Source: Arthrobacter sp. B1I2 (GTDB lineage: Bacteria > Actinomycetota > Actinomycetes > Actinomycetales > Micrococcaceae). Taken from it: DNA of 64,000 nt. The position numbers and the translations under genes were made by a program. The notes below the pieces were generated by a model that searched no databases, was not told the origin of the DNA, and worked only from the letters and a program-made list of their open reading frames with translations. Shown here piece by piece: positions 1-64,000 of this stretch. Location of the stretch: the NCBI RefSeq assembly GCF_030816485.1, contig NZ_JAUSYC010000001.1:682001-746000 (forward strand), in the 5' to 3' direction. Every line of letters begins with the position of its first letter. Positions within the stretch are counted from its first letter, which is position 1.

Positions 1-89
1 CATCCCACGATTCCGCTGTCCGTCTCGATCCGGACGAAGAGCCAGCGGGGTGGAACGAGGAATGTTTCGATCCGGCTGATGACAGTCAC
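1..89 (-). CDS. Enolase-superfamily dehydratase, N-terminus only (galactonate dehydratase-like)
   Basis: The reverse strand opens with GTG at 89 and stays open to the window edge, giving 29 residues that include PPRWLFVRIETDSG. This pattern is the start of the D-galactonate/mandelate-type sugar-acid dehydratases of the enolase superfamily. It starts 10 bases after the stop of the upstream permease gene, so it is the distal gene of the same operon. That makes the importer likely to carry a sugar or sugar acid handled by this enzyme. The catalytic domain lies outside the window, so the substrate is unknown. Recognition rests on a short stretch. Confidence 0.6.
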   Translation of the reverse strand, partial: MTVISRIETFLVPPRWLFVRIETDSGIVG

Positions 90-99
90 GCGGCGGTTC

Positions 100-978
100 C
101 TAACCCTTGGTGGCGCCGGCGGTCAGGCCGGAGACGATGTACTTCTGCGTGAAGAGCGCAATGATCATGATGGGGATGGTGACAACGGTCGCCGCGGCCA
201 TGAGCCCGCCCCAGTCGATGCTGGCGTAGGAGACAAAGTCGAAGATCGCCACCGGCAGGGTCTTGGTCTTCGCGCCGGACAGCACCAGCGCGAACATGAA
301 GTTGTTCCACGAGAAGATGAAGGACAGGATGCCTGCGGTGGCGATGCCGGACACCGACAGCGGAAGCGTGATCAGCCGGAAGGCTCCAATTGGAGTAAGC
401 CCGTCCACCTCGGCTGATTCCTCCAGCTCCAGCGGCAGTGAGTCGAAGTAGCTCATCATGATGTACACGATCAGCGGCAGGGCGACGAACATGTGGCTGA
501 GGATCAGCACCTCGAACTTCCCCACCATGCGCAGGTTGGAGAAGACGTAGTACCAGGGCACCAGGAGCGAGACGCCGGGGATGACGCGGGCCATCAGGAC
601 CACCAGCGCTGAGCGGTGCATGGTGAACCGGCTCATGGCGTAGGCCGCCGGGACGCCGAGGACGATCGACAGCGCCGTGGAGACGAAGGCCACCCAGAAG
701 CTGTTGATGACGAAGACAAAGTAGTTGTTGCGCTGCAGCACATTCGCGTAGTTCTCGATGGTGGGCGAGAACAGGAAGGCCTTGCCGGTGTCGTAGATGT
801 CCACGTTGGTCTTCAGCGAGGCCAGGAGCATCCAGAACAGCGGCGCGAGCAGGAACAGCACCACAAGGATGAGGGCCGCTACCCGGAAGACCTTGTAGGC
901 GCGGGTGGCCAGCGGCTTGCGGCGGCGCGGGCGCCGGTTGTCCGCGGCGGTGGCGGCGGAATCTGTCATGACGGTCAT
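100..978 (-). CDS. Carbohydrate ABC transporter permease (MalG/UgpE type)
   Basis: Inner-membrane permease of a CUT1-type sugar importer. The 292-residue protein has a basic, Arg/Lys-rich N-terminus, a first membrane helix around residues 30-50, and further helices. Its cytoplasmic EAA-type loop (EESAEVDGLTPIGAFRLI) contacts the ATPase. I chose the ATG at 978 because it overlaps the stop of the upstream permease in an ATGA arrangement; an upstream in-frame ATG would sit deep inside that gene. No ATPase gene is present nearby, so a shared MsiK-like ATPase encoded elsewhere is probable, as is usual in actinobacteria. Confidence 0.9.
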   Translation of the reverse strand: MTVMTDSAATAADNRRPRRRKPLATRAYKVFRVAALILVVLFLLAPLFWMLLASLKTNVDIYDTGKAFLFSPTIENYANVLQRNNYFVFVINSFWVAFVSTALSIVLGVPAAYAMSRFTMHRSALVVLMARVIPGVSLLVPWYYVFSNLRMVGKFEVLILSHMFVALPLIVYIMMSYFDSLPLELEESAEVDGLTPIGAFRLITLPLSVSGIATAGILSFIFSWNNFMFALVLSGAKTKTLPVAIFDFVSYASIDWGGLMAAATVVTIPIMIIALFTQKYIVSGLTAGATKG

Positions 979-1928
979 TTGCTTACCGCTTTCCTGCGCA
1001 TGGTGAGCAGCCACATCGAGCCGATGATGATCATGAAGAACAGGATCAGCACTGCCGAGGAGAGCCCGTACTGGTTGTAGTCGAAGCTCAGCCCATAGGC
1101 ATAGACGTTCAGCGTTTCCACCTCGTGGAACGAGCCGCCGCCCTTGCCCTTGGTGGCGTAGAGGATGTCGAAGGTCTTCAGGGCATCAATCCCGCGGAGC
1201 AGGATGGCCACGATCACGGTGGGCATCATGAGGGGCAGGGTGATGAAGAAGAACCGCTGGAAGGCGTTGGCGCCGTCCACGCGGGCGGCCTCGTCCGGTT
1301 CATCGGAGAGCGACGTCAGGCCTGCCAGCAGGATCAGGACCACCATGGGGGTCCACTGCCACACGTCCATGAAGATGGTGGTGCCCAAGGCAGTGTCCTG
1401 CCCGGACAGCCACGGCTGGGGCGGGATGCCAACCATGCCCAGGAGCTGGTTGACGAAACCGATGTTGGGATCGAAGATCAGCCGCCACATCATGCCGACA
1501 GCCACGGGGGTGGCCACCAGTGGCAGCAGGATGGCCACCCGGACCCACTTTTCGCCCCGGAAGGGCCGCCACAGGAGCAGCGCGACGCCCATCCCAAGCA
1601 CCACCTCGAACGCCAGTGCGACGCCGGTGAAGGCAAGGGTGCGGCCCACGGCGGGCCAGAAACGCTCGGTATCACTGAGGACCGTGATGTAGTTCTGCAG
1701 CCCGATGAAATCCGTGGCAGCCCGGACGGAGCCCTGGGAATCGGTCAGGCTGAGGTACACGGTCCAGGCAAGGGGAAAGACGATCAGGACGCCGACGAAG
1801 ATCATGGCCGGTGCCGCGAAGAGCCACTTGCGGTGCCGGTTGGCCCAGGCGGAAAAGCTCCCCCCGGCACCGGCGGGGCCACCCGGGCGGCGGGTGCGGG
1901 CGCTGCGGGGAGGGTTCAAAACAGACAT
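975..1928 (-). CDS. Carbohydrate ABC transporter permease (MalF/UgpA type)
   Basis: Partner permease of the same CUT1 importer, 317 residues. A cytoplasmic Arg-rich N-terminus precedes a first membrane helix at about residues 35-57, and several hydrophobic segments follow. The EAA loop reads EAARVDGANAFQRFFFITL. It follows the binding-protein gene after about 100 bases that contain two hairpins, and it is translationally coupled to the next permease. Together with the lipoprotein upstream and the dehydratase downstream it forms a four-gene uptake and catabolic operon. Confidence 0.9.
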   Translation of the reverse strand: MSVLNPPRSARTRRPGGPAGAGGSFSAWANRHRKWLFAAPAMIFVGVLIVFPLAWTVYLSLTDSQGSVRAATDFIGLQNYITVLSDTERFWPAVGRTLAFTGVALAFEVVLGMGVALLLWRPFRGEKWVRVAILLPLVATPVAVGMMWRLIFDPNIGFVNQLLGMVGIPPQPWLSGQDTALGTTIFMDVWQWTPMVVLILLAGLTSLSDEPDEAARVDGANAFQRFFFITLPLMMPTVIVAILLRGIDALKTFDILYATKGKGGGSFHEVETLNVYAYGLSFDYNQYGLSSAVLILFFMIIIGSMWLLTMRRKAVSK

Positions 1929-1961
1929 GGTTCACCTAAGGAGTTTGGGGGTGAAGTTGGC

Positions 1962-2018
1962 CCCGCCGGGGCGGCCATGGGCCGTCCCGGCGGGACGTTG
2001 TGGCGCCGTGACGGCGCC
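1962..2018 (-). terminator. Two tandem hairpins between binding protein and permease
   Basis: A 15-bp stem (1962-1976 with 1980-1994, one G-U pair on one strand, 3-base loop) is followed by a 7-bp stem (2002-2008 with 2012-2018). No T-run follows. Such hairpins between a binding-protein gene and its permeases usually stabilise the upstream message or reduce read-through, which gives excess binding protein. The role here is inferred from position. Confidence 0.5.
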
Positions 2019-2025
2019 TGGCGTC

Positions 2026-3324
2026 CTACTTCTTTTCGCTGTCCAGGAAGGTCTGGAAAGCAGTCTGGGCGTCATTGGCCGCCGCGGCGGCGTCTGCGCC
2101 GGTGATGGTGGCGACGATCGGCGCGCCCACGATTTCGCGCGCCTTGCCCACGGTGACAACCTCGGGCCGGTCGTGGCCCACACCGTTCTTGGCGCTGGCG
2201 GAGATCGCCTCGGCGAGGTCCTTGGGATAGGTGGAGGTTCCGTCAGGGTTGGACCAGACGGACGTGCGCGGGCCGGGGACGCCGGCCTTCTGGGCTGCCA
2301 GGGTGCGTTCCTTGCTCGTTGCCCACTGGATGAACTTCCAGGCGTTGTCCTGGTTGCTGGAGTTCTGGTTCACGCCCAGCGCCCAGGAGGGGATGTTGTA
2401 CGGCTTGGAACCGGCGGGGCCGGCGGGCAGCGCAGCGAATCCCACCTTGTCCGCAACCTTGGACTTCGCGGGGTCGGTGGCGTTCTTGTAGAGCGAATCG
2501 GCCTCGGTGTAGAAGGCGGCACCGCCCTGGGTGAAGATGGCCATCGCCTCCGGCCAGCTCATGTCCGTGCTGACGTTGGCAGGACCGTAGTTGCGGATCA
2601 GGCCGCCGTAGTAGGCGTAGGCCTTCTTGGCGGCATCGGTGTTGACGGAGGCCTTGCCGCTGGAGTCCATGAAGTCACCGCCGAAGCTGTACAGGAAGCT
2701 GGAGAACTGGGTCACTGCGGCGGACTTGCCGGTGCGGGCCACGAAGCCGGCGGTGTCAGGAGAGGAAGCCTTGATGGCCTTGGCTGCCGCTTCCAGTTCC
2801 TCCATGGTCTTGGGTACCTGGAGCCCTGCGGCCTGCAGCAGGTCCTTGCGGTAGTACAGGACTTCGCGTTCGGTGATGATCGGAACACCCACCACCTTGC
2901 TGTCAACGGTGGTGGCCTTGACCGGGCCCTCCTGGTAGTCCTTCCAGTCCCAGCCCGAGTCCGAAGAGACGTTCTTGGTCAGGTCCGCCAGGTAACCGTT
3001 CTTGGCGAAGGCCTTGCCTTCCTGCAGCGGGCGGTACATCATCACGTCGATCTCATCGCTGCCTGCGTTGAGCTTGACGTTGTACTGGTCCGAGAGCTGG
3101 TCCTCGCCGAGCTGGGTCAGCTCCACCTTGAGCCCGCTGGACTTCTCGAACTCCGGAATGGCTGACTTGATGCCCTCTGTCCAGACGTGGTTGGCCAGGG
3201 TGACGCGGACGGTCCCGGACTCCTTCGCCTGGTCACTGCCGCCTCCACCGCCGCTGCAGGCGGTCAGCCCCAGCGACATCGCCGCGGCAACTGCCGCGTA
3301 CTTCACAATCGAACGCCGCTTCAT
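2026..3324 (-). CDS. Sugar ABC transporter substrate-binding lipoprotein
   Basis: Extracytoplasmic solute-binding protein, family 1, 432 residues. A short basic N-terminus, a hydrophobic stretch and the lipobox LGLTAC (Cys23) are followed by a Gly-rich linker, which marks a lipid-anchored protein. The body shows the family pattern, including a conserved GG-AAFYTEAD region and a Trp-rich C-terminal lobe. It is the first gene of the operon and is transcribed divergently from the GntR regulator at 3463. The ligand cannot be read from the sequence. The dehydratase at the distal end suggests a plant-derived sugar or uronate. Confidence 0.9.
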   Translation of the reverse strand: MKRRSIVKYAAVAAAMSLGLTACSGGGGGSDQAKESGTVRVTLANHVWTEGIKSAIPEFEKSSGLKVELTQLGEDQLSDQYNVKLNAGSDEIDVMMYRPLQEGKAFAKNGYLADLTKNVSSDSGWDWKDYQEGPVKATTVDSKVVGVPIITEREVLYYRKDLLQAAGLQVPKTMEELEAAAKAIKASSPDTAGFVARTGKSAAVTQFSSFLYSFGGDFMDSSGKASVNTDAAKKAYAYYGGLIRNYGPANVSTDMSWPEAMAIFTQGGAAFYTEADSLYKNATDPAKSKVADKVGFAALPAGPAGSKPYNIPSWALGVNQNSSNQDNAWKFIQWATSKERTLAAQKAGVPGPRTSVWSNPDGTSTYPKDLAEAISASAKNGVGHDRPEVVTVGKAREIVGAPIVATITGADAAAAANDAQTAFQTFLDSEKK

Positions 3325-3462
3325 TACGACTCCCTTTGCCTTCAGGGCCCGCCGCTCCGCGGGCCGGTTGCAAACGCCTCTTTACGTCTGCTGTGTTCAG
3401 CGAGCATAAACAAATAACGCAGACATATACAAGACCTTGCTGTCCCCCCATATGATTTATTC
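3325..3462. promoter_or_regulatory. Divergent promoter region, importer operon versus GntR regulator
   Basis: This 138-base gap must hold both promoters. An AT-rich tract covers about 3405-3460. The words GTCTGC (about 3387) and GCAGAC (about 3418) form widely spaced inverted arms that could be the regulator's site. A 7-bp hairpin (3346-3352 with 3359-3365) lies in the leader of the importer message. No operator is certain. Confidence 0.35.
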
Positions 3463-4215
3463 ATGACCATCCCAAAGGCGGCGTTGTCCCCTGACCTGCA
3501 CTCATCGCTGGTCGACAACCTGGGACTCGCCATTGCCGAGGGAACACTGGCACCGAATTCAATCCTTCGGCTGGATGAGCTGGAGGCGCAGCACAAAGTG
3601 TCGCGCTCCGTGATCCGGGAGGCCACCCGTGTCCTGTCCTCCATGGGAATGCTGGAGTCGCGCCGGCGCCTCGGCACGGTGGTGCAGCCCGAAGCCAGCT
3701 GGAACCTTTATGACCCCCAGGTGATCCGGTGGCGGCTGGCATCGGCCAAGCGGCTGGAACAGTTGCAGTCCTTGAACGAACTGCGCGGCGCCATTGAGCC
3801 GCAGGCCGCCCGGCTTGCCGCCGAACGCGCCTCACTGGATGAGGCCAGCGACCTTGTGTCCATGGCCGCCCGGCTCTGGGCCGCCGGGCAGCGGGGAGAC
3901 CAGGACGATTTCCTGCGCCTGGATATCGAATTCCATGCCGCGGTCCTCAACGCGTCCGGCAACCTCATGTTCTCGCAGCTGCATAAACTCGTGGCGGAAG
4001 TGCTGGCGGGGCGGACCCAGCACGGCCTGATGCCGCATCTCCCGGACCATGAGGCACTGCAACTGCACGTCGATGTGGCCAGCGCCATCCAACGCGGCCA
4101 GGCAGGCGCCGCGCACGCCGCCATGAGCAGGATCGTGGAGCAGTCCACCGAGGAGATGGGCGATATCTGGTCCAGCAGCCACCCTGCCGGTGAAAGCAGC
4201 CCGGCTCCCGGCTAA
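3463..4215 (+). CDS. FadR-type GntR transcriptional regulator (FCD domain)
   Basis: 250 residues. A winged helix-turn-helix at about 15-80 includes the recognition-helix pattern HKVSRSVIREATRVLSSMGML. A helical FCD effector domain at about 95-225 carries the expected acidic and histidine residues, for example LDIEFHAAVLNASGN. FCD-family proteins sense small organic acids or sugar acids. The gene is divergent from the importer operon, so local control of that operon is the simplest reading. A 13-base direct repeat spans its stop codon. Confidence 0.88.
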   Translation: MTIPKAALSPDLHSSLVDNLGLAIAEGTLAPNSILRLDELEAQHKVSRSVIREATRVLSSMGMLESRRRLGTVVQPEASWNLYDPQVIRWRLASAKRLEQLQSLNELRGAIEPQAARLAAERASLDEASDLVSMAARLWAAGQRGDQDDFLRLDIEFHAAVLNASGNLMFSQLHKLVAEVLAGRTQHGLMPHLPDHEALQLHVDVASAIQRGQAGAAHAAMSRIVEQSTEEMGDIWSSSHPAGESSPAPG

Positions 4216-4240
4216 GTCAGGTGCCCTGCTAAGTCAGGTG
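4211..4240. repeat. 13-base direct repeat across the regulator's stop codon
   Basis: GCTAAGTCAGGTG occurs at 4211-4223 and again at 4228-4240. The first copy contains the TAA stop of the GntR gene. It looks like a small tandem duplication of the gene's 3' end. Confidence 0.6.
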
Positions 4241-4271
4241 ACCGGCGGCAGCGCTGGGGACGCCGGAGGCA

Positions 4272-5243
4272 TCACGCCCGCCGCGCCGCCGCCAGTTCCT
4301 TGGCCAGGAAATCCAGGGCCTGCTGCCCCTCGGGAAGGCCGGCGGTGTGGTTGAGGTGGCCGTGCACCGCGCCCTCGGCGAGGAAGTAGGAGACCGGTAC
4401 CCCGGCCCGCTCCAAAGCCGCGGCGAACTGCTCCGTTGAGCCGCGGGCGTCGTCGTACTCGCAGGCAAGCAGGGCCGTGGGCGGAAGCCCGGCAGGGTCC
4501 GCGTAGCCCGGCATGGCGTAGGACGGTGCCATGCTGACCGGCCCGCCCACGTAGTTTTCGGCAGTGCGGATGCAGTCCTCCAGCGTGAACCGCAGATGCC
4601 GCGGCAGCCCGGCCATGACCTCCTGGTCCAGTCCCCCGGCCGGCGGCGGGAGTTCGGCGTGCAGGAAGGGATAGGCCAGCAGGAGCCTGGCCGGCAGCGG
4701 CTTGCCGGCGTCAATCAGGTAGAGCGCGGCCCCCACGGCCAGGTTGCCGCCGGCACCGGCACCGCCCAGGCAGAGCAGCTCCGGATCCAGTCCCAGTGAT
4801 ACGGCATTCTTCCGGGCCCAGAACCAGCCGGCCAGTGCGTCGTCGTGCGGAATGGGGAAGGACACGCCGTCCCGTGCCAGCCGGTAGTCCACGGACAGCA
4901 CCGGCGTCCCCCGGCTGGCGAGCACCCGTGCCAGGTAGTCCGATTCGGGGGTGTCCACGCTGCCGCTGACGAAACCGCCGCCGTGCAGCCACACCAGTGC
5001 GGGGCTGTCCGTGCCTGCCGGCTCGCCGTAAATGCGGATGGCCACCGGCCCGTGCCGCCCGTCGGCGGTGGCGGTACGGATGGGGACATCCGGGCCCGGC
5101 GAGCGCACGGCGTCCGGGTTCAGGAACTGCGGCCCCTCCGGGCTGGCCAGGTATTCGGCGAAACCCGCGGCCGATGCCTCGCCCTGTCCCGCGGTTTCCG
5201 TGGCGTCGGCGGATGCCGCAGCTGGTTCAGTTCGGGGTGTCAT
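4272..5243 (-). CDS. HSL-type alpha/beta hydrolase fold protein lacking the catalytic serine
   Basis: 323 residues with the hormone-sensitive-lipase layout. The oxyanion motif HGGGF is at residues 87-91, the acid is in the EYDDAR region (D264 or D265), and the histidine is at 294 (HGHLN). The nucleophile elbow, normally G-D-S-A-G-G-N, reads G-A-G-A-G-G-N at 161-167, so Ser is replaced by Gly and the preceding Asp by Ala. The DNA reads clearly as GGCGGTGCCGGTGCCGGCGG. The protein therefore cannot act as a normal serine esterase. It may be a pseudoenzyme or act differently. Its start overlaps the stop of the active-looking hydrolase upstream (ATGA). Confidence 0.85.
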
Positions 5244-6232
5244 GGTGTTCCCAGCTTCCGTGAGAAGTAGTCGACGGCGGTGTCCAGGATGGTGTCCATC
5301 TGGTCCTCAGCTCCAAAGAAGCAGTGGTCACCGCCCGTGATGGTCACCACCTGGTGCTCGACGCCGGAGTTGGCGAGCGCGGCGGCCAGCAGCTCGGTCT
5401 GCGAGTGCGGGACCAGGCCATCGCTGTCGCCGTGGACCAGGAGGAACGGCGCGGCATCAGCGGCCACGTAGCTGACCGGGCTGGCCGCGGCCAGCAGTTC
5501 CGGGTCATCCGATCCGCCCACCAGCATGTATTCGGGCTGCAGCGGCATCCCCGGCGGGACAGCTGCGGTCAACGCGGGCGGAAAGAGGCCGTCCGGGCGC
5601 TGCATGGGCGGGATGTCCACCAGCGAGGAAACCCCGTAAAAGTCGACGACGGCGCTGACGCTGCTCGGGTGCCCCTGCGCACCGAGTCCACCCTCAAGGT
5701 CGGGGCGGTTGCCGGTGAGTCCAAGGAGCGCCACCAGGTGGCCGCCGGCGGATTCGCCCCAGGCGCCGATACGGTCCGGATCGATGTTGAGGTCAGCCGC
5801 GAATTCCCGGAGGTAGCGGACAGCGGCCTTGAGGTCGTGGAGCTGCGCCGGGAAGGGCGCTTCGAGGGAGTGCCGATAGTCAGCCGTGGCGCAGGCGATG
5901 CCGGCCTCGTTGAGCAGCCGGAACACGGAGCCGGGCGCGAACGTGGGCGGCAGTTCGCGGCGGTCGCCCAGCTGGAAGGCACCGCCGTGCACCCACAGCA
6001 CCAGCGGCACCGGCCCGGACGCCTGGCGCGGCAGCCAGATATCCATCTTCAGCGGACGGAACCCGATGGCCCGCGCATACGTCACCTCGCGGTGGACCAC
6101 GGACACGTCGCCGGCCGGCTCCGGTGTCCCGGGCGCGTCAAAGACCGGGAAGGGCGGAACCTCCCTGCCTCCGGGCTGGGATACGTCCGGGCGGGACGGG
6201 TCAAGTACGTCGGTAGCGTCATCCACTGTCAT
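5240..6232 (-). CDS. Alpha/beta hydrolase, BD-FAE/esterase-lipase type
   Basis: 330-residue esterase-like enzyme, probably cytosolic because no signal peptide is seen. The oxyanion motif HGGAF is at 82-86, the nucleophile elbow GESAGG has Ser161, and a C-terminal GGDHCFF supplies the histidine. The family removes acetyl, feruloyl or similar groups from small esters and sugar substituents. It lies between a GH78 rhamnosidase and a second hydrolase and overlaps each by four bases (ATGA). A role in removing acyl decorations from imported plant glycosides is a reasonable inference. Confidence 0.85.
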
Positions 6233-8958
6233 AGTGTGCTCCTCATCAGCTCAGGTTGTGCGGTGTCCCCACCGGTTCCGGCAAGGAAAGTATGGTGTCC
6301 GGGTCCGACGACGGCGGCCGGCTGGCCGGGCAGCAGCACCTCCGCCGTGGTGCCCGGGGGGATCGTGGCAGTGAGCGTCAGCACGCCGTCGTCCTGTATC
6401 CCCTCAGACGTTGCCCCCTCCAACGCAGTCCATCGCACCTCGACCAGGCCGTGCGGCCCGTGATGGGAGGTGGAAGCGGAAGTAAGGCCGGCCCCCGGGC
6501 ACGGCTCGATGATGATCCGCTCCCAGCCCGCGCTTCCGGGTGCTTGCCGCAGTCCGGCGGCGTAGCGGTGCAGGAAGGACACCACGGCGCCCTTGCTGTA
6601 GTGGTTGAGCGACTGGTGCGCGGTACCGCGGGCGTCGATGCCGTTCCACAGTTCCCACACAGTGGTGGCGCCGCGGTCTACCATGGCCAGCCAGGACGGC
6701 TCGGTGTCCTGCATCAGCAGTTCGTAGGCCAGGCCCAGCTCGCCGTTGTCGGCCAGGACCGGGAGCAGGTAGGGCGTGGCCAGGAAGCCTGTGCCCAGAT
6801 GGGTGCCGGCGTCCCGGATCAGTTCCACCAGCTGCGCCATGACGGTGGCGCGGTGGTGTGGGCCGGCCAGGTCAAAGGCCAGGGCGCGGACGCAGTTGGC
6901 CTGGCTGGCCTGGGTGACGTGGCCGGAAGGGTTGAGGTATTCCGTCTCCCACGCGTCCCGTATCCGGAGCGAAAGCACCGCCAGTTCCGCTGCCTCCCCA
7001 GCCAGCCCCAGGACACCGGCGATGCGGGCCATCAAGTCCGTGGTGTGCCGGTAGTAGGCCGTAGCCACGATGCCGTGGTCTGCGCTGCGGGCGGCGAACA
7101 GGTCCGGCTCCGGCCCGTCCGGTTCCATCCACTCCCCGAAGTGGAAGCCGGTGTCCCAGAGGTACTCCTCGTGCGGCGCAGGGGCGGGGCTTGCGGCCAC
7201 CCGGGTGGCGTGCCGCTGCGTTTCCGCGGTGGTCCGGACAAAGCGCAGCCAGCGGTTCATCGCGTCCCAGTTCTCGGCCAGGAGCGAGGCATCTCCGGTG
7301 GCCAGGTACAACTCCCACGGCACCATCACGATCGCGTCCCCCCAGCCGGAGGATCCGTTGGTGAAACCCATGAACTCGGCGGAGGTAACAGCGGGGCCGG
7401 GCGTGGGCGAGATGTTGGCAATGACTCCGCTGTCCCACTGGTCCGCGCGGACATCCCGCAGCCACTTGCGGGAGAAGCCGGTGACGTCGTACAGGTACGC
7501 GGCGGTGGGAACGAACAGCTGCCAGTCCCCGGTCCAGCCGGCCTTTTCGCGCTGCGGACAGTCGGTGGGGACCTCGCAGGAGTTGTCCAGGAAGCTCCAT
7601 TCCACAATGTGCTGGAGCTTGTTCAGGCGTTCATCGCTGCAGCGGAAGGTGCCGATGCGCTCCAGGTCGGTCCGGACCAGGCAACCGGTGATGTCCCCGG
7701 GTTGCAGATCCTCCCTGAGCCCCTGGACGGAGACGTACTGGAACCCGTGGGTGGTGTGCCGGGGTTCGAAAACCTCGCCCGGGGCGCCGGACGAAATGAC
7801 GGTGTCCACCTGACCCGCATCACGGAGGGCACCCGGAGTCCGGAAATCGAGGGGCCGCAGGTGGTCCCGGGTAACGTCGCCGCCCTTCCCAAGGGCTTCG
7901 CCGTATTCAAGGGTGACGGTTTCGCCCGGCAGCCCGAGCCTGGTGAGCCGGATCCAGCCGTGGATGTTCTGGCCGAAGTCCACCACCTGGCTGCCGCCGG
8001 GCAGGCGCGTTATGGACACCGGGGCCAGCTCCTGCGTCACCCGGGTGGGTGGGGCCAGGGAGCCAGTCAGTGCATTGAAGCTGCCGGGACGTACGACGGC
8101 GGGACGCGGCTGCGGTGCGCCGGCCGCCACAGGCGCCCTCCCGCCGTCGTACATCCGGAAGTCCACCCACTGGCCGCCCATAAGGTCGGCGCGGAGCATC
8201 TCCGTTGCGGACACCTGCCAGGTCGCATCGGTGCCGATGACCTGCCTGCCCGCCCCGGACTCCATCTCCAGCTGCGCCAGGAGGGCTGTGTGCGTGCCGT
8301 ACATGTCGGCGTCGCGGGTGTATCCGAAGGTGCCGCGGTACCAGCCGTCGCTGAGGATCGCTCTGACGGTGTTGGTGCCCGCGCGGAGGAGCCCGGTGAT
8401 GTCATAGGCCTGGACCTGGAGGGTGGTGTTGTAGCTGGTGGAGCCCGGGGTGAGCTGCTGGTCACCCACGCGGCGGCCGTTGATGAAGAGTTCGTAGATG
8501 CCGTGGGCGGTGGCGTAGGCGCGGGCCTTGTGCGGGGCCGCATCCAGCGTGAAGCTTTTGGTGAAGGCATATCCGGGACGCTCTCCTGGCGCCGGCACCT
8601 CCGGCTCCTCGGGCCCGATCCACTGCGCCGTCCAGTCCGCGGCGTCCAGCAGGCCCAGCTCGACCGGCATCGGCCCGGACCAACCGCCGGCCGTCACCCC
8701 GCCGTCGGCGCCGGTGTTCCAGGTGCGGACGCGCCACTCGAACCGGTCCCTCGAATGCAGCGCCGGGCCGCTGTACGGGATGCCGCTGCTCGCTCCTGAC
8801 TCCACCTTGCCGGTGTCCCAGCCGTTGCTGGCCGTGACGCGGTACGCCGCCTGACTGGTGGTTCCGGCGGCCGGTGTCCAGCTGAGCCTGGGCTCCCGGA
8901 CGGTCAGGCCCATCGCCTCGGACAGGTGCTCGGCCCGGAGCCGGGTGGGGGCGGTCAT
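6229..8958 (-). CDS. Alpha-L-rhamnosidase, GH78
   Basis: 909-residue glycoside hydrolase that removes terminal alpha-L-rhamnose from plant glycosides or rhamnogalacturonan fragments. An N-terminal beta-sandwich covers about residues 1-130, then come the lectin-like domains, the (alpha/alpha)6 barrel holding the family motif [12 protein letters not shown], and a C-terminal beta domain. No signal peptide is seen, so it acts on imported oligosaccharides. I chose the ATG at 8958 because AGGAG lies 11 bases upstream; a longer in-frame start adds a non-conserved stretch. It heads a three-gene operon with two hydrolases and is divergent from the IclR gene. Confidence 0.92.
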
Positions 8959-9034
8959 GCGGCAGGACTCCTGGAGTGCGGTGGCTGGGAGTTCAAGCTT
9001 CCTGCGCCACGACCCGTCCCCCACAGGGGGCTTT

Positions 9035-9057
9035 CAATAGTTGGAATAGTATTGTGG
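9035..9057 (+). promoter_or_regulatory. 23-bp motif shared with the 20.2-kb divergent promoter
   Basis: The stretch ends in AGTATTGTGG and matches 18 of 23 positions with 20175-20197. CAATA and TATTG arms flank it. It lies between the rhamnosidase operon and the IclR gene. A site for the IclR regulator is an inference from its position and recurrence. Confidence 0.5.
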
Positions 9058-9108
9058 TTCAGCTCACTGCGAGCCATGGATCCATCAACGGCGCTAGGAA
9101 CTCCTGCC

Positions 9109-9939
9109 ATGACTGCCACTCCGGAAACGGACACCCCGCCCGCCCGCGGAAAGCGGCCCAAACAGGGCGAACCGGTCGTCGACCGCGCCCTCAGCCTGCT
9201 CGCTGTTTTTTCGGACCGGCGCCGGGCACTGACCCTGTCCGAGCTGGCACGGTACGCGGACATGCCGGCGCCCACGGCGTTGCGGCTGATCGCGCGTCTG
9301 GTGGCCTGGGGCGCGTTGGAAAGGCTCGACGACGGCCGCTACGTGGTGGGGGTGCGGCTGTGGGAGGTCGCGTCGTTGTCGCCCCGCGGGCACGGGGTGC
9401 GGGAAATCGCGCTGCCCTACCTGGAGGACCTTTTCGAGGTCACGCGGCACCACGTCCTGCTCGCCGTGCGGGACAACGAACAGGCGGTGCTGATCGAGCG
9501 GCTGTCCGCGAAGGACGCCACCGAGGTGGCCTACCGGGTGGGCGGCCGGGCGCCGCTGCGGTCCACGGCCATCGGGCTGGTGCTGCTGGCCGGGGCGGAC
9601 CAGCAGTTCCAGGAGACCATCCTGAAGCGGCCGCCGGAAAACGAGCCCGGGGTGTCCGAGATGCCGGAGGGCCAGCTCCGACGCACCCTGTCCGACGTGC
9701 GGCGCACCGGCATCGCTATGATCCGCCGCAGCCTGCCGTCCCGCACCGTCTCCGTGGCGTCCCCAATTTTTGATGCCCAGGGCTCCGTGGTGGCGTCCTT
9801 GTCCATCGTGGTTCCGGACGGGTCCACTCCCCCAAACGTGCTGGCCCCGGCCGTGCGGGCCGCCGCCCGCGCCGTCTCCCGGAACCTGGGGTACCAGGCG
9901 CAGACGAGCACCGGCCTCAGGACGCACTCGCAGGGGTAG
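9109..9939 (+). CDS. IclR-family transcriptional regulator
   Basis: 276 residues. A winged helix-turn-helix (LTLSELARYADMPAPTALRL) at about 45-65 is followed by the IclR effector-binding domain, including the pattern GGRAPLRSTAIGLVLLAG. The start at 9109 has AGGAA about ten bases upstream; an ATG at 9076 is a possible alternative. It is divergent from the rhamnosidase operon and probably controls it. A related promoter motif at 20.2 kb suggests it may also control the second rhamnosidase cluster. Confidence 0.88.
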   Translation: MTATPETDTPPARGKRPKQGEPVVDRALSLLAVFSDRRRALTLSELARYADMPAPTALRLIARLVAWGALERLDDGRYVVGVRLWEVASLSPRGHGVREIALPYLEDLFEVTRHHVLLAVRDNEQAVLIERLSAKDATEVAYRVGGRAPLRSTAIGLVLLAGADQQFQETILKRPPENEPGVSEMPEGQLRRTLSDVRRTGIAMIRRSLPSRTVSVASPIFDAQGSVVASLSIVVPDGSTPPNVLAPAVRAAARAVSRNLGYQAQTSTGLRTHSQG

Positions 9940-10081
9940 GGCCGGAAGCGTTTGGGCTGGTCAGGAATGCGTTCTGCCCCGACGTGGTTGTACAAGCAGT
10001 GCGGGAAGACCTCCTGCGCACCGGTTTACAGACACTAGCGGGTCCGGCGGAAGCGGCGGATCCGGAATCGAGGATTCAGGC

Positions 10082-10840
10082 ATGGCACAGTTCACGGACA
10101 GGGTTGCACTGGTTACCGGCGGCGGTTCAGGGATCGGCGAGGCCACCTCAAAGGAGTTGGCGGCCAAGGGCGCCAAGGTTGTGGTCCTGGACCTGGACCT
10201 GGCGGCTGCCCAGCGCGTGGCCGACGACATCAGCCAGGCCAGCGGAACGGCGGTGGCTTTGCAGGGCAACACGGCAGTCAGGGAGGATAACGAAAAGGCT
10301 GTCCGGTTTGCCGTGGACACCTACGGCAAGCTGAACTACGCAGTGAACAACGCCGGCATCGGCGGCAAGCAGGCCCCCACCGGAGAGCTGGACCTGGACG
10401 ATTGGGACAAGGTCATCGGCATCAACCTCAACGGGGTGCTGTACGGCATGCGGTACCAGATTCCCGCCATGCTCGACGCCGGCGCGCATGAAAGTGCCAT
10501 CGTCAACATGGCCTCCATCCACGGCGCAGTCGCCGCGCCGCAAAGCAGTGCCTACACCGCCGCCAAGCATGGTGTGGTGGGACTGACTAAGAACGCTGCC
10601 GCCGAGTACGGCGCCCAGGGCCTTCGAATCAATTCCGTTGGCCCCGGCTACATCGCCACCCCGCTGCTGGACAAGAACCTGAACGAGGAGGCCCGGAGCG
10701 GCCTGATCGCCAAGCATCCGCTGGGCCGCCTGGGCACGGCCGAGGAGGTCGCCCACATGGTGGCCTTCCTGCTCTCCGATGAGGCGTCGTTCTCTACCGG
10801 CGGCTACTACCTGGTGGACGGCGGCTACACCAGCGTCTGA
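10082..10840 (+). CDS. Short-chain dehydrogenase/reductase (SDR)
   Basis: 252-residue classical SDR oxidoreductase. The cofactor motif TGGGSGIG is near residues 12-19, NNAG stabilises the central sheet, the catalytic serine lies in NMAS, and YTAAK supplies Tyr and Lys. An aspartate-rich end of beta-strand 2 (LDLDL) favours NAD. The start at 10082 follows GAGGA. It lies downstream of the IclR gene in the same direction, with a 142-base gap, so co-transcription is possible but not shown. The substrate is unknown; sugar or polyol oxidation fits the neighbourhood. Confidence 0.85.
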   Translation: MAQFTDRVALVTGGGSGIGEATSKELAAKGAKVVVLDLDLAAAQRVADDISQASGTAVALQGNTAVREDNEKAVRFAVDTYGKLNYAVNNAGIGGKQAPTGELDLDDWDKVIGINLNGVLYGMRYQIPAMLDAGAHESAIVNMASIHGAVAAPQSSAYTAAKHGVVGLTKNAAAEYGAQGLRINSVGPGYIATPLLDKNLNEEARSGLIAKHPLGRLGTAEEVAHMVAFLLSDEASFSTGGYYLVDGGYTSV

Positions 10841-10852
10841 CGCCGGCCCGGC

Positions 10853-11317
10853 TCAGTACTGCCCCTTGATCACGAAGTAGGAGCCGCGGATGGTGCCGGC
10901 GAGCTTCGATTTCTGCCGCGCGAACTTGAAGCTGGACGCCAGCTCCTCCGGAACGTCCATGCCGTCGGAGAGCTTGAAGCCCACAGCCCGCTTGCCACCC
11001 TCTTCGATGCCGTACATGACATTGATGGACAGGCCCGATTCATAGAACACGTAGGCCATCCGCAGCCCGTCCACCTCGAAGGAAGAGACTTCCAGGGGTT
11101 TGGCGGCGATGACCAGGTTCCGCTCCGACTTGAGGATGTTGTTCACGTACTCGAGCACATCCGGAGCATCTTCTGCTGGGACAACGGTGAAGTCGTGGTC
11201 GTATTTGTTCTTGTAGTAGCGCGCCTCGTTGGCGCGCAGCCCTGCAAGCGGCTCCGCCACCGGCGACGATTCCAGACCAACGGTGGACACGTTCTTGAAA
11301 TCCACGGTGTAGGGCAT
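10853..11317 (-). CDS. Unrecognised small soluble protein
   Basis: 154 residues, no signal peptide or membrane segment, mixed alpha/beta composition with a basic C-terminal end. The start at 11317 is set by a strong AGGAGG seven bases upstream. I do not recognise the family. Its stop lies 12 bases from the convergent SDR stop, and it follows the hemerythrin gene by about 80 bases on the same strand, so the two may be co-transcribed. The regular composition and good ribosome binding site support a real gene. Confidence 0.7.
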   Translation of the reverse strand: MPYTVDFKNVSTVGLESSPVAEPLAGLRANEARYYKNKYDHDFTVVPAEDAPDVLEYVNNILKSERNLVIAAKPLEVSSFEVDGLRMAYVFYESGLSINVMYGIEEGGKRAVGFKLSDGMDVPEELASSFKFARQKSKLAGTIRGSYFVIKGQY

Positions 11318-11397
11318 GAGTCCTCCTGGGAATGATCTTTCGCTCATCCTCGCAGACCCGTGCCGGGGGCGGCACCCGCGAAACGCGCCGGTCTCCT

Positions 11398-11973
11398 CTA
11401 CGAGTCCGTGTGCCTGCCGGTGAGTTTGTCCAGGATCCGGTCCACCATGCCGACGCCTGGCCCCACGGTCTTGTGGAACAACTCGGAATGCGGTGCACTC
11501 GGGTGCGGCCTGGTCGGCGCCAGCTTCTTCGCCCGCTGCACCTTTTCGCCGATGTCGACGAGTTTCTCACGGGGAATGTGCAGGCGGAGCTTCGGGAACT
11601 GATCGGATTCCTCGTCGTTGGCATGGTGGCTCAGCTGTGCCTCAAGCTCATTGACCAGGTCCATGAAGCCCGCCTCTGAAGGTTCCACCTTCTCCAAGCG
11701 CTTCATCAGCTTGACGATTTCCTGGTGCTCCTTCTTGTCATGTTCCACTTCGTCATGGCCGTCGGGCACGTGGTCCTCGATGGCCGGGTAGACGTACATT
11801 TCCTCGGCAACGGCATGGCGCATGACCTCCGCGATCAGGGTGTCCGCCAGGTCCCTGCGCTGGCTTTCATCGGTGGTGCCTTTGATTTGCCCGATCAACG
11901 CAATCATTTCCTGGTGATCGCTGGTCAGGATGTCCACGACATCCATGTTTCCGGCGGGATTGGTATCACTCAT
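11398..11973 (-). CDS. Hemerythrin HHE-domain protein
   Basis: 191 residues. A four-helix HHE cation-binding domain covers about residues 10-150, with the iron-ligand pattern spread over DILTSDHQEM, MRHAVAEEMYVYPAIEDH, KKEHQEIVKLM and LSHHANDEE. Such proteins bind a di-iron centre and are linked to oxygen, nitric oxide or redox stress sensing and iron handling. The C-terminal 40 residues are basic and probably disordered. The start at 11973 follows AGGAGGAG at a slightly long spacing. The upstream side faces a rhamnosidase gene on the same strand. Confidence 0.88.
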   Translation of the reverse strand: MSDTNPAGNMDVVDILTSDHQEMIALIGQIKGTTDESQRRDLADTLIAEVMRHAVAEEMYVYPAIEDHVPDGHDEVEHDKKEHQEIVKLMKRLEKVEPSEAGFMDLVNELEAQLSHHANDEESDQFPKLRLHIPREKLVDIGEKVQRAKKLAPTRPHPSAPHSELFHKTVGPGVGMVDRILDKLTGRHTDS

Positions 11974-12064
11974 AAGCTGGCACTCCTCCTGGATAGCTTC
12001 CGGCAAGCGACATAAGACGGTCAAAGTACCATGCAGCAACAGTGCGATCCAGAGGTGGAAGCCC

Positions 12065-14353
12065 CTATACCCGGCTGGGGATGGCCGAGTCCGCAGACGC
12101 GCTGAAGCTGTGTGTCCCGCCCTCAATGGTCTGCCGCGCACCGTCCGGAAGCACGACGTCGGCCGCCACTCCGTCGGGGACGGTCGCCTCCAGCCGGAAC
12201 TCCCCGCCGTCGAGCCTCCATTCCACCCGGACCTCACCGTGCGGAGTCTCCAGCGACGTCCTGGCCCAGTGGATCCCCTCCCCCGGCTGCGGCGCGATGA
12301 GAACCTTCGCATACCCCGGCTCCAGCGGGCGGATGCCGCCGATGGCCTTGTGCATCCAGTCCGCCACTGCGCCCAGGGCGTAGTGGTTGAAGCTGGTCAT
12401 TTCGCCGGGGTTGATGGTGCCGTCCGGGAGCATCGAGTCCCAGCGTTCCCAGACCGTGGTGGCACCCATGGTTACCGGGTAGAGCCAGGACGGGCAGCCC
12501 TCCTCCAGCAGCAGCCGGTAGGCCTCGTCCACGTGGCCGGTGTCGGTGAGCGCGTGGGTGATGAACGGCGTCCCGGCGAACCCCGTGGACACCCGATAGT
12601 TGTTGTCCCGGACCAGATCCGCAAGCCGGTTCCCTGCAAACTCCCGCAACTCCGGAGTGTCCAGCACGTCGAACGCGAGAGCCAGTGCGTAAACGGTGGT
12701 GCAGTCGCTGAAGATGGTGCCGTCGGCTGCCACGTAGTGCTCGGCGAAGGAATGACGCACCCGGGCGGCGAGTGCCTCAAAGTACGCTTCGTCGTCGTGC
12801 TTCCCCAGCAGGCGTGCAGCCTGCGCGGTGATGCGTGCCGTCCGGTACATGCAGGCGGTGGCCACCACGCCGGTGTCCGCCTTGGCTGCCCACGGCTGGT
12901 CGGGCGCGGCGTCCGGGTCCAGCCAGTCGCCGAACTGGAAACCGGAGTCCCACAACCCGGTGGGCGAGAGCAGGCCCTCCACCCGGCGGGTGTGCGAGGC
13001 CATGGAGTCGAACTGGTTCTCCAGCACGCTGATGTCGCCGTAGGCCTCCCACAAGGCCCACGGCACCCAGACGGAGGCTTCGCTCCACAGCGCGGAGGAC
13101 TCGGGCTCCGGGAATTCCGCCGGTTGCGGGCAGTACTTCAGGGCGTCCGGCACGGTAATCGGGACCAGGCCGTCCTGCGCCTTCTGCTCCGCGGCGAGGT
13201 CCAGCAGCCAGTCCTGCAGGAACCCCTTGACGTCGTACAGGTAGGCGGCGGTGGGGGCGAACACGCCGATGTCGCCCGTCCAGCCGAGCCGCTCGTCCCG
13301 CTGCGGGCAGTCCGTGGGCAGGTCCAGGAAGTTGCCCCGCAGCCCCCAGACGATGTTGCGGTGCAGCTGGTTCACCAGTTCGTTGGAGCATTCGAAGGTG
13401 CCGATGCGGTTCAAATCGGAGTGGACCACCACGGCTTCGAGGTCACCTTCCGCCAGGGTTCCCGGCCAGCCGGCGATTTCAGCGTAGCGGAAGCCGTGGA
13501 AGGTCCTGGTGGGCTCGAAAACGTCCTGGCCCCCGGACAGGATGAACGTGTCCGTGGCTTTGGCGGAGCGCAGGGGGCGGACGCCCAGCTCGCCGTCTTC
13601 CAGGACCTCGGCGTGCCGCACGGTGATCATCCGGCCAGCCTCGCCCCGGACGGTGAACCGCAGCCAGCCCACCAGGTTCTGGCCGAAGTCCACCAGCGTC
13701 CTGCCGCTTGGCGAGGTGAAGATTTCCACGGGACGCACGACGCCGGCACGCACCACGGGCGGGCCCACCGGCTCAGCCAGCCGGTCGACGTCGAACGCCA
13801 CCTTGCGCACGCCCGTCCAGGCAGCGCCGGGGGCAAAGCCGGGCTCCGCCCAGCCCCTTTGAAGGCGGCGGGCGTCAATGGTCTGCCCGTCGTAGAGGTC
13901 GTTGGAGGTGGTGGTTGAGGGGCCTGCCAGCCAGGTGGTGTCCGAGGCAACCGACTGCACGTGGCCGTCCGCGAACCCGATGTCCAGCTGGCCGAAAAAG
14001 CCCAGCTCACTGCCGTAGAGGTTGGACATGCCGTGCCAGGCGAGCCTGCCGCGGTACCAGCCGTTGCCCAGTTCCACCCCGATTGCCGTGGACGGCCCCA
14101 CCAGGGACGTCACGTCGTAGCTGCGGTAGCGGAGCCGCCATTCGTAGGAGCTCCAGCCGGGGCTCAGCACGTCCGGGCCCACCGGAACGCCGTTGATGGA
14201 TGCCTCGTAGACGCCGAAGGCGGTGGCCCGCAGCGTCGCCTTCACCACTGCGCCGTGGCCCTCCTCAAGGGTGAACTCCTTCCGAAGCAGCGGGGCACCG
14301 TCGAAGTCCTGCTCGGGCGAGATCATGGCGGCGAGCCAAGGGGCAGATGTCAT
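12065..14353 (-). CDS. Alpha-L-rhamnosidase, GH78, lacking the N-terminal domain
   Basis: 762-residue GH78 enzyme. It begins directly at the point that corresponds to about residue 130 of the enzyme at 6229, so the first beta-sandwich domain is absent. The lectin-like domain, the barrel with CPQRDERLGWTGD, the MTSFNHYALGAVADW region and the C-terminal beta domain are present. No signal peptide is seen. It lies 39 bases downstream of the ABC ATPase gene on the same strand, so it is probably the last gene of the importer operon, hydrolysing rhamnosides after uptake. Confidence 0.9.
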   Translation of the reverse strand: MTSAPWLAAMISPEQDFDGAPLLRKEFTLEEGHGAVVKATLRATAFGVYEASINGVPVGPDVLSPGWSSYEWRLRYRSYDVTSLVGPSTAIGVELGNGWYRGRLAWHGMSNLYGSELGFFGQLDIGFADGHVQSVASDTTWLAGPSTTTSNDLYDGQTIDARRLQRGWAEPGFAPGAAWTGVRKVAFDVDRLAEPVGPPVVRAGVVRPVEIFTSPSGRTLVDFGQNLVGWLRFTVRGEAGRMITVRHAEVLEDGELGVRPLRSAKATDTFILSGGQDVFEPTRTFHGFRYAEIAGWPGTLAEGDLEAVVVHSDLNRIGTFECSNELVNQLHRNIVWGLRGNFLDLPTDCPQRDERLGWTGDIGVFAPTAAYLYDVKGFLQDWLLDLAAEQKAQDGLVPITVPDALKYCPQPAEFPEPESSALWSEASVWVPWALWEAYGDISVLENQFDSMASHTRRVEGLLSPTGLWDSGFQFGDWLDPDAAPDQPWAAKADTGVVATACMYRTARITAQAARLLGKHDDEAYFEALAARVRHSFAEHYVAADGTIFSDCTTVYALALAFDVLDTPELREFAGNRLADLVRDNNYRVSTGFAGTPFITHALTDTGHVDEAYRLLLEEGCPSWLYPVTMGATTVWERWDSMLPDGTINPGEMTSFNHYALGAVADWMHKAIGGIRPLEPGYAKVLIAPQPGEGIHWARTSLETPHGEVRVEWRLDGGEFRLEATVPDGVAADVVLPDGARQTIEGGTHSFSASADSAIPSRV

Positions 14354-14392
14354 GGAGAAAGTGTTCCGTTCTGAAGAAGGAGTGAAAGGGAC

Positions 14393-15400
14393 TCAGGCGT
14401 AGTGGCAGGCGACGTCCGCGGCGCCCACGCGCCGAAGCGCGGGCCGTTCGGCGGCGCAGAGGTCCGTGGCCAGCGGGCAGCGGAGCCGGAAGGGGCAGCC
14501 GCCGGGCCCCGGTACAGCAGCCGCTCCGGTGCGGACGCCCAGCGACTCGCGGGCTTCCCGGCGCTCCGCCTGTTCCGCGGGCCGGGGCACCGGGGACGCC
14601 GCCACCAGGGCCTGGGTGAAGGGGTGCTTCGGGTTCCCGGTGACCGCAGCGGCAGGTCCGCTTTCCATGACCTGCCCTCGGTACAGCACCACCACGCGCT
14701 GGGCGAGGAACTGGACCACGGCGATGTCGTGGGCGATGAACAGGTAGCTTAAGCCGCGTTCGTCGCGGAGGTCGGCCAGGAGGTTGAGCACCTGGGCCTG
14801 CGTGGAGAGGTCCAGGGCACTCACGGCCTCGTCACAGACCACCAGCTGGGGGTCGCAGATCAGGGCGCGGGCCACGGAGATGCGCTGCCGTTGGCCGCCG
14901 GAGAACTGGCTGGGGTACCGGTCCACGGCGTCGCGCGGGAGGCCCACGCGTTCCAGCATGTCCCCGGCGCGCTGCCGTGCCTCCGCGGCGGACACGCCGC
15001 GGAGCCGGAGCGGTTCGGCCAGCGAGGTGCCAATGGTGGTCCGGGGGTTGAGGGAGGAGTTGGGGTCCTGGAAGACGGCCCGCAGTTCCCCGCCCAGGGC
15101 CCGGCGCTGCGCGGCGCCGGCGGAGGTGATGTCCTTGCCCTGGTAGCTGATGGTGCCGCCGGAGACCTTCTGCAGGCCAAGGATCGCCTTGCCGATGGTC
15201 GACTTGCCGGAGCCGGATTCCCCCACCAGGCCCACGGTCTCGCCCGGTGCGATGCTGAAGCTGACTTGGTCGACGGCGGCCGGCGCGGCGGCTGCCCTGC
15301 GGCCCCGGCCGTAACGGACCACCAGGTCCTTGACCTCGAGCATGGGGGTTGCGGCGGCGGGCAGGGTGGAACCGCGGCGTTCGGTGACTGAGGTGCTCAT
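14393..15400 (-). CDS. Dpp/Opp-type ABC transporter ATP-binding protein (DppF/OppF type)
   Basis: 335-residue ATPase of a peptide/oligosaccharide-type importer. Walker A is GESGSGKS at 60-67, the signature is SGGQRQR, and Walker B is followed by CDEAVSALD. A C-terminal Cys-containing extension (GGCPFRLRCPLA) is typical of the oligopeptide class. Its ATG overlaps the stop of the fused permease-ATPase gene (ATGA), so the two nucleotide-binding units of the transporter are made together. Confidence 0.92.
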   Translation of the reverse strand: MSTSVTERRGSTLPAAATPMLEVKDLVVRYGRGRRAAAAPAAVDQVSFSIAPGETVGLVGESGSGKSTIGKAILGLQKVSGGTISYQGKDITSAGAAQRRALGGELRAVFQDPNSSLNPRTTIGTSLAEPLRLRGVSAAEARQRAGDMLERVGLPRDAVDRYPSQFSGGQRQRISVARALICDPQLVVCDEAVSALDLSTQAQVLNLLADLRDERGLSYLFIAHDIAVVQFLAQRVVVLYRGQVMESGPAAAVTGNPKHPFTQALVAASPVPRPAEQAERREARESLGVRTGAAAVPGPGGCPFRLRCPLATDLCAAERPALRRVGAADVACHYA

Positions 15401-17493
15401 GCCAGGTCCTTTTCGACGATGCCGGTCAGTTCGGGCGGGTTCTGCTTGGGGGTGACCTTCAGGACGCGGGAGGCCGGCACGTCCGTGGCCAGCCAGTCCA
15501 TGCCCTCAACGGCCAGCTGGTCCGCTTTGACGCACCGCACCAGCCCTTCGCCGGTGCCGGAGCGCAGCAGCGGTACGGGTTCCGTGCAGGCGGAGCCGGC
15601 GAACTGGCAGCGGGCGGCGAAGCGGCAGCCGGTGGGCCAGTCCTTGGGCTGCGGCACTTGTCCGCTGATGGTGGCAAGGCGTTCCGGCATGTCTGCTGCG
15701 TGGTTGGCGTGCGGGTCGGCCGCCAGCAGGGCCAGGGCGTAGGGGTGGCGGGGGTGGTCCAGGACGGCGGAGGTTTTGCCGTTCTCCACTACCTGGCCGG
15801 CGTACATCACGGCCACCTGGTCGCAGATGTCCGCCACCACGCCGAGGTCGTGGGTGACCATCACCACGGACATGCCGGTGTCCTTCACCAGGGTCCGGAG
15901 CAGGGACAGGATTTCGGCCTGGACCGTGACATCCAGGGCGGTGGTCGGTTCGTCCGCCACCAGCAGTTTCGGTTGCCCGGAGAGCGCCAGGGCGATGGCC
16001 ACGCGCTGGGCCATGCCGCCGCTGATCTGGTGCGGATAGGTCTTCAGGATCCGGGCGGCGTCCACGATGCCCACCTTCTCCAGCAGGTTCTGCGCCTCCT
16101 TGCGGGCCTCGGCCCTGCCCATGCCGCGGAGCCGCCGGATGGTGGCGGTGAGCTGGTAGCCCACGGTGAACATCGGGTCCAGGGCGCGCATGGGTTCCTG
16201 GCTGATCAGCGCGATCTCCCGCCCGCGGATGGCTTCCATGTCCTTCTCGGTGGCCCCGGCCAGGTTCCTGCCGTTCCACAGGATCCGGCCGCCCGTGGCA
16301 CTTACACCCGAGGGCAGAAGGCCCAACAGGGACAGCGCGGTCATGGTCTTGCCACAGCCGGATTCACCCACCAGGCCCAGGACGGTGCCGGGCTGGACGT
16401 CGAAGGAGACGTCGGTGACCAGCGGGACACCGTTGTCGACGCCGACCGACAGGCTGCGGACGCTGAGCGTCCCCGTCGCGGCGCCGTCCTCGGTGACAGG
16501 AGCCGGCGCGGCGGCGATGGCGGCGACTGCTTTGGCGCGCTGCCGGCGGGCCGCGGCGGAGGGCAGGTGCGGGGCGGCGGCGTTGGGTGCCTTGCCGAGG
16601 GCGTTGCCGATGGCATTGGCGGACAGGACCGTCAACGCGAGCACGGCGCCGGTGGGCACCATCAGCCAGGGGGCGTCGTAGACGTGTTGGGAGGCGCCCT
16701 GGATCATGCCGCCCCAGCTGGGCTGCGGGATGGGCGGCCCGAATCCGATGAACGCCAGGCCGGCCTGGATGAGCATACCGACGGCGAAAATCAGCGCGGC
16801 CTGCACCACGATGGTGTTGGCCAGTCCGGGCAGGACATGGCGGAGGCTGATCCCCAGCGGGCCGACACCGTCCACCTTGGCCGCATCGACGTAGAGCTGG
16901 GACTGCAGCGACTTGGCCTGGCCCAGGATCACCCGGTAGATGCCGGCGGACATCAGGATGCCCAGGATGGCCATGACCACCGGAATGTTGGTTCCGACCG
17001 CACCGATGACGGCCAGGATGATCACGGTTCCCGGCAGGGACATCATGATTTCAGTGACCCTGCTGATCACGGCCTCGGTCCGTTCGCCGGCGCCGGCGGC
17101 AAGCATGGCCAGGATGGTGCCCAGCCCGACGCCGACAATCACCGTGAGCATCGACGTCCCCAGGGTTCCGGCTGCGGCGGCAAAGATGCGGCTGAGGATG
17201 TCCCGGCCCAGTTCGTCGGTCCCCAGCCAGTGGGCGGCGGTGGGGCCGGAGAGGACCGCGGTAAAGTCCTGGTCCTCGGTCTTGAAGGGCAGCCAGAGCG
17301 GGGCGGTCAGGGATGCGGTGACAATGGCCGCGAGCCAGATCAGTCCGGCCACGGCACCCGGGGAGGTCAGCAGCCGGTGCCGGGAAAGCCTGGTGATGGC
17401 CGCCTTGCCGGCGCTGGGCGCGGGCGCTGCTGCCGGCGTCGTACTTCCTGCCTGGTCCGCGTCCGCGGGGGCCGGGGCAACTGTTGGGATCAT
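15397..17493 (-). CDS. Fused ABC permease (DppC type) and ATPase (DppD type)
   Basis: 698 residues joining two normally separate subunits. Residues about 40-300 form a DppC-like permease with the EAA-type loop [21 protein letters not shown]. An Ala/Arg-rich linker covers about 300-340. The ATPase follows, with Walker A GESGCGKT at 376-383, signature SGGMAQR at 491-497, Walker B at 510-516 and His548. The C-terminus keeps four cysteines (623, 629, 636, 654) of the DppD cluster region. It is coupled to DppB upstream and DppF downstream. A single message reads through the junction with no stop or frameshift. Confidence 0.92.
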
Positions 17494-18431
17494 GAGGCAC
17501 GCAACTTCGGGTCGAGGAACTTGGTGGCCAGCTCCAGCACCAGGTTGACGGCAACCACCACCACGGTGGCGATCACCACCACGCCCTGGACGGCGGGTGC
17601 GTCGTGGGTGCTGACGGAGGTCTGGACGGCCTGGCCCAGGCCGGGCATGGCGAACAGCTGCTCCGCGATCACGGAGCCGCCGAACAGGCCGATGAACTGC
17701 AGGGCGATGCCGGCCACGATGGGCAGGCTGGCGTAGCGCAGGGCGTGGATGTAGAGGATTTTCCAGGTGGGGGTGGCCGTGGCCCGCAGTGTGCGGATGT
17801 GTTCCTGCTGCAGCGCTTCGAGCATGGAGGCGCGGGTCTGGCGGGCAATGAATGCGGCACCGCCCACGGCAAGGGTGATCACCGGCAGCGCCAGGGACAT
17901 CGCCCAGTCCTGCGGGGAGACCTCGAACGGCACATAGCCGGTGGCAGGGAAGACCGAGGACTGGACGGCGAACAGGTACACGAAGAGGACGCCCACCCAG
18001 AAGGCCGGCAGGGCAACGAGGAGGCCGACGAAGCCGCCGATTACCTGGTCCAGGAGGCCGCCGCGGACGGCGGCGGTGACGCCCAGGGCGATGCCGAGGA
18101 CGGCGCTGAGGACGGTGGCGCCGGCAGCAAGCGAGGCGGTGACGGGCAGGCGGCTGGCAAGGTCGGCGCTGACCGAGCGGCCATCGATGAGCGAGACGCC
18201 CAGGTCGCCCTGAAGGGCGGACCCGAGCCAGGTGAAGAACTGGGCGAACAGCGGATCGTTCCAGCCCAGCCTCTGGTTCACCTCATCGATGGCTTCCTGG
18301 GTGGCGCCGGCGCCCAGGGACACGGCGCCCGGGCTGCCGGGCATTGCGTGGACCAGCATGAATGCCAGCACCGCAACCACCAGCACGGTGGCCAGCGCCA
18401 TCAGCAGGCGCTTAGTGATGAATAGTGCCAT
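17490..18431 (-). CDS. Dpp/Opp-type ABC transporter permease (DppB type)
   Basis: 313-residue inner-membrane permease. An N-terminal helix at about 5-27 carries the family's LVHAMPGSP pattern. A large extracytoplasmic loop and five more helices follow, with the EAA loop near RASMLEALQQEHIRTLRA. I chose the ATG at 18431 because GGAGGT lies six bases upstream; an ATG 12 bases earlier lacks such a site. It follows the binding-protein gene across a long hairpin and overlaps the fused gene by four bases. Confidence 0.9.
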   Translation of the reverse strand: MALFITKRLLMALATVLVVAVLAFMLVHAMPGSPGAVSLGAGATQEAIDEVNQRLGWNDPLFAQFFTWLGSALQGDLGVSLIDGRSVSADLASRLPVTASLAAGATVLSAVLGIALGVTAAVRGGLLDQVIGGFVGLLVALPAFWVGVLFVYLFAVQSSVFPATGYVPFEVSPQDWAMSLALPVITLAVGGAAFIARQTRASMLEALQQEHIRTLRATATPTWKILYIHALRYASLPIVAGIALQFIGLFGGSVIAEQLFAMPGLGQAVQTSVSTHDAPAVQGVVVIATVVVVAVNLVLELATKFLDPKLRAS

Positions 18432-18452
18432 GGTGACCTCCATCGGTCAGGC

Positions 18453-18495
18453 CCTGTCCGCGGGGCCCACCTGTTGCGTGGGCCCCGCGGACAGG
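18453..18495 (-). terminator. Perfect 18-bp hairpin between binding protein and DppB
   Basis: Arms 18453-18470 and 18478-18495 are perfect reverse complements with a 7-base loop. It begins nine bases after the binding-protein stop and has no T-run. It probably protects the upstream message or limits read-through into the permease genes. Confidence 0.7.
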
Positions 18496-18503
18496 TGCGG
18501 GTA

Positions 18504-20060
18504 TTAGCTGGCCGGCGTGTAGGACGAGAGGAGCGGGTAGGCGTTGGTGCCGGCGAACTTCACCGGGGCCACCTTCTTGGTGTTGTAGCCCTGGTTGGTC
18601 AGCGCCTCGTACAGCGGGATCATCCAGCCGGACTCCACCAGCCGCGTGTTCAGCTTGGTGGCGGCTGCCTTGACGGCTGCGTCGTCCTTGGCTGCGGCCA
18701 GCTCGCCGGTGGCGGCGGACAGCTGGTCATCGGTGGCCTTCTGGACGTTGGTGAACCCGTTGAGGATGGCTCCGTACATCACGCCGACGGGGTTGTCCCA
18801 GTTAAGGGGGGCATAGCCCAGGGGCGTGGTGGCGACGGCGGCGAAAGCTTCGTCGGTGGAGGCTGCCATCTTCACGTTCATGGTGATGCCGACGGCGGCC
18901 AGGTCCTTCTGGACTGCCTGCAGGTCCGTCTGGGTCTGGGCGCCGGCGAGGATGGTGAACTCGAAGCCGTTCGGGTAGCCGGCCTCGGCCAGCAAGCTCT
19001 TTGCCTTCTCCGGGCTGTACGCGAACTTGGTTTCCAGGTCCTTCGTGAAGCCGGCCGAGTCCTTGGGGAGGGCGTTCCAGGCGGGGATGTCACCCTTGTG
19101 CAGGGCATCCACCAGGGCCTGGCGGTTGATGGCGTACTGGATCGCCTGGCGGACCTTTTCCTGGGCGAAGGCCGGGGCGGTCTTGCCGATCTTGTCGAAG
19201 GAGATCATGGTGTTGACGGTGCCGCCGATCTGGGAGACGCCGACGCCCTTGGACTTGGCGAAATCGACCGTGGAGGACGTCAGCATCGCAACGTCCGCCT
19301 GGCCGGAGACCAGCGCATTGGCACGCGCCTGGGGGTCCAGGACAACACTGAAGACCACCTTCTTGAAGGCGTATTTGGTAGCGTCGGGGCTCTTGTCGTT
19401 CTTTACCAGGACGTACTTGTTGCCCTTCACGGTGGACGGGTCAAGAGTGTAGGGGCCTGAACCGTCGGGGGTGGCGGACAGGCTTGCGGTGTCCGTGACG
19501 CCGTTCTTGCCCACGATCATGCCGGTGGTGGAGGTGAGGTTCTTCTCGAATCCGGGCTGCGGCTTGGCGAAGGTCAGTGCTACCTGGGTGGGGCTGACCA
19601 CGTCCACGAAGGTGATTTCCTGGGCTCCGCCCTTGGCGACGGCGGAGTAGGCGCTCAACGCGGGATCGGACCGGCGGTCCAGGTTGGCCTTGACCAGTGC
19701 GGCGTCCAGCTTGGAGCCGTCAGTGAAAGTCACGTCATCCTTGAGGGTCAGCGTCAGGACGGTGTTGTCCGCGTTGTAGCTGAACTCCTTGGCCAGGCCG
19801 GGACCCGCGGAACCATCCGGCTGGAGCGTCATCAGGCTGTCGTAGAGGCCCTCGAAGAACTGGCGCTGGGCGGCTGAGACACGCAGCGGATCGAAGCCGA
19901 ACGAGGCCGAGTCGCTGTCGATGGCGAGCGTCAGGCTGCTGGTGTCTGCCTTGGGGGCGGCCTGGCTGGACCCGCCGCCGCAGGCGGCCAGGGAACCCAT
20001 CAGCAGGGCACCGGTCAGAACGGCAGCGCTGCCGCGTGCGGTGGTGGTCAGAAGTTTCAT
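18504..20060 (-). CDS. ABC transporter substrate-binding lipoprotein, family 5
   Basis: 518-residue extracytoplasmic binding protein of the dipeptide/oligosaccharide class (SBP_bac_5). It has a signal peptide with lipobox SLAAC near residue 27 followed by GGGSS. The family pattern QFFEGLYDSLMTL and the region FTDGSKLDAALVKANLDR are present. It heads the importer operon (this gene, DppB, fused DppC-D, DppF, GH78). Because the operon ends with a rhamnosidase and is divergent from a glycosidase, the ligand is more likely a rhamnosylated oligosaccharide or plant glycoside than a peptide; this is inference. Confidence 0.9.
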   Translation of the reverse strand: MKLLTTTARGSAAVLTGALLMGSLAACGGGSSQAAPKADTSSLTLAIDSDSASFGFDPLRVSAAQRQFFEGLYDSLMTLQPDGSAGPGLAKEFSYNADNTVLTLTLKDDVTFTDGSKLDAALVKANLDRRSDPALSAYSAVAKGGAQEITFVDVVSPTQVALTFAKPQPGFEKNLTSTTGMIVGKNGVTDTASLSATPDGSGPYTLDPSTVKGNKYVLVKNDKSPDATKYAFKKVVFSVVLDPQARANALVSGQADVAMLTSSTVDFAKSKGVGVSQIGGTVNTMISFDKIGKTAPAFAQEKVRQAIQYAINRQALVDALHKGDIPAWNALPKDSAGFTKDLETKFAYSPEKAKSLLAEAGYPNGFEFTILAGAQTQTDLQAVQKDLAAVGITMNVKMAASTDEAFAAVATTPLGYAPLNWDNPVGVMYGAILNGFTNVQKATDDQLSAATGELAAAKDDAAVKAAATKLNTRLVESGWMIPLYEALTNQGYNTKKVAPVKFAGTNAYPLLSSYTPAS

Positions 20061-20174
20061 GTGGTGCGCCTTCGCATTCTTCTATGACTGCAACGGAAAG
20101 AAAGAAGTGGGGCCGGACGTCCCCGGCTCCCTTCCAGAATCGGCCCCGGCTGGTCCCACCAAACATGTCAATGT

Positions 20175-20197
20175 CATTGATTGAAAAAGTATTGTGG
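20175..20197 (+). promoter_or_regulatory. Second copy of the 23-bp promoter motif
   Basis: It matches 18 of 23 bases of the site at 9035-9057, including the identical run AGTATTGTGG. It overlaps a small palindrome, TCAATGTCATTGA, at 20168-20180. It sits between the importer operon and the GH1 gene, so it could coordinate both with the first rhamnosidase operon. Confidence 0.5.
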
Positions 20198-20277
20198 CGG
20201 CCATCACGCTGGCCCGCAGGATGGAAGCAGGGCAGTGAAGCCTGGGACGCCCACGCGTCCATTACGAAAGGAATCCC

Positions 20278-21537
20278 ATGACCAATACGTTCCCCCGCAA
20301 CTTCCTTTGGGGCGTGGCCACCGCAGGCCACCAGGTGGAAGGCAACAACGTCAACAGCGATACCTGGTTCCTGGAGCACCTGCCCGGGACGATCTTCGCG
20401 GAGCCCTCCGGGGATGCCGTGGACCATTACCACCGTTACCGGGAGGACATCGCGCTGATCGCCGGCCTGGGTTTCACCAGCTACCGCTTCTCCATTGAAT
20501 GGGCCCGGGTCGAGCCGGAGGAAGGCCAGTTCTCGGTGGCGGAGTTGGACCACTACAAGCGTGTGCTGGAGGCGTGCGTGGAGCACGGCCTGACGCCTGT
20601 TGTCACCTTCCACCACTTCACCTCACCCCGCTGGCTCCTGCAGGTGGGCGGCTGGGAAGGGGCCCGGACACCTGAACTCTTTACCCGTTATTGCGACCGG
20701 GTGATGGCGCACCTCGGTGACCTCATCGGCGTCGCCTGCACTTTGAACGAACCCAATCTTCCGTGGCTCCTTGAATCATTCGGCATCGGCGGAGAGGCAC
20801 CGGAGAACCGCGGGTCCGTGCCGGTGTGGGCTGCCGCGGCGGAACGCCTCGGTGTTGACGCCAGCACCATCGCGCCATTCCAGTTCTGCTCCACCGAAAC
20901 GGGCTTCCAGGTGAAACTGGAGGCCCACCGCGCCGCCACTGCAGCCATCAAGGCGCGGCGCCCGGACCTGCCGGTGGGCTGGACCCTTGCAAATTCGGAC
21001 ATCCAGTGGATCGAAGGCGGCGAAGAAACCGCCGCCCGCGTGCGCCGGGACGTCAACGAACGCTTCCTGGAGGCTTCCCGCGGGGACGACTTCGTGGGTA
21101 TCCAGACGTACGGCCGGACGGTCTACGGCCCGGACGGACACGTGCCGGCCCCGGGAGGGGTGCCCACCAACCAGATGGGTGAAGAACTTTATCCGGAAGG
21201 CCTGGAGGCGACCATTCGCGAGGCCCACCGGGTTGCCGGCATTCCGGTGATCGTCACCGAGAACGGACTGGCCACGGAGGACGACGCCGAACGCGTGGCG
21301 TACCTCAAGACGGCCGTCGACGGCGTGGCCTCCTGCCTTGCGGACGGCATCGACGTCAGGGGTTACATCGCCTGGACGGCCTTCGACAACTTCGAGTGGA
21401 TCTTCGGCTACCGGCCCAAGTTCGGCCTGATCGCCGTCGACCGCTCCACCCAGGAGCGCACGCCGAAGGAAAGCGCGCGCTGGCTGGGCAGCCTTGCCCG
21501 GGAGCAAGCTTTGGCGGAGGCACAGCAGCCCGCGTAA
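20278..21537 (+). CDS. GH1 family glycosidase (beta-glucosidase-like)
   Basis: 419-residue retaining glycosidase. The start FPRNFLWGVATAGHQVEG is the classic GH1 N-terminus. The acid/base glutamate is E158 in TLNEP and the nucleophile is E328 in VTENG. It is shorter than the usual 440-480 residues and lacks part of the loops around 160-200. No signal peptide is present, so it is cytosolic. The ATG at 20278 follows GAAAGGAA. Divergent placement from a rhamnoside-type importer suggests removal of beta-linked glucose or a related sugar after rhamnose release. Confidence 0.9.
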   Translation: MTNTFPRNFLWGVATAGHQVEGNNVNSDTWFLEHLPGTIFAEPSGDAVDHYHRYREDIALIAGLGFTSYRFSIEWARVEPEEGQFSVAELDHYKRVLEACVEHGLTPVVTFHHFTSPRWLLQVGGWEGARTPELFTRYCDRVMAHLGDLIGVACTLNEPNLPWLLESFGIGGEAPENRGSVPVWAAAAERLGVDASTIAPFQFCSTETGFQVKLEAHRAATAAIKARRPDLPVGWTLANSDIQWIEGGEETAARVRRDVNERFLEASRGDDFVGIQTYGRTVYGPDGHVPAPGGVPTNQMGEELYPEGLEATIREAHRVAGIPVIVTENGLATEDDAERVAYLKTAVDGVASCLADGIDVRGYIAWTAFDNFEWIFGYRPKFGLIAVDRSTQERTPKESARWLGSLAREQALAEAQQPA

Positions 21538-21544
21538 CAGGGGT

Positions 21545-21607
21545 GAGTTTTTGGGCAGATAACGCGACTTGGCCGCAGGCTAAGTCGCGTTATCTGCCCA
21601 AAAACTC
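21545..21607. terminator. Bidirectional terminator, perfect 26-bp inverted repeat
   Basis: Arms 21545-21570 and 21582-21607 pair perfectly around an 11-base loop. The outer ends carry GAGTTTTTGGG and its complement, so each strand ends its hairpin in a T-rich tail. It lies between two convergent genes. A degenerate relative is at 49271-49335. Confidence 0.85.
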
Positions 21608-21618
21608 CAGCGCACGCC

Positions 21619-22056
21619 CTAATCGGCACCCGGCCCGCGGATCACCAGTACCGGGCAGTGTGCGTGGTGGATGGTCTGGTGGGATACAGAGCCGAGCAGC
21701 ATCCCGGTGAATCCTCCGTGGCCGCGTGAGCCGACAACGACGAGGCCTGCATCCCGGGAAGCATCGATAAGCGCCGAAGCCGGATTGCCCTCCACGATTT
21801 TCCCCGTAACAGGCACCCCCCGGTCCTTGACGCGTTCGAGCTCGGCTTCAAGGATGGCCTGCGCGTCCTTCTGGAAAATTTCATAATCCCAGGCCGTGCC
21901 AAGGGCATCGCTGACGTAGGGAAAGTTCCAGGCTGCCAGCGCCTGTATCTCGGCTCCGCGCAGCCTGGCCTCTTCAACAGCCCAGTCCATGGCAGACCGG
22001 GACTGGTCGGAGCCGTCCACGCCCACCACAATCCTGAAAGTCCCGCTACCTGCCAC
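21619..22056 (-). CDS. Universal stress protein, UspA family
   Basis: 145-residue single Usp domain. The N-terminal strand is IVVGVDGSDQSRSAMDWA. The C-terminal ATP-binding pattern G-2x-G-9x-G-S reads GSRGHGGFTGMLLGSVSHQ, so it probably binds ATP. The cytosolic protein is linked in this family to starvation, hypoxia or redox stress. It is preceded by a small Cys-rich protein gene on the same strand 36 bases away, possibly in one transcript. Confidence 0.92.
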   Translation of the reverse strand: MAGSGTFRIVVGVDGSDQSRSAMDWAVEEARLRGAEIQALAAWNFPYVSDALGTAWDYEIFQKDAQAILEAELERVKDRGVPVTGKIVEGNPASALIDASRDAGLVVVGSRGHGGFTGMLLGSVSHQTIHHAHCPVLVIRGPGAD

Positions 22057-22092
22057 GGTTCCCCTCTTCCTGCTGCACCATTGCCGGCGGGA

Positions 22093-22377
22093 CTAGCCCT
22101 GGCCCGTTGGCGCGCCCTGCGCCGGCACTGCCACCGTGGCGTTCCCGGCTTTAGCGGCCTTCTGGGGATTTCCTGCTTCCCTGGCGCAGTGGAGGCAACA
22201 GTAGATGCCTGCGTCGCTTTCAACAGGGTGGCCCAGGATCCGGCAGCCGCAGTGCTCGCATGCCGGTGCCATCATGTGGATGGCGCATTCGAAGCTGTCG
22301 AAAGTTCCGGTTTGGTGCCCCATGCTGACGGTGAACATGCGGCCCTCGCTGCTGCCGCAGACATCACATGAGCCCAT
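22093..22377 (-). CDS. Small Cys/His-rich, probably zinc-binding protein
   Basis: 94 residues with CxxC pairs at both ends (CDVCG, CEHCGC, CCLHC) and conserved histidines in the middle. The arrangement resembles small actinobacterial metallothionein-like or zinc-ribbon proteins. The tail after about residue 70 is Ala/Gly-rich and probably disordered. The ATG at 22377 has AGGAGG nine bases upstream. It sits just upstream of the stress-protein gene. Metal storage or redox sensing is possible but not shown by sequence alone. Confidence 0.72.
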   Translation of the reverse strand: MGSCDVCGSSEGRMFTVSMGHQTGTFDSFECAIHMMAPACEHCGCRILGHPVESDAGIYCCLHCAREAGNPQKAAKAGNATVAVPAQGAPTGQG

Positions 22378-22573
22378 GGTCTTTGCCTCCTGTTGTACTC
22401 GACTGATCCAGACACTCAAGTGGACTGCTGCCAGGAGCGGCCTGCCTAGGGGCAAAAGTCCCCCGGAGGCCCGGGGCCATTCGCGCAGCAGATTCTTCGA
22501 TCCCTTCCCATCCACCGGGCCGCACGTTCCGAACCCCAACCGTAGTACTGCAACCAAAGGCAAGGACGGGGCG

Positions 22574-22879
22574 ATGGATGCCGTGGACCAGCAATCCATG
22601 ACGGGTGCTGTCATCAAGGAGTACCGGCTGGATCTGGCACAGCTGTGGCTGGAGTTCGTTGGGCTGGGCGGGGACGCCTCAGAACAGCTCATCCGGGACT
22701 ACTGTGCGGGCGACGCCGCGCTGCCGGCAAAGGAACGTGACGCACTGGCGCAGGCCGTCAACGAACACTGTGCGGCCGTTGGCCTGCCGCTCCGGGCTCC
22801 CCTCAGCGAATCTGCCCTTTTCCTTTTGCAGCCGGAACGGCATGACCCGGAGCGGAAGGACCCCTACTCGTCGAAGTAG
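22574..22879 (+). CDS. Hypothetical acidic protein
   Basis: 101 residues, soluble, rich in Ala, Glu and Asp, with no motif I recognise. The start at 22574 follows AAGGA. Its 3' end overlaps the convergent GAF-ANTAR gene by 16 bases. The codon pattern looks normal for this genome. A helical regulatory or adaptor protein is possible, but there is no evidence for a function. Confidence 0.5.
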   Translation: MDAVDQQSMTGAVIKEYRLDLAQLWLEFVGLGGDASEQLIRDYCAGDAALPAKERDALAQAVNEHCAAVGLPLRAPLSESALFLLQPERHDPERKDPYSSK

Positions 22880-23616
22880 GTAAAGGTGTCCGCGGCGCCG
22901 GCAACTGATGCGACCACGGCGGCCGCAACATCCCGGAGTTTCATGTTCCGCGTGCTGGATGCGTCCGCCAACAGCTTGAAGGCCGCAGCCTGGCTGCACC
23001 GGTTCTGCGCCATGATGGCTCCGGTTGCCAGGTCGATCACGGTGCGTGTCTGCATGGCGGCGCTCATGCCGTCTTTCGTCTCTTCCAGCTTCAGCATCCG
23101 CAGGGCGAGTTTCAGGCCCTTGGAGGCCTGCCGGACGAACGCTTCCGCCGCATCAACACCGTTGGTGCCGAAGGCGACGGGCCGCGAGCAGTAGAACGTG
23201 AGCACTCCCTCCGAACCCCCTTCAAGCGCTGCGGGAATGCTCAGCACGGAGAGGAAGCCCCGGCCCTGGACGGCCTGGACGTACTCCGGCCAGCGCTTTT
23301 CCCGCCGCAGGTCGGCAACCAGCACGGTCGTCGCTGTCCGCATCGCCGTTCTGCCCGGACCGTCACCGAGTGTGGACTCCAGCTGCGATATGAGTTGTGC
23401 ACTGGGATTGCTGCCGGCGCTCGCCGCAGGCTTCTTGGGCCGCAGCACCACGATTTCACAGGAGCATTCGTGGCCCTGCCCGCCGAGCCGGGTGGCAGCG
23501 TAGGTCGCGAGATCCTGGAGAAATGCCTCAACCTCGGGGTTCTGCAGGAACGACTCCTGGAGATGCAGGGCAACGTCTGCGAAGTCTTCGTCTTCAGGCA
23601 CGCCGGCGTGGGGCAC
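22864..23616 (-). CDS. GAF-ANTAR RNA-binding antiterminator regulator
   Basis: 250 residues. A GAF-like sensor domain at about 20-170 is followed by a C-terminal ANTAR domain (about 185-240) with the pattern IDLATGAIMAQNRCSQAAAFKLL. ANTAR proteins bind paired RNA hairpins and stop transcription termination. I chose the GTG at 23616 because GGGAGGT lies eight bases upstream; an ATG at 23655 lacks a good site. A paralog with the same IMAQNRCS core is at 51241. Confidence 0.85.
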   Translation of the reverse strand: MPHAGVPEDEDFADVALHLQESFLQNPEVEAFLQDLATYAATRLGGQGHECSCEIVVLRPKKPAASAGSNPSAQLISQLESTLGDGPGRTAMRTATTVLVADLRREKRWPEYVQAVQGRGFLSVLSIPAALEGGSEGVLTFYCSRPVAFGTNGVDAAEAFVRQASKGLKLALRMLKLEETKDGMSAAMQTRTVIDLATGAIMAQNRCSQAAAFKLLADASSTRNMKLRDVAAAVVASVAGAADTFTYFDE

Positions 23617-23719
23617 GCGTCTTACCTCCCGGACAATAGTTAAGAGCCACATCACTGTGGCCGCCCACTGCCGGACGGTGATGCCAGCCTACCTTCGCCG
23701 CTGTCGTAATGTGTCAACC

Positions 23720-25276
23720 ATGACGCGCCTCTCCACCCCCTGCGGATCCGTCGATGGCAGCTCTTTGGTGACTGACGGGACCACAATCCATCGGTTCCTC
23801 GGCATCCCGTACGCCGGGCCGCCGTCGGGAGCCAACCGTTTCCGGCCGCCGGTACCGGTATTGCCTTGGAGCGGCGCGCTGGACTGCACTGCTCCCGGCC
23901 CGGCGGCGCCCCAAAACCCCGAGTCCCATGCACCTCCCGGCTCTACGCCGCGCTCCTGGAGCGAAGCGGGATGCCTGAACCTGAATGTCTGGACGCCGGG
24001 GACGGATGGACCGGCCAAACCGGTGATGGTGTGGATCCACGGCGGCGCATACCTCATGGGCGCCAACAGTGATGCAATGTACGACGGCACCCGGCTCGCC
24101 GCTGCGGCGGGCGTGGTGCTGGTGTCCGTCAACTACCGGCTGGGCGCGCTGGGTTTCCTGCACCTGGCGGACCTGCTGGGGGCAGGTTACGAGGACTCGT
24201 CCAACCTTGCCCTGCTGGACCAGCTGGAGGCCCTGCGGTGGATCCGCCGCAACATCGCCGCATTCGGCGGCGACCCGCACAACGTGACCGTTTTCGGCGA
24301 GTCCGCAGGCGCCGCAGCCATCGGGACCCTGCTGGGCATGCCGGCGTCGGAAGGTCTCTTCCGCCGGGCCATCATGCAGAGCGGCACGGCCGAACGCTAC
24401 TGCCGGCCGGAGGACTCGGCACGAGTCACCTCCACTTTCCTTGAGCTGTGCGGTCTGGACGCCTCTTCGGCCCAACACCTGCTCACGCTCCCGGTGGAGC
24501 AGCTGCTGCAAGCCCAGGCTGCGCTCGAACAGCGCGTCGCGGCGGAATCCTTCGCGGTCCCGCTGCCGTTCCAGCCCACGGTGGGCACGCCGTCGCTGCC
24601 GGTTCCGCCGCTCGACAGCGTCCGCAACGGCGTCAACCGCGGGGTAGACCTGCTGATCGGAACCAACCTGAACGAGGGCTCTTTCGCCGTCGAAATGCGC
24701 CCGCCGGCTCCTGCTGACCCGGACTACCCGGACCGTGCCGCCGCCGTGCTGTCCGGTGCCGGGGTTCCGCCGGCCCTTGCCTCCGGCTATGCAGACGCGC
24801 TGGCCCGGATGCTGCGCAGGGAACCGGCAGACAAGGAACTCCTGGAGGCGGCCATCGCGGATTCCCTCTACCGCCAGCCCAGCAACGGACTCCTGGCTGC
24901 ACGGCAGGTGGCTGCCGGCGGTGGCGCTCCCGGGAAAAACTTCGCCTACCTCTTCACCTGGCGGAGCCCCGCCATGGGCGGGAAGCTCGGCGCCTGCCAC
25001 GCGCTGGACATCCCTTTCGTCTTCCGGCAACTGGATGCGCCGGAAGCTGCCTTCCTCACGCGGGGCGAGGCGCCGCAGTCCCTCAGCGACGCCATGAGCG
25101 GGGCATGGGGCGCTTTCGCGCGCACGGGAACGCCCGGCACGCCTGCTCTTGCGTGGCCCGAGTATGGCGGGCACCGCAGCACCATGGTGCTCGACGGCGA
25201 GTCCCGGCTGGAAGCCGACCCCCGAAGCGAGATCCGCGAGTTCTTCGAAACCGTCAGGCTGCTGCCAGCGAGTTAA
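23720..25276 (+). CDS. Type B carboxylesterase (para-nitrobenzyl esterase family)
   Basis: 518-residue serine esterase. The family signature is FGGDPHNVTVFGESAGAAA with the catalytic serine in GESAG. The disulfide-region motif EAGCLNLNVWTP and the oxyanion motif IHGGAY are present. A C-terminal HALDIPFVF supplies the histidine. No signal peptide is seen, so it is probably cytosolic or released without Sec. The start at 23720 was chosen by homology; no clear ribosome binding site is visible. Its stop overlaps the 3' end of the frameshifted SRPBCC gene on the other strand by 23 bases. Confidence 0.9.
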   Translation: MTRLSTPCGSVDGSSLVTDGTTIHRFLGIPYAGPPSGANRFRPPVPVLPWSGALDCTAPGPAAPQNPESHAPPGSTPRSWSEAGCLNLNVWTPGTDGPAKPVMVWIHGGAYLMGANSDAMYDGTRLAAAAGVVLVSVNYRLGALGFLHLADLLGAGYEDSSNLALLDQLEALRWIRRNIAAFGGDPHNVTVFGESAGAAAIGTLLGMPASEGLFRRAIMQSGTAERYCRPEDSARVTSTFLELCGLDASSAQHLLTLPVEQLLQAQAALEQRVAAESFAVPLPFQPTVGTPSLPVPPLDSVRNGVNRGVDLLIGTNLNEGSFAVEMRPPAPADPDYPDRAAAVLSGAGVPPALASGYADALARMLRREPADKELLEAAIADSLYRQPSNGLLAARQVAAGGGAPGKNFAYLFTWRSPAMGGKLGACHALDIPFVFRQLDAPEAAFLTRGEAPQSLSDAMSGAWGAFARTGTPGTPALAWPEYGGHRSTMVLDGESRLEADPRSEIREFFETVRLLPAS

Positions 25277-25698
25277 GCGTGTCCCGGATGCCGTTCAGTG
25301 CCGGATCCCGAAGCGACATGAACGCAGGTTTCAGGAGCGGCTGGATGATCCTGGCCGGTCCGTTGATGCTGAACTCAGCCGTGTATTTGACCACCGAACC
25401 GGTCCCGTTGGGGCTGACGTCGATCGAGTCGAAAGCAGTCACGGTCTTGTTCTCGCCCCGCAGCTTGATGTGGTTGTCCGTCAGCTCGATGGACCTCATA
25501 GACCAGGGTCTGGCGCTTCCCCCGGAACTCGGACTCAGCGTGGTACTTGTGCCCCACGGCCACCGGCCCGGGGGTGAGCTTGTCCATGACAGGGGTGTTG
25601 GGGTCCCACTTGCTGGTGTTCTCGAACTCACTCATGAAGGCAAAGGCCTTCTCGGCGGACAGGTTGGTTTCCACACTTCCGGTGACTGTGATCATCAC
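25254..25698 (-). pseudogene. SRPBCC-family protein, single-base frameshift
   Basis: Two overlapping reading frames give the two halves of one SRPBCC (Bet v1-like, polyketide-cyclase fold) protein of about 146 residues. The first half runs ITVTGSVETNLSAEKAF to about QTLVYEV. The second runs from IELTDNHIKL to the end. Removing one base of the GG at 25491-25492 joins them smoothly into EVIELTDN. The gene starts at GTG 25698 or ATG 25695, against the stop of the upstream gene. Either a real mutation or a sequencing error could explain it. Confidence 0.8.
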
Positions 25699-25964
25699 CC
25701 CAGTCTAGGAGCCGACCCCAGCTGGGCGGCAGCCATCTTGTAGCAGAGTTTCCCCTCCAGTTCCCGGGGAGTAATCCACACTTCGTATCCCTCGTCCGCG
25801 GAAAAAAGCACCCGGCCCGCTGCGGAGTCGGCGGCGAGCCACAGTGCAGAGGAATCCTGCATGGCGTCATCGACCACTCCGGCCCGGACAAGCTCGGAAT
25901 CCTTGCGGACCTCCACGGGAGTTCCAACAAGCCGGCTCCAGTCCTGATAGCGGTAGGGCTTCAT
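25695..25964 (-). CDS. Conserved-looking small hypothetical protein
   Basis: 89 residues, soluble, beginning MKPYRYQDWSRLVGTPVEV, with no recognised catalytic motif. It has the look of a small beta-barrel or KOW/SH3-like protein, but I cannot name the family. GGGAGG lies a few bases before the ATG. Its stop overlaps the start of the SRPBCC gene, so the two were made as an operon. Confidence 0.6.
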   Translation of the reverse strand: MKPYRYQDWSRLVGTPVEVRKDSELVRAGVVDDAMQDSSALWLAADSAAGRVLFSADEGYEVWITPRELEGKLCYKMAAAQLGSAPRLG

Positions 25965-25990
25965 GATGGCCTCCCGGGGGTCCGTTGCTG

Positions 25991-26764
25991 TTAGTGGATG
26001 TGGCTGCCGCCGTTGATGTCGATGGTGGTGCCGGTGAGGTAGGCGGAGTCTTCGGAGGACAGGAAGGTGATCACGGAGGCCACTTCTTCCGTGGTGGCGT
26101 TCCGTCCCAGGGGAATGCCGGCGTTGATGGCGGCTTCCTGCTCTTCGGTGCTGCCCACGCGGATGTTGGTGTCCACGGCGCCGGGGGTGATGGCGTTGAC
26201 GGTGACGCCCGTGGTGCCAAGCTCACGGGCGAGGGCCTTGGTGAAGCCCAGGATGGCGGCCTTCGCAGCGGAGTAGGGGACCTTGCCGAACACGCCGCCG
26301 CCGCGCTGGGCGGAGACGGAGGACATGTTCACGATCCGGCCCCAGCCGTTTTCGATCATGTCCGGCAGGAACGCCTTGGTAACCAGGTAAGTGCCGGTGG
26401 CGTTGACGTCCATCACCTTGTGCCACAGCTCAAGGGTGGTTTCCAGGAACGGCACCGGGGAGGTGATGCCGGCGATGTTGGCCAGGGCACCGACCGGCGG
26501 AAGGTTGCCGGCGGCCACCTCGGCGGCGACGGCGGCCTGGGCTGCGGTCACGGAAGCCTCGTTGGCGACGTCGATTTCGTGGCCGAACGCGGGAACGTTG
26601 AATTCATTGCCGATTTCCGCGGCGACCTTGGCGGACTTTTCGCCGTCCAGGTCCAGGATCACGATGCCCCAGCCTTCACGGGCATAACGGCGGGCGGTGG
26701 TGATGCCGATGCCCCGGTCCGAGGTTGCTCCGGTGAGGACTGCAGTGCGGTGGATGGTGGTCAT
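25991..26764 (-). CDS. Short-chain dehydrogenase/reductase, catabolic locus
   Basis: 257-residue classical SDR. The cofactor motif TGATSDRGIG, the NxAG equivalent ANIAG, the catalytic serine in NMSS and YSAAK are all present. The acidic residue after beta-strand 2 (LDLDGEKS) favours NAD. It follows the TIM-barrel isomerase gene after 24 bases in one operon, opposite the MFS/transketolase operon. It probably oxidises a polyol or sugar that the isomerase or transketolase then handles; this is inferred from context. Confidence 0.85.
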   Translation of the reverse strand: MTTIHRTAVLTGATSDRGIGITTARRYAREGWGIVILDLDGEKSAKVAAEIGNEFNVPAFGHEIDVANEASVTAAQAAVAAEVAAGNLPPVGALANIAGITSPVPFLETTLELWHKVMDVNATGTYLVTKAFLPDMIENGWGRIVNMSSVSAQRGGGVFGKVPYSAAKAAILGFTKALARELGTTGVTVNAITPGAVDTNIRVGSTEEQEAAINAGIPLGRNATTEEVASVITFLSSEDSAYLTGTTIDINGGSHIH

Positions 26765-26788
26765 GATGGTGCTCCTTTGCGTTGTGCT

Positions 26789-27613
26789 TTAGATGAGGTC
26801 GGTGATGAAGCTTGCCGCCTTGGCGGCGGCGGCCGGGCGTTCGTCGTTGGTGACGTCCCGGGTTTCCAGTTCAAGTGAGAAGTGGCCCGCGTAACCGTCC
26901 GCGGCGAGCCGCTTCAGGCCACCGGCGAAGTCGGCGTCCCCGTTGCCGATGCTGAGGTTGATGTTCCCCGGCACGGCGTCGCGCAGGTGTACGTGGCTGA
27001 TTCGGCCGCGGTGCCGGTGGAGGTACGCCCGGATGTCCTCGCCGGACGCCACAATGTGGCTGAAGTCCATGACGATTCCGACGCCGGATCCGGCCAACCG
27101 GTCCGCCAGCAGTCCCGCGCGCTGCAGGTTCCAGCAGAACCGCAGAAAGTGCAGCGATTCCGTCCAGAGTTCGACGCCGAACTCCGCCGCCCGCTGACCG
27201 GCACCAATGAGCTGCGCGGCGATGAGGTCCAGGTCCTCCTCGACGCTCCGGACCGGGTTGTGGTCCAGGGCGCCGCAGGGCAGGACCAGGGCCTTGGCGC
27301 CGGTGTTGGCCGTGAGGGTGAGCAAGGCGTCCAGGTGGCGCTGCCTTGCTGCCTTGCCGTCGGCGTCGAGCACTGCGTTCAGGTCCCCAATGTCGCCGTT
27401 CACAGACCGGACGCGGAGGCCGGAGGCATCCACTTCGGCTGACACCGCAGCAACCGCGGCCGCATCGAGTTCGTAGGGAACGTGGTCGCACACACCGGGC
27501 AGTGCGCCCAGGTCGATCTCCTCGAAGCCCAGCCCCTTCATGGTGCGCAGGGCGCCGCCCAGGTCCTGGTGCCGGAAGCTGATGGATGAGCACCCGAGTC
27601 TGGAATGGAACAT
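26789..27613 (-). CDS. Sugar isomerase/epimerase, TIM-barrel (xylose isomerase-like)
   Basis: 274 residues of the AP-endonuclease-2/xylose-isomerase-like TIM-barrel family. The expected metal-site segments appear: LWTESLHFL, VMDFSHIVASGED, HVHLRDAVPG and FSLELET. Such enzymes bind a divalent metal and isomerise or epimerise free sugars or sugar acids. Start 27613 follows AGAGGA. It opens the operon with the SDR and is divergent from the MFS transporter. Three TGT-nn-ACA operators lie in the gap. D-apiose isomerase belongs to this fold class, so apiose or another branched or short sugar is a candidate. Confidence 0.82.
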   Translation of the reverse strand: MFHSRLGCSSISFRHQDLGGALRTMKGLGFEEIDLGALPGVCDHVPYELDAAAVAAVSAEVDASGLRVRSVNGDIGDLNAVLDADGKAARQRHLDALLTLTANTGAKALVLPCGALDHNPVRSVEEDLDLIAAQLIGAGQRAAEFGVELWTESLHFLRFCWNLQRAGLLADRLAGSGVGIVMDFSHIVASGEDIRAYLHRHRGRISHVHLRDAVPGNINLSIGNGDADFAGGLKRLAADGYAGHFSLELETRDVTNDERPAAAAKAASFITDLI

Positions 27614-27670
27614 CGTTGATCCTCTGGTTTGTGCCAAGCGGTAGTGATGGAGACCACAGTATCTGCGTCC

Positions 27671-27760
27671 ACTGTCAACAGTCAACTATGGAAGTCGACT
27701 GTTGACACTGAAGCATGATGGAGGTCACACTGGGTCGTATCAATTTGTTAACAGTCGACA
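27671..27760. promoter_or_regulatory. Three GntR-type operators in the divergent promoter
   Basis: Sites centred on TGT-nn-ACA occur at 27671-27682 (ACTGTCAACAGT), 27698-27707 (ACTGTTGACA) and 27746-27753 (TGTTAACA, inside TTTGTTAACAGTCGAC). The first two also form an inverted pair, TGTCAACAGTC and GACTGTTGACA. They lie between the isomerase and transporter operons. A matching 16-base palindrome lies before the GntR gene at 31194. Confidence 0.72.
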
Positions 27761-27800
27761 GCGGCGACTTCCTTCAGCCGCTCTTCGAAAGGGAACCACC

Positions 27801-29138
27801 ATGAGCAAAGATGCTCTGACCATGCGCGGTCCGGTCCACGGCACCAAGGACGCCAGGCGTGTTGCCATCGGATCCGGCGTGGGGGCCGTCATCGAGACCT
27901 ATGACTTCATCGGCTTCGGCACCGCTGCCGCACTGTACTTCGGCACCGCATTCTTCCCCGGGAGCGATCCTGTCACCGGCACCCTTGCCTCCTTCGCCAC
28001 CCTCGGCGTCGGTTTTGCGGCCCGTCCCCTGGGCGGCATCATCGGCGGCCACCTCGGTGACAAGGTGGGCCGCAAGCCCGTCCTGGTCGCCTCACTGATC
28101 CTGATGGGCCTGGCCACGTTCGCCATCGGCCTGCTCCCGACCTACGCGGCGGTGGGGCTGCTGGCCCCCGCACTGCTCGTCTTTGTCCGAATCGTCCAGG
28201 GCCTGGCCTTCGGCGCGGAATGGGGCGGTGCCATCCTGATGAGCTACGAGCACGCACCCTGGAAGACCAAGGGCAAGTACACCGGCATCGTCCAGGCCGG
28301 CTTCCCCGTGGGCCTGCTCCTGGCCAACCTGACCTTCCTGGCGAGCACCAGCCTCGGCGGCGAACTGGCCTGGCGCATCCCGTTCCTAGCAAGCATCGTC
28401 CTGGTGGTTGTCGGGCTGATCATCCGTTCCAAGGTCCCGGAGTCCCCCGTCTTCGACGAGGTCAAGGACAGCGGCACCATCGTCAAGTCGCCCATTGTCG
28501 AGGTCATCAGGACTGACTGGCGCAACATCGTCAAGGGCATCGGCCTGCGCATCGCCGAAACCGCCGGCTACGCCGTGTCCATCACCTACATGATTTCCTA
28601 CCTCAACAGCCAGCACCTGGCGGACAAGAGCCAGACCCTGGTCGCCCTCTGCATCGCCTCCGCTATCGGTATCTTTGCCACCCAGGCCTGGGCAGCCCTT
28701 ACCGACCGCATTGGCCGCCGTCCGCTGTACGTCTGGTCCACGGCCTTTGCCGCCCTGTTTGCGATCCCGATGTTCCTGCTGGTCAACACCGGCCTGTTCA
28801 TTGCCATCATCATCACCCTCGTAATCTCCTACGCGGTCTGCCAGAACTCCCTCGCCGGCGCCCAGGGCGCCTGGTTCCCCGAGCTCTTCCAGGCCAAGAC
28901 CCGCGCTTCCGGCGCCAGCCTGGCGTACCAGATCTCCGCCATGGTGTCCGGTTTCACCCCGTTCATCACCACCCTGCTGTTTGTCAGCTTCGGCTGGATG
29001 GGTCCGGCGTTGCTCTTCGGCACCTACGCCCTGATCGGACTCTGGGCCGCCATCGCCACCCGCGAAACCTGGGGCAAACGGGAGCGCGAGCTGGCTGACG
29101 AAGCCACCAAAAGCACCCCCAACACCGTCAACGCCTGA
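27801..29138 (+). CDS. MFS transporter, metabolite:H+ symporter family
   Basis: 445-residue membrane protein with twelve predicted helices. The N-terminal IGSGVGAVIETYDFIGFGTAAAL and the loop GGHLGDKVGRKPVL are typical of the MHS group, which moves sugar acids, shikimate, betaines or similar compounds with protons. Start 27801 follows GAAAGGGA. It is the first gene of an operon with the split transketolase and is divergent from the isomerase/SDR operon. The substrate is probably the molecule that all five genes degrade. Confidence 0.88.
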   Translation: MSKDALTMRGPVHGTKDARRVAIGSGVGAVIETYDFIGFGTAAALYFGTAFFPGSDPVTGTLASFATLGVGFAARPLGGIIGGHLGDKVGRKPVLVASLILMGLATFAIGLLPTYAAVGLLAPALLVFVRIVQGLAFGAEWGGAILMSYEHAPWKTKGKYTGIVQAGFPVGLLLANLTFLASTSLGGELAWRIPFLASIVLVVVGLIIRSKVPESPVFDEVKDSGTIVKSPIVEVIRTDWRNIVKGIGLRIAETAGYAVSITYMISYLNSQHLADKSQTLVALCIASAIGIFATQAWAALTDRIGRRPLYVWSTAFAALFAIPMFLLVNTGLFIAIIITLVISYAVCQNSLAGAQGAWFPELFQAKTRASGASLAYQISAMVSGFTPFITTLLFVSFGWMGPALLFGTYALIGLWAAIATRETWGKRERELADEATKSTPNTVNA

Positions 29139-29174
29139 ATGACCACCACGCGCCAAATGATCACGGAGCCAGTA

Positions 29175-30086
29175 ATGCCAACAGATACCGTCCAGGACCG
29201 TGCCCCACAGGGACCTAAACTGCAGACCGAAGTGACCCCGGGGCGGGTGGACAGGATCAGCGCCGCCGCCTACCGGATCCGGCACCACGCCCTGAACATG
29301 GGCGAGGTCCAGGGCCAGGGCTACGTGGGCCAGGCCCTCGGTGCCGCGGACATGCTCGCCACGGTCTACGGGGACCAGCTGAATTTCCGCGCCGGGGACC
29401 CGCACTGGGAGGCACGCGACCGGTTCCTGCTCTCCACCGGGCACTACGCAATCGGCCACTACGCTGCCCTCGCCGAGGCCGGGATTGTTCCGGTCGAGGA
29501 ACTGGAAACCTACGGCTCCGATGACTCCCGGCTGCCGATGTCCGGCATGTCCACCTACACGCCCGGCATGGAAATCTCCGGCGGTTCCCTGGGGCACGGC
29601 CTGACCATCGCCGTGGGCATGGCCCTGGGCCTGCGTTACCAGGGCTCAAGCGCCCGGGTGTTCAACTTCCTCTCCGATGGTGAGCTGGACGAGGGCTCCA
29701 CCTGGGAAGCGGCAATGGGGGCGCACCATCACCAGCTGGGCAACCTCACCGCCATGGTGGACATCAACGCCCTGCAGGCCGACGGCAAGACGGACACCGT
29801 GCTGCGCACCGAGCCGGTCACGGAAAAGTGGGAATCGTTCGGCTGGTACACCCAGCGGGTGGACGGCAACGACGTCGGCGCGCTGCTGACGGCGTTCGAC
29901 AACGCAGCCGCCCAGGCCGCCGCCGTCGGGCGTCCCTCCGTAATCCTGTGCGACACCAAGGTGGGCCGCGGGGTGCCGCTGCTGGAAGACCGCGAAAAGG
30001 CGCACTTCATGCGCATCGAAGAACACGAATGGCAGACCTGCCGCGAGCAGCTCACCGCCGGCTACGAAGGAAAGGCTTCAGCATGA
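29175..30086 (+). CDS. Transketolase, N-terminal subunit (TPP-binding)
   Basis: 303 residues equal to the thiamine-pyrophosphate half of transketolase. The TPP/Mg motif reads SDGELDEGSTWEAA followed by N, and the conserved STGHYAIGHYA and SLGHGLTIAVGMAL segments are present. Transketolase moves a two-carbon ketol unit between sugar phosphates. The start is uncertain: ATG 29175 has GGAG seven bases upstream, but ATG 29139 directly touches the transporter stop. It overlaps the C-terminal subunit gene by four bases, as expected for a two-chain enzyme. Confidence 0.9.
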   Translation: MPTDTVQDRAPQGPKLQTEVTPGRVDRISAAAYRIRHHALNMGEVQGQGYVGQALGAADMLATVYGDQLNFRAGDPHWEARDRFLLSTGHYAIGHYAALAEAGIVPVEELETYGSDDSRLPMSGMSTYTPGMEISGGSLGHGLTIAVGMALGLRYQGSSARVFNFLSDGELDEGSTWEAAMGAHHHQLGNLTAMVDINALQADGKTDTVLRTEPVTEKWESFGWYTQRVDGNDVGALLTAFDNAAAQAAAVGRPSVILCDTKVGRGVPLLEDREKAHFMRIEEHEWQTCREQLTAGYEGKASA

Positions 30087-31102
30087 GCACCACCACCGAG
30101 GCTCCCGACACGACCACAGCGGCCAAGCCCAAGCTGAAGACCTCCGCGATGATCGCCTCCTTCGCCGACCCCGGCCAGAAGACGTCCTCCGCACCGTTCG
30201 GGCACGCACTGGTCAAGGCCGCACAGGAGAATGACAAAATCGTCGGCCTCACCGCGGATCTGGGCAAGTACACGGACATGCACATCTTCGCCAAGGCCTT
30301 CCCGGAGCGGTTCTTCCAGATGGGCATGGCAGAGCAGCTGCTCTTCGGCGCCGCCGCCGGCCTGGCTGAGACCGGGCTGGTGCCGTTCGCCTCCACTTAT
30401 TCGGTGTTCGCCGCCCGCCGCGCCTACGACTTCCTCTGCCTGGACGCTGCCGAACCGAACCTGAACGTCAACATCGTGGGCGGCCTGCCCGGCCTGACCA
30501 CCGGGTACGGCCCCAGCCACCAGGCCACCGAGGACATGGCGATCTTCCGGGGCATGCCCAACCTGACCATCGTGGACCCCTGCGACTCGGTGGACATCGA
30601 GCAGGCAGTCCCCCAGCTTGCAGCTTCGGAGGGACCGACCTACCTGCGGCTGCTGCGCGGCAACGTGCCCACCGTGTTGGATGAGTACGGTTACACGTTC
30701 GAACTCGGCAAGGCCAAGGTCCTGCGCGGCGGCAACGACGTCGTGTTCATCTCCTCCGGCCTGATGACCATGCGTGCCCTGCAGGCAGCGAAGGCCCTCG
30801 CGGCACACAACGTGGACGTCGCCGTCGTGCACACCCCCACGATCAAGCCGTTCGACGCCGCAACCGTCCTCAAGGAAATCAACACGGACCGTCTGGCTGT
30901 CACCCTGGAAAACCACTCCGTGGTGGGCGGCCTGTTCGAAACCGTCGCGTCCGCCGTCGTCACCGCGGGCCTGGGCAAGCGCGTGGTGCCGGTCGCGCTC
31001 CCGGACCAGTTCCTGGACGCGGGCGCACTGCCCACCCTGCACGACCGCTACGGCCTGGCCGTGGACCGCATCGTGGCCAAGGTCCTGGCTGAGCTCGGCT
31101 AA
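30083..31102 (+). CDS. Transketolase, C-terminal subunit
   Basis: 339 residues. A pyrimidine-binding domain has the catalytic glutamate in MGMAEQLLFGAAAGLA, and a C-terminal domain covers about 210-335. Split transketolases of this kind act in apiose (AptAB), sulfoquinovose (SqwGH) and other specialised pathways, while primary carbon metabolism uses the one-chain enzyme. Its position behind an MFS transporter and beside an isomerase and SDR makes a dedicated catabolic role likely. The acceptor sugar cannot be read from sequence. Confidence 0.9.
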   Translation: MSTTTEAPDTTTAAKPKLKTSAMIASFADPGQKTSSAPFGHALVKAAQENDKIVGLTADLGKYTDMHIFAKAFPERFFQMGMAEQLLFGAAAGLAETGLVPFASTYSVFAARRAYDFLCLDAAEPNLNVNIVGGLPGLTTGYGPSHQATEDMAIFRGMPNLTIVDPCDSVDIEQAVPQLAASEGPTYLRLLRGNVPTVLDEYGYTFELGKAKVLRGGNDVVFISSGLMTMRALQAAKALAAHNVDVAVVHTPTIKPFDAATVLKEINTDRLAVTLENHSVVGGLFETVASAVVTAGLGKRVVPVALPDQFLDAGALPTLHDRYGLAVDRIVAKVLAELG

Positions 31103-31133
31103 GACCTGCAGCCCGGGCATCAGGACATTCCGG

Positions 31134-31169
31134 AAAGCACGGCACCGGTCCCGGCCGGTGCCGTGCTTT
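31134..31169 (+). terminator. Terminator hairpin after the transketolase operon
   Basis: A perfect 15-bp stem, 31134-31148 with 31155-31169, has a 6-base loop and ends in TTT. It lies 31 bases past the stop and before the operator of the GntR gene. It should separate the two transcripts. Confidence 0.75.
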
Positions 31170-31193
31170 CTGCCGTACTATCGAAACTACTTC

Positions 31194-31209
31194 CGACTGT
31201 AAACAGTCG
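31194..31209. promoter_or_regulatory. GntR autoregulatory operator
   Basis: CGACTGTAAACAGTCG has perfect 7-base arms around AA and lies 25 bases upstream of the GntR start. It shares the CTGT-nn-ACAG core with the sites at 27671 and 27698. This makes self-control and control of the divergent promoter by this regulator likely. Confidence 0.75.
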
Positions 31210-31234
31210 ACTTATGACATTGAGGACAGAAGCC

Positions 31235-31894
31235 ATGGCCGGACTGACCGCCCCGCTGCTGGGACTGGAAAAGAAGAGCCTGCGCGAGCAGGCGCTCTCG
31301 GCGCTGAGGACCGCCATCACCAGTGGCGAGCTGGAGCCCGGCCGGCACCTGGTGGAGACAGAACTTTCCGAAATGCTGCAGATCAGCCGGGGCACCCTTC
31401 GGGAAGCCCTCCGCCAGCTGGAGCAGGAGGGGCTACTGTCCGCAGGGCCGCGCGGCCGGCTGTCGGTCCGGCACCTGGACGAAAAGGACATCCGGGACAT
31501 CTACGCCGTCCGCGCCGCTTTGGAATCCCTTGCCGCCCGGACCTTGTGCGAACTGCCGGACCGGCAGCACGTCACCGAATCCCTGCACAAAGCCATCGAC
31601 GCCATGGCGGCGGCAGCCAGCGGAAGCCTCGAGGAACGGATCGAGTCCGACCTTGAGTTCCACCGCACACTCTGCCGGCTCACCGGCAACGAAACGCTGC
31701 TCCATTCCTGGGAATCACTGGAGGGCTCCATCCGCATGTCCATCATGTTCGCCGGCCTTCAAAAAGGTGTCAGCAACATGAGCGTGGACCGCCACAAGGA
31801 CATCGTGGCAGCCATCGACACCGGGGATGCCACCCTGGCCCGCAAGACCATCCTGGAACACATGGCTACCGCTGCCGCGAACCTGGTGGCTTAG
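31235..31894 (+). CDS. GntR regulator, FadR subfamily (FCD domain)
   Basis: 219 residues. A winged helix-turn-helix at about 15-75 has the recognition pattern ISRGTLREALRQLEQEGLL. An FCD domain at about 90-215 includes DLEFHRTLCRLTGNE and the late histidine in DRHKDIV. I chose ATG 31235; starts at 31214 or 31163 would place the operator in or against the coding region. It probably represses the 26-31 kb catabolic unit and senses a sugar-acid-type inducer. Confidence 0.87.
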   Translation: MAGLTAPLLGLEKKSLREQALSALRTAITSGELEPGRHLVETELSEMLQISRGTLREALRQLEQEGLLSAGPRGRLSVRHLDEKDIRDIYAVRAALESLAARTLCELPDRQHVTESLHKAIDAMAAAASGSLEERIESDLEFHRTLCRLTGNETLLHSWESLEGSIRMSIMFAGLQKGVSNMSVDRHKDIVAAIDTGDATLARKTILEHMATAAANLVA

Positions 31895-31951
31895 TCCCCT
31901 TTCAGGGGCACGTTCGGGAATCCCAGCTCCCTCCCGCCCGTTAACCTACTG

Positions 31952-31968
31952 CGCGGTAAATAACCGCG
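31952..31968. promoter_or_regulatory. Palindrome before the beta-helix gene
   Basis: CGCGGT (31952-31957) and ACCGCG (31963-31968) form perfect arms around a 5-base AT spacer, and copies of GTTAAC lie on both sides. It ends 18 bases before the start codon, so it could be an operator or a leader hairpin. No regulator is assigned. Confidence 0.35.
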
Positions 31969-31986
31969 GCGTTAACGAGGGATGGT

Positions 31987-32436
31987 ATGACCGCAAAGTT
32001 TGTGTCAGTTGAGGACGACGCCGGCAAGGTCACCCGGTACGCCCGCCACGACAACGGCGGCGGACTCATCGCACCCGGCGCCCACGTGGCGGACAGCGCC
32101 AGGATCGGCCCCATGACCTATGTGGAGCACGGCGCCGAGGTGGGTGCGGGCTGCCGGATTGGGCACGGCAGCTGGATCGACCGGGACGCAGTCATCGGTG
32201 ACCGGACGGTCATCGGGGACGGCGTACGGATCGGCCGGGGCACCGTCATCGGCAACCGGGTGAACATCGGCAGCCACTCGCGCATCGGCTCCAGCGTCCT
32301 GATCGAGCACGGCGTCCACCTGGATACCGACAGCACGGTTCCCGACGGCAGCGAGGTCCTCGCCGGGGCGCACTCCCGCCTCGCACCGGCAAGGCACCGG
32401 ACGCACCGCAAAACCAGGGGCGGAATGGCGGCGTAA
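31987..32436 (+). CDS. Left-handed beta-helix (hexapeptide repeat) protein
   Basis: 149 residues. From about residue 28 to 125 the sequence repeats in sixes with I/V at fixed positions, for example ARIGPM, CRIGHG, AVIGDR, VRIGRG, VNIGSH. This pattern forms the left-handed beta-helix of the acyltransferase and nucleotidyl-transferase LbetaH class. No separate catalytic or nucleotide-binding domain is present, and the helix histidines are few. A basic C-terminal tail follows. It could be a small scaffold or acyltransferase remnant. It lies between a GntR gene and a convergent LacI gene. Confidence 0.72.
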   Translation: MTAKFVSVEDDAGKVTRYARHDNGGGLIAPGAHVADSARIGPMTYVEHGAEVGAGCRIGHGSWIDRDAVIGDRTVIGDGVRIGRGTVIGNRVNIGSHSRIGSSVLIEHGVHLDTDSTVPDGSEVLAGAHSRLAPARHRTHRKTRGGMAA

Positions 32437-32461
32437 GCCGGCAGGAAACGCTGTCGGCTTA
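32434..32461. terminator. Convergent-gene hairpin
   Basis: TAAGCCGGCAG (32434-32444) pairs with CTGTCGGCTTA (32451-32461), with one G-U on the plus-strand RNA and a 6-base loop. It includes the stop codon of the beta-helix gene and ends five bases from the LacI stop. Confidence 0.6.
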
Positions 32462-32465
32462 GGGG

Positions 32466-33518
32466 TCAGGAAGCTGCGCTCCCGCGTACCACCAGTTCGG
32501 CCGGATAGATTACCGGGTCCAGCCGTTGATCGGGGTTCTCGATGGCGCGGATCAAGAGCTGTCCCGCTGCCACCGCCATGTCAACCATCGGATGGGCGAC
32601 CGTGGTCAGTCCCAGGCCGTCGGCAGCGAGGATGGAATGGTTGTCGAAGCCAACAACGGCCACGTCGTCAGGCACACGCCGGCCCATGCTCCGCACGGCG
32701 TCCACCACGCCCAGCGCCATGAGGTCCGAGGCGGCGAAAATGCCGTCCAGCCCGGGCGATTGGGTGAGGAGGCTCTTTGCGGCGCCGGCACCGCCCGCCG
32801 TCGTGAAGTCGCCGTGGATGACCGGGCCGGGCTGCAGCCCGGCCTCACTGAGCCCACGCATCCATCCTTCCAGGCGGTCGACGGCGGCTGTCATGTCAGT
32901 GGGACCGGCAACAGTTCCCAGCCTGGTACGTCCCATTTGGGCCAGGTGCCGCGCAGCCAAGCGGCCACCCTCAAAGTTGTCCAGGTCGACAAAGGGCAGC
33001 CCTGAGGCCGTGTCCCATGGCCTGCCTATAAAGACTGTTGGCAGTCCTGTTTCCCCCAAGGTCTCCACCCAATCGTCTGCACGGTGGTGTGATACCACGA
33101 TTGCCCCGTCCACGTGGCCACCGCGCAGGTACCGGAGGGTCCGCGCGGAGTCGTCCCCCGCCCGGGACATCAACAGCACGAGCTGCATGTCGGTATTGCG
33201 AAGTGCTTCATTAACGCCCGTGATCACGGCGGCGAAGTATGGATCCATCATGACCCGCGCATCCGGTTCCGGAATGACCAGCGCAACCGATGCCGTGCGA
33301 CGGGTCACCAGGCTGCGTGCGGCACGGTTGGGCGTGTAGCCCAGGGTAATGATCGCGGCATCGACGGCGGCCTGGGCTTCCGGGCTGACCTTCGATCCGC
33401 CGTTGATGGCCCGTGAGGCAGTGGAGCGGGACACCCCGGCAGCCGAGGCCAGATCCTCCAGCGTCGGACTTGGCCGCCCCGCCCTGGCAAGGGCGGGGCG
33501 GGTAGTCTTTTCGTTCAT
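32466..33518 (-). CDS. LacI-family regulator, CebR-like
   Basis: 350 residues. The N-terminal helix-turn-helix and hinge (TLEDLASAAGVSRSTASRAI, then GYTPNRAARSLVTRRT) are followed by a periplasmic-binding-protein-like sugar sensor. In Streptomyces the homolog CebR binds the TGGGAGCGCTCCCA palindrome and is released by cellobiose. Three near-perfect copies of that palindrome lie at 38302-38427 in front of this operon, which makes the CebR assignment strong. The gene is the last of the ceb-like operon and overlaps the frameshifted glucosidase by one base. Confidence 0.8.
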   Translation of the reverse strand: MNEKTTRPALARAGRPSPTLEDLASAAGVSRSTASRAINGGSKVSPEAQAAVDAAIITLGYTPNRAARSLVTRRTASVALVIPEPDARVMMDPYFAAVITGVNEALRNTDMQLVLLMSRAGDDSARTLRYLRGGHVDGAIVVSHHRADDWVETLGETGLPTVFIGRPWDTASGLPFVDLDNFEGGRLAARHLAQMGRTRLGTVAGPTDMTAAVDRLEGWMRGLSEAGLQPGPVIHGDFTTAGGAGAAKSLLTQSPGLDGIFAASDLMALGVVDAVRSMGRRVPDDVAVVGFDNHSILAADGLGLTTVAHPMVDMAVAAGQLLIRAIENPDQRLDPVIYPAELVVRGSAAS

Positions 33519-35003
33519 TACACAGACAATACGACACCCCGTCCAGAAGATGGCATGTGGAGGCCGGCAGTGGTCAAGGCGTTAGCAGCGGCCACCTCGC
33601 TGTACCACAGAGCGCTTGCTTTCGGTATCCTCTCCTGGGTTTGATAGTCCACCCTGACCAGACCAAAACGCTGGTGGTATCCAAAGGACCACTCGAAATT
33701 GTCCATGAGGGACCAGGCCAGGTAACCGCGGACATCCACACCGTCAGCAATGGCAGCGTGGACAGCCTCCAGGTGGGCGGAGAAAAACGAGAGCCGGTCC
33801 TGGTCGTCAACGAAGCCGGATGCGTCCGGGACATCATCGTATGCAGCACCGTTTTCGGTGATGTAGACCGGGATTTCCGCCGGACCGGTGTACTCGGCCT
33901 GCAGCCTGTTAAGAAGTCGCCGCAGCCCCTCCGGCTGGACTTCCCACCCCATGCCGGTGACAGGTAGCCCCCGGGGGACGGAGCGCGCGCCATCTGCGGC
34001 GACAAAGGGGGAAGACGTCGGGCGGAGCGCCTGCCCCGCGGCCGCCCCCGGCACCTCCTCCCCACCCTCGGATGGGGCTTGGGGATCCTTCGTCACGGAT
34101 TCTCCGTGGTAGTAGTTGACGCCGAGCAGATCCAGGGGCCCCGAAATGATGTCCAGGTCGCCCTCCCGTACAAAATCAACCAGCCCCAAGTGCGCAACAT
34201 CCGCCAGGAGGTCGACCGGGTACTCCCCCTTGAACAGCGGATCCAGGAAGATGCGGTTGAACTGCCCATCCATCCGCCTGGCGGCGTCACAGTCACCTTC
34301 GCTGTCCGGATCCCGGGGATCCGCCACGGTCAGGTTCAAAGTGATGCCCAGGGCGGCGTCCTCATCCAGAGTGCGCACTTCCCGGGTCGCGAGTCCGTGG
34401 CCGAGCAGAAGATGGTGGGCCGCGGCCAGCGCGGACCGGGGTTCCTGCCGGCCCGGCGCGTGGACGCCGGCCGCGTAGCCAAGGAATGCCGACGCACCAG
34501 GGTTCGTTCAGGGTGGTCCAGAACCGGACCCGGTCGCCCAAGGCGTTATGCATAACCGCCGCATATTCGGCGAAGCGGTAGGCGGTTTCCCGGTTCGCCC
34601 AGCCGCCCTTGTCCTCCAGCGCCTGCGGCAGGTCCCAGTGGTACAAGGTCAACCAGGGCGTGATGCCGGCCGTGAGCAGCTCATCCACCAAGCGGGAGTA
34701 GAAAGCGATGCCTTCGGGGTTGGGCGTCACACCGTCAGGCATGCACCGGGCCCACGACGTGGAGAAGCGGTAGGCCTGCATGTTCAACTGGCCCATGAGC
34801 GCTACGTCCTGCCGGTAGCGCCGGTAATGGTCGCAGGCCGCGTCTCCGTTATGCCCGTCCGCCACGGCTCCGGGAATACGGGCGAAGGTATCCCAAATCG
34901 AGTCCTGCCTCCCGTCCGCGTGGGTGGCGCCTTCGATCTGATAGGCAGCCGTGGCGGCACCCCAGAGAAAATCCTGGGGAAACGAAAGTGGGGTGAAACT
35001 CAT
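33518..35003 (-). pseudogene. bglC: GH1 beta-glucosidase (bglC-like), single-base frameshift
   Basis: The N-terminal reading frame begins [18 protein letters not shown] and reaches TLNEPWC, including the acid/base E167. It then loses frame. The other frame continues with [14 protein letters not shown] to the end and carries the nucleophile in YITENG. Removing one C at 34493 (the GACGCA run) restores one protein of about 494 residues, close to the family length. Without repair the cell would make only the first 213-residue piece, with no activity. Its start overlaps the permease stop (ATGA). Confidence 0.85.
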
Positions 35004-35914
35004 CCTTTTACTGCTCCTTGCATGATTCCTGATACGAGTTGCCGGCCTGCCGCAATGAACAGGAGCAAGAGAGGGACGGTAGCGAGAACAGCGCCGGCCA
35101 GGACCACCGAGTAGTCAACAAAGTGGGCAGCCTGGAGCAACTGCAGTGCCACCGGAAGGGTGGGGTTTGAGGGGTCGAGGACGATGAAGGGCCAGAAGAA
35201 GTTTGTCCAGGTGGCCACGAACGTGAACAGGGCAAGCATTGCCGCTGCAGGCCGGGCGGCCGGGAATCCGACGTGCCAGAACGCCTGGATCATCGACGCG
35301 CCGTCCATCCGGACCGCCTCAATAAGCTCGTCCGGCAGGGCGTCCCGAAGGTACTGCGTCATCCAGAACACTCCGAAGGCCGTGACAAGGCCCGGGATGA
35401 TCACGGCCCACAGCGAACCTGTCCATCCGAGCTTCGACATCACGATGAACAGCGGGACAACACCCAGCTGGGTGGGAACTGCCATCGTGGCGATAACGAA
35501 GATCAGCAGCGCCTTGCTACCCCGGAAGCGGAGCTTGGCGAAAGCGAATCCGGCCAGGGTGGAGAATACGACGACGGACGCGGCAGTCACGCCGGAGACG
35601 ATGAGGCTGTTGCCCATGGCTTTCCAGAACGGGATGCTGTCGAGGACCTTTGCGGCGTTGGCGGGGAAGTTTCCGCCGGGGAGCAGCGGGATGCCGCGGC
35701 TGAGTACCGTGTTGTCGTGGCTGCCCACCAGGAAGGACCAGTACAGCGGAAAAATCGAGGCGAGAAGCACAGCGCCCAGGAAACCATAGGTGAGGAAGCC
35801 GGGCCGACGTGCACCGCCAAACCCTGCTTTGGGTTTCCCGCCGGCGTTTCGCCGGGCCGCCGCCCTGGCGGCTCCCTTGCCGGCAGTCTGTTCAGTCATG
35901 GGAATGGAGCTCAC
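35000..35914 (-). CDS. cebG: Cellobiose/beta-glucoside ABC permease (CebG-like)
   Basis: 304-residue MalG-type permease with a polar Lys/Ala-rich N-terminus, about six helices and the EAA-type loop [21 protein letters not shown] chose GTG 35914, which has GGGAGG six bases upstream and overlaps the CebF-like stop as GTGA; an internal ATG at 35899 is less well supported. It works with the other permease and binding protein to import cello-oligosaccharides or related beta-glucosides. Confidence 0.85.
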
Positions 35915-36903
35915 TTGCGGCCTCCCTGGCTGGCGATGCGCTTGGTGACGATGAAATTGAGGAGGGCGATCAGCACGATGATGAGGAAGAGCAGCCACGC
36001 CACTGCGGAGGCCCGGCCGAAGTTCCGCTGGCCCCAGCCCAGCTCCCAGATGTACATGGTCAGCGTCTGCCACTGCCTGTCCGCTCCGCCCAGGCCGGAC
36101 TGGTCGAACACTCGTGGCTCATCGAAAACCTGGAGCCCACCGATAGTTGAGGTGATGACGACGAAGATCACTGTGGGGCGAAGCATGGGCACCGTTACGG
36201 AGAAGAACTGGCGCAGGCGGCCGGCTCCGTCGATCGTTGCCGCCTCGAACACGTCCCTCGGGATCGCCTGCATGGCAGCAAGGAAAATCAGCGCGTTGTA
36301 GCCCGTCCACCGGAAGTTAACCATGGTGGCGATGGCCGCATGGCTTGCCAGCGAATCCGAATGCCAGCGGACCGGGTCAAGGCCCACTGCCTTCAGCATC
36401 TCGTTGATCAGCCCGAACTGGTCTGCAAAAAGGTTGTTGAAGATCAGCCCCACCGCCACGGGCGCGACGACGAACGGCACCAGGACCCCCATCCGCCAAA
36501 ACGTCCTGGCCCTCAGGTTCGCATCCAGAACCGCCGCAATCACCAGTGCGATGGCAACCTGGGGAACCGAGGACAGGATGAAGATGCTGAAGGTGTTGCC
36601 AACAGCATTCCAGAAGTAGGGCTGGGCCACTACGAAGGCATAGTTTTCCAGTCCCGCGAACTTTCCCTGCCCTCCGATGAGGTTCCAGTTATGAAGTGAG
36701 ACCCATGCCGTGTACACAAGCGGGAAGAGACCCGTGATGGCAAAAAGGATGAAGAACGGGGAGATATAGAGATAGGGGGACAGCCTGACATCCCACTTGG
36801 AAGCCCTGTGGGAGAACGCGAGGCGCCGGACGCTCTTTTCCTCATTCATGGCGTGGAGGTTGCGCCCGGCGCTTGGCGGTTTGACCCGGTCGGTGACAGC
36901 CAC
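35911..36903 (-). CDS. cebF: Cellobiose/beta-glucoside ABC permease (CebF-like)
   Basis: 330-residue MalF-type permease. A polar N-terminus precedes a helix at about 45-70, then the EAA-type loop near EAATIDGAGRLRQFFSVT. The GTG start at 36903 lies right behind the binding-protein stop; ATG 36849 is an alternative because no clear ribosome binding site is seen at either. No ATPase gene is in the cluster, in line with the shared MsiK ATPase of actinobacterial CUT1 importers. Confidence 0.84.
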   Translation of the reverse strand: MAVTDRVKPPSAGRNLHAMNEEKSVRRLAFSHRASKWDVRLSPYLYISPFFILFAITGLFPLVYTAWVSLHNWNLIGGQGKFAGLENYAFVVAQPYFWNAVGNTFSIFILSSVPQVAIALVIAAVLDANLRARTFWRMGVLVPFVVAPVAVGLIFNNLFADQFGLINEMLKAVGLDPVRWHSDSLASHAAIATMVNFRWTGYNALIFLAAMQAIPRDVFEAATIDGAGRLRQFFSVTVPMLRPTVIFVVITSTIGGLQVFDEPRVFDQSGLGGADRQWQTLTMYIWELGWGQRNFGRASAVAWLLFLIIVLIALLNFIVTKRIASQGGRK

Positions 36904-36905
36904 GA

Positions 36906-38198
36906 CTAGAGCGACTTCACCGCGGCAACGAACTTATCCCAGGAGGAGGCGGCGTCGTCCGTCTTGTCGACGTCCACCCGGGTGAGGGCCTGCTGCATGG
37001 CATCGTTGATGGCAAAGAACTTGGCGCCCTTGAACGGGGTCACCTCAACAGCCTTGGCACGCTCGGCAAAGATCTCGCCGGTAGGGGCACCATTGAAGAA
37101 TGCGTTGGTCTGGCCAAGCAGTTCGCTGCTGTCCAGGGCCTCCTTCTGGCTGGGGAAGGTGCCCTTTGCGGTGAACGCCTTGATCTGTTGCTCCGGCGCC
37201 GTCAGCCAACCGGCCAGCTTCTTGGCCTCAGCCTGGTGCGCGCCCTGGGTGGGAACGGTCAGGTAGGACCCACCCCAGTTTCCGCCGCCGCCGGGAAAGA
37301 CGTTGGCTACGTCCCAGCCAGTGACTCCTGCCGCATTGCCTTCAATGACACCGAGCATCCAGCCGGGGCAGAGAGTGGTGGCGAAAGCTCCACTCTGGAA
37401 GCCGGCGGCCCAGTCGTCGCTCCACTGCTTGAGGTGGGCGGACAGCCCGTCCTCCGTGGAAGCTTTCAACACCTGGCTGTAGATGTCCTTTACCTTCTGG
37501 TTTTCAGTAGCGATGACGGTGCCGTCCTCGTTCTCGTAAACCTTCTCCAACTGGTTGCTCATGCCTTGGTAGATGGCCCCGGCAGAATCGAACCATGCAG
37601 CGCCCGGAGCGGCCGCCTTGAATTTTCGGCCGGCGTCGAAGTAGCTGTCCCAGGTTCCGCCAAGCATCCTGGCCACCTCAGCGCGGTCGGTGGGCAATCC
37701 CGCCTTCTTGAACAATTCGGCGTTGTAGCAAACGGCTTCGGGCCCGGAGTCCGTGCCGTAACCGAGGAGCTTGCCGTCAGGAGTCGTGGCGGCCTGGGCC
37801 TTCCAGTCCAGCCATCGTCCCTCCACAGCCGGGTCACTGAGGTCGGCAAACTTGTCGGGGTACTGGAGCAGTTCCGGCAGCCAGTCCACCTCGATGCCTT
37901 CGATATCGGACAGTCCAGAGCCGGCAGCCAGGCGTGTGGTGAGGTTGTCCCTCGCCTCGTTGGTGGTGGCAGCCTTTTTGTGCTCAATGGTGACGTTCGG
38001 GTTCAGTTCTTCATACTCATCAAAGAGTTTTTCGTAGCCGAATTCGTTGAAGGTGGCGACAGTAAGGGTGACCGGCTTGGAGCCGGTGGCCTCATTCACA
38101 CCGCCCTTTTCAGGGGCCGCGGATCCGCAGGCCGAAAGCGACATGGCCAGGCAGACGGCGGCAGCCGAAAGCAGGGAAAACTTGCCGGAATTTTTCAC
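36906..38198 (-). CDS. cebE: Cellobiose/beta-glucoside-binding lipoprotein (CebE-like)
   Basis: 430-residue solute-binding protein. A signal peptide with the lipobox SLSAC near residue 24 precedes a linker and the family-1 binding fold. It is the first gene of the operon (cebE-cebF-cebG-bglC-cebR order). Upstream are three CebR-type boxes shared with the divergent secreted beta-helix gene. Ligand assignment to cellobiose-type sugars rests on the operator and gene order, not on ligand residues. Confidence 0.84.
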   Translation of the reverse strand: MKNSGKFSLLSAAAVCLAMSLSACGSAAPEKGGVNEATGSKPVTLTVATFNEFGYEKLFDEYEELNPNVTIEHKKAATTNEARDNLTTRLAAGSGLSDIEGIEVDWLPELLQYPDKFADLSDPAVEGRWLDWKAQAATTPDGKLLGYGTDSGPEAVCYNAELFKKAGLPTDRAEVARMLGGTWDSYFDAGRKFKAAAPGAAWFDSAGAIYQGMSNQLEKVYENEDGTVIATENQKVKDIYSQVLKASTEDGLSAHLKQWSDDWAAGFQSGAFATTLCPGWMLGVIEGNAAGVTGWDVANVFPGGGGNWGGSYLTVPTQGAHQAEAKKLAGWLTAPEQQIKAFTAKGTFPSQKEALDSSELLGQTNAFFNGAPTGEIFAERAKAVEVTPFKGAKFFAINDAMQQALTRVDVDKTDDAASSWDKFVAAVKSL

Positions 38199-38301
38199 AG
38201 GGGAGGACTCCTTTGTCTAAAAGATTTTCCGCACTTCCCCGCAGGATGCGGCCACAGATGCGACAGGTGCCGGGAAGGGAGAGAGCAGACGCACACCCGT
38301 C

Positions 38302-38317
38302 GTGGGAGCGCTTCCAC
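38302..38317. promoter_or_regulatory. CebR-type box 1
   Basis: GTGGGAGCGCTTCCAC differs by one base from the symmetric form. The CebR consensus TGGGAGCGCTCCCA matches 13 of 14. It lies nearest the cebE-like gene. Confidence 0.82.
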
Positions 38318-38354
38318 GCCATGGTGTCGCAGTTCACAAAGCATGTCAAGGAGG

Positions 38355-38370
38355 GTGGGAGCGCTCCCTC
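38355..38370. promoter_or_regulatory. CebR-type box 2
   Basis: GTGGGAGCGCTCCCTC matches the CebR consensus at 13 of 14 positions. It lies centrally in the divergent region, 53 bases from box 1. Confidence 0.82.
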
Positions 38371-38411
38371 AAACCCTTGCCGCCGTAAAAGCGCGATGTT
38401 ACGCTTCCCCG

Positions 38412-38427
38412 ACGGGAGCGCTCCCAC
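38412..38427. promoter_or_regulatory. CebR-type box 3
   Basis: ACGGGAGCGCTCCCAC contains CGGGAGCGCTCCCA, 13 of 14 to consensus. It lies 57 bases past box 2 and about 65 bases before the secreted protein's start. The near-regular spacing fits cooperative binding or looping. Confidence 0.82.
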
Positions 38428-38492
38428 CACCCTATGGGTGCTTACACGAGAGGGCCCCGTTCAAACCCGCCGCACCAATGACAGGACCAGCA

Positions 38493-40424
38493 ATGCCGCT
38501 AGCCCAACGCCCTGACACGTCGCAACCCGCCCCGGCATCGCGCCGGCACCACTCCAGCCTTTTTGCCACCAGCACCGCCCTTCTCATCGGACTTCTCGCC
38601 GCCAGTGGCAACGCTTCAGCCCATGCTTCACCGTCAGTACTGCCGCAGGGATCACCACAGCAGGTCCAAGCTTCACCAGCGGGGCCACTACGGGCGGCCC
38701 AGCATCCATTCGGACCCAATGTCTACGTTTTCGATCCGAGCATGCCAGTGGCGCAAATCCAAGCCACGGTGGACTCCATTGCGGCGCAGCAGGTGGACGA
38801 CGAGATGGGGACCAAGCGCTACTCACTGCTGTTCAAGCCCGGCACTTATGGCACCCCGGAGGAGCCGCTGATTGTCCAGGTGGGCTACTCAACGGAGGTT
38901 GCGGGGCTGGGTGCTGCACCTACCGATGTCACCATCAACGGTCATGTTGACGTTTACAACCGTTGCCTGACCGCGGACAACTGTATCGCGCTGAACAACT
39001 TCTGGCGTTCGCTGTCCAATCTCACCATCAACGTCACGGGACTTGAAGGCTGCCGCAGCTCAGCGAATTTCTGGGCAGCTTCACAGGCCTCCCCCATGCG
39101 CCGGGTCAACATCGCCGGCGGCAACCTCTCCCTGATGGACTACTGCACCGCCGGACCGCAGTACGCCAGTGGGGGTTTTATTGCGGATTCAAAGGCTGGT
39201 GCGGTCATAAACGGCTCCCAGCAGCAATACCTGGTGCGTGACAGCAGCATAGGAAGCTGGTCCAACGGAGTCTGGAACCAGGTGTTCTCGGGCGTGGGCG
39301 GGGCACCTGCGGATTCCTTCCCCAACCCGCCGTACACCACGCTGACCAGCACCCCGATAAGCCGCGAGAAGCCATACCTGACTTTGGATTCAGCTGGCCA
39401 GTACAGCGTGTTCGTGCCTGCCGTCCGTCAGGACTCCGCCGGGACCACCTGGGAAAACGGTCCCACGGAGGGCCGCAGCATCCCCTTGGCCGACTTTTAT
39501 GTCGCAACCCCCAAAGATTCGGTCCAGACCATCAACTCCCAGCTGGCCAGGGGAAAGAACCTGATCCTCACCCCGGGGGTTTACGACGTTGACCGGAGCA
39601 TCGAGGTCAAGCGCGCAGGAACCGTGGTTCTTGGGCTGGGCATGGCAACACTCACCGCTGTCAATGGAGCAGTTCCCCTGACGGTCGCAGACGTACCCGG
39701 TGTCGATATCGCCGCCGTTACCGTTGATGCCGGCGAGGTAAATTCACCGGCCCTGATGCGGATCGGCAAGGCCGCCGAGGGTGCGGGAGGCGGGTCGGCC
39801 AACTCGCCCGTGCACAGCGACCCCGCGAACCCCACCACACTCCACGACGTGTTCTTCCGGATCGGCGGCCCGCACGTCGGCAAAGCCTCGGTCAGCCTGG
39901 AGGTCAACAGCGACAATGTCCTGCTGGACCACATCTGGGCCTGGCGGGCAGACCACGGGAACGGCGTCGGCTGGACAACCAACACGGGCAGGAACGGCGT
40001 CATCATCAACGGTGACAACGTCACCGCGACGGGCCTGTTCGTGGAGCATTACCAGCAGTACAACGTCATCTGGAACGGCGAAGGCGGCAAGACGGTCTTC
40101 TTCCAGAATGAACTGCCCTACGATGCGCCCAACCAGGCAGCCTGGCAGCACGACGGGGTCCTCGGCTGGGCAGGCTACAAGGTCTCGGATTCCGTCAAGG
40201 CCCACGAACTGTGGGGCGGTGGCAGCTACGTGTACAACAACGTGGACCCCACCATCCACGCTACCCGGGGCTTCGAGGTGCCCGTAACGCCCGGAGTGAA
40301 GCTTCATAGCCTTTTGACAGTGAATCTTGGCGCGGGGACGCTGGATCACGTTGTTAACGACACAGGCGCACCGGTTTCGACCGATGCCGTCGGGGTTCCC
40401 AGCTACGTAGCCGACTTCGGCTAA
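38493..40424 (+). CDS. Secreted right-handed beta-helix protein, GH55/pectate-lyase-like fold
   Basis: 643 residues. An N-terminal stretch of about 45 residues with a hydrophobic core (ATSTALLIGLLAASGNASA) looks like a signal peptide, so it is probably secreted. The body starts FGPNVYVFDPSMP and has the repeated strand pattern of a two-part beta-helix, e.g. DVTINGHVDV, NLTINVTGLEG, GVIINGDNVTATGL, as in GH55 exo-beta-1,3-glucanase-like proteins. Databases sometimes label this family adenylyl cyclase, which the sequence does not support. It faces the ceb-like operon across three CebR boxes, so it is probably a beta-glucan-active enzyme. ATG 38493 follows AGGA; ATG 38478 is possible. Confidence 0.78.
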   Translation: MPLAQRPDTSQPAPASRRHHSSLFATSTALLIGLLAASGNASAHASPSVLPQGSPQQVQASPAGPLRAAQHPFGPNVYVFDPSMPVAQIQATVDSIAAQQVDDEMGTKRYSLLFKPGTYGTPEEPLIVQVGYSTEVAGLGAAPTDVTINGHVDVYNRCLTADNCIALNNFWRSLSNLTINVTGLEGCRSSANFWAASQASPMRRVNIAGGNLSLMDYCTAGPQYASGGFIADSKAGAVINGSQQQYLVRDSSIGSWSNGVWNQVFSGVGGAPADSFPNPPYTTLTSTPISREKPYLTLDSAGQYSVFVPAVRQDSAGTTWENGPTEGRSIPLADFYVATPKDSVQTINSQLARGKNLILTPGVYDVDRSIEVKRAGTVVLGLGMATLTAVNGAVPLTVADVPGVDIAAVTVDAGEVNSPALMRIGKAAEGAGGGSANSPVHSDPANPTTLHDVFFRIGGPHVGKASVSLEVNSDNVLLDHIWAWRADHGNGVGWTTNTGRNGVIINGDNVTATGLFVEHYQQYNVIWNGEGGKTVFFQNELPYDAPNQAAWQHDGVLGWAGYKVSDSVKAHELWGGGSYVYNNVDPTIHATRGFEVPVTPGVKLHSLLTVNLGAGTLDHVVNDTGAPVSTDAVGVPSYVADFG

Positions 40425-40455
40425 AGAGGCCAAGGAGCCAGTCAGGACCGGCGGA

Positions 40456-40491
40456 GGGCGCGGTGCAGGCAGTCAAGCCGGCACCGCGCCC
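40456..40491. terminator. Convergent-gene terminator hairpin
   Basis: GGGCGCGGTGC (40456-40466) pairs with GCACCGCGCCC (40481-40491), 11 perfect bp, and a short inner GGC/GCC stem extends it. It ends three bases before the nickel permease stop and serves both directions. Confidence 0.75.
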
Positions 40492-40493
40492 GA

Positions 40494-41534
40494 CTATTGG
40501 TGCCGGGACCGCCTCAACTTCAGCACCGCCGCGGCCCAGGCGGCCAGCAGGACACCCACGAGCAGCAGGCCGGCGTCGCCCAGGTCGATGGATCCCAGCC
40601 ACGCAGTCAGCGGGTCTTGGAGGGCAAACGCCGCGTGGGCGAAACCGCCCAGCGTGACCACCGCAATGAACAGCGCCGACACCGCGGAAATGCCGGTGAC
40701 CAGCGCGTTGAAGCCAAGCTTCCGCTGGGGATCGTCCAGCGCTGAGCGGTACATCCGCATCATGGCCATCCCGTTCACCGAGTCGCACAGGGTCATCGCG
40801 GCAGCGAAGGCAAGCGGCAGCGCGAGCAAGGCGAAGGGCGGCACCCCGGCCAGCGAGGCCGCCGTCGTCATCATCAGCAGCCCGATGGTAGTGGCGGTAT
40901 CGAACCCCAGGCCAAACAGGAAGCCGATCACGTAGATGTTCCGTGGCCGGCGCACCCGGGACAGCGGCCGCCCGAGGAGCCGTACCACCATGCCCTGCGG
41001 CTCCAGGTCCCGGGGGTTGATGGCGGCGCCGGTCCGCGCCCTGCGGTACGCTTTGGCCGAACACGCGAACGCGGAGCCGTTGAACAAACCCATGGTCAGC
41101 AGGAACAGCCCGGACACGCCGCTGCCGATCAGCCCCAGGACCACGCTTCCGGCCGTCCCCTCCTGCATCAGCCCGCCCACCATGGACGCGCCGGCGATCA
41201 CCAGCACGCCGGCCAGGGTCACCACCGAACTGTGGCCCAGGCTGAAGGCGAAGCCCACGCTCACAGGGTCCTGCCGCTGCGCCACGAACTTCCGCGTGGA
41301 GTTGTCGATGGCAGCCAGGTGGTCCCAGTCGTAGCTGTGCTTCACGCCCGCCAGGTAAGCGGTGAGGACCAGTCCCCCGGACAGTGCCTGCGAACGGTCA
41401 GCGCCGGTGTTCCCGGCAAACAGAAGTACGACGGCGGCAGCATGGAGCGCGGCCACCGCACCAAAGGTGAACAGCGCCCGGATCCGAAGCGGCAGTGCGT
41501 CCCGTTCCCGGTAGAGGGCGGCGATGCTGGTCAT
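40494..41534 (-). CDS. NiCoT nickel/cobalt permease
   Basis: 346-residue membrane protein with about eight helices. The family metal signature HX4DH appears as KHSYDWDHLAAIDN, and the other signatures appear as FSLGHSSVV and LGFDTATTIGLL. It brings in Ni2+ for urease. Its ATG overlaps the ureD stop (TGATG), so it is the last gene of the urease operon. Nickel rather than cobalt is inferred from this linkage. Confidence 0.9.
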   Translation of the reverse strand: MTSIAALYRERDALPLRIRALFTFGAVAALHAAAVVLLFAGNTGADRSQALSGGLVLTAYLAGVKHSYDWDHLAAIDNSTRKFVAQRQDPVSVGFAFSLGHSSVVTLAGVLVIAGASMVGGLMQEGTAGSVVLGLIGSGVSGLFLLTMGLFNGSAFACSAKAYRRARTGAAINPRDLEPQGMVVRLLGRPLSRVRRPRNIYVIGFLFGLGFDTATTIGLLMMTTAASLAGVPPFALLALPLAFAAAMTLCDSVNGMAMMRMYRSALDDPQRKLGFNALVTGISAVSALFIAVVTLGGFAHAAFALQDPLTAWLGSIDLGDAGLLLVGVLLAAWAAAVLKLRRSRHQ

Positions 41535-42364
41535 CAGTGCTTCCTCAGGTCCAATGGCTCTTGGCCGTACCAGCGGTGGCGGAGCAAATCGGTACAGGAT
41601 CGAAGCAGTCGGTTCAGTTCGTCGGTGCTGTTGGAGAGGCTCCGCAGCACCAGCCCCGTGGTCCCTGCTACGGTGCGGGTCAGCGAGATACCGGTCAGGG
41701 CTTCCCGGCCGGCGGTGAGCAGGTGCAGTTCGTCGGCGAGCGCCTGATCCACGCGGGCGTCCACCACCACCAGCGACCCCAGGTGGCTGTAGCCCTCCAT
41801 GAAGCCGAGCCCGGTGATGTCATGCAGCGGCGGCCGGATCAGCAGGTTGTCCAACGCCAGCAGCTCCGTCCCTTGGCCGGTTTCAACATGGACCTCGTTG
41901 CGCAGCCGGACTTCTTCGTAGCGGAAGGCCGCTCCGTCCGGGGACCAGCCGGGTGTCACCACTTCCGCCATGACAAGGCTCGACGACGGGCGCAGGGTCA
42001 CGCAGGTCCGTTGCCGGTAGCTGGCCTCCCGGTAGGCGATGAGCTGGTCCGGCATGAGTTCCAGCCGCGCCCCCTCCCCCAGCCGGACATTCATCCGCTG
42101 CTCGGCAAACGACCCGGGAGTCCGGTAAACCTTCGTAGCGGACTGAGTGGTCAACAGCAGCGAGGCGCAGTCCCCCACTTCCACATCAATGACAAAGAGA
42201 TCAGCCCCAAGATAAGCCCCGCCTGGATTCACAACGACATAACAAACCTGCCCGGACTCATCCAGATAATGAGGTCGCAACACCCGAAGAGCGCCCTCGT
42301 GGAACTGGCGCGAGGCAACCGACTGGCCGCCACGAATACCGACGCCCAGCTCAAGCCGCCCCAT
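41534..42364 (-). CDS. ureD: Urease accessory protein UreD
   Basis: 276 residues from ATG 42364 (GRLELGVGIRGG), the usual UreD beginning. Core family segments are LLTTQSATKVYRT and LRPSSSLVMAEV. UreD forms the UreDFG complex that delivers nickel to the urease active site. In-frame starts further upstream (42505 or 42550) would translate through the dyad repeat at 42398-42458 and add Arg/Gly-rich residues with no family match, so I rejected them. Confidence 0.85.
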   Translation of the reverse strand: MGRLELGVGIRGGQSVASRQFHEGALRVLRPHYLDESGQVCYVVVNPGGAYLGADLFVIDVEVGDCASLLLTTQSATKVYRTPGSFAEQRMNVRLGEGARLELMPDQLIAYREASYRQRTCVTLRPSSSLVMAEVVTPGWSPDGAAFRYEEVRLRNEVHVETGQGTELLALDNLLIRPPLHDITGLGFMEGYSHLGSLVVVDARVDQALADELHLLTAGREALTGISLTRTVAGTTGLVLRSLSNSTDELNRLLRSCTDLLRHRWYGQEPLDLRKH

Positions 42365-42397
42365 TGGTGCCTGTCCGTGGCTGGGTCCGGCGGCTTC

Positions 42398-42458
42398 GCC
42401 GGATTTGGGGCCGTGCCCGCTCCGCGGTGCCCGCCACGCCGCGGCCCCAAAATCCGGC
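42398..42458. repeat. GC-rich dyad repeat, copy A (ureG-ureD gap)
   Basis: Outer arms 42398-42413 and 42442-42458 form a hairpin with one bulged T. The 42-base core 42407-42448 is 41/42 identical to the reverse complement of the core at 43867-43908. It fills most of the gap between ureG and ureD. The look is that of a REP-like intergenic repeat. Confidence 0.8.
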
Positions 42459-42507
42459 CTCGCCGCCTCAACGAGTACGTCACCTTTGCGCAGGTCCATA
42501 GCCATGT

Positions 42508-43125
42508 CTATTGCGCCAAGTCGAGCATTAAGACGTCGTGCCGGATCCAATCAATGACCTTGTCCAGGCCCTCGTCAGTTTTCAGGTTAGTGAAACAAAA
42601 AGGCCTATCCCCTCTAAAGTCCTTCGAATCTTTCTCCATTACACTCAAATCGGCACCCACGTGGGGGGCGAGGTCGGTTTTGTTGATGATGAAGAGGTCG
42701 GACTTGATCATGCCCTGGCCGGCTTTGCGGGGGATTTTCTCGCCTTGGGCAACGTCGATGATGTAAATGGAGAAGTCCACGAGTTCGGGACTGAAGGTGG
42801 CGGAGAGGTTGTCGCCGCCGGATTCGACGAAGATGACCTGCAGGTCGGGGTGCCGGGCTTTGAGTTCCTCAATGGCGGCGGTGTTCATGGAGGTGTCTTC
42901 GCGGATGGCGGTATGGGGGCAGCCGCCGGTTTCGACGCCGATGATCCGGTCCACGGGCAGGATGCCGTTGGCGGCAAGGATTTTGGCGTCCTCGATGGTG
43001 TAGATGTCGTTGGTGATGGCAGCCATGGAGATCTCACCGCTCATGTGCCGGGTGAGCCGCTCCACGAGCTGGGTTTTGCCGGCGCCGACGGGGCCGCCGA
43101 TGCCGATCTTGATGGGTTCGCTCAT
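42508..43125 (-). CDS. ureG: Urease accessory GTPase UreG
   Basis: 205 residues. P-loop GGPVGAGKT, the family's DIYTxED segment ([13 protein letters not shown]), the metal-site C-P-H in [10 protein letters not shown], the [13 protein letters not shown] motif and NKTDLAP are all present. It is a SIMIBI GTPase that drives nickel insertion into UreC together with UreD and UreF. The ATG follows a GAGGAAAC site. It stands between ureF and ureD in the usual order. Confidence 0.96.
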
Positions 43126-43152
43126 TGTTTCCTCCTTGAATTCAAAGCACAG

Positions 43153-43821
43153 CTAGCTCATGAACATCCGGGCGCGTTGGCGCTCGTGCCGCATTTGCGA
43201 AATTTCCAGTCCGGGGCTGACGGCGCCCAAGTCGTCCGGCGTGAGGCGGGCGATGCTGTCGATGGCGGCAGCGACGTCGTCGTGCGCTTTCCTGAGCACC
43301 CGCTGCCCGGCGTTTTGGCCGAGCGGGACGGCGCGGACGGCGTTCTGCGTCAGCGAGGTGACAGCTGCGAAGAGGTAGGCGGCGAGCGCTTCCTGCAGCG
43401 GCACCCCAAGGGAACGGGCGACGACGGCGAACGCCAACGGCTGGTGCCCGGCGGCAAGGCCTGCACCCACCAGGTCCCGGTACAGTGCCAGCGCAGCCGA
43501 AGGAAACACCTCCCCACCAATTTCGAGCAACCGAAGCCCCATCTTGCAACTGGCCTCCCGAACCTGCCGGGGCAACAGCGAAGCCGTAAGCAGCGAGTCC
43601 AGTTCCCCAAGATCAACCCCCTCAAAGAGAAGGCGAATGGCCAATCCATCAGAGTAAGTAAGCTGCTGCCCCACAAAAGCAGAGAGCCACACTCCGAATG
43701 ACTCCTCATCAAAAACGAGCCCGGCGTCGACATAAGTCTCAAACCCAAGCGAGTGCGCAAAAGCCCCAGTAGGAAGCGCAGAGTCGGTGAGCTGTTGAAG
43801 TGCAAGCTGATACCCACTCAC
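43153..43821 (-). CDS. ureF: Urease accessory protein UreF
   Basis: About 222 residues, all-helical, with the family region LALQQLTDSALPTGAFAHSLGFE near the N-terminus and the C-terminal MRHERQRARMF. I placed the start at GTG 43821 (SGYQLAL). The frame stays open upstream to 43902, but only into the dyad repeat. Another frame with a good-looking ATG at 43985 overlaps ureE and stops exactly at this point, so the original start may have been disturbed by the repeat. UreF acts with UreD and UreG in nickel delivery. Confidence 0.85.
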   Translation of the reverse strand: MSGYQLALQQLTDSALPTGAFAHSLGFETYVDAGLVFDEESFGVWLSAFVGQQLTYSDGLAIRLLFEGVDLGELDSLLTASLLPRQVREASCKMGLRLLEIGGEVFPSAALALYRDLVGAGLAAGHQPLAFAVVARSLGVPLQEALAAYLFAAVTSLTQNAVRAVPLGQNAGQRVLRKAHDDVAAAIDSIARLTPDDLGAVSPGLEISQMRHERQRARMFMS

Positions 43822-43854
43822 TGAAGGCGCACCCAAGGTGAGGAACCCAAGCGA

Positions 43855-43920
43855 CGCGAGGGATATGGGGCCGCGGCGTGGCGGGCACCGCGAAGCGGGC
43901 ACGGCCCCATATCCCTCGCG
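43855..43920. repeat. GC-rich dyad repeat, copy B (ureE-ureF gap)
   Basis: A perfect 19-bp hairpin is formed by 43855-43873 and 43902-43920. The core 43867-43908 matches copy A in inverted orientation at 41 of 42 bases. The flanks differ, so the two copies are separate insertions rather than one duplicated segment. It lies just upstream of the ureF coding start. Confidence 0.85.
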
Positions 43921-43965
43921 GCGTCCCTAGCCCGCACCTCAATGGAAGCGTGCAGCGCATTAACC

Positions 43966-44445
43966 TCAGTGCGAGTGCTCAGCATGGCGGAAAGGTACAG
44001 GCATGACGCGTTCCTGGCGGGTGTAGGGCACTGAGTTGTGGCGGAGGTAGTCCTCGACGGTGTGGTCGTAGGCGCACACCATGACGTCGGCCCCGTACTC
44101 GGACGAAGCATCGAAGAACTGGGCCTGGAGGTGCCGGTTGCCGAGGGAGTGGGCCACGACGCCCATTTCGGGGATGCTCCGGGGCGCGATCACGAGCACG
44201 TCGGTGGGCAGGACTGACACCACGATCATGTTGGACTCTTCCACGTGGAGGATGTCGCCGTCGCGGAGGTCCCCGGACCCGGCCGGGAGGCGGATGCCGA
44301 TCTCCTTGCCGTGGTCTGTGGTGGCGCGCTGGATGCGTTTGACCAGCTGGGCGCTGGGGAGAACCACTTTTTCCCGGTGGAGGCCGGCGTAGGTTTCGGG
44401 GTCCGGCAGGTCGTTCAGGTTGCCGAGGATTTTTTCGATGATCAC
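43966..44445 (-). CDS. ureE: Urease accessory metallochaperone UreE
   Basis: 159 residues. An N-terminal beta domain is followed by the metal-binding domain, including GNRHLQAQFFD and a histidine-bearing C-terminal end (RHAEHSH) that can bind nickel. UreE collects Ni2+ and hands it to UreG. It follows ureC after 27 bases in the operon. Confidence 0.93.
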   Translation of the reverse strand: MIIEKILGNLNDLPDPETYAGLHREKVVLPSAQLVKRIQRATTDHGKEIGIRLPAGSGDLRDGDILHVEESNMIVVSVLPTDVLVIAPRSIPEMGVVAHSLGNRHLQAQFFDASSEYGADVMVCAYDHTVEDYLRHNSVPYTRQERVMPVPFRHAEHSH

Positions 44446-44472
44446 GTAGTTCTCCGAAAGTTGGATGGAGGT

Positions 44473-46230
44473 CTAGAACAGGAAGTAGCGCTGCGCCATG
44501 GGCAGCACGTCAACGGGGTCGCAGGTGACATCTTCGCCGTCGACCGTCACCTGGTAGGTTTCCGGGTCCACCTGGATGTCCGGGGTGGCGTCGTTGTACT
44601 TCAGGTCTGCCTTGGTGAGCGTGCGGATGCCGGAGACGGGCCGGATGACCTTCTCCAGCCCCAGTTCCTCGGGCACGCCGGCGTCGATTGCGGCCTGCGA
44701 CAGGAAGGTGATGGAGGACTGCTGCATGGCCCTGCCGAAGGTCGCGAACATGGGCCGCATGGTGCGCGGCTGCGGGGTGGGGATCGAAGCGTTCGCATCC
44801 CCCATCAGCGCGTAGGCGATCTGCCCGCCCTTGAGCACCAGTTCCGGTTTGACGCCGAAGAACGCGGGATCCCACAGCACCAGGTCGGCGAACTTGCCCA
44901 CTTCCACGGACCCCACGGAGTCCGCGATGCCCTGGGCGATGGCAGGGTTGATGGTGTACTTGGCCACGTAGCGCTTGATCCGGAAGTTGTCGCTGCCTGG
45001 CGAGCCGTGGGCACCCGGGGCTGTCCCGCCGTCGGCCTCGTCCAAACCCCCGCGCTGCTTCTTCATCTTGTCCGCAACCTGCCACGTGCGGGTGATCACC
45101 TCGCCCACCCGGCCCATGGCCTGGGAGTCGGAGGAAGTGATGGAGAAGATGCCCAGGTCCTGCAGGACGTCCTCTGCGGCGATGGTTTCGGCGCGGATGC
45201 GCGAATCGGCGAAGGCCACGTCCTCGGGGATGTCCGGGTTGAGGTGGTGGCAAACCATCAGCATGTCCAGGTGCTCTTCGATGGTGTTCCGCGTGTACGG
45301 CAGCGTGGGGTTGGTGGAGGCCGGCAGGACGTTGGGCATGCCGGCGATCTTGATGATGTCCGGCGCGTGGCCGCCGCCGGCGCCTTCGGTGTGGAAGGTG
45401 TGGATCACGCGGCCGCCGATGGCCCGGATGGTGTCCTCCACGAAGCCGCACTCGTTGAGGGTGTCGGTGTGAATGGCCACCTGGACGTCGTATTCGTCGG
45501 CCACCTTCAACGAGGTGTCAATGGAGGAATGCGTGGCGCCCCAGTCCTCGTGGACCTTCAGCCCGATGGCACCGGCGCGGATCTGCTCGGCGAGGGGTTC
45601 GACGGCGGACGCGTGGCCCTTGCCGAACAGGCCGATGTTCATGGGGAGTCCCTCGGCGGCCTGCAGCATCCGCTGGATGTGCCACTTTCCGGGGGTGACG
45701 GTGGTGGCTTTGGTGCCTTCGGCCGGGCCGGTGCCGCCGCCGATCATGGTGGTGACGCCACTGGCGAGGGCGGTGGGCACCTGGTCCGGGGAAATGAAGT
45801 GGATGTGCGTGTCGATGCCGCCAGCGGTGAGGATCTTCCGCTCCCCCGCGATGATCTCCGTGCCGGCGCCGATCACGATGTCCACACCGTCGGTGATCTG
45901 CGGATTGCCGGCTTTGCCGATCCGGAAGATGTGCCCGTCCTTCAGCGCGATGTCCGCTTTGTAGATGCCGGTGTAATCCAGGATGACCGCGTTGGTGATC
46001 ACGGTGTCCGGGATGGCGCTGCCCTGGCCGTCATCGTCCCTGACCGCCTGGCCGTTCTGGCCCATGCCGTCACGGATTACCTTGCCGCCGCCGAACACCA
46101 CTTCCTCGCCGTAGACGGTGTGGTCTTTTTCGATCTCCAGGAACAGCTCGGTGTCAGCCAGGCGGATCTTGTCCCCCGTCGTGGGGCCGTACAGGTCCGC
46201 GTACTGACGGCGTGGAATCTCGAAGCTCAC
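44473..46230 (-). CDS. ureC: Urease alpha subunit UreC
   Basis: 585-residue catalytic subunit hydrolysing urea to ammonia and carbamate. The bi-nickel ligands lie in [10 protein letters not shown] and in the [17 protein letters not shown] region. The carbamylated lysine sits in GLKVHEDWG. The flap region MVCHHLN is present. The length is normal at about 570-585 residues. The start is GTG 46230, overlapping the ureB stop as GTGA. It heads the accessory genes ureEFGD in one message. Confidence 0.97.
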
Positions 46231-46565
46231 TTGGCATCCCCTTCCAGGCGGGTGCCGCCGTCGAGCGGTCCATTCACTGCGTTGCTGAGCCCGTACACCT
46301 CGCGGTGCCCTGCCAGTTTGATCAGCCGCACGTTGCGGGAGTCCCCCGGTTCAAACCGGGCAGCCGTTCCTGCGGGAATGTCCAGGCGCCGGCCGTATGC
46401 GGTGTCCCGGTCGAAGGACAAGGCCGTGTTGGCCTCGGCGAAGTGGAAGTGGGAGCCCACCTGGACGGGCCGGTCGCCGGTGTTGGTCACGGCCACCTCG
46501 ATCGCGTCCCTGCCCGCGTTCGCGGTCACGGGCTCCGGCCGGAGGACGTACTCGCCTGGAATCAT
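46227..46565 (-). CDS. ureB: Urease beta subunit UreB
   Basis: 112 residues. The family signature is [19 protein letters not shown], followed by [13 protein letters not shown] and [14 protein letters not shown]. It assembles with UreA and UreC into the (alpha-beta-gamma)3 enzyme. AAGGAG precedes the ATG. The separate short gene matches the three-subunit bacterial urease rather than a fused form. Confidence 0.96.
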
Positions 46566-46576
46566 TGCGGCGCTCC

Positions 46577-46879
46577 TTAGCGGATCGGGTTGTGGACGGT
46601 GACCAGCTTGGTGCCGTCCGGGAAGGTGGCCTCGATCTGCACGTCGTGGATCATTTCCGGCACACCTTCCATGACGTCCCCGCGGGAGAGGAGGGTGGTG
46701 CCGTAGCTCATCAGGTCCGCCACTGTGCGGCCGTCCCGGGCGCCCTCGATCAGTTCGTAGCTGATGATGGCCACGGCCTCGGGGTAGTTGAGTTTCAGGC
46801 CGCGGGACTGCCGGCGCCGGGCCAGGTCCGCGGCCACCACGATCAGAAGCTTTTCCTGCTCACGCGGCATCAGATGCAT
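46577..46879 (-). CDS. ureA: Urease gamma subunit UreA
   Basis: 100 residues beginning [12 protein letters not shown], the canonical start, with [10 protein letters not shown] and the conserved [20 protein letters not shown]. The ATG at 46879 follows GAAGGGAA. An open frame continues upstream, but those residues do not match the family. It is the first structural gene of the urease operon, 97 bases downstream of a cysteine hydrolase gene. Confidence 0.96.
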
Positions 46880-46976
46880 GGAGTTCCCTTCGACGGCCAA
46901 CGGCGTGGGGTCCAGCGTAAACCCGGCACGTTTCCACCACGTTTCAGCAGCGTCAGGCAGCTCTATCCGGCCGCGT

Positions 46977-47528
46977 TCACCCGCTGAGCCGGGCCAGGAT
47001 CTCGTCGCTGGACTGGACGGGCTGGCGGTAGGTGCTGGAGAGGATGCGGAGCATGTCGGCGGCGTCCTGGTCCGCCTCGGATGCCATGGCGTCCTTCGCA
47101 TACGTCACGCGGATGTTGTGCGCGAATGCGTCCGCAGCCGTCTGGGCGATGCAGTTGTGGGTGGAAACTCCGGCGAGCACCACCTCATCCGCGTTCCAGT
47201 TCCGCAGCCGGGCCAGCAGGTTGGTGCCCACGAACGCACTGTCCCTCGTCTTGTTCAGCTGCGGCAGGTCTTCGGTGATGAGCCCCGGCACAGACCGGGC
47301 CTGCTCGCTGCCGCGGAAGATGAAGCCCTGGTCGTCGTCGAGCATGCTGAGGGTCCAGGTGGATTTGTCCCGCTCATGTTCGGTGCCCACCAGAAGGGCC
47401 GCGTGTCCGGCTGCCTTGAAGCTTTCCAGCAGCCGGTTGCACTCACTGACCACCCGCTCCTGCTGGGCTGCCAGTTCGGGTGTTTCGAAGAATGCGTTCT
47501 GCATGTCGATGACCAGGAGGGCAATCAT
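46977..47528 (-). CDS. Isochorismatase-like cysteine hydrolase
   Basis: 183 residues. The catalytic triad of the family is seen as D8 in LVIDMQ, K93 in LNKTRDSAF and C126 in [10 protein letters not shown]. Members cut amide or urea-type bonds (nicotinamide, ureidoacrylate, biuret, carbamoylsarcosine) or vinyl ethers. It lies directly upstream of ureA on the same strand, so a nitrogen substrate that yields urea or ammonia is plausible, but this is inference. A 12-base direct repeat lies before it. Confidence 0.85.
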
Positions 47529-47588
47529 GGGGGCACCTTTCCTTCTCTTGAACCGGTGCCATAGGCGTACCCGCAGGCGGAGCGGGCC

Positions 47589-47614
47589 AAACCTGCAGTG
47601 CGAAACCTGCAGTG
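47589..47614. repeat. 12-base direct repeat upstream of the cysteine hydrolase
   Basis: AAACCTGCAGTG is at 47589-47600 and again at 47603-47614, a period of 14. It lies 60 bases upstream of the hydrolase start and just past the LacI stop. It could be a binding site or a small duplication. Confidence 0.5.
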
Positions 47615-47623
47615 TCCGGGAAA

Positions 47624-48628
47624 CTAGGGCGCGGACTGCCGGATCTTCAGCTCGAACCCGGCCTTCACGTGCACGCCCGCACCGGAGGTCTCACGGCCGC
47701 CTATCCGGTCCAGCAGCAGGCCGATGGACCTCTCCGCGATCTCATCCATGCCCGGCGAGACGGTGGTCAGGGACGGGGACGCGAACCGGGCTTCGTCGAT
47801 GTCGTCAAAGCCGGCCACCGCCACTTCCTGCGGCACCTTGACCCCGCGGATCAGGAGTTCGTGCAATGCGCCCAGTGCCAGGACATCATTCAGCCCGAAG
47901 ACGGCGTCGAATTCCACGCCGGATTCCAGGAGCCGGGCCACGGCGGCCGCACCCGCGTCGCGGCGCCACTCGGCGGGTGCCACCAGCGCGGGGTCGAACG
48001 GGACGCCGGCCTCCTCGAGTGCCTTCCGGTACCCGTTCAGCCGCAGGCCCGCGCTGCCGGAGGACTCCCCGGCGTTCGCTCCGATGACAGCAATACGACG
48101 GCGGCCGCCAGCCAGCAGGTGCGCTGTGAGCGAAGCCGCGGCTTCCTCGTTTTTCATGGTGACCAGGTCAAAGCGGGGATCCATGATGTGCTCACCGAGC
48201 ATCACCAACGGCTTGTTGCCGGCCCGTGCGGCAATGGCGTCCGCGTCCACCACCAGCGGCGTGAACAACAGGCCGTCCGTGAGCTGCCGGAACGTCCCCT
48301 GCAGGGCACTGAGTTCAACGGGTTCCTCGGCGTCGGACTGCTCCACCAGCACCCGGTAGCCGTGGCGGGAGGCGGCCTTCATCAGCTTGGAGGCCAGCTC
48401 GGCGTAGTACGGGGCGGAGAGGTCGGACAGGACCAGGCCCAGCATGGAGGTTTTGCCGGACCGGAGGCTGCGGGCCGTAAGGTTGGCCTCGTAGCCCAGC
48501 TCCGCGATGGCGTCCTGCACCCGCTGCTTGGTGGCCGGACGGATGAATTCGTAGTCGTTCAGGACATTGGAAACGGTCTTGAGGGAAACGCCCGCCGCCC
48601 GTGCGACGTCATTCATGGTGACTGCCAT
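47624..48628 (-). CDS. LacI-family regulator
   Basis: 334 residues. The helix-turn-helix MNDVARAAGVSLKTVSNVLN and hinge precede a sugar-binding domain with a conserved DGLLFTPLV segment and a late DDIDEARFASPSLTTV. ATG 48628 overlaps the stop of the repair gene (TAATG), with AGGAAAAG upstream. The likely target is the arabinofuranosidase gene two genes upstream, whose promoter holds a CAAC...GTTG dyad; this is an inference. Confidence 0.9.
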   Translation of the reverse strand: MAVTMNDVARAAGVSLKTVSNVLNDYEFIRPATKQRVQDAIAELGYEANLTARSLRSGKTSMLGLVLSDLSAPYYAELASKLMKAASRHGYRVLVEQSDAEEPVELSALQGTFRQLTDGLLFTPLVVDADAIAARAGNKPLVMLGEHIMDPRFDLVTMKNEEAAASLTAHLLAGGRRRIAVIGANAGESSGSAGLRLNGYRKALEEAGVPFDPALVAPAEWRRDAGAAAVARLLESGVEFDAVFGLNDVLALGALHELLIRGVKVPQEVAVAGFDDIDEARFASPSLTTVSPGMDEIAERSIGLLLDRIGGRETSGAGVHVKAGFELKIRQSAP

Positions 48629-49206
48629 TAACGTTCTTTTCCTGCTTTCGCTGCCGCCTTGGCGGCCTGCTTGCTGGCGCGGACCTTCGCCAGGGATTCC
48701 GGATCCACGATGTCTGCCACTGAGAGGTAGCTGCCGTCCTCACCGTAATGTCCCGCGGCTTCACGCCACCCGGGCGCTTCGAGGCCCCGCTGCTTGCCCA
48801 GGAGGGCCAGGAAGATTCTGGCCTTCTGCTCGCCGAACCCGGGCAGGGCCTTGAGCCGGCGCAGCACCTCCGCGCCGTCCGGTGAGCCCTTGGTCCAAAT
48901 GGCGGCGGCGTCACCGTCCCACTCGTTCTGGACTGCCTCGGCGAGCGCCTGCACGCGTGCAGCCATGGAGCCGGGGAAACGGTGGACGGCGGGCCGTTCC
49001 TTGAATACCTCCACGAATTCCTGGGGATCGTGGGCGGCAATGGCCTCCGGCTTCAGCGACCCGATCCGGGTGCGGATCTTCTCGGGCCCGGCGAAGGCCG
49101 ATTCCATGGTTACCTGCTGGTCCAGCAGCATGCCGGTCAGCAGGGCGAAAGCGTCCTCACTCAACAACTTGTCCGCAGCGGGATCGCCCGTGATGTGCAG
49201 TTCCAT
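48628..49206 (-). CDS. HhH-GPD-type base-excision repair protein
   Basis: 192 residues. The helix-hairpin-helix pattern LKALPGFGEQKARIFLALL lies in the middle, followed by a basic, Lys/Ala-rich C-terminal tail. Such proteins remove or recognise damaged bases; the exact substrate is unknown and no Fe-S cysteines are seen. Start 49206 was chosen because GGGAGG lies nine bases upstream, while the ATG at 49215 would touch it. It overlaps the LacI gene by one base. Confidence 0.8.
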   Translation of the reverse strand: MELHITGDPAADKLLSEDAFALLTGMLLDQQVTMESAFAGPEKIRTRIGSLKPEAIAAHDPQEFVEVFKERPAVHRFPGSMAARVQALAEAVQNEWDGDAAAIWTKGSPDGAEVLRRLKALPGFGEQKARIFLALLGKQRGLEAPGWREAAGHYGEDGSYLSVADIVDPESLAKVRASKQAAKAAAKAGKER

Positions 49207-49270
49207 GCGGTCCATCCTCCCACCTGCGGCCCCGCCGTCGTCATAGGGGCGCCCCCGCCCTCCCCGCCCA

Positions 49271-49335
49271 GGAGTTTTTGGACAGATACCGTGACTCCAA
49301 GCGACGGGAAGTCCCCGTACCTGCCCAAAAACTCC
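49271..49335 (-). terminator. Imperfect 26-bp inverted repeat, relative of 21545-21607
   Basis: GGAGTTTTTGG at 49271 and its complement ending at 49335 form the outer stem, and the inner part continues with four mismatches. Two of these become G-U pairs on the minus-strand RNA, so the hairpin favours the arabinofuranosidase transcript. The outer bases match the terminator at 21.5 kb. Confidence 0.72.
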
Positions 49336-49344
49336 GGGGGTGGG

Positions 49345-50871
49345 TCAGGAACCGACCGCCAGCCGGATCATGGACCATGACACTGCCGGGAGTTCGGCGG
49401 TGAGCTGGCCGCCGTCGACCTTTACCGTGCCGTTTTCCGATGGCAGGACGGAGGTGGAATCATCCGCGCTTGCCTGCCAGTACGGGTCCTTGTTGGCGTA
49501 GGTCAGCGCCTCCACCACCCGGACATTGCCCAGCCTGGCCACGGAAGCGTCGAGCGTAAGCGCCTGGTCGGCCGACCGATTGACGGCGAACACCACGGCC
49601 CCGCCCTTGTCCGCGTCATAGGTCGCGACGGCGGACAGCGCGGCGACGTCGGCGGTCTTGCCGCCGCTGACCAGCGGGGATTCGACGGCGAGCTGCAGCA
49701 CGGTGCCGGACGCGTGCCGGGATGTCAGGGCGAAGGGGTGGAAGGTGGTCTGCTTCCACGAGCGGCCGCCGGGCTCGGTCATGATGGGCGCGATGACGTT
49801 GACCAGCTGCGCCAGGCTTGCCGAGTGGACGCGGTCCGTGTTCCGGAGCAGGGTGACCAGGAGGTCGCCCACCACCACGGCGTCCGCCACCGTGTAGGTG
49901 TCCTCCAGCAGGACGGGGGCCACCGGCCAGTCCTTGCCGGTGGGCACCTTGGACTCGTCCCGGCTCATGTGCCAGACGTTCCACTCGTCGAAGGAGATGT
50001 TCACCTGTTTGCTGGATTTCTTCACCGACTTCACGTGGTCGATGTGGCTGACGAGGTCGCGGATGAAGGCTTCCATTTTGTGACCGGCGGCGAGGTGTTC
50101 CTGCAGGTCGCCGAAGTCCTCAAAGTACTGGTGCGCGGAGATCAGGTCCACGAGCTCGTAGGTTTCCGCCAGGACCACGCGCTCCCATTCACCGAAGGTG
50201 GGCATGGTGGGCCCGGAACTGCCGCAGGCCACCAGTTCCAGGTCGGGATCGATCATGCGCATGCCGCGCGCCGTGTCGGCGGCAAGGCGGCCGTATTCCA
50301 GGGCATTCTTGTGCCCGATCTGCCAGGGGCCGTCCATTTCGTTGCCCAGGCACCACATCCTGATGCCGTAGCCCTTTTCTGCGCCGTTGGCCCGGCGCTG
50401 TTCCGAAAGGGACGTGCCGGCGTCGATGTTGCAGTACTCCAGGAGGTCCAGCGCCTCCTGGGTGCCGCGCGTACCGAGGTTGACCGCCATCATGGGCTCC
50501 ACGCCGGCTTTGGCACACCACGCAGCGAACTCGTCAGCGCCCACGGTGTTGGGGTCGGTGGAGTGCCAGGCCAGGTCCAGCCGCACGGGGCGCTGGTCCA
50601 CCGGGCCCACGCCGTCCTCCCACCGGTAGCCGGAAACAAAGTTTCCGCCCGGGTAACGCACCGTTGACACGCCCAGTTCGCGGGTGAGCTCGAGGACGTC
50701 GCTGCGGAAGCCGGCCCCGTCAGCGTCCGGGTGGTCAGGCTCAAAGATGCCGGTGTACACGCACCGGCCAAGGTGTTCCACAAAGGCACCGAAAGTACGA
50801 CGGCGGACCGGCCCCACGGCGAAGGAGGGGTCGATGGTGATTTTTGCTGCGGCGGGTTCTGGCTGGGTCAC
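49345..50871 (-). CDS. abfA: Alpha-L-arabinofuranosidase, GH51
   Basis: 508-residue retaining enzyme removing arabinofuranose from arabinan or arabinoxylan fragments. The acid/base is E178 in WCLGNEMDG and the nucleophile is E296 in NISFDEWNVW. A beta-sandwich C-terminal domain follows the TIM barrel. No signal peptide is seen, so it acts on imported fragments. The nearest regulator candidate is the LacI protein downstream. Confidence 0.95.
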   Translation of the reverse strand: MTQPEPAAAKITIDPSFAVGPVRRRTFGAFVEHLGRCVYTGIFEPDHPDADGAGFRSDVLELTRELGVSTVRYPGGNFVSGYRWEDGVGPVDQRPVRLDLAWHSTDPNTVGADEFAAWCAKAGVEPMMAVNLGTRGTQEALDLLEYCNIDAGTSLSEQRRANGAEKGYGIRMWCLGNEMDGPWQIGHKNALEYGRLAADTARGMRMIDPDLELVACGSSGPTMPTFGEWERVVLAETYELVDLISAHQYFEDFGDLQEHLAAGHKMEAFIRDLVSHIDHVKSVKKSSKQVNISFDEWNVWHMSRDESKVPTGKDWPVAPVLLEDTYTVADAVVVGDLLVTLLRNTDRVHSASLAQLVNVIAPIMTEPGGRSWKQTTFHPFALTSRHASGTVLQLAVESPLVSGGKTADVAALSAVATYDADKGGAVVFAVNRSADQALTLDASVARLGNVRVVEALTYANKDPYWQASADDSTSVLPSENGTVKVDGGQLTAELPAVSWSMIRLAVGS

Positions 50872-50896
50872 GAAGGCATCCTCGGCTTGGCTTTTA

Positions 50897-50918
50897 CAAC
50901 GTTATAGAAATATTGTTG
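50897..50918. promoter_or_regulatory. Imperfect CAAC...GTTG dyad near the GH51 promoter
   Basis: CAAC at 50897 and GTTG at 50915 flank an AT-rich centre, and TAT in each half matches too, giving a 22-base dyad about 25 bases upstream of the GH51 start. A LacI-type site is possible. Confidence 0.35.
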
Positions 50919-51151
50919 GCGGCCCTGCTTCCGGAGTCAAGTGTTTTGTCCAGCCGGGTCCAAGTAATACCTAATTGAAAAGACAGGTACCGGTTACGCA
51001 TTCACCGAAGGCCGGGCGGCAATTAGGTTTTTCACAGAGACAAGACCTGTTCTGCTTCCCGGTACTTGGCTCACTAGGGGGTGTGAGACTGGAATGCATG
51101 CACGACAGGTAAACCCAGGCTTCCCGGTCCATAGGACACGGGTAATAAGCG

Positions 51152-51209
51152 GGGCCGGCGACGAGGAGTCCTTTGAGACCAAGGGCTCTCCCCCAGCCGT
51201 CGCCGGCCC
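51152..51209 (+). terminator. Terminator-like hairpin in the ANTAR leader
   Basis: GGGCCGGCGAC (51152-51162) pairs with GTCGCCGGCCC (51199-51209), 11 perfect bp with a 36-base loop, followed by the T-rich CTTTCTT. It stands about 30 bases before the GAF-ANTAR coding start. A leader attenuator that an ANTAR protein could control is possible. Confidence 0.5.
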
Positions 51210-51240
51210 TCTTTCTTCAGGGAACGCCCGCAGGGGCCGT

Positions 51241-52041
51241 GTGCCCCATCCGGAAGCAGGAGGCCATCAACGGGGCGCGCCACGGAACCCGGCCCTCGTT
51301 CTGGACCTGGTCAACGGTGCGCAGACCCTGTCCGATTCGCTTGACCTGCTGGTGGCTGCCTCGGCTGGGCATGTGGCCAGGACTGCCGGGATCGACGTCG
51401 GGTGCGGCCTGGTGCTGCACCAGCCCAAGCGGGTTCCTTCCATTACAGGCACCACAAATGAGGTGGTGCGCCTGCTGGACTGGGAACGTGAAAGCGCCGA
51501 GGGGCCGGTTACTGACGTGATGTCCGGCGGCCACCCGGTTGCGGTGCTCCAGAGGAACGGGGACTTCCGGTGGCAGCGATACTCCGCACAGTTGCAGTTG
51601 TCCGGGTTTGGCAGCGCACTGGCGGTGAGGCTCCGCCTGGACACCGACAACCCCGCAGATGACCAGGCCGACGGGCACAAGGTCCCCGGCCAGACGAGCG
51701 CCGCGCTTGCCTTCTTCGCATGCGACTCGAAAGCCTTCCCGCTGCAGGCCATTGCCGAGGCACGCACGTTTGCCGCGCTGGCAACCCAAAGCCTGCAGAT
51801 GGCCATCAACCTGCACGCGGCCCGCTCACTGGCCACCGACCTCCGCTCGGCCCTGGACAGCCGCACGTCCATTAATGTTGCCTGCGGCGTGATCATGGCC
51901 CAGAACAGATGCTCCTACCAGGAGGCCTTCGCCATCCTCGCCAAGGCTTCGAGCCACCGGAACATCAAGGTGCGCAAGGTGGCAGAGGAGCTGCTGGACC
52001 GGCTGCCGGAAGGTCCGCCGCACTCGCACTTCGGCCGCTGA
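51241..52041 (+). CDS. GAF-ANTAR RNA-binding antiterminator regulator, paralog
   Basis: 266 residues. A GAF-like domain at about 20-190 is followed by an ANTAR domain near 205-255 with NVACGVIMAQNRCSYQEAFAIL. The IMAQNRCS core is the same as in the protein at 22864, so the two are paralogs. GTG 51241 is a judged start; no strong ribosome binding site is visible, and ATG 51094 is an alternative. The gene stands alone apart from the small membrane-protein gene that follows. Confidence 0.75.
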   Translation: MPHPEAGGHQRGAPRNPALVLDLVNGAQTLSDSLDLLVAASAGHVARTAGIDVGCGLVLHQPKRVPSITGTTNEVVRLLDWERESAEGPVTDVMSGGHPVAVLQRNGDFRWQRYSAQLQLSGFGSALAVRLRLDTDNPADDQADGHKVPGQTSAALAFFACDSKAFPLQAIAEARTFAALATQSLQMAINLHAARSLATDLRSALDSRTSINVACGVIMAQNRCSYQEAFAILAKASSHRNIKVRKVAEELLDRLPEGPPHSHFGR

Positions 52042-52114
52042 CCGCCCCCTGGTTCACCCGCACCCGATTGGGTAGGGAACAATGAGGACCAGGCAGCGCG
52101 GGAGGGGCGGACGG

Positions 52115-52588
52115 ATGGAAAACACGCAGCCGATTGCCCGCGGTACGCGCATCAGCGCCTTCACCTGGCTGGCCGGACCCTTGGGCACCGTCCTCGGACT
52201 GGCCGCGCACATTGCGGGCGGGGGCCAGTCACCCGCAATCGCCATCGTGGCCGCACTGGCGGCGCTGCTGAGCCTGGGCGCCGTGGTCCTGGAGCGGCTG
52301 GCCTCCGCGCAGCTTCCCGGCTGGGCAGTCCTGTTGGTGTCCGCCGTCGCACAACAACTGCTGCATCTTGCCTTCGCAGCCTTTTCCGCGGCCAATGCCG
52401 TCCCGTTGCCGGGCCACGTCCATGGCGGCCTGCCTGCACCGGATGTTCCGCCGTCGCCTGGCGCTCCGGCCGCCCACTCGCTGCACCTGATGCTGTACCT
52501 GCATGCCGGCGCCGCGCTGGTAACCGCCGGCGCTGTGGCCCAGTGGAACAGGATCACCGGGTGGGCACGGGCACTTGTCAGGACGTAA
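52115..52588 (+). CDS. Small membrane protein, four predicted helices
   Basis: 157 residues with hydrophobic segments near 15-37, 42-62, 69-92 and 125-145 and a Pro/His-rich loop between the third and fourth. No family motif is recognised. ATG 52115 has GGGAGGGG seven bases upstream. It lies downstream of the GAF-ANTAR gene and overlaps the end of the convergent anti-sigma gene by 11 bases. It may serve in envelope stress sensing, but there is no direct evidence. Confidence 0.65.
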   Translation: MENTQPIARGTRISAFTWLAGPLGTVLGLAAHIAGGGQSPAIAIVAALAALLSLGAVVLERLASAQLPGWAVLLVSAVAQQLLHLAFAAFSAANAVPLPGHVHGGLPAPDVPPSPGAPAAHSLHLMLYLHAGAALVTAGAVAQWNRITGWARALVRT

Positions 52589-53357
52589 GGGTGCCCCTGG
52601 CGATGCTCACGCTGGAGTGGGCAGGGTTGCCGTCCAGGGGCTCGTCTGAAACATCCACCACCGGGTACTGGGAGAGGTCCAGGCCGGGGGGCACCTGGAA
52701 CGTTCCGGACGTGGAATTCATGACGCCGAGGCTCACCAGCCGGGAAAGGTCCGGCGCGATCAACCACACCTCCTGGTAGCCCCTGGCTTCATCCTTGTCG
52801 AGGCTGATCTCGAGGCTGCGGGAACCATCGGCGGTCGTCACCACCTTGGCGGATCCTTCAGCGGAGTGCTGCGCCAACGGCGTCAGCTGGGCAGCGGCCA
52901 GTTGCTGGGGCTGGGGCGGCCGGTTCAAGGTCCACACCGCGCCAAAAACCACCAGGACGGCCGCCGCCGCCGCTGCCATCCAGGTACCGGGGCGCTGCCA
53001 CCACGCGGCCTTTGTCCGCGGACGGATAGGAATAACGTTCGACGGCGGCTGGTCGCCGGGTGCCGCCGTCGCGGCAGGACCCGCTGGACCTTCCCCGGCT
53101 GAGCCCGCGGCCAGCGGATCCTCCCTGAGGGAATCAGCAAGCCCCAGTTCCCGGTGGATTCCAGCCCACACTTGCGGCCCGGGAACCGTCAAACGGCTGG
53201 TGTCGGGGGCCGTCTTTACCGCTTCCACCGTCCGGCGAAGGGCGGCATAGTCCGCGGCGCACTCGGGGCAGGCCGCCAGGTGCTCCCGGCCACCCGGGTC
53301 ACCCCAGTCGTCATAGAGCGCCAGGAGGCTCAACTGTTCCGGATCAAGATGCGGCAT
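52578..53357 (-). CDS. Anti-sigma factor, RskA-like zinc-finger membrane protein
   Basis: 259 residues. An N-terminal ZAS pattern H26-C30-C33 (REHLAACPEC) binds the sigma factor. A long Pro/Ala-rich linker and a membrane helix at about 128-146 follow. The extracytoplasmic RskA domain covers about 150-255. It holds an ECF sigma factor inactive until proteolysis at the membrane. Its start lies inside the last codons of the sigma gene, so the pair is coupled. Confidence 0.9.
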   Translation of the reverse strand: MPHLDPEQLSLLALYDDWGDPGGREHLAACPECAADYAALRRTVEAVKTAPDTSRLTVPGPQVWAGIHRELGLADSLREDPLAAGSAGEGPAGPAATAAPGDQPPSNVIPIRPRTKAAWWQRPGTWMAAAAAAVLVVFGAVWTLNRPPQPQQLAAAQLTPLAQHSAEGSAKVVTTADGSRSLEISLDKDEARGYQEVWLIAPDLSRLVSLGVMNSTSGTFQVPPGLDLSQYPVVDVSDEPLDGNPAHSSVSIARGTLTS

Positions 53358-53970
53358 GGTCTACCTCCAATCTGCTTCTTAGGTGCGACAGGCTGCGGCG
53401 GATGTGGCTCTTGACGGTACCAAGGGGCAGGCCCAGTTTGCGCGAGATCTGCTCGTGCGTCAGGTCCTCGTAAAAGGCGAGCTTCATGATCGAACCCTGA
53501 GGCTCCCCCAGCCGCTCCAGTTCGCCGTCCAGGAGCAGGCGGTCCGCCAGCATCTCCGCCGCTTCCGTTCCTGTTCCTGCATCTTCCGCCATGCCGGCTC
53601 CGGCCGCCGCGAAGGCCTTGCGGGCTTCCCGGGCTGCCGCCGAGTGGGCATCCGTAATGGCATTACGGGTGATTCCCACAATCCACGCCGGAAGCCTGGC
53701 CACCTGCGGATTGAAGGTGCTCCGCGAACGCCAGGCCCGGATGAAGACTTCCTGGGTCACGTCGTCCGCCGCCGCTCGGTCCGGAAGGGAACGCAGGGCC
53801 AGGGTGTGCACCAGGGGCGCGAACTCGCGGTAGGCCGCCGCCAGCGCATGCTCATCCCCGGCCAGGAAGGAGTCGGTCAGTGCGTCATCCCACCCGCGGG
53901 AAGCGTGCCCGGGAAGCGTCACAGGGCGACTCCTTCCCGGCTTCGGCGCACGAGTTACATAGGTGGCCAC
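53344..53970 (-). CDS. ECF sigma-70 factor (SigK/SigL-like)
   Basis: 208 residues. Sigma region 2 at about 38-105 includes DDVTQEVFIRAW, and region 4 at about 150-200 includes EDLTHEQISRKLGLPLGTVKSHI. The N-terminal 25 residues are basic and unstructured. It directs RNA polymerase to stress or envelope promoters when released by the RskA-like partner. The following sortase and DUF4397 genes on the same strand are plausible targets and lie directly upstream in the transcription order. Confidence 0.92.
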   Translation of the reverse strand: MATYVTRAPKPGRSRPVTLPGHASRGWDDALTDSFLAGDEHALAAAYREFAPLVHTLALRSLPDRAAADDVTQEVFIRAWRSRSTFNPQVARLPAWIVGITRNAITDAHSAAAREARKAFAAAGAGMAEDAGTGTEAAEMLADRLLLDGELERLGEPQGSIMKLAFYEDLTHEQISRKLGLPLGTVKSHIRRSLSHLRSRLEVDHAAS

Positions 53971-53973
53971 CGA

Positions 53974-54705
53974 TCATCCAGGGACTGCGGTGACAATCAC
54001 ATTGTCACTGTAGTCCATCCGCTCGTCCAGCCATCTGCCGCCGCAGGTGACCAGCTTCAGTTCATGCGGACCGGTCCGGCGGAACAGCGACCCGCCGTCG
54101 AACTGGTCCTTCGCCATCAGTTCCACCCGCACCACCCGGTACGTGAGCGCCGGAGCGCCGTCCCGCCCCACCCGGATGACGGTTCCGGCGGCGAGGGACT
54201 TCAGTGCCGAGAACGGGGCCCGGTCGGAGGTGGTGTCGATGTGTCCGGCGATCACCGCCGCTCCTTCAGCCGCTCCCGGCGCCGGGCCGAATTTGTACCA
54301 GGCGGCCCGGTCGAAGACGTCAGGTATTTCCATCGCTCCCCCGGCGGACACTCCCCCGGGCACCACCGGCATGTTGATCGCTGTGCCCGCCACGGTGAGT
54401 GACGTTGGTCCAGGCACAACCGTGGCTGCGGCCGGCGGAGTCGCCGGCCGCAGCGGGATGGCGCTGGGGGCATTAACAGCCGGGCCGGCCGGGCCACCGG
54501 GAGCGGAAGCAGCCGGCGGCTGCGGGGAGTTCGACGGGGCCGGCGGACTGCTTGCGGCCAAAGGCGGTGCCGGCTGCGTGGAAACCGCGGTACTGGCGGA
54601 ACCGCAACCGGACAGAACCAGCGCAGCAGCCACCATCGCTGCTGCGGCGGCGCCTGCGGTACGCCGAGGGCGGTACTCCCTTTCCGGCGTCGTGGGTGCC
54701 TTCAT
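53974..54705 (-). CDS. Class F sortase
   Basis: 243 residues. A signal/lipobox-like stretch (VLSGC, Cys34), a Pro/Ala-rich spacer to about 100 and the sortase domain follow in order. The catalytic set is H155 (IAGHID), C221 (LVTCGG) and R229 (DERMDYS). Class F sortases attach LPXTG-type proteins to the wall in actinobacteria. Its stop is three bases before the sigma-factor start, and it follows the DUF4397 gene after a hairpin. No LPXTG protein is visible in the window. Confidence 0.9.
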   Translation of the reverse strand: MKAPTTPEREYRPRRTAGAAAAAMVAAALVLSGCGSASTAVSTQPAPPLAASSPPAPSNSPQPPAASAPGGPAGPAVNAPSAIPLRPATPPAAATVVPGPTSLTVAGTAINMPVVPGGVSAGGAMEIPDVFDRAAWYKFGPAPGAAEGAAVIAGHIDTTSDRAPFSALKSLAAGTVIRVGRDGAPALTYRVVRVELMAKDQFDGGSLFRRTGPHELKLVTCGGRWLDERMDYSDNVIVTAVPG

Positions 54706-54748
54706 GCCTGCCGCCTCCCTCCGTGTGTTGTGTGCGTGTGGCTGGATC

Positions 54749-54792
54749 AGCGCAGGGGCCCGTCCGTGGATGTCCGGCCGGGCCCCTGCGCT
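54749..54792 (-). terminator. 14-bp hairpin between DUF4397 and sortase genes
   Basis: Arms 54749-54762 and 54779-54792 are perfect complements with a 16-base loop; the bases AGCGCAGGGGCCCG form one arm. No T-run follows on the coding strand, so it may reduce rather than fully stop read-through into the sortase gene. Confidence 0.65.
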
Positions 54793-54816
54793 TTGGTACT
54801 TCAGGCTTCTGTCCGG

Positions 54817-55653
54817 TTACAGCTCCGCCCGCCGGGTGCGGACCGCGCGGGCTGCGCCCACCGCCCCTGCCAGGAGGGCCAGCGCTGCCAGGCCAAACCC
54901 TGCGGTGGCAACGGCAGTGCCCGCTCCACCGGCATCCTTGGAACCGTCAAGGGCACCCGGCACCGAAGCCGGCGCGGAGTGCAGGCCCTCGATGGTCTGC
55001 ACGGCGAGTTTCAGGTTCTGGTCGGCAAGGCTGCCCCAGGCGTAGACGATGGTGTGGGTCCCCTCAGCCACCGTCACGTCCGCCGGACCGATCACCGGGG
55101 TGGTGGTTCCGGCGGCGGCAACTGCGGCCGGGACAGTGCCGGGATCAAGTGCCAGGGTCTGCTCGTTCGGGTTGGCCAGGTTGCTGATAACGGCGGTGCC
55201 GCCTGCCAGGACATCGACGGCGGGGGCCGCGGCCGCATGCCGAACAGTGAGTTTGCCCTTCCCGGCGGGGATCTGGGACACATCATTAGTGAAGAGGCTG
55301 GCGGTGGGTTTGCCGTCGGCGCCCAGGTGGGCCGCTGCCGTGTAGTTTCCGTTTGCGGCAAGGTTGACGCTGACGGGACCAATGGCGGGTGCGGACGCGT
55401 CGGCGGCGTCGGCTGCCGTGATGGCAATCTCGTAGGTGCCGGCGGGAAGGGCGAGCGGCCCGGCAAGGGTTCCCGGGGTGAAATCATCCAGGGTGCGGTC
55501 GCCGTTGACCCAGACGTCAACGGTCAGTCCGGGAACGCCGTGCAGCACCGACAGCTGGGCATCCCCTCCTGCTGCCTGGGCGGGACCGGCCAGAGCGATT
55601 GCGGCTGCAATGGCTGCTGCACCGGCACCTGCGGTGAAGATTTTGTTGCGCAT
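54817..55653 (-). CDS. DUF4397 surface protein with C-terminal membrane anchor
   Basis: 278 residues. A signal peptide ends near AQAAGG (residue 27). Two DUF4397 beta-domains follow, starting SVLHGVPGLTVDVWVNG and KLTVRHAAAAPAVDVLAGG. The C-terminus has a helix of about 22 residues and a short basic tail. This anchors it to the cytoplasmic membrane. The sorting motif LPXTG is absent before the helix, so covalent attachment by the neighbouring sortase is unproven. Similar sigma/anti-sigma/sortase F/DUF4397 clusters occur in actinobacteria. Confidence 0.87.
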   Translation of the reverse strand: MRNKIFTAGAGAAAIAAAIALAGPAQAAGGDAQLSVLHGVPGLTVDVWVNGDRTLDDFTPGTLAGPLALPAGTYEIAITAADAADASAPAIGPVSVNLAANGNYTAAAHLGADGKPTASLFTNDVSQIPAGKGKLTVRHAAAAPAVDVLAGGTAVISNLANPNEQTLALDPGTVPAAVAAAGTTTPVIGPADVTVAEGTHTIVYAWGSLADQNLKLAVQTIEGLHSAPASVPGALDGSKDAGGAGTAVATAGFGLAALALLAGAVGAARAVRTRRAEL

Positions 55654-55670
55654 GTCTATCTCCTAGAACG

Positions 55671-55692
55671 GCCCGGCTGTCGGGCGTTTTTT
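55671..55692. promoter_or_regulatory. Hairpin with T-run upstream of the DUF4397 gene
   Basis: GCCCG (55671-55675) and CGGGC (55681-55685) pair around five bases and are followed by GTTTTTT on the plus strand. As a plus-strand terminator it would block transcription running into the DUF4397 gene from the wrong side. On the gene's own strand the hairpin lies in the leader just before AGGAG. Confidence 0.45.
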
Positions 55693-55774
55693 GCTGACAC
55701 CCCTACTACCGGCGCAGCCCCCGGTTTGGATGCAGAATCATGGAAATATTTTTTTGGCTGTTCGGGCCGGCTGG

Positions 55775-56794
55775 TTATGCGGACGCGGGTGCTGCGGTGC
55801 TGGCACGGCGGACCAGCACCGGTTCCACCACGGTGGAGCTCACCTCGGCACCGGACTCGATTTCCTTCAGCATGATGTCCATGCAGCGCCGCCCCAGCTC
55901 CTCGAAGTCCTGGCGGACGGTGGTCAGCGGGGGCGTGAAGTACCCCGCCTCCGGCTGGTCGTCGAAGCCCACCACGGAGACGTCGTCGGGCACCCTGACC
56001 CCTGCCTCGGTGAACGCGCGCAGCAGGCCCAGGGCCATCTGGTCATTGCCCACGAAGATGGCAGTGGCTGTGCGTCCGGATGCCAGCTTGCGGCCGATGG
56101 CGTAGCCGCTGCCCGCGCTCCAGTCCCCTTCCACCAGCAGGGACTCGTCCAGCCCCGCTTGCCGCAGCGCAGCACGCCACCCCTCCGCGCGTTCGGCGCC
56201 GTCCGTCCAGTCAGGCGGGCCTGCGATATGCCCGATCTGCCGGTGGCCTTCCTTGATGAGATGTTCGACGGCGAGCCTGGCGCCCGCGCGCTGGTCCACC
56301 ATGGCCCCGCTGATGGATGCGCTGCCGGCGGATCCGACAGCCACCACTGGCACGGGAAGGTTCATTTGCTCCAGCACGGCGAGGGTGTCCGAGTGCGGCA
56401 CCAGCACGGCGATCCCGTCGACGGCCTGGTCCATGAAGTGGCCCACGGCGTCGGATATGGTGTCCCGGCTGACTTCCCGCAGGGCCGCGATGCTGACAAA
56501 GTAGCCGGCGTTGCGGGCGGCGTGTTCAACCCCCAGCAGGGTGTTCGCCGGGCCGTACTGGGAAAGTTCACTTGCCAGCACGCCAATGGTCTGCGAGCGC
56601 CGCGTGACCAGGCTCCGGGCGGCGGTGTTGCGCCGGTATCCCAATTCCGCAATGGCCGCCTCCACCTTTTCCCGGGTCGCCTTGCTGACGTTGGGGTGGT
56701 TGTTCACCACGCGGGAGACGGTCTGGTGGGAGACGCCGGCAACCTTGGCCACGTCTTCCAGGCGCGGCATCCGGCCCTTGCTGGTTTTTCCCAT
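55775..56794 (-). CDS. LacI-family regulator
   Basis: 339 residues. The helix-turn-helix RLEDVAKVAGVSHQTVSRVV and the hinge GYRRNTAARSLVTRRS precede a sugar-binding domain with DGIAVLVPHSDTL and DDQPEAGYFTPPLTTVRQ. ATG 56794 is judged; an in-frame ATG at 56827 is possible, and the ribosome binding site is weak. Its targets are not visible next door: the neighbours are a DUF4397 protein and a YciI-like gene. Confidence 0.88.
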   Translation of the reverse strand: MGKTSKGRMPRLEDVAKVAGVSHQTVSRVVNNHPNVSKATREKVEAAIAELGYRRNTAARSLVTRRSQTIGVLASELSQYGPANTLLGVEHAARNAGYFVSIAALREVSRDTISDAVGHFMDQAVDGIAVLVPHSDTLAVLEQMNLPVPVVAVGSAGSASISGAMVDQRAGARLAVEHLIKEGHRQIGHIAGPPDWTDGAERAEGWRAALRQAGLDESLLVEGDWSAGSGYAIGRKLASGRTATAIFVGNDQMALGLLRAFTEAGVRVPDDVSVVGFDDQPEAGYFTPPLTTVRQDFEELGRRCMDIMLKEIESGAEVSSTVVEPVLVRRASTAAPASA

Positions 56795-56937
56795 GTGCCT
56801 ATTGTGCCTGTTGCCATGTTTGCGCACCCGGTACTGGCATCACCGGTCACGGGGCCACGCGGTTGAATCCTTGCGCGGCGCCGGCCGGGTGGGAAGGATG
56901 AAGGTGATCCCGTGTCTGCAACGAAGGAGCCAGCGGA

Positions 56938-57279
56938 ATGACCAAGTACCTGATCTCGTTTCCCAGCGGTGCCATGGACATCCCGGATGGGGGCCTGCAG
57001 GCGGTATCGGACGCATCGCACGCCGTTGTCCAGGAGGCGAAGGACGCCGGCGTCTGGGTCTTCGGCGGCGGCATCGATGAGAGTGTTCCGCCCGTGATGG
57101 TCGACGGCGCCGGTACCGTGAGCGAGGGCACCTACCCCCAGACGGCGCAGATCGAAGGCGGCTACGCCGTGCTGGAACTGCCCACCTACGACGCTGCGCT
57201 GCATTGGGCAGCGAAGATTGCCGCAGCCTGCCGCTGCGCGCAGGAAGTGCGCGCTTTCGGATACGACCCCGCCAGCTGA
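56938..57279 (+). CDS. YciI-like (YCII-related) small protein
   Basis: 113 residues of the YCII/DGPF dimeric alpha-beta fold, starting MTKYLISFPSGAMDIP with the C-terminal segment ALHWAAKIAAACRCAQEVRAF. Family members are often encoded beside ECF sigma factors or act as small enzymes; the specific function is unknown. AAGGAG lies before the ATG. It is followed by the M23-type gene after 13 bases. Confidence 0.8.
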   Translation: MTKYLISFPSGAMDIPDGGLQAVSDASHAVVQEAKDAGVWVFGGGIDESVPPVMVDGAGTVSEGTYPQTAQIEGGYAVLELPTYDAALHWAAKIAAACRCAQEVRAFGYDPAS

Positions 57280-57292
57280 CCTGTGAAGTCCA

Positions 57293-57934
57293 GTGAACCG
57301 TGAAGCCCGGGGAACGGTGAATCCGCCAGATTCGGTCCACTTGGAGTATCCGTTCGCGGGGCACTGGCTGGTGCAGAATTCACCCGCGGACCGCGTACCC
57401 AGCCACGGAACACGGCTCTTCGCCACGAGCCACTCCATCGACTTCACGCCCGTGGACCGGAACGGGCGGTTCGCACCGATGACCCTGGCATCGCTGTTCC
57501 TGCCCGAGCCGCCGGAACGGTTCGTGGGGTTTGGCAGGGCTGTGACGGCACCGCTCTCCGGGGTTGTGCGGGCCGTCCATGACGGGGAACCGGACCACGC
57601 CGCTTTTCGCGGCTTCCCATCGGTTGGCTACGCGGCCACGCAGGCAAAGCGGGTGCGGGAGGGGTGGCTTGGCCTTGCAGGCAACCATGTGATCATCGAG
57701 CGGGATGGGGTGTTTGTCGCCCTGTGCCACCTGCGGCGCGGGAGCGTCTGCGTGCGGCCGGGCCAGCTGGTGGAGTGCGGGGAGGTGGTGGCGGGTTGCG
57801 GCAACTCCGGCAACAGCACCGAACCGCATGTGCACGTGCAGGCGATGGATTCCGCAGACCCCCAAAGGGCTTCCGCCGTTTCCATCTTGTTCCCTGGCGG
57901 TCTGCCGCGGAACGGAATTGTTGTATCTGCCTGA
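57293..57934 (+). CDS. M23/LytM-type peptidase domain protein, no visible signal peptide
   Basis: 213 residues. The M23 zinc site is present as H and D in FATSHSIDFTP and the pair EPHVHVQ with NSGNSTEP before it. The fold has the usual Gly-rich hairpins. M23 enzymes cut glycine-rich or D-amino-acid peptide cross-links in cell walls. No signal peptide or membrane helix is seen, which is unusual for the family. GTG 57293 is the longest start; GTG 57317 is also possible. Confidence 0.72.
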   Translation: MNREARGTVNPPDSVHLEYPFAGHWLVQNSPADRVPSHGTRLFATSHSIDFTPVDRNGRFAPMTLASLFLPEPPERFVGFGRAVTAPLSGVVRAVHDGEPDHAAFRGFPSVGYAATQAKRVREGWLGLAGNHVIIERDGVFVALCHLRRGSVCVRPGQLVECGEVVAGCGNSGNSTEPHVHVQAMDSADPQRASAVSILFPGGLPRNGIVVSA

Positions 57935-58188
57935 GTCCGGCTGTCTGGCTGGATCGCGGCGCTAAATGGCGGCATTTCTGCAGCGGTTCCGTACTAACGG
58001 CGCCCAGGTTTAATGGGCACGGCATACTGCTGGTGTGGACGAGTGACCTAACTGCCGCGCTGAAGGGCCCGCTTGAACGAAAGTTTCGCGCCGTCGGCCC
58101 CGTGGATGCTCGGACTGAATAGCCGGGGCGGGACAAGGGCCCGCGGCAGTGGCCCGGTTGCTGTCGGTCGGACGGGAGTCGGCGGATA

Positions 58189-58890
58189 CTAGGCGGTTTT
58201 CTCCAGGGTTACAGATTGGACGTTCTCGCGTTCCTCCAGAGCTCCGGTGACCGAGGCTGTGAGGCTGTTGGCGATGTGGGTGCGGGCGAGTTCGGCAGCA
58301 CCGGCGCCGTCCCCGGCAATGACGAGCTCGAGTATCTGGTGGTGCTGGTTCAGGTCTATGGTCCGGGGCTCATCCCCGGAGGGGAGCTCGAGGCCGATGC
58401 GGCGGTAGCGGTCGGATTTGTCCCACAGGTCATCCAGGAGCTTGATCATGACGTCGTTGTGCGAGGCGGCGTAGACGGCCCGGTGGAATTCCCGGTGCAC
58501 CGTGATCGCGTCCTCGCCCCATACCCGGGTGACAGGCAGGAGCTTCTCGGCTGCTGTGCGCATTGCTGCGATATCAGCGTCAGTCCGGCGGGAAGCCGCC
58601 AGTTCTGTTGCTGATGGTTCGAGTGAGAGACGGACTTCAAGGAGTTCCCGTGCTTCGGAGGCGCTCATGGTGGCCACGCGGGAGTCCCGGTGGGTGTCCA
58701 TGATGATCAGGCCCTCGCTTGAGAGGCGGCGGATCGCTTCACGCAGGGGGGTGATGCTCATTTGCATGTTGTCGGCCAGCTCGTACTGGGAGATGCGCGA
58801 GCCCGGGGCAAGGCCACCGGAGAGGATCAATTGGCGGAGTTCGCTGTAAGCCAGACTGCCCTTACTGGAAAAGACGTTCGTGGTGCTCAT
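58189..58890 (-). CDS. GntR regulator, FadR subfamily, of the tartrate unit
   Basis: 233 residues. A winged helix-turn-helix (YELADNMQMSITPLREAIRRL) is followed by an FCD domain, including TVHREFHRAVYAASHND and the later HH in DLNQHHQILELV. ATG 58890 follows GGAG at a suitable distance. It is divergent from the D-tartrate dehydratase gene; the gap has three TCTTATAAGA-type sites. It probably responds to tartrate or a related hydroxy acid; this is inferred from its neighbours. Confidence 0.87.
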   Translation of the reverse strand: MSTTNVFSSKGSLAYSELRQLILSGGLAPGSRISQYELADNMQMSITPLREAIRRLSSEGLIIMDTHRDSRVATMSASEARELLEVRLSLEPSATELAASRRTDADIAAMRTAAEKLLPVTRVWGEDAITVHREFHRAVYAASHNDVMIKLLDDLWDKSDRYRRIGLELPSGDEPRTIDLNQHHQILELVIAGDGAGAAELARTHIANSLTASVTGALEERENVQSVTLEKTA

Positions 58891-58952
58891 CTGATACTCC
58901 GAATCTCTCACGAGGCGTGGCCCCCGTTGCTCACAGTATAGCTATGGAAACA

Positions 58953-59090
58953 TCTTATAAGAAGTTTCAACAGGAGGCTTGTGCTTCCGGTCACTCCGGG
59001 CTAGCCTTGTCGCAAGGTCTTATAAGATATTCGTCAGAGGGGCTTGTTCCCGCATCACCTCGGGTTAGCCTTGAATCCGAGCTTATAAGA
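58953..59090. promoter_or_regulatory. Three TCTTATAAGA operators in two tandem units
   Basis: The perfect palindrome TCTTATAAGA is at 58953-58962 and 59018-59027, and a one-mismatch copy GCTTATAAGA is at 59081-59090. Spacing is 65 and 63 bases. The sequence between them is also duplicated in diverged form: GGGCTAGCCTTG near 58998 and GGGTTAGCCTTG near 59062. These are likely sites for the adjacent GntR regulator. Confidence 0.75.
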
Positions 59091-59121
59091 AATAAGATAT
59101 CCCTACAGGAGAGATTCAAAG

Positions 59122-60288
59122 ATGAAAATCGTTTCCGCCCACGTTGGCACCATTCCCATCAGTTCCTCGATCCGGAACGCCTTCATTGACTTCACCAAGA
59201 TGGACTGCACGATCATCGCGCTCGTCTCCGATGTGTTCGTCGACGGAAAGCCGCTGGTTGGCTATGGCTTCAACTCCAACGGCCGCTACAACGCGACGGG
59301 CATCCTGAAGGACCGCATTCTTCCGCGCATCATGGATGCTCCGTCGGAGGACCTTCTCGATGAGGACGGCCAGCTTTCGCCGGAGAAGGCGTGGGACCTG
59401 ATGATGTCCAACGAGAAGCCCGGCGGACACGGCGAACGCTCGGTCGCCGTCGGCGTAGCCGACATGGCCCTGCATGACCTTGCCGCGAAGATCGCCGGGG
59501 TCCCGCTCTACCGGTGGATCTCGGACCACTACGGTGACGGAAACCCCGACAAGGACGTCTTCGTGTACGCCGCCGGCGGCTACTACGCCCCCGGCAAGAG
59601 CCTCGAAGACCTGCAGAACGAGATGCGCGGCTTCCTGGCCAAGGGTTACAACGTGGTCAAAATGAAGATCGGCGGCGCCGACCTCGCCGAGGACCTCCGC
59701 CGCATCGAAGCCGTGATCGAGGTCCTCGACGGCGACGCCTCCCGCCTGATGGTGGACGTCAACGGCAAGTTCGACCTGGATACCGCCCTGGAATACGGCA
59801 AAGCCATCGACCAGTACGGATTGTTCTGGTACGAGGAAGTCGGCGATCCGCTGGACTACGCCCTCAACGCCACCCTCTCAGAGCACTACAAAAACCCGAT
59901 CGCCACAGGAGAGAACCTGTTCTCCCTCCAGGACGCGCGGAACCTGGTCCGCTATGGCGGGATGCGCCCGGACCGCGACTTCATTCAGGTCGACCCGGCC
60001 CTGAGCTACGGCCTGACCGAATACCGCCGGATCCAGGACATGCTCGCCCAGCACGGCTGGTCCTCACGCCGCTGCATCCCCCACGGCGGACACCAGTTCT
60101 CCCTGCACATCGCAGCAGCCCTCAAACTCGGCGGCAACGAGTCCTACCCGGGCGAGTTCCAGCCCACCGGCGGCTTCACCGATGACGCCGTTATCGTCAA
60201 CAGCCGCGTGGCCCCGGGCGACCTGCCGGGCATCGGACTCGAAGGCAAGGCCGAGTTCTACAAGGTCCTGCGCGCGCTGCACAACTAA
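59122..60288 (+). CDS. tarD: D-tartrate dehydratase
   Basis: 388-residue enolase-superfamily enzyme that turns D-tartrate into oxaloacetate in the Bradyrhizobium-type family. The N-terminal IRNAFIDFTKM and GYGFNSNGRY, the KxK pair K180/K182 in VVKMKIGG, metal ligands D212, E238 or E239 and E264, and the acid H321 in CIPHGGHQ match TarD. AGGAG lies before the ATG. It is the first gene of the tartrate operon and faces the GntR regulator across three operators. Substrate recognition is by family, not tested. Confidence 0.9.
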   Translation: MKIVSAHVGTIPISSSIRNAFIDFTKMDCTIIALVSDVFVDGKPLVGYGFNSNGRYNATGILKDRILPRIMDAPSEDLLDEDGQLSPEKAWDLMMSNEKPGGHGERSVAVGVADMALHDLAAKIAGVPLYRWISDHYGDGNPDKDVFVYAAGGYYAPGKSLEDLQNEMRGFLAKGYNVVKMKIGGADLAEDLRRIEAVIEVLDGDASRLMVDVNGKFDLDTALEYGKAIDQYGLFWYEEVGDPLDYALNATLSEHYKNPIATGENLFSLQDARNLVRYGGMRPDRDFIQVDPALSYGLTEYRRIQDMLAQHGWSSRRCIPHGGHQFSLHIAAALKLGGNESYPGEFQPTGGFTDDAVIVNSRVAPGDLPGIGLEGKAEFYKVLRALHN

Positions 60289-60307
60289 TCAATCCTGGTA
60301 GTGCCCC

Positions 60308-60352
60308 GGTCCCGGGCAGCATCACTGCCCGGGACCGCACCTCCCCCTTTTT
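60308..60352 (+). terminator. Attenuator-like terminator between tarD and the carrier
   Basis: A perfect 12-bp stem (60308-60319 with 60325-60336) has a 5-base loop. A C-rich stretch and a run of T follow, ending at about 60352. It lies inside the operon, so partial read-through would lower expression of the downstream genes relative to tarD. Confidence 0.7.
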
Positions 60353-60382
60353 CTCTGTCTGTCGTGCAAAGGAGCACCCAAG

Positions 60383-61759
60383 ATGTCGTCCCACACCCTG
60401 CAGAACCCGCAACACTCAGCCCACCCGCCCAAGCAGCGATCCCGGTTCGGCCGGCTGATCCGCGAACTCTGGTTCCAAGTCGTCCTGGGCGCCGTCCTGG
60501 GCATCGCCGTCGGCCTGCTCCTGCCCTCCGTCGGCAAACAACTCACCCCACTTAGTGACTGGTTCATCGCCCTGGTGAAGATGATCGTCATCCCCGTGGT
60601 GTTCTGCGTCGTGTCCCTTGGCATCGCCTCGATGGACAGCCTGCGCAAAGCAGGCCGGATCGGCGTGAAGGCCCTGGGCTACTTCATCACCCTGTCACTG
60701 GTGTCCATGCTGATCGGACTGGTCGTCGCCAACGTCTTCCACCCCGGCACAGGCATGAACATCGATCCCTCCAAACTGGACGCCAGCAAGGTGCCCGCCG
60801 CCGCTAACAAGGGCTTCGACGGTCTCGAGTTCATCAGCAACATCATCCCCGAATCACTCTTCGGGGCGCTGACCGGCCACACCATCATCGCCGCGCTCAT
60901 GGTCTCCATCGTCTTCGGCGCCGCCCTGAACGTCTCCGGCGAATCCGGCGCGTTCCTCACCAAGGGCATCCAGGCCCTGTCCACGGTCATCTTCAAGATC
61001 GTCAGCTGGGTCATGCGCCTCGCACCCATCGGCACGTTCGGCGCACTCGCAGCAGTAGTCGCCAACTACGGCACCCAAAGCCTGCAGCAGCTCGGCTACC
61101 TTGTCCTGCTGTTCACCGGAACCTGCATCGTCTACGTCGTCGTGGTCCTGGGCACCATCGCCCGGGCCTGCGGACTGAACATCTTCACCGTGATGCGCTA
61201 CCTCAAGGCCGAACTGCTGATCGCCCTGAGCACCTGCTCAAGCGAAGCAGTCCTCCCGCAGCTGATCAAGAAACTCGAAAACATGGGCGTCGGCAAATCC
61301 ACCGTCGGTATCGTGATCCCCTCCGGGTTCTCCTTCAACCTCGACGGATCCGCCGTCTACCTGACCATGGCCTCGGTGTTCCTGGCCCAGGCCGTCGGCA
61401 TGGACCTCTCCTGGGAACAGCAGCTGGTCATGGTCGGCGTCATGATGCTCACCAGCAAAGGCACCGCTGGCATCGCCGGAGGCGCGTTCATCGTCCTGGC
61501 CAGCACCCTCAGCTCCGTCGGCGGCATCCCGCTGGCCGCCCTCGCCCTCATTGTCGGCATCGACCGGCTCCTGAACGAAGGCCGCGTCTTCATCAACGTC
61601 CTGGGCAACGCAATGGCAGCTGTCGTCGTCGGCAAATGGGAAAAGGACTTCGACCCGGAACAAGCCCGCAAAGCCCTGCACGCCGCCGGCCAGAAAAAGC
61701 CCGCCATCGAGTCAAAGACACCGGCCTCCGTGGAAGCGGACAAGATCGAGGTCCACTAA
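60383..61759 (+). CDS. Dicarboxylate:cation symporter (DctA/DAACS family)
   Basis: 458-residue membrane carrier with eight helices and two re-entrant loops. The family segments TCSSEAVLPQLIKKLENMG, SGFSFNLDGSAVYLTMA and GTAGIAGGAF are clear. The substrate-binding serine loop reads TCSSEA. It should move C4-dicarboxylates such as tartrate, malate or succinate with protons or sodium. AAGGAG precedes the ATG. It lies second in the tartrate operon. Confidence 0.92.
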   Translation: MSSHTLQNPQHSAHPPKQRSRFGRLIRELWFQVVLGAVLGIAVGLLLPSVGKQLTPLSDWFIALVKMIVIPVVFCVVSLGIASMDSLRKAGRIGVKALGYFITLSLVSMLIGLVVANVFHPGTGMNIDPSKLDASKVPAAANKGFDGLEFISNIIPESLFGALTGHTIIAALMVSIVFGAALNVSGESGAFLTKGIQALSTVIFKIVSWVMRLAPIGTFGALAAVVANYGTQSLQQLGYLVLLFTGTCIVYVVVVLGTIARACGLNIFTVMRYLKAELLIALSTCSSEAVLPQLIKKLENMGVGKSTVGIVIPSGFSFNLDGSAVYLTMASVFLAQAVGMDLSWEQQLVMVGVMMLTSKGTAGIAGGAFIVLASTLSSVGGIPLAALALIVGIDRLLNEGRVFINVLGNAMAAVVVGKWEKDFDPEQARKALHAAGQKKPAIESKTPASVEADKIEVH

Positions 61760-61771
61760 CACCGCATCACG

Positions 61772-61801
61772 CAGGGCCGCCGCGCAACCGCGGCGGCCCT
61801 G
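61772..61801 (+). terminator. GC-rich hairpin after the carrier gene
   Basis: A perfect 13-bp stem (61772-61784 with 61789-61801) has a 4-base loop and lies 12 bases past the stop. No T-run follows. It may stabilise the message or slow read-through into the dehydrogenase genes. Confidence 0.6.
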
Positions 61802-61873
61802 ACCGCGTAAACAAGTAAGCCCACAGGGGCGGAACGCATCCGTATCAAACAACAAGAGGAACCTACCAGCACC

Positions 61874-62821
61874 ATGGCCGGCCGCATCCTGATCACCACC
61901 GACTACCTCCACCCGGGAGACGCCGTTGACCGGCTCCTGCGCGGGCACGGCCTGGAACCGGTCTACGCACCCTCCCGGGGGCCACGGACCCCGGAGGAAC
62001 GCCGATCACTCTTCGACGGAATCTCCGGCGCGATCCTCGCCAGCGAACCCGTGACCGCCGACATGCTCACCGGCGCCGGGTCCCTGAAAGTCATCGCCCG
62101 CAGCGGCGTGGGCTACGACTCCATCGACGTCGAGGCCGCCGCAGCCCACGGAGTCAGGGTCTGCAACGCGCCCGGAACAAACCACCACTCGGTCGCCGAA
62201 CTGGCCATCGGACTGATCATCATGGCCGCACGCCGCCTCCTGGAGGTCACCGCCGCCGTTCGCCAGGGTGGCTGGCCCCGGGAAGCCGGCCATGAGCTCC
62301 GGGGTTCCAGCCTGGGAATAGTCGGCTACGGCCCCAGCGGACGCGCCACCGCAAACCTGGGCGCAGCGCTCGGCATGAACGTCCTGGTCAGCACCTCCCA
62401 CCCGGACCCAGCAAACACCACGTTCCAGTACACGGATCTCGACACCGTCATCGCCGGCTCCGACTACCTCTCCCTGCATACCCGCGGAGGCCAAAGCACC
62501 GGCAAACTCATCGACGCGCCCCGGCTGCAAACAATGAAACCCACCGCAGTCCTTATCAACACTGCCCGCGGCTCCCTCGTGGACGAAGAGGCCCTGGCCA
62601 AAGCACTCTCCGACGGCACCATCGCCGGCGCCGCGCTGGACGTACTCGAGAGCGAACCCCTACCCGACGACAGCCCCCTACGCGGCCTGGACAACCTGCT
62701 CATCACCTCCCACCTCGCCGGACAAACGATCGAGGCACGGGCACGGGCCGGCCTCGCTGCCGCACACGCCGTCATCGACGTCCTCGAAAACCGCGAACCG
62801 GCCCACCCGGTCGACCGCTAA
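61874..62821 (+). CDS. D-isomer-specific 2-hydroxyacid dehydrogenase
   Basis: 315 residues. The NAD-binding fold has GIVGYGPSGRATA, the arginine lies in NTARGSLVDEEAL, and the general base sits in SHLAGQT with the acid before it in DVLESEPLPD. Family members reduce hydroxypyruvate or glyoxylate or oxidise glycerate. Between tartrate dehydratase and tartrate dehydrogenase, a hydroxypyruvate-to-glycerate step is plausible because tartrate dehydrogenase can form hydroxypyruvate or glycerate. This is inference; the leader has only a distant GAGGAA. Confidence 0.88.
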   Translation: MAGRILITTDYLHPGDAVDRLLRGHGLEPVYAPSRGPRTPEERRSLFDGISGAILASEPVTADMLTGAGSLKVIARSGVGYDSIDVEAAAAHGVRVCNAPGTNHHSVAELAIGLIIMAARRLLEVTAAVRQGGWPREAGHELRGSSLGIVGYGPSGRATANLGAALGMNVLVSTSHPDPANTTFQYTDLDTVIAGSDYLSLHTRGGQSTGKLIDAPRLQTMKPTAVLINTARGSLVDEEALAKALSDGTIAGAALDVLESEPLPDDSPLRGLDNLLITSHLAGQTIEARARAGLAAAHAVIDVLENREPAHPVDR

Positions 62822-62856
62822 CCCCGCACACCCAACAAAGACGAAGAAGGATCCTG

Positions 62857-63936
62857 ATGTCGAAACCCCACCGCATCGCAGTCATTCCCGGCGACGGAAT
62901 CGGCACCGAAGTCGTGCCCGAAGGGCTGCGCGTCCTGGACGCCGCAGCATCAGCCTTCGACCTCAACCTCACATACGAGCACTTCGACTACGCCTCGGCT
63001 GACTACTACAGCCGGCACGGCAAAATGCTGCCCGACGAGTGGTTTGAGGAACTAAACCAGTTCGATTCCATCTTCTTCGGCGCCGTCGGCTGGCCCGACG
63101 TCGTCCCCGACCACGTTTCGCTGTGGGGAAGCCTGCTGCAGTTCCGCCGCCATTTCGACCAGTACGTCAGCCTGCGCCCGGTCAAGCTCCTTCCCGGGGT
63201 GCCCAGCCCCCTCACCGGCCGGGTCCCCGGCGACGTGGACTTCTACGTCGTGCGCGAAAACACCGAAGGCGAATACTCCAGCATCGGTGGCAAAATTTTC
63301 GAAGGCACCGACCGCGAAACCGTGGTCCAGGAAACCGTCATGACCCGCACCGGCGTGGACCGTATCCTCAAGTACGCCTTCGACCTGGCGCAAAGCCGGC
63401 CCAAGAAGCACCTGACCTCCGCCACGAAGAGCAACGGCATCTCCATCACCATGCCCTACTGGGACGAACGCGTGGAAGCCATGGCGAAGGGTTTCACGGA
63501 CCTGAAGGTCGACAAGTACCACATCGACATCCTGGCCGCTAACTTCGTTATGCACCCCGACTGGTTCGACGTCGTGGTCGCCAGCAACCTCTTCGGCGAC
63601 ATCCTCTCCGACCTCGGACCGGCCTGCACCGGAACCATCGGCATCGCACCCAGCGGAAACATCAACCCCGAACGCAAATTCCCCAGCCTTTTCGAACCCG
63701 TCCACGGCTCCGCACCGGACATCGCCGGCAAAGGCATCGCCAACCCCATCGGCCAGGTCTGGTGCGCCGCCATGATGCTGGACCACCTGGGAGAACCCAA
63801 AGCCGCCGCCGCCATCACCACCGCCATGGAAACCGTGCTCGCCACCGGACAGCAAGCACTCACACCGGACATGGGCGGCAATGCCACCACAGAGGAACTG
63901 GGCAAAGCAGTGGCATCGGCCCTGACCGCATCATGA
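62857..63936 (+). CDS. Tartrate dehydrogenase/D-malate dehydrogenase (decarboxylating)
   Basis: 359 residues of the isocitrate/isopropylmalate dehydrogenase family. Signs are the start IAVIPGDGIGTEVVPEG, the substrate arginines in SLWGSLLQFRRHFDQYVSLRPVKL, VVRENTEGEYSSIGG and the metal aspartates in DILSDLGP. The Ser-Leu-Trp-Gly loop is the tartrate/D-malate subgroup pattern. These enzymes act on tartrate, meso-tartrate and D-malate with NAD and Mn2+ or Mg2+. It is the last complete gene of the unit and overlaps the next gene by four bases (ATGA). Confidence 0.92.
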   Translation: MSKPHRIAVIPGDGIGTEVVPEGLRVLDAAASAFDLNLTYEHFDYASADYYSRHGKMLPDEWFEELNQFDSIFFGAVGWPDVVPDHVSLWGSLLQFRRHFDQYVSLRPVKLLPGVPSPLTGRVPGDVDFYVVRENTEGEYSSIGGKIFEGTDRETVVQETVMTRTGVDRILKYAFDLAQSRPKKHLTSATKSNGISITMPYWDERVEAMAKGFTDLKVDKYHIDILAANFVMHPDWFDVVVASNLFGDILSDLGPACTGTIGIAPSGNINPERKFPSLFEPVHGSAPDIAGKGIANPIGQVWCAAMMLDHLGEPKAAAAITTAMETVLATGQQALTPDMGGNATTEELGKAVASALTAS

Positions 63937-64000
63937 CCCCCTCGACTGGCCCCAGCAACGGGCGCACACCCGCCTTCGGAGAGCGGATCATGCTCCGCCA
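63933..64000 (+). CDS. Gene start cut by the window end
   Basis: ATG 63933 overlaps the dehydrogenase stop and opens 22 codons (beginning MTPSTGPSNGRTPAFGER) with no stop before the window ends. The coupling shows it belongs to the tartrate operon. Too little is visible to name a family. Confidence 0.55.
   Translation, partial: MTPSTGPSNGRTPAFGERIMLR

Follow-up and report, generated by a model that had tools for sequence, protein, structure and literature searches.

In Mycobacterium smegmatis, the D-threitol/erythritol pathways (DerK/DerI) reach erythrose 4-phosphate by a DAK-family kinase and an RpiB-like isomerase. The oxidative D-apionate pathway ends with the decarboxylation of 3-oxoisoapionate to L-erythrulose. 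Some enzymes of the D-apionate pathway are listed in the available part of PMC11747546. The D-apiose transketolase route combines AptAB with an FGGY kinase (E. coli SE15 ECSF_RS02670-RS02715; PMC13001218). That a transketolase can cleave a C4 ketose is known from the sulfo-TK route of sulfoquinovose (SqwGH, SqwI), as far as the available part of its description goes (PMC9594981).

Gene content and regulation of the locus

The window, by which we mean the whole 64,000-nucleotide stretch of Arthrobacter sp. B1I2 DNA that was analysed, carries a gene set that the original prediction described as an isomerase, an SDR, an MHS symporter, a split transketolase and a GntR regulator. Domain profiles confirmed all of these genes, as follows.

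25966..25986: site of the absent DAK and RpiB genes (2.3 kb in relative L060); 22 bp left between the two collinear blocks
25991..26764, minus strand: dehydrogenase of the SDR family, encoded second in the ISO-SDR operon (PF13561/PF00106; PF13561 E 6.6e-57)
26789..27613, minus strand: AP_endonuc_2 (xylose-isomerase-like) TIM-barrel protein, ISO, 274 aa (PF01261, E 2.3e-23)
27677..27759: promoter region between the divergent operons, with operator copies at 27677 (one mismatch), 27694 and 27750 (both exact)
27801..29138, plus strand: MHS-type MFS symporter (TIGR00883, 341 bits)
29139..30086, plus strand: N-terminal (ThDP pyrophosphate) subunit of a split transketolase, TK-N (PF00456, E 1.1e-40)
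30083..31102, plus strand: pyrimidine and C-terminal subunit of the split transketolase, TK-C (PF02779, E 5.8e-32; PF02780, E 8.1e-25)
31202..31211, plus strand: operator copy upstream of gntR
about 31235..31894, plus strand: GntR/FCD regulator (PF00392, PF07729; FCD E 4.6e-25)

The starts of the TIM-barrel gene (27613), the symporter gene (27801), TK-C (30083) and gntR (about 31235) were corrected from the reading frame, the operators and the relatives; at the TK-N/TK-C junction the two genes overlap by ATGA. The SDR gene lies just beyond 26789..31894, the limits within which the gene set was originally placed. The set recurs, with variation, in 80 Arthrobacter-like relatives. In comparison with the nearest relative (L060, 97% identical), the transketolase, ISO, SDR, MHS and GntR products are under purifying selection (dN/dS 0.02-0.11, with 0.02 for the SDR gene). 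Phylum- and class-level searches returned few orthologues (3/396 at E 1e-40 and 7/394 at E 1e-30, the own genome included), and no paper on this cluster was found in a literature search.

The operator core AACAGTCGAC occurs exactly four times in the 4.68-Mb genome, compared with eight copies of the same pattern read backwards as a control. Three of the four are at the locus (27694-27703, minus strand; 27750-27759 and 31202-31211, plus strand), and the fourth is within a coding stretch that, judged by eye, resembles a Ser/Thr protein kinase. Among the 77 relatives with ISO, MHS, TK-C and GntR matches, all have one to four copies (up to one mismatch) in the divergent promoter region, at a density of 12.2 per kb versus 0.019 per kb elsewhere in the loci; a copy upstream of gntR is present in 56 and absent from 21. 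The proposal of a single regulon, made from gene order and shared operators, is thereby upheld. From its domains and the operator placement, the GntR/FCD protein is presumed to be an autoregulated repressor that acts on both operons through this operator.

The kinase gene is deleted in the window

No kinase gene was seen beside these genes within the window, and the prediction took this as a property of the pathway. The relatives show otherwise. A DAK-type kinase gene directly follows the SDR gene in 62 of the 80, and in 59 an RpiB-like isomerase gene is present as well, a DAK-RpiB pair that the window operon lacks. In L060 both genes lie in 2.3 kb that are absent from the window, while blastn shows the flanks to be collinear. 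The kinase ORF gave no match better than E 0.01 in this region of the window, apart from one (E 1e-30), which arises because the L060 ORF was called with too early a start and so runs into the SDR gene. The missing kinase is thus a local deletion, which rules out a pathway designed to be kinase-free, and since it is a deletion, a pathway logic read from this one genome would be wrong. The kinase state switches 13 times on the tree of relatives; some of them retain remnants of broken kinase copies.

The operon kinase exceeds the cut-off of NF011049, the fused DAK family. The best model for the RpiB-like protein is RPI_actino, a ribose-5-phosphate isomerase (201 bits, over the cut-off of 168), followed by D-erythrulose-4-phosphate isomerase (149 bits, under the cut-off of 240). 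It had been foreseen that a co-regulated kinase elsewhere would undo the prediction. A DAK paralogue is indeed encoded elsewhere in the genome, but no operator copy was found within its 18-kb stretch. In the 39 of 80 genomes covered by a paralogue search (L117 left out), a close (at least 73%) paralogue of the own DAK was found in 14 of 17 kinase-less versus 14 of 22 kinase-bearing genomes. The link between loss of the operon kinase and the paralogue is therefore weak; because 14 of the 17 kinase-less genomes keep such a paralogue, a kinase might nevertheless act from elsewhere.

Transketolase and DAK/RpiB genes are found together in 57 of the 80 loci, and the transketolase is retained in 17 loci where the operon DAK is gone or broken. 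ISO, SDR, DAK and RpiB are kept without transketolase in L063 and L139. A strict either/or of transketolase and DAK was dropped because L049 and L185 show neither within the 20 kb examined.

Substrate hints from the TIM-barrel protein, the dehydrogenase and the transporter

In the TIM-barrel protein, E152, D183, H209 and E248, which we take, by D-tagatose 3-epimerase, to be the metal-binding E-D-H-E site, do not vary among the 12 relatives aligned, the most distant of which is 40% identical. Together with PF01261 this places the protein in the AP_endonuc_2 isomerase/epimerase superfamily. Its predicted structure (pLDDT 70.9) has top fold matches spread over the sugar epimerase/isomerase superfamily; as matches within one Z unit were treated as tied, the search names the superfamily only. 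Equivalog status was rejected for hydroxypyruvate isomerase (31 bits, cut-off 353), IolE (34 bits, cut-off 290) and IolO (19 bits, cut-off 300). The enzyme would be an isomerase, an epimerase or a decarboxylase of an oxo acid.

In the NCBIfam scan, no cluster protein passed the curated cut-off of a model with a named substrate. The best NCBIfam and PDB relatives of the SDR are FabG/acetoacetyl-CoA reductase-type SDRs, all under cut-off; our best guess is that it oxidises the imported acid. The symporter scored 341 bits with the MHS model TIGR00883 (cut-off 443) and 298 bits, also under cut-off, with the shikimate transporter model. In L046, L048 and L139, TRAP DctP/DctM genes replace or adjoin the symporter gene. 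FCD proteins often sense organic acids. The earlier hint at an acidic substrate thus gains support, and an acid is suggested because the symporter is of the MHS type, these three relatives have TRAP genes and the regulator is of the FCD type. Oxo-acid chemistry is suggested by L045, where ISO and transketolase are accompanied by two beta-hydroxyacid dehydrogenase genes (207 and 201 bits with the best model, that of L-threonate dehydrogenase, cut-off 350) and no SDR match was found.

The same genome has a parallel locus that encodes an AP_endonuc_2 protein, a 3HCDH-type dehydrogenase, DAK, RpiB, a divergent TPI and two galactonate-type transporters; its 3HCDH protein is nearer to 3-hydroxyacyl-CoA dehydrogenases (best 1.9e-48) than to lambda-crystallin (1.2e-31). 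This locus, and the operon pair of DAK and an RpiB-like protein with the D-erythrulose-4-phosphate isomerase model second best and under cut-off, point to a ketotetrose as the intermediate. In an erythrulose scheme, it is the L form alone that requires TPI. The D form is therefore suggested by the operon, in which no TPI-like gene was seen, and by the Tyr residues that occupy two positions of the transketolase pocket.

The split transketolase has an altered pocket

The transketolase is made of two subunits encoded by adjacent genes, with PF00456 on one chain and PF02779 and PF02780 on the other. Of the canonical E. coli transketolase (EcTK) substrate residues H26, H100, R358, S385, H461, D469 and R520, it keeps R520 only: TK-N has Tyr for H26 and Ser for H100, and in TK-C R358, S385, H461 and D469 are all replaced. 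H66, H261, E411, H473 and the cofactor residues D155, E160 and N185 are retained. In an alignment census of 87 rows, in which at least three genomes are counted twice (L039/L061, L040/L089, L041/L077), nearly all rows have Tyr, Ser, Gly/Ala and Tyr at H26, H100, H461 and D469. The counterpart of S385 is Thr in a three-sequence alignment and Tyr in the large one; a HMMER alignment to the Carboxydothermus hydrogenoformans chain places one deletion in the loop, so that D469 may be missing and not substituted by Tyr. The genome also encodes an ordinary transketolase (L001), in which the EcTK residues are the standard ones.

In EcTK, H26Y and D469Y each shift the product with propanal to R, reversing stereopreference, according to the available part of PMC3657141; these effects were measured in the E. 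coli enzyme with propanal, not erythrulose. E. coli AptAB also lacks R358, S385, H461, D469 and R520. The changed phosphate pocket is no proof of an unphosphorylated substrate, because AptAB lacks such residues yet acts on apulose 4-phosphate.

Proposed route and alternatives

The reading that we favour, tentatively and at somewhat less than even confidence, is that the regulon serves a branch for a small sugar acid that ends as a ketotetrose, probably D-erythrulose, which is then taken by DAK/RpiB or by transketolase. The MHS symporter would import the acid, and the SDR would turn one of its hydroxyls into a ketone. This oxo acid would be the substrate of the TIM-barrel enzyme, which would either shift the keto group to C3 by isomerisation or catalyse an OiaC-like decarboxylation; CO2 would be lost and erythrulose, most likely D-erythrulose, left. 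In the complete operon of the relatives, DAK and the RpiB-like isomerase would convert it to erythrose 4-phosphate. The split transketolase may instead split the unphosphorylated ketotetrose, handing a two-carbon unit to an aldose phosphate and leaving glycolaldehyde. Since the kinase/isomerase pair is deleted in the window, the last step there would have to be carried by the transketolase or by the paralogous kinase. Both operons would be controlled by the GntR/FCD protein through its operator. The low dN/dS of the five gene products is a point in favour of pathway use without the operon kinase.

A more specific version, which we consider doubtful, is that oxidation at C3 and decarboxylation of a D-pentonate, or of a C5 acid like it, form an undescribed route, and that this route ends with a natural (3R)-preferring transketolase of reversed stereopreference cleaving unphosphorylated D-erythrulose. 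Split transketolase and DAK/RpiB would then be alternative exits from one ketotetrose, which would be why the kinase was lost repeatedly.

A tetritol or tetrose route, where D-threitol or erythritol is the substrate of the SDR, or tetroses and erythrulose are interconverted by the TIM-barrel enzyme, before DAK and RpiB act, would explain the pair known from the D-threitol/erythritol pathway and the Zn-dependent alcohol dehydrogenase near the pair in L044. DthD-type SDRs are among the many SDR models matched, but the DthD/GolD model reached 146 bits where 286 are required, the transporters belong to acid-carrying families (MHS, TRAP), and the AP_endonuc_2 step is superfluous if a dehydrogenase already yields erythrulose from a neutral polyol; we regard this route as somewhat unlikely. 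It is unlikely, too, that the transketolase is an ordinary helper that passes erythrose 4-phosphate made by DAK and RpiB to the pentose phosphate pathway. Transketolases normally accept erythrose 4-phosphate, the genes co-occur in the 57 loci mentioned above, and AptAB takes phosphorylated substrates despite its changed pocket. Against this, the genome already has an ordinary transketolase, the split enzyme persists in the 17 loci with DAK gone or broken, and a Tyr in place of S385 would impair the binding of phosphosugars, which is the effect of S385Y in EcTK according to the available part of PMC5073344.

That the TIM-barrel protein is an apiose isomerase and the transketolase cleaves unphosphorylated apulose, with DAK phosphorylating the product as a genuine dihydroxyacetone kinase, seems quite improbable: RpiB would be left without a role, the sugar ABC importer and FGGY kinase of apiose clusters are both absent, and H26 and H100, kept in AptAB, are changed here. 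This scheme would nonetheless account for the Tyr at D469 common to the window enzyme and E. coli AptB, for the dihydroxyacetone kinase name of the DAK family and for the presence of some DhaK/DAK gene, as a potential substitute, in 17 of 17 genomes searched. Highly improbable, finally, is a transketolase working in the building direction, in which the TIM-barrel enzyme makes hydroxypyruvate from tartronate semialdehyde and the transketolase adds glycolaldehyde to give erythrulose for DAK/RpiB. The latter is a classic transketolase reaction (available part of PMC7661550), and the TIM-barrel protein weakly resembles hydroxypyruvate isomerase, but in L063 and L139 erythrulose must arise without transketolase.

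If the sugar-acid route via D-erythrulose holds, a widespread soil genus would possess a pathway absent from the literature found, and nature would have fixed in one enzyme two engineered stereo-reversing transketolase substitutions, which would be useful for biocatalysis.

Comparison with known systems

The cluster shares with the D-apiose AptAB route the split transketolase, the Tyr at EcTK D469 and the loss of R358 and H461. It differs in its H26 and H100 positions and in having neither a sugar ABC importer nor an FGGY kinase; no FGGY gene was seen among the cluster genes, and the kinase of the relatives is DAK, which rules out the standard apiose route. With the sulfo-TK route it has in common a split transketolase and, in the relatives, an RpiB-family (PF02502) isomerase. 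In sulfo-TK the transketolase acts on a C4 ketose in a second round, and the available part of the description gives no sugar kinase step (PMC9594981), so that absence of a kinase alone would not separate the two. A domain scan of the cluster proteins found no SqvD-type (PF02952) isomerase and no sulfonate-processing enzymes; AP_endonuc_2, SDR and DAK proteins are found instead, and the sulfoquinovose route is ruled out by the absence of these markers.

In the relatives, the pairing of a DAK-family kinase with an RpiB-like isomerase recalls DerK/DerI, whereas the TIM-barrel enzyme, the split transketolase and the acid transporter are particular to this cluster, whose entry enzyme is putative. 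A course from an oxo acid through erythrulose towards erythrose 4-phosphate would follow the logic of the D-apionate pathway, but the cluster in the window has no DRL-family oxidoisomerase candidate; a DRL-family gene was found in 9 of 23 genomes searched and adjoins the cluster only in L139. The two-subunit C. hydrogenoformans transketolase (6YAK) is the best PDB match of both halves (E 4e-66 for TK-C with its C chain), but its GEDG loop is intact and its H100 position is still a His (PMC7661550). Part of the suggestion of a new degradation route thus survives: the set fits no named route exactly, while lack of a kinase is not a feature of the pathway. The set appears to be a variant of the split-transketolase routes already known, and its unusual part is the transketolase.

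Two divergent operons have an operator in common

The SDR-family dehydrogenase (SDR) and the AP_endonuc_2 TIM-barrel protein (ISO) on the minus strand, and the MHS-type symporter, both subunits of the split transketolase (TK-N, TK-C) and the GntR/FCD regulator on the plus strand, form two divergent operons with a common promoter region, a cluster composed as originally predicted. The operator core AACAGTCGAC has four exact copies in the 4,679,250-base genome, three at the cluster and one within a coding stretch. With at most one mismatch, one to four copies were present in the promoter region of all 77 relatives that have all four anchor genes (12.2 per kb vs 0.019 per kb elsewhere in these loci), and 56 of the 77 had a copy 5' of gntR as well. 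Beyond close relatives, the operator was found in L043, L046, L184 and L185, and was not found in L044, L047, L048 and L049. The proposal of a single regulon is supported.

Strong ISO orthologues (E 1.6e-51 or better) were found in 12 of 198 genomes of the order, own genome counted; the next match reached only 5e-13. A scan of genome contigs gave 185 relatives, and the best 80, which were retained, are nearly all Arthrobacter, Pseudarthrobacter or Paenarthrobacter, except two mycobacterial loci (L136, L138) and a Microbacteriaceae MAG (L139). The divergent order GntR-TKC-TKN-MHS / ISO-SDR-DAK-RPIB, which includes a DAK-type kinase (DAK) and an RpiB-like isomerase (RPIB), was observed in 57 of these best 80; SDR is directly followed by DAK and RPIB in 59, the contig stops within DAK or just past it in three more (L065, L067, L116), and 18 have no intact DAK adjoining. 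One locus, L050 (G155:C11:1655001-1674000), retains SDR, MHS, TK and GntR but not ISO, of which the orthologue search detected only a 33-residue piece in that genome.

The kinase was deleted

The missing kinase, headline feature of the original prediction, is explained by a deletion. In the nearest relative, L060 (97% identity across 1011 columns), window positions 21613-25965 and 25987-26777 align to 18396-14044 and 11711-10921, and these blocks are separated by 2.3 kb carrying DAK and RPIB, which the window lacks. A tree built from SDR, MHS and TK-N (78 rows, window included; 60 with and 18 without DAK) requires no fewer than 13 changes in DAK presence, and well-supported branches force 12 of these. 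Fragments of DAK persist 3' of SDR in L105, L117, L118 and L119, L082 has a partial DAK, L112 has RPIB alone and L137 a piece of it; no trace was found in ten other kinase-less loci or in the window. These remnants suggest that the changes are losses rather than gains, as do the constant gene order and the DAK/RPIB pair in mycobacteria (L138, L184). The transketolase can also be lost, as L063 and L139 have DAK and RPIB without it.

The remaining genes are kept in the window: dN/dS against L060 was 0.02 (SDR), 0.11 (ISO), 0.05 (MHS), 0.10 (TK-N), 0.03 (TK-C) and 0.06 (GntR), pairwise values that also span the time before the deletion. Another fused DAK is encoded at G000:C1:137882-139579 of the window's own genome. 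Identity between it and four operon DAKs is 54-58%, against 57-82% within those four; it is therefore a paralogue, not a relocated operon kinase. No operator (at most one mismatch) was found in an 18-kb stretch around it. Full-length DAKs occur elsewhere in 15 of the 17 kinase-less genomes searched; the other two, G609 and G619, carry just two-part DhaK/DhaL genes, with two short DAK pieces in addition in G609.

In the window, a GH1 beta-glucosidase-like protein (labelled by eye) at 33518-35003 (minus strand) is spread over a pair of overlapping ORFs, 34362-35003 and 33518-34378, owing to either a frameshift or a sequencing error; its syntenic counterpart in L061 is a single 494-aa ORF.

The transketolase pocket

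Aligned with E. coli TktA (EcTK) and AptAB, the apiose split transketolase, the window transketolase retains EcTK H66, H261, E411, H473, R520 and the cofactor residues, whereas H26 is replaced by Tyr, H100 and R358 by Ser, S385 by Tyr (or Thr), H461 by Gly and D469 by Tyr. According to PMC3657141, EcTK with propanal gave 58% S as wild type, 68% ee R as D469Y and 88% ee R as H26Y; for S385Y, PMC5073344 predicts a steric conflict with the phosphate of the substrate. Among 87 rows, the census was Y26 87, S100 87, Y385 85 (2 gapped), G461 81 and A461 4 (2 gapped), Y469 85 and L469 1 (1 gap); position 358 was S in 64, P in 12, N in 5, A in 3, Q in 1 and gapped in 2. The ordinary transketolase of the window's own genome (L001) matches the E. 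coli enzyme at all these positions. Since D-erythrulose is the 3R ketotetrose, the replacements and published mutant effects suggest that the window enzyme would act on a 3R, unphosphorylated C4 ketose. This fixed pocket is the part that merits a bench test. AptAB has likewise lost residues 358, 385, 461 and 469, but lacks R520 and keeps H26 and H100 intact.

Substrate and related loci

No profile that names a substrate was found for the cluster proteins. The MHS symporter, the FCD regulator and the TRAP systems of L046, L048 and L139 hint at an acid, as do the two beta-hydroxyacid dehydrogenases that accompany ISO and TK in L045 in place of a recognisable SDR. A D-pentonate oxidised at C3 would yield D-erythrulose once CO2 is lost, and the AP_endonuc_2 enzymes OtnI and OiaC isomerise or decarboxylate oxo acids. 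L047 and L048 (two genomes of one genus) have an additional, conserved Gfo/Idh/MocA dehydrogenase adjoining the split transketolase, which may be an alternative entry enzyme. In L139 (687-9092), the place of MHS and TK is occupied by a TRAP system, a DRL-family oxidoreductase (PF21135), a FadR-type regulator and a DUF1537-type kinase (PF07005/PF17042).

The window's own genome has a second erythrulose-type locus, L140 (G000:C1:130001-148000, at 3301-13735 of it), with an AP_endonuc_2 protein (353 aa) that looks unrelated to ISO, a 3HCDH dehydrogenase, two SDRs, DAK, RpiB, a divergent TPI, two galactonate-type transporters and a GntR of the cluster regulator's subfamily; it may be an L-erythrulose counterpart.

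Comparison with known routes

The AptAB and sulfoquinovose (sulfo-TK) pathways were rejected by the markers tested. The route, which may be new, resembles the known split-transketolase routes in having a transketolase that would open a ketose, and the DerK/DerI erythrulose routes in the DAK/RpiB module, the one lost from the window.
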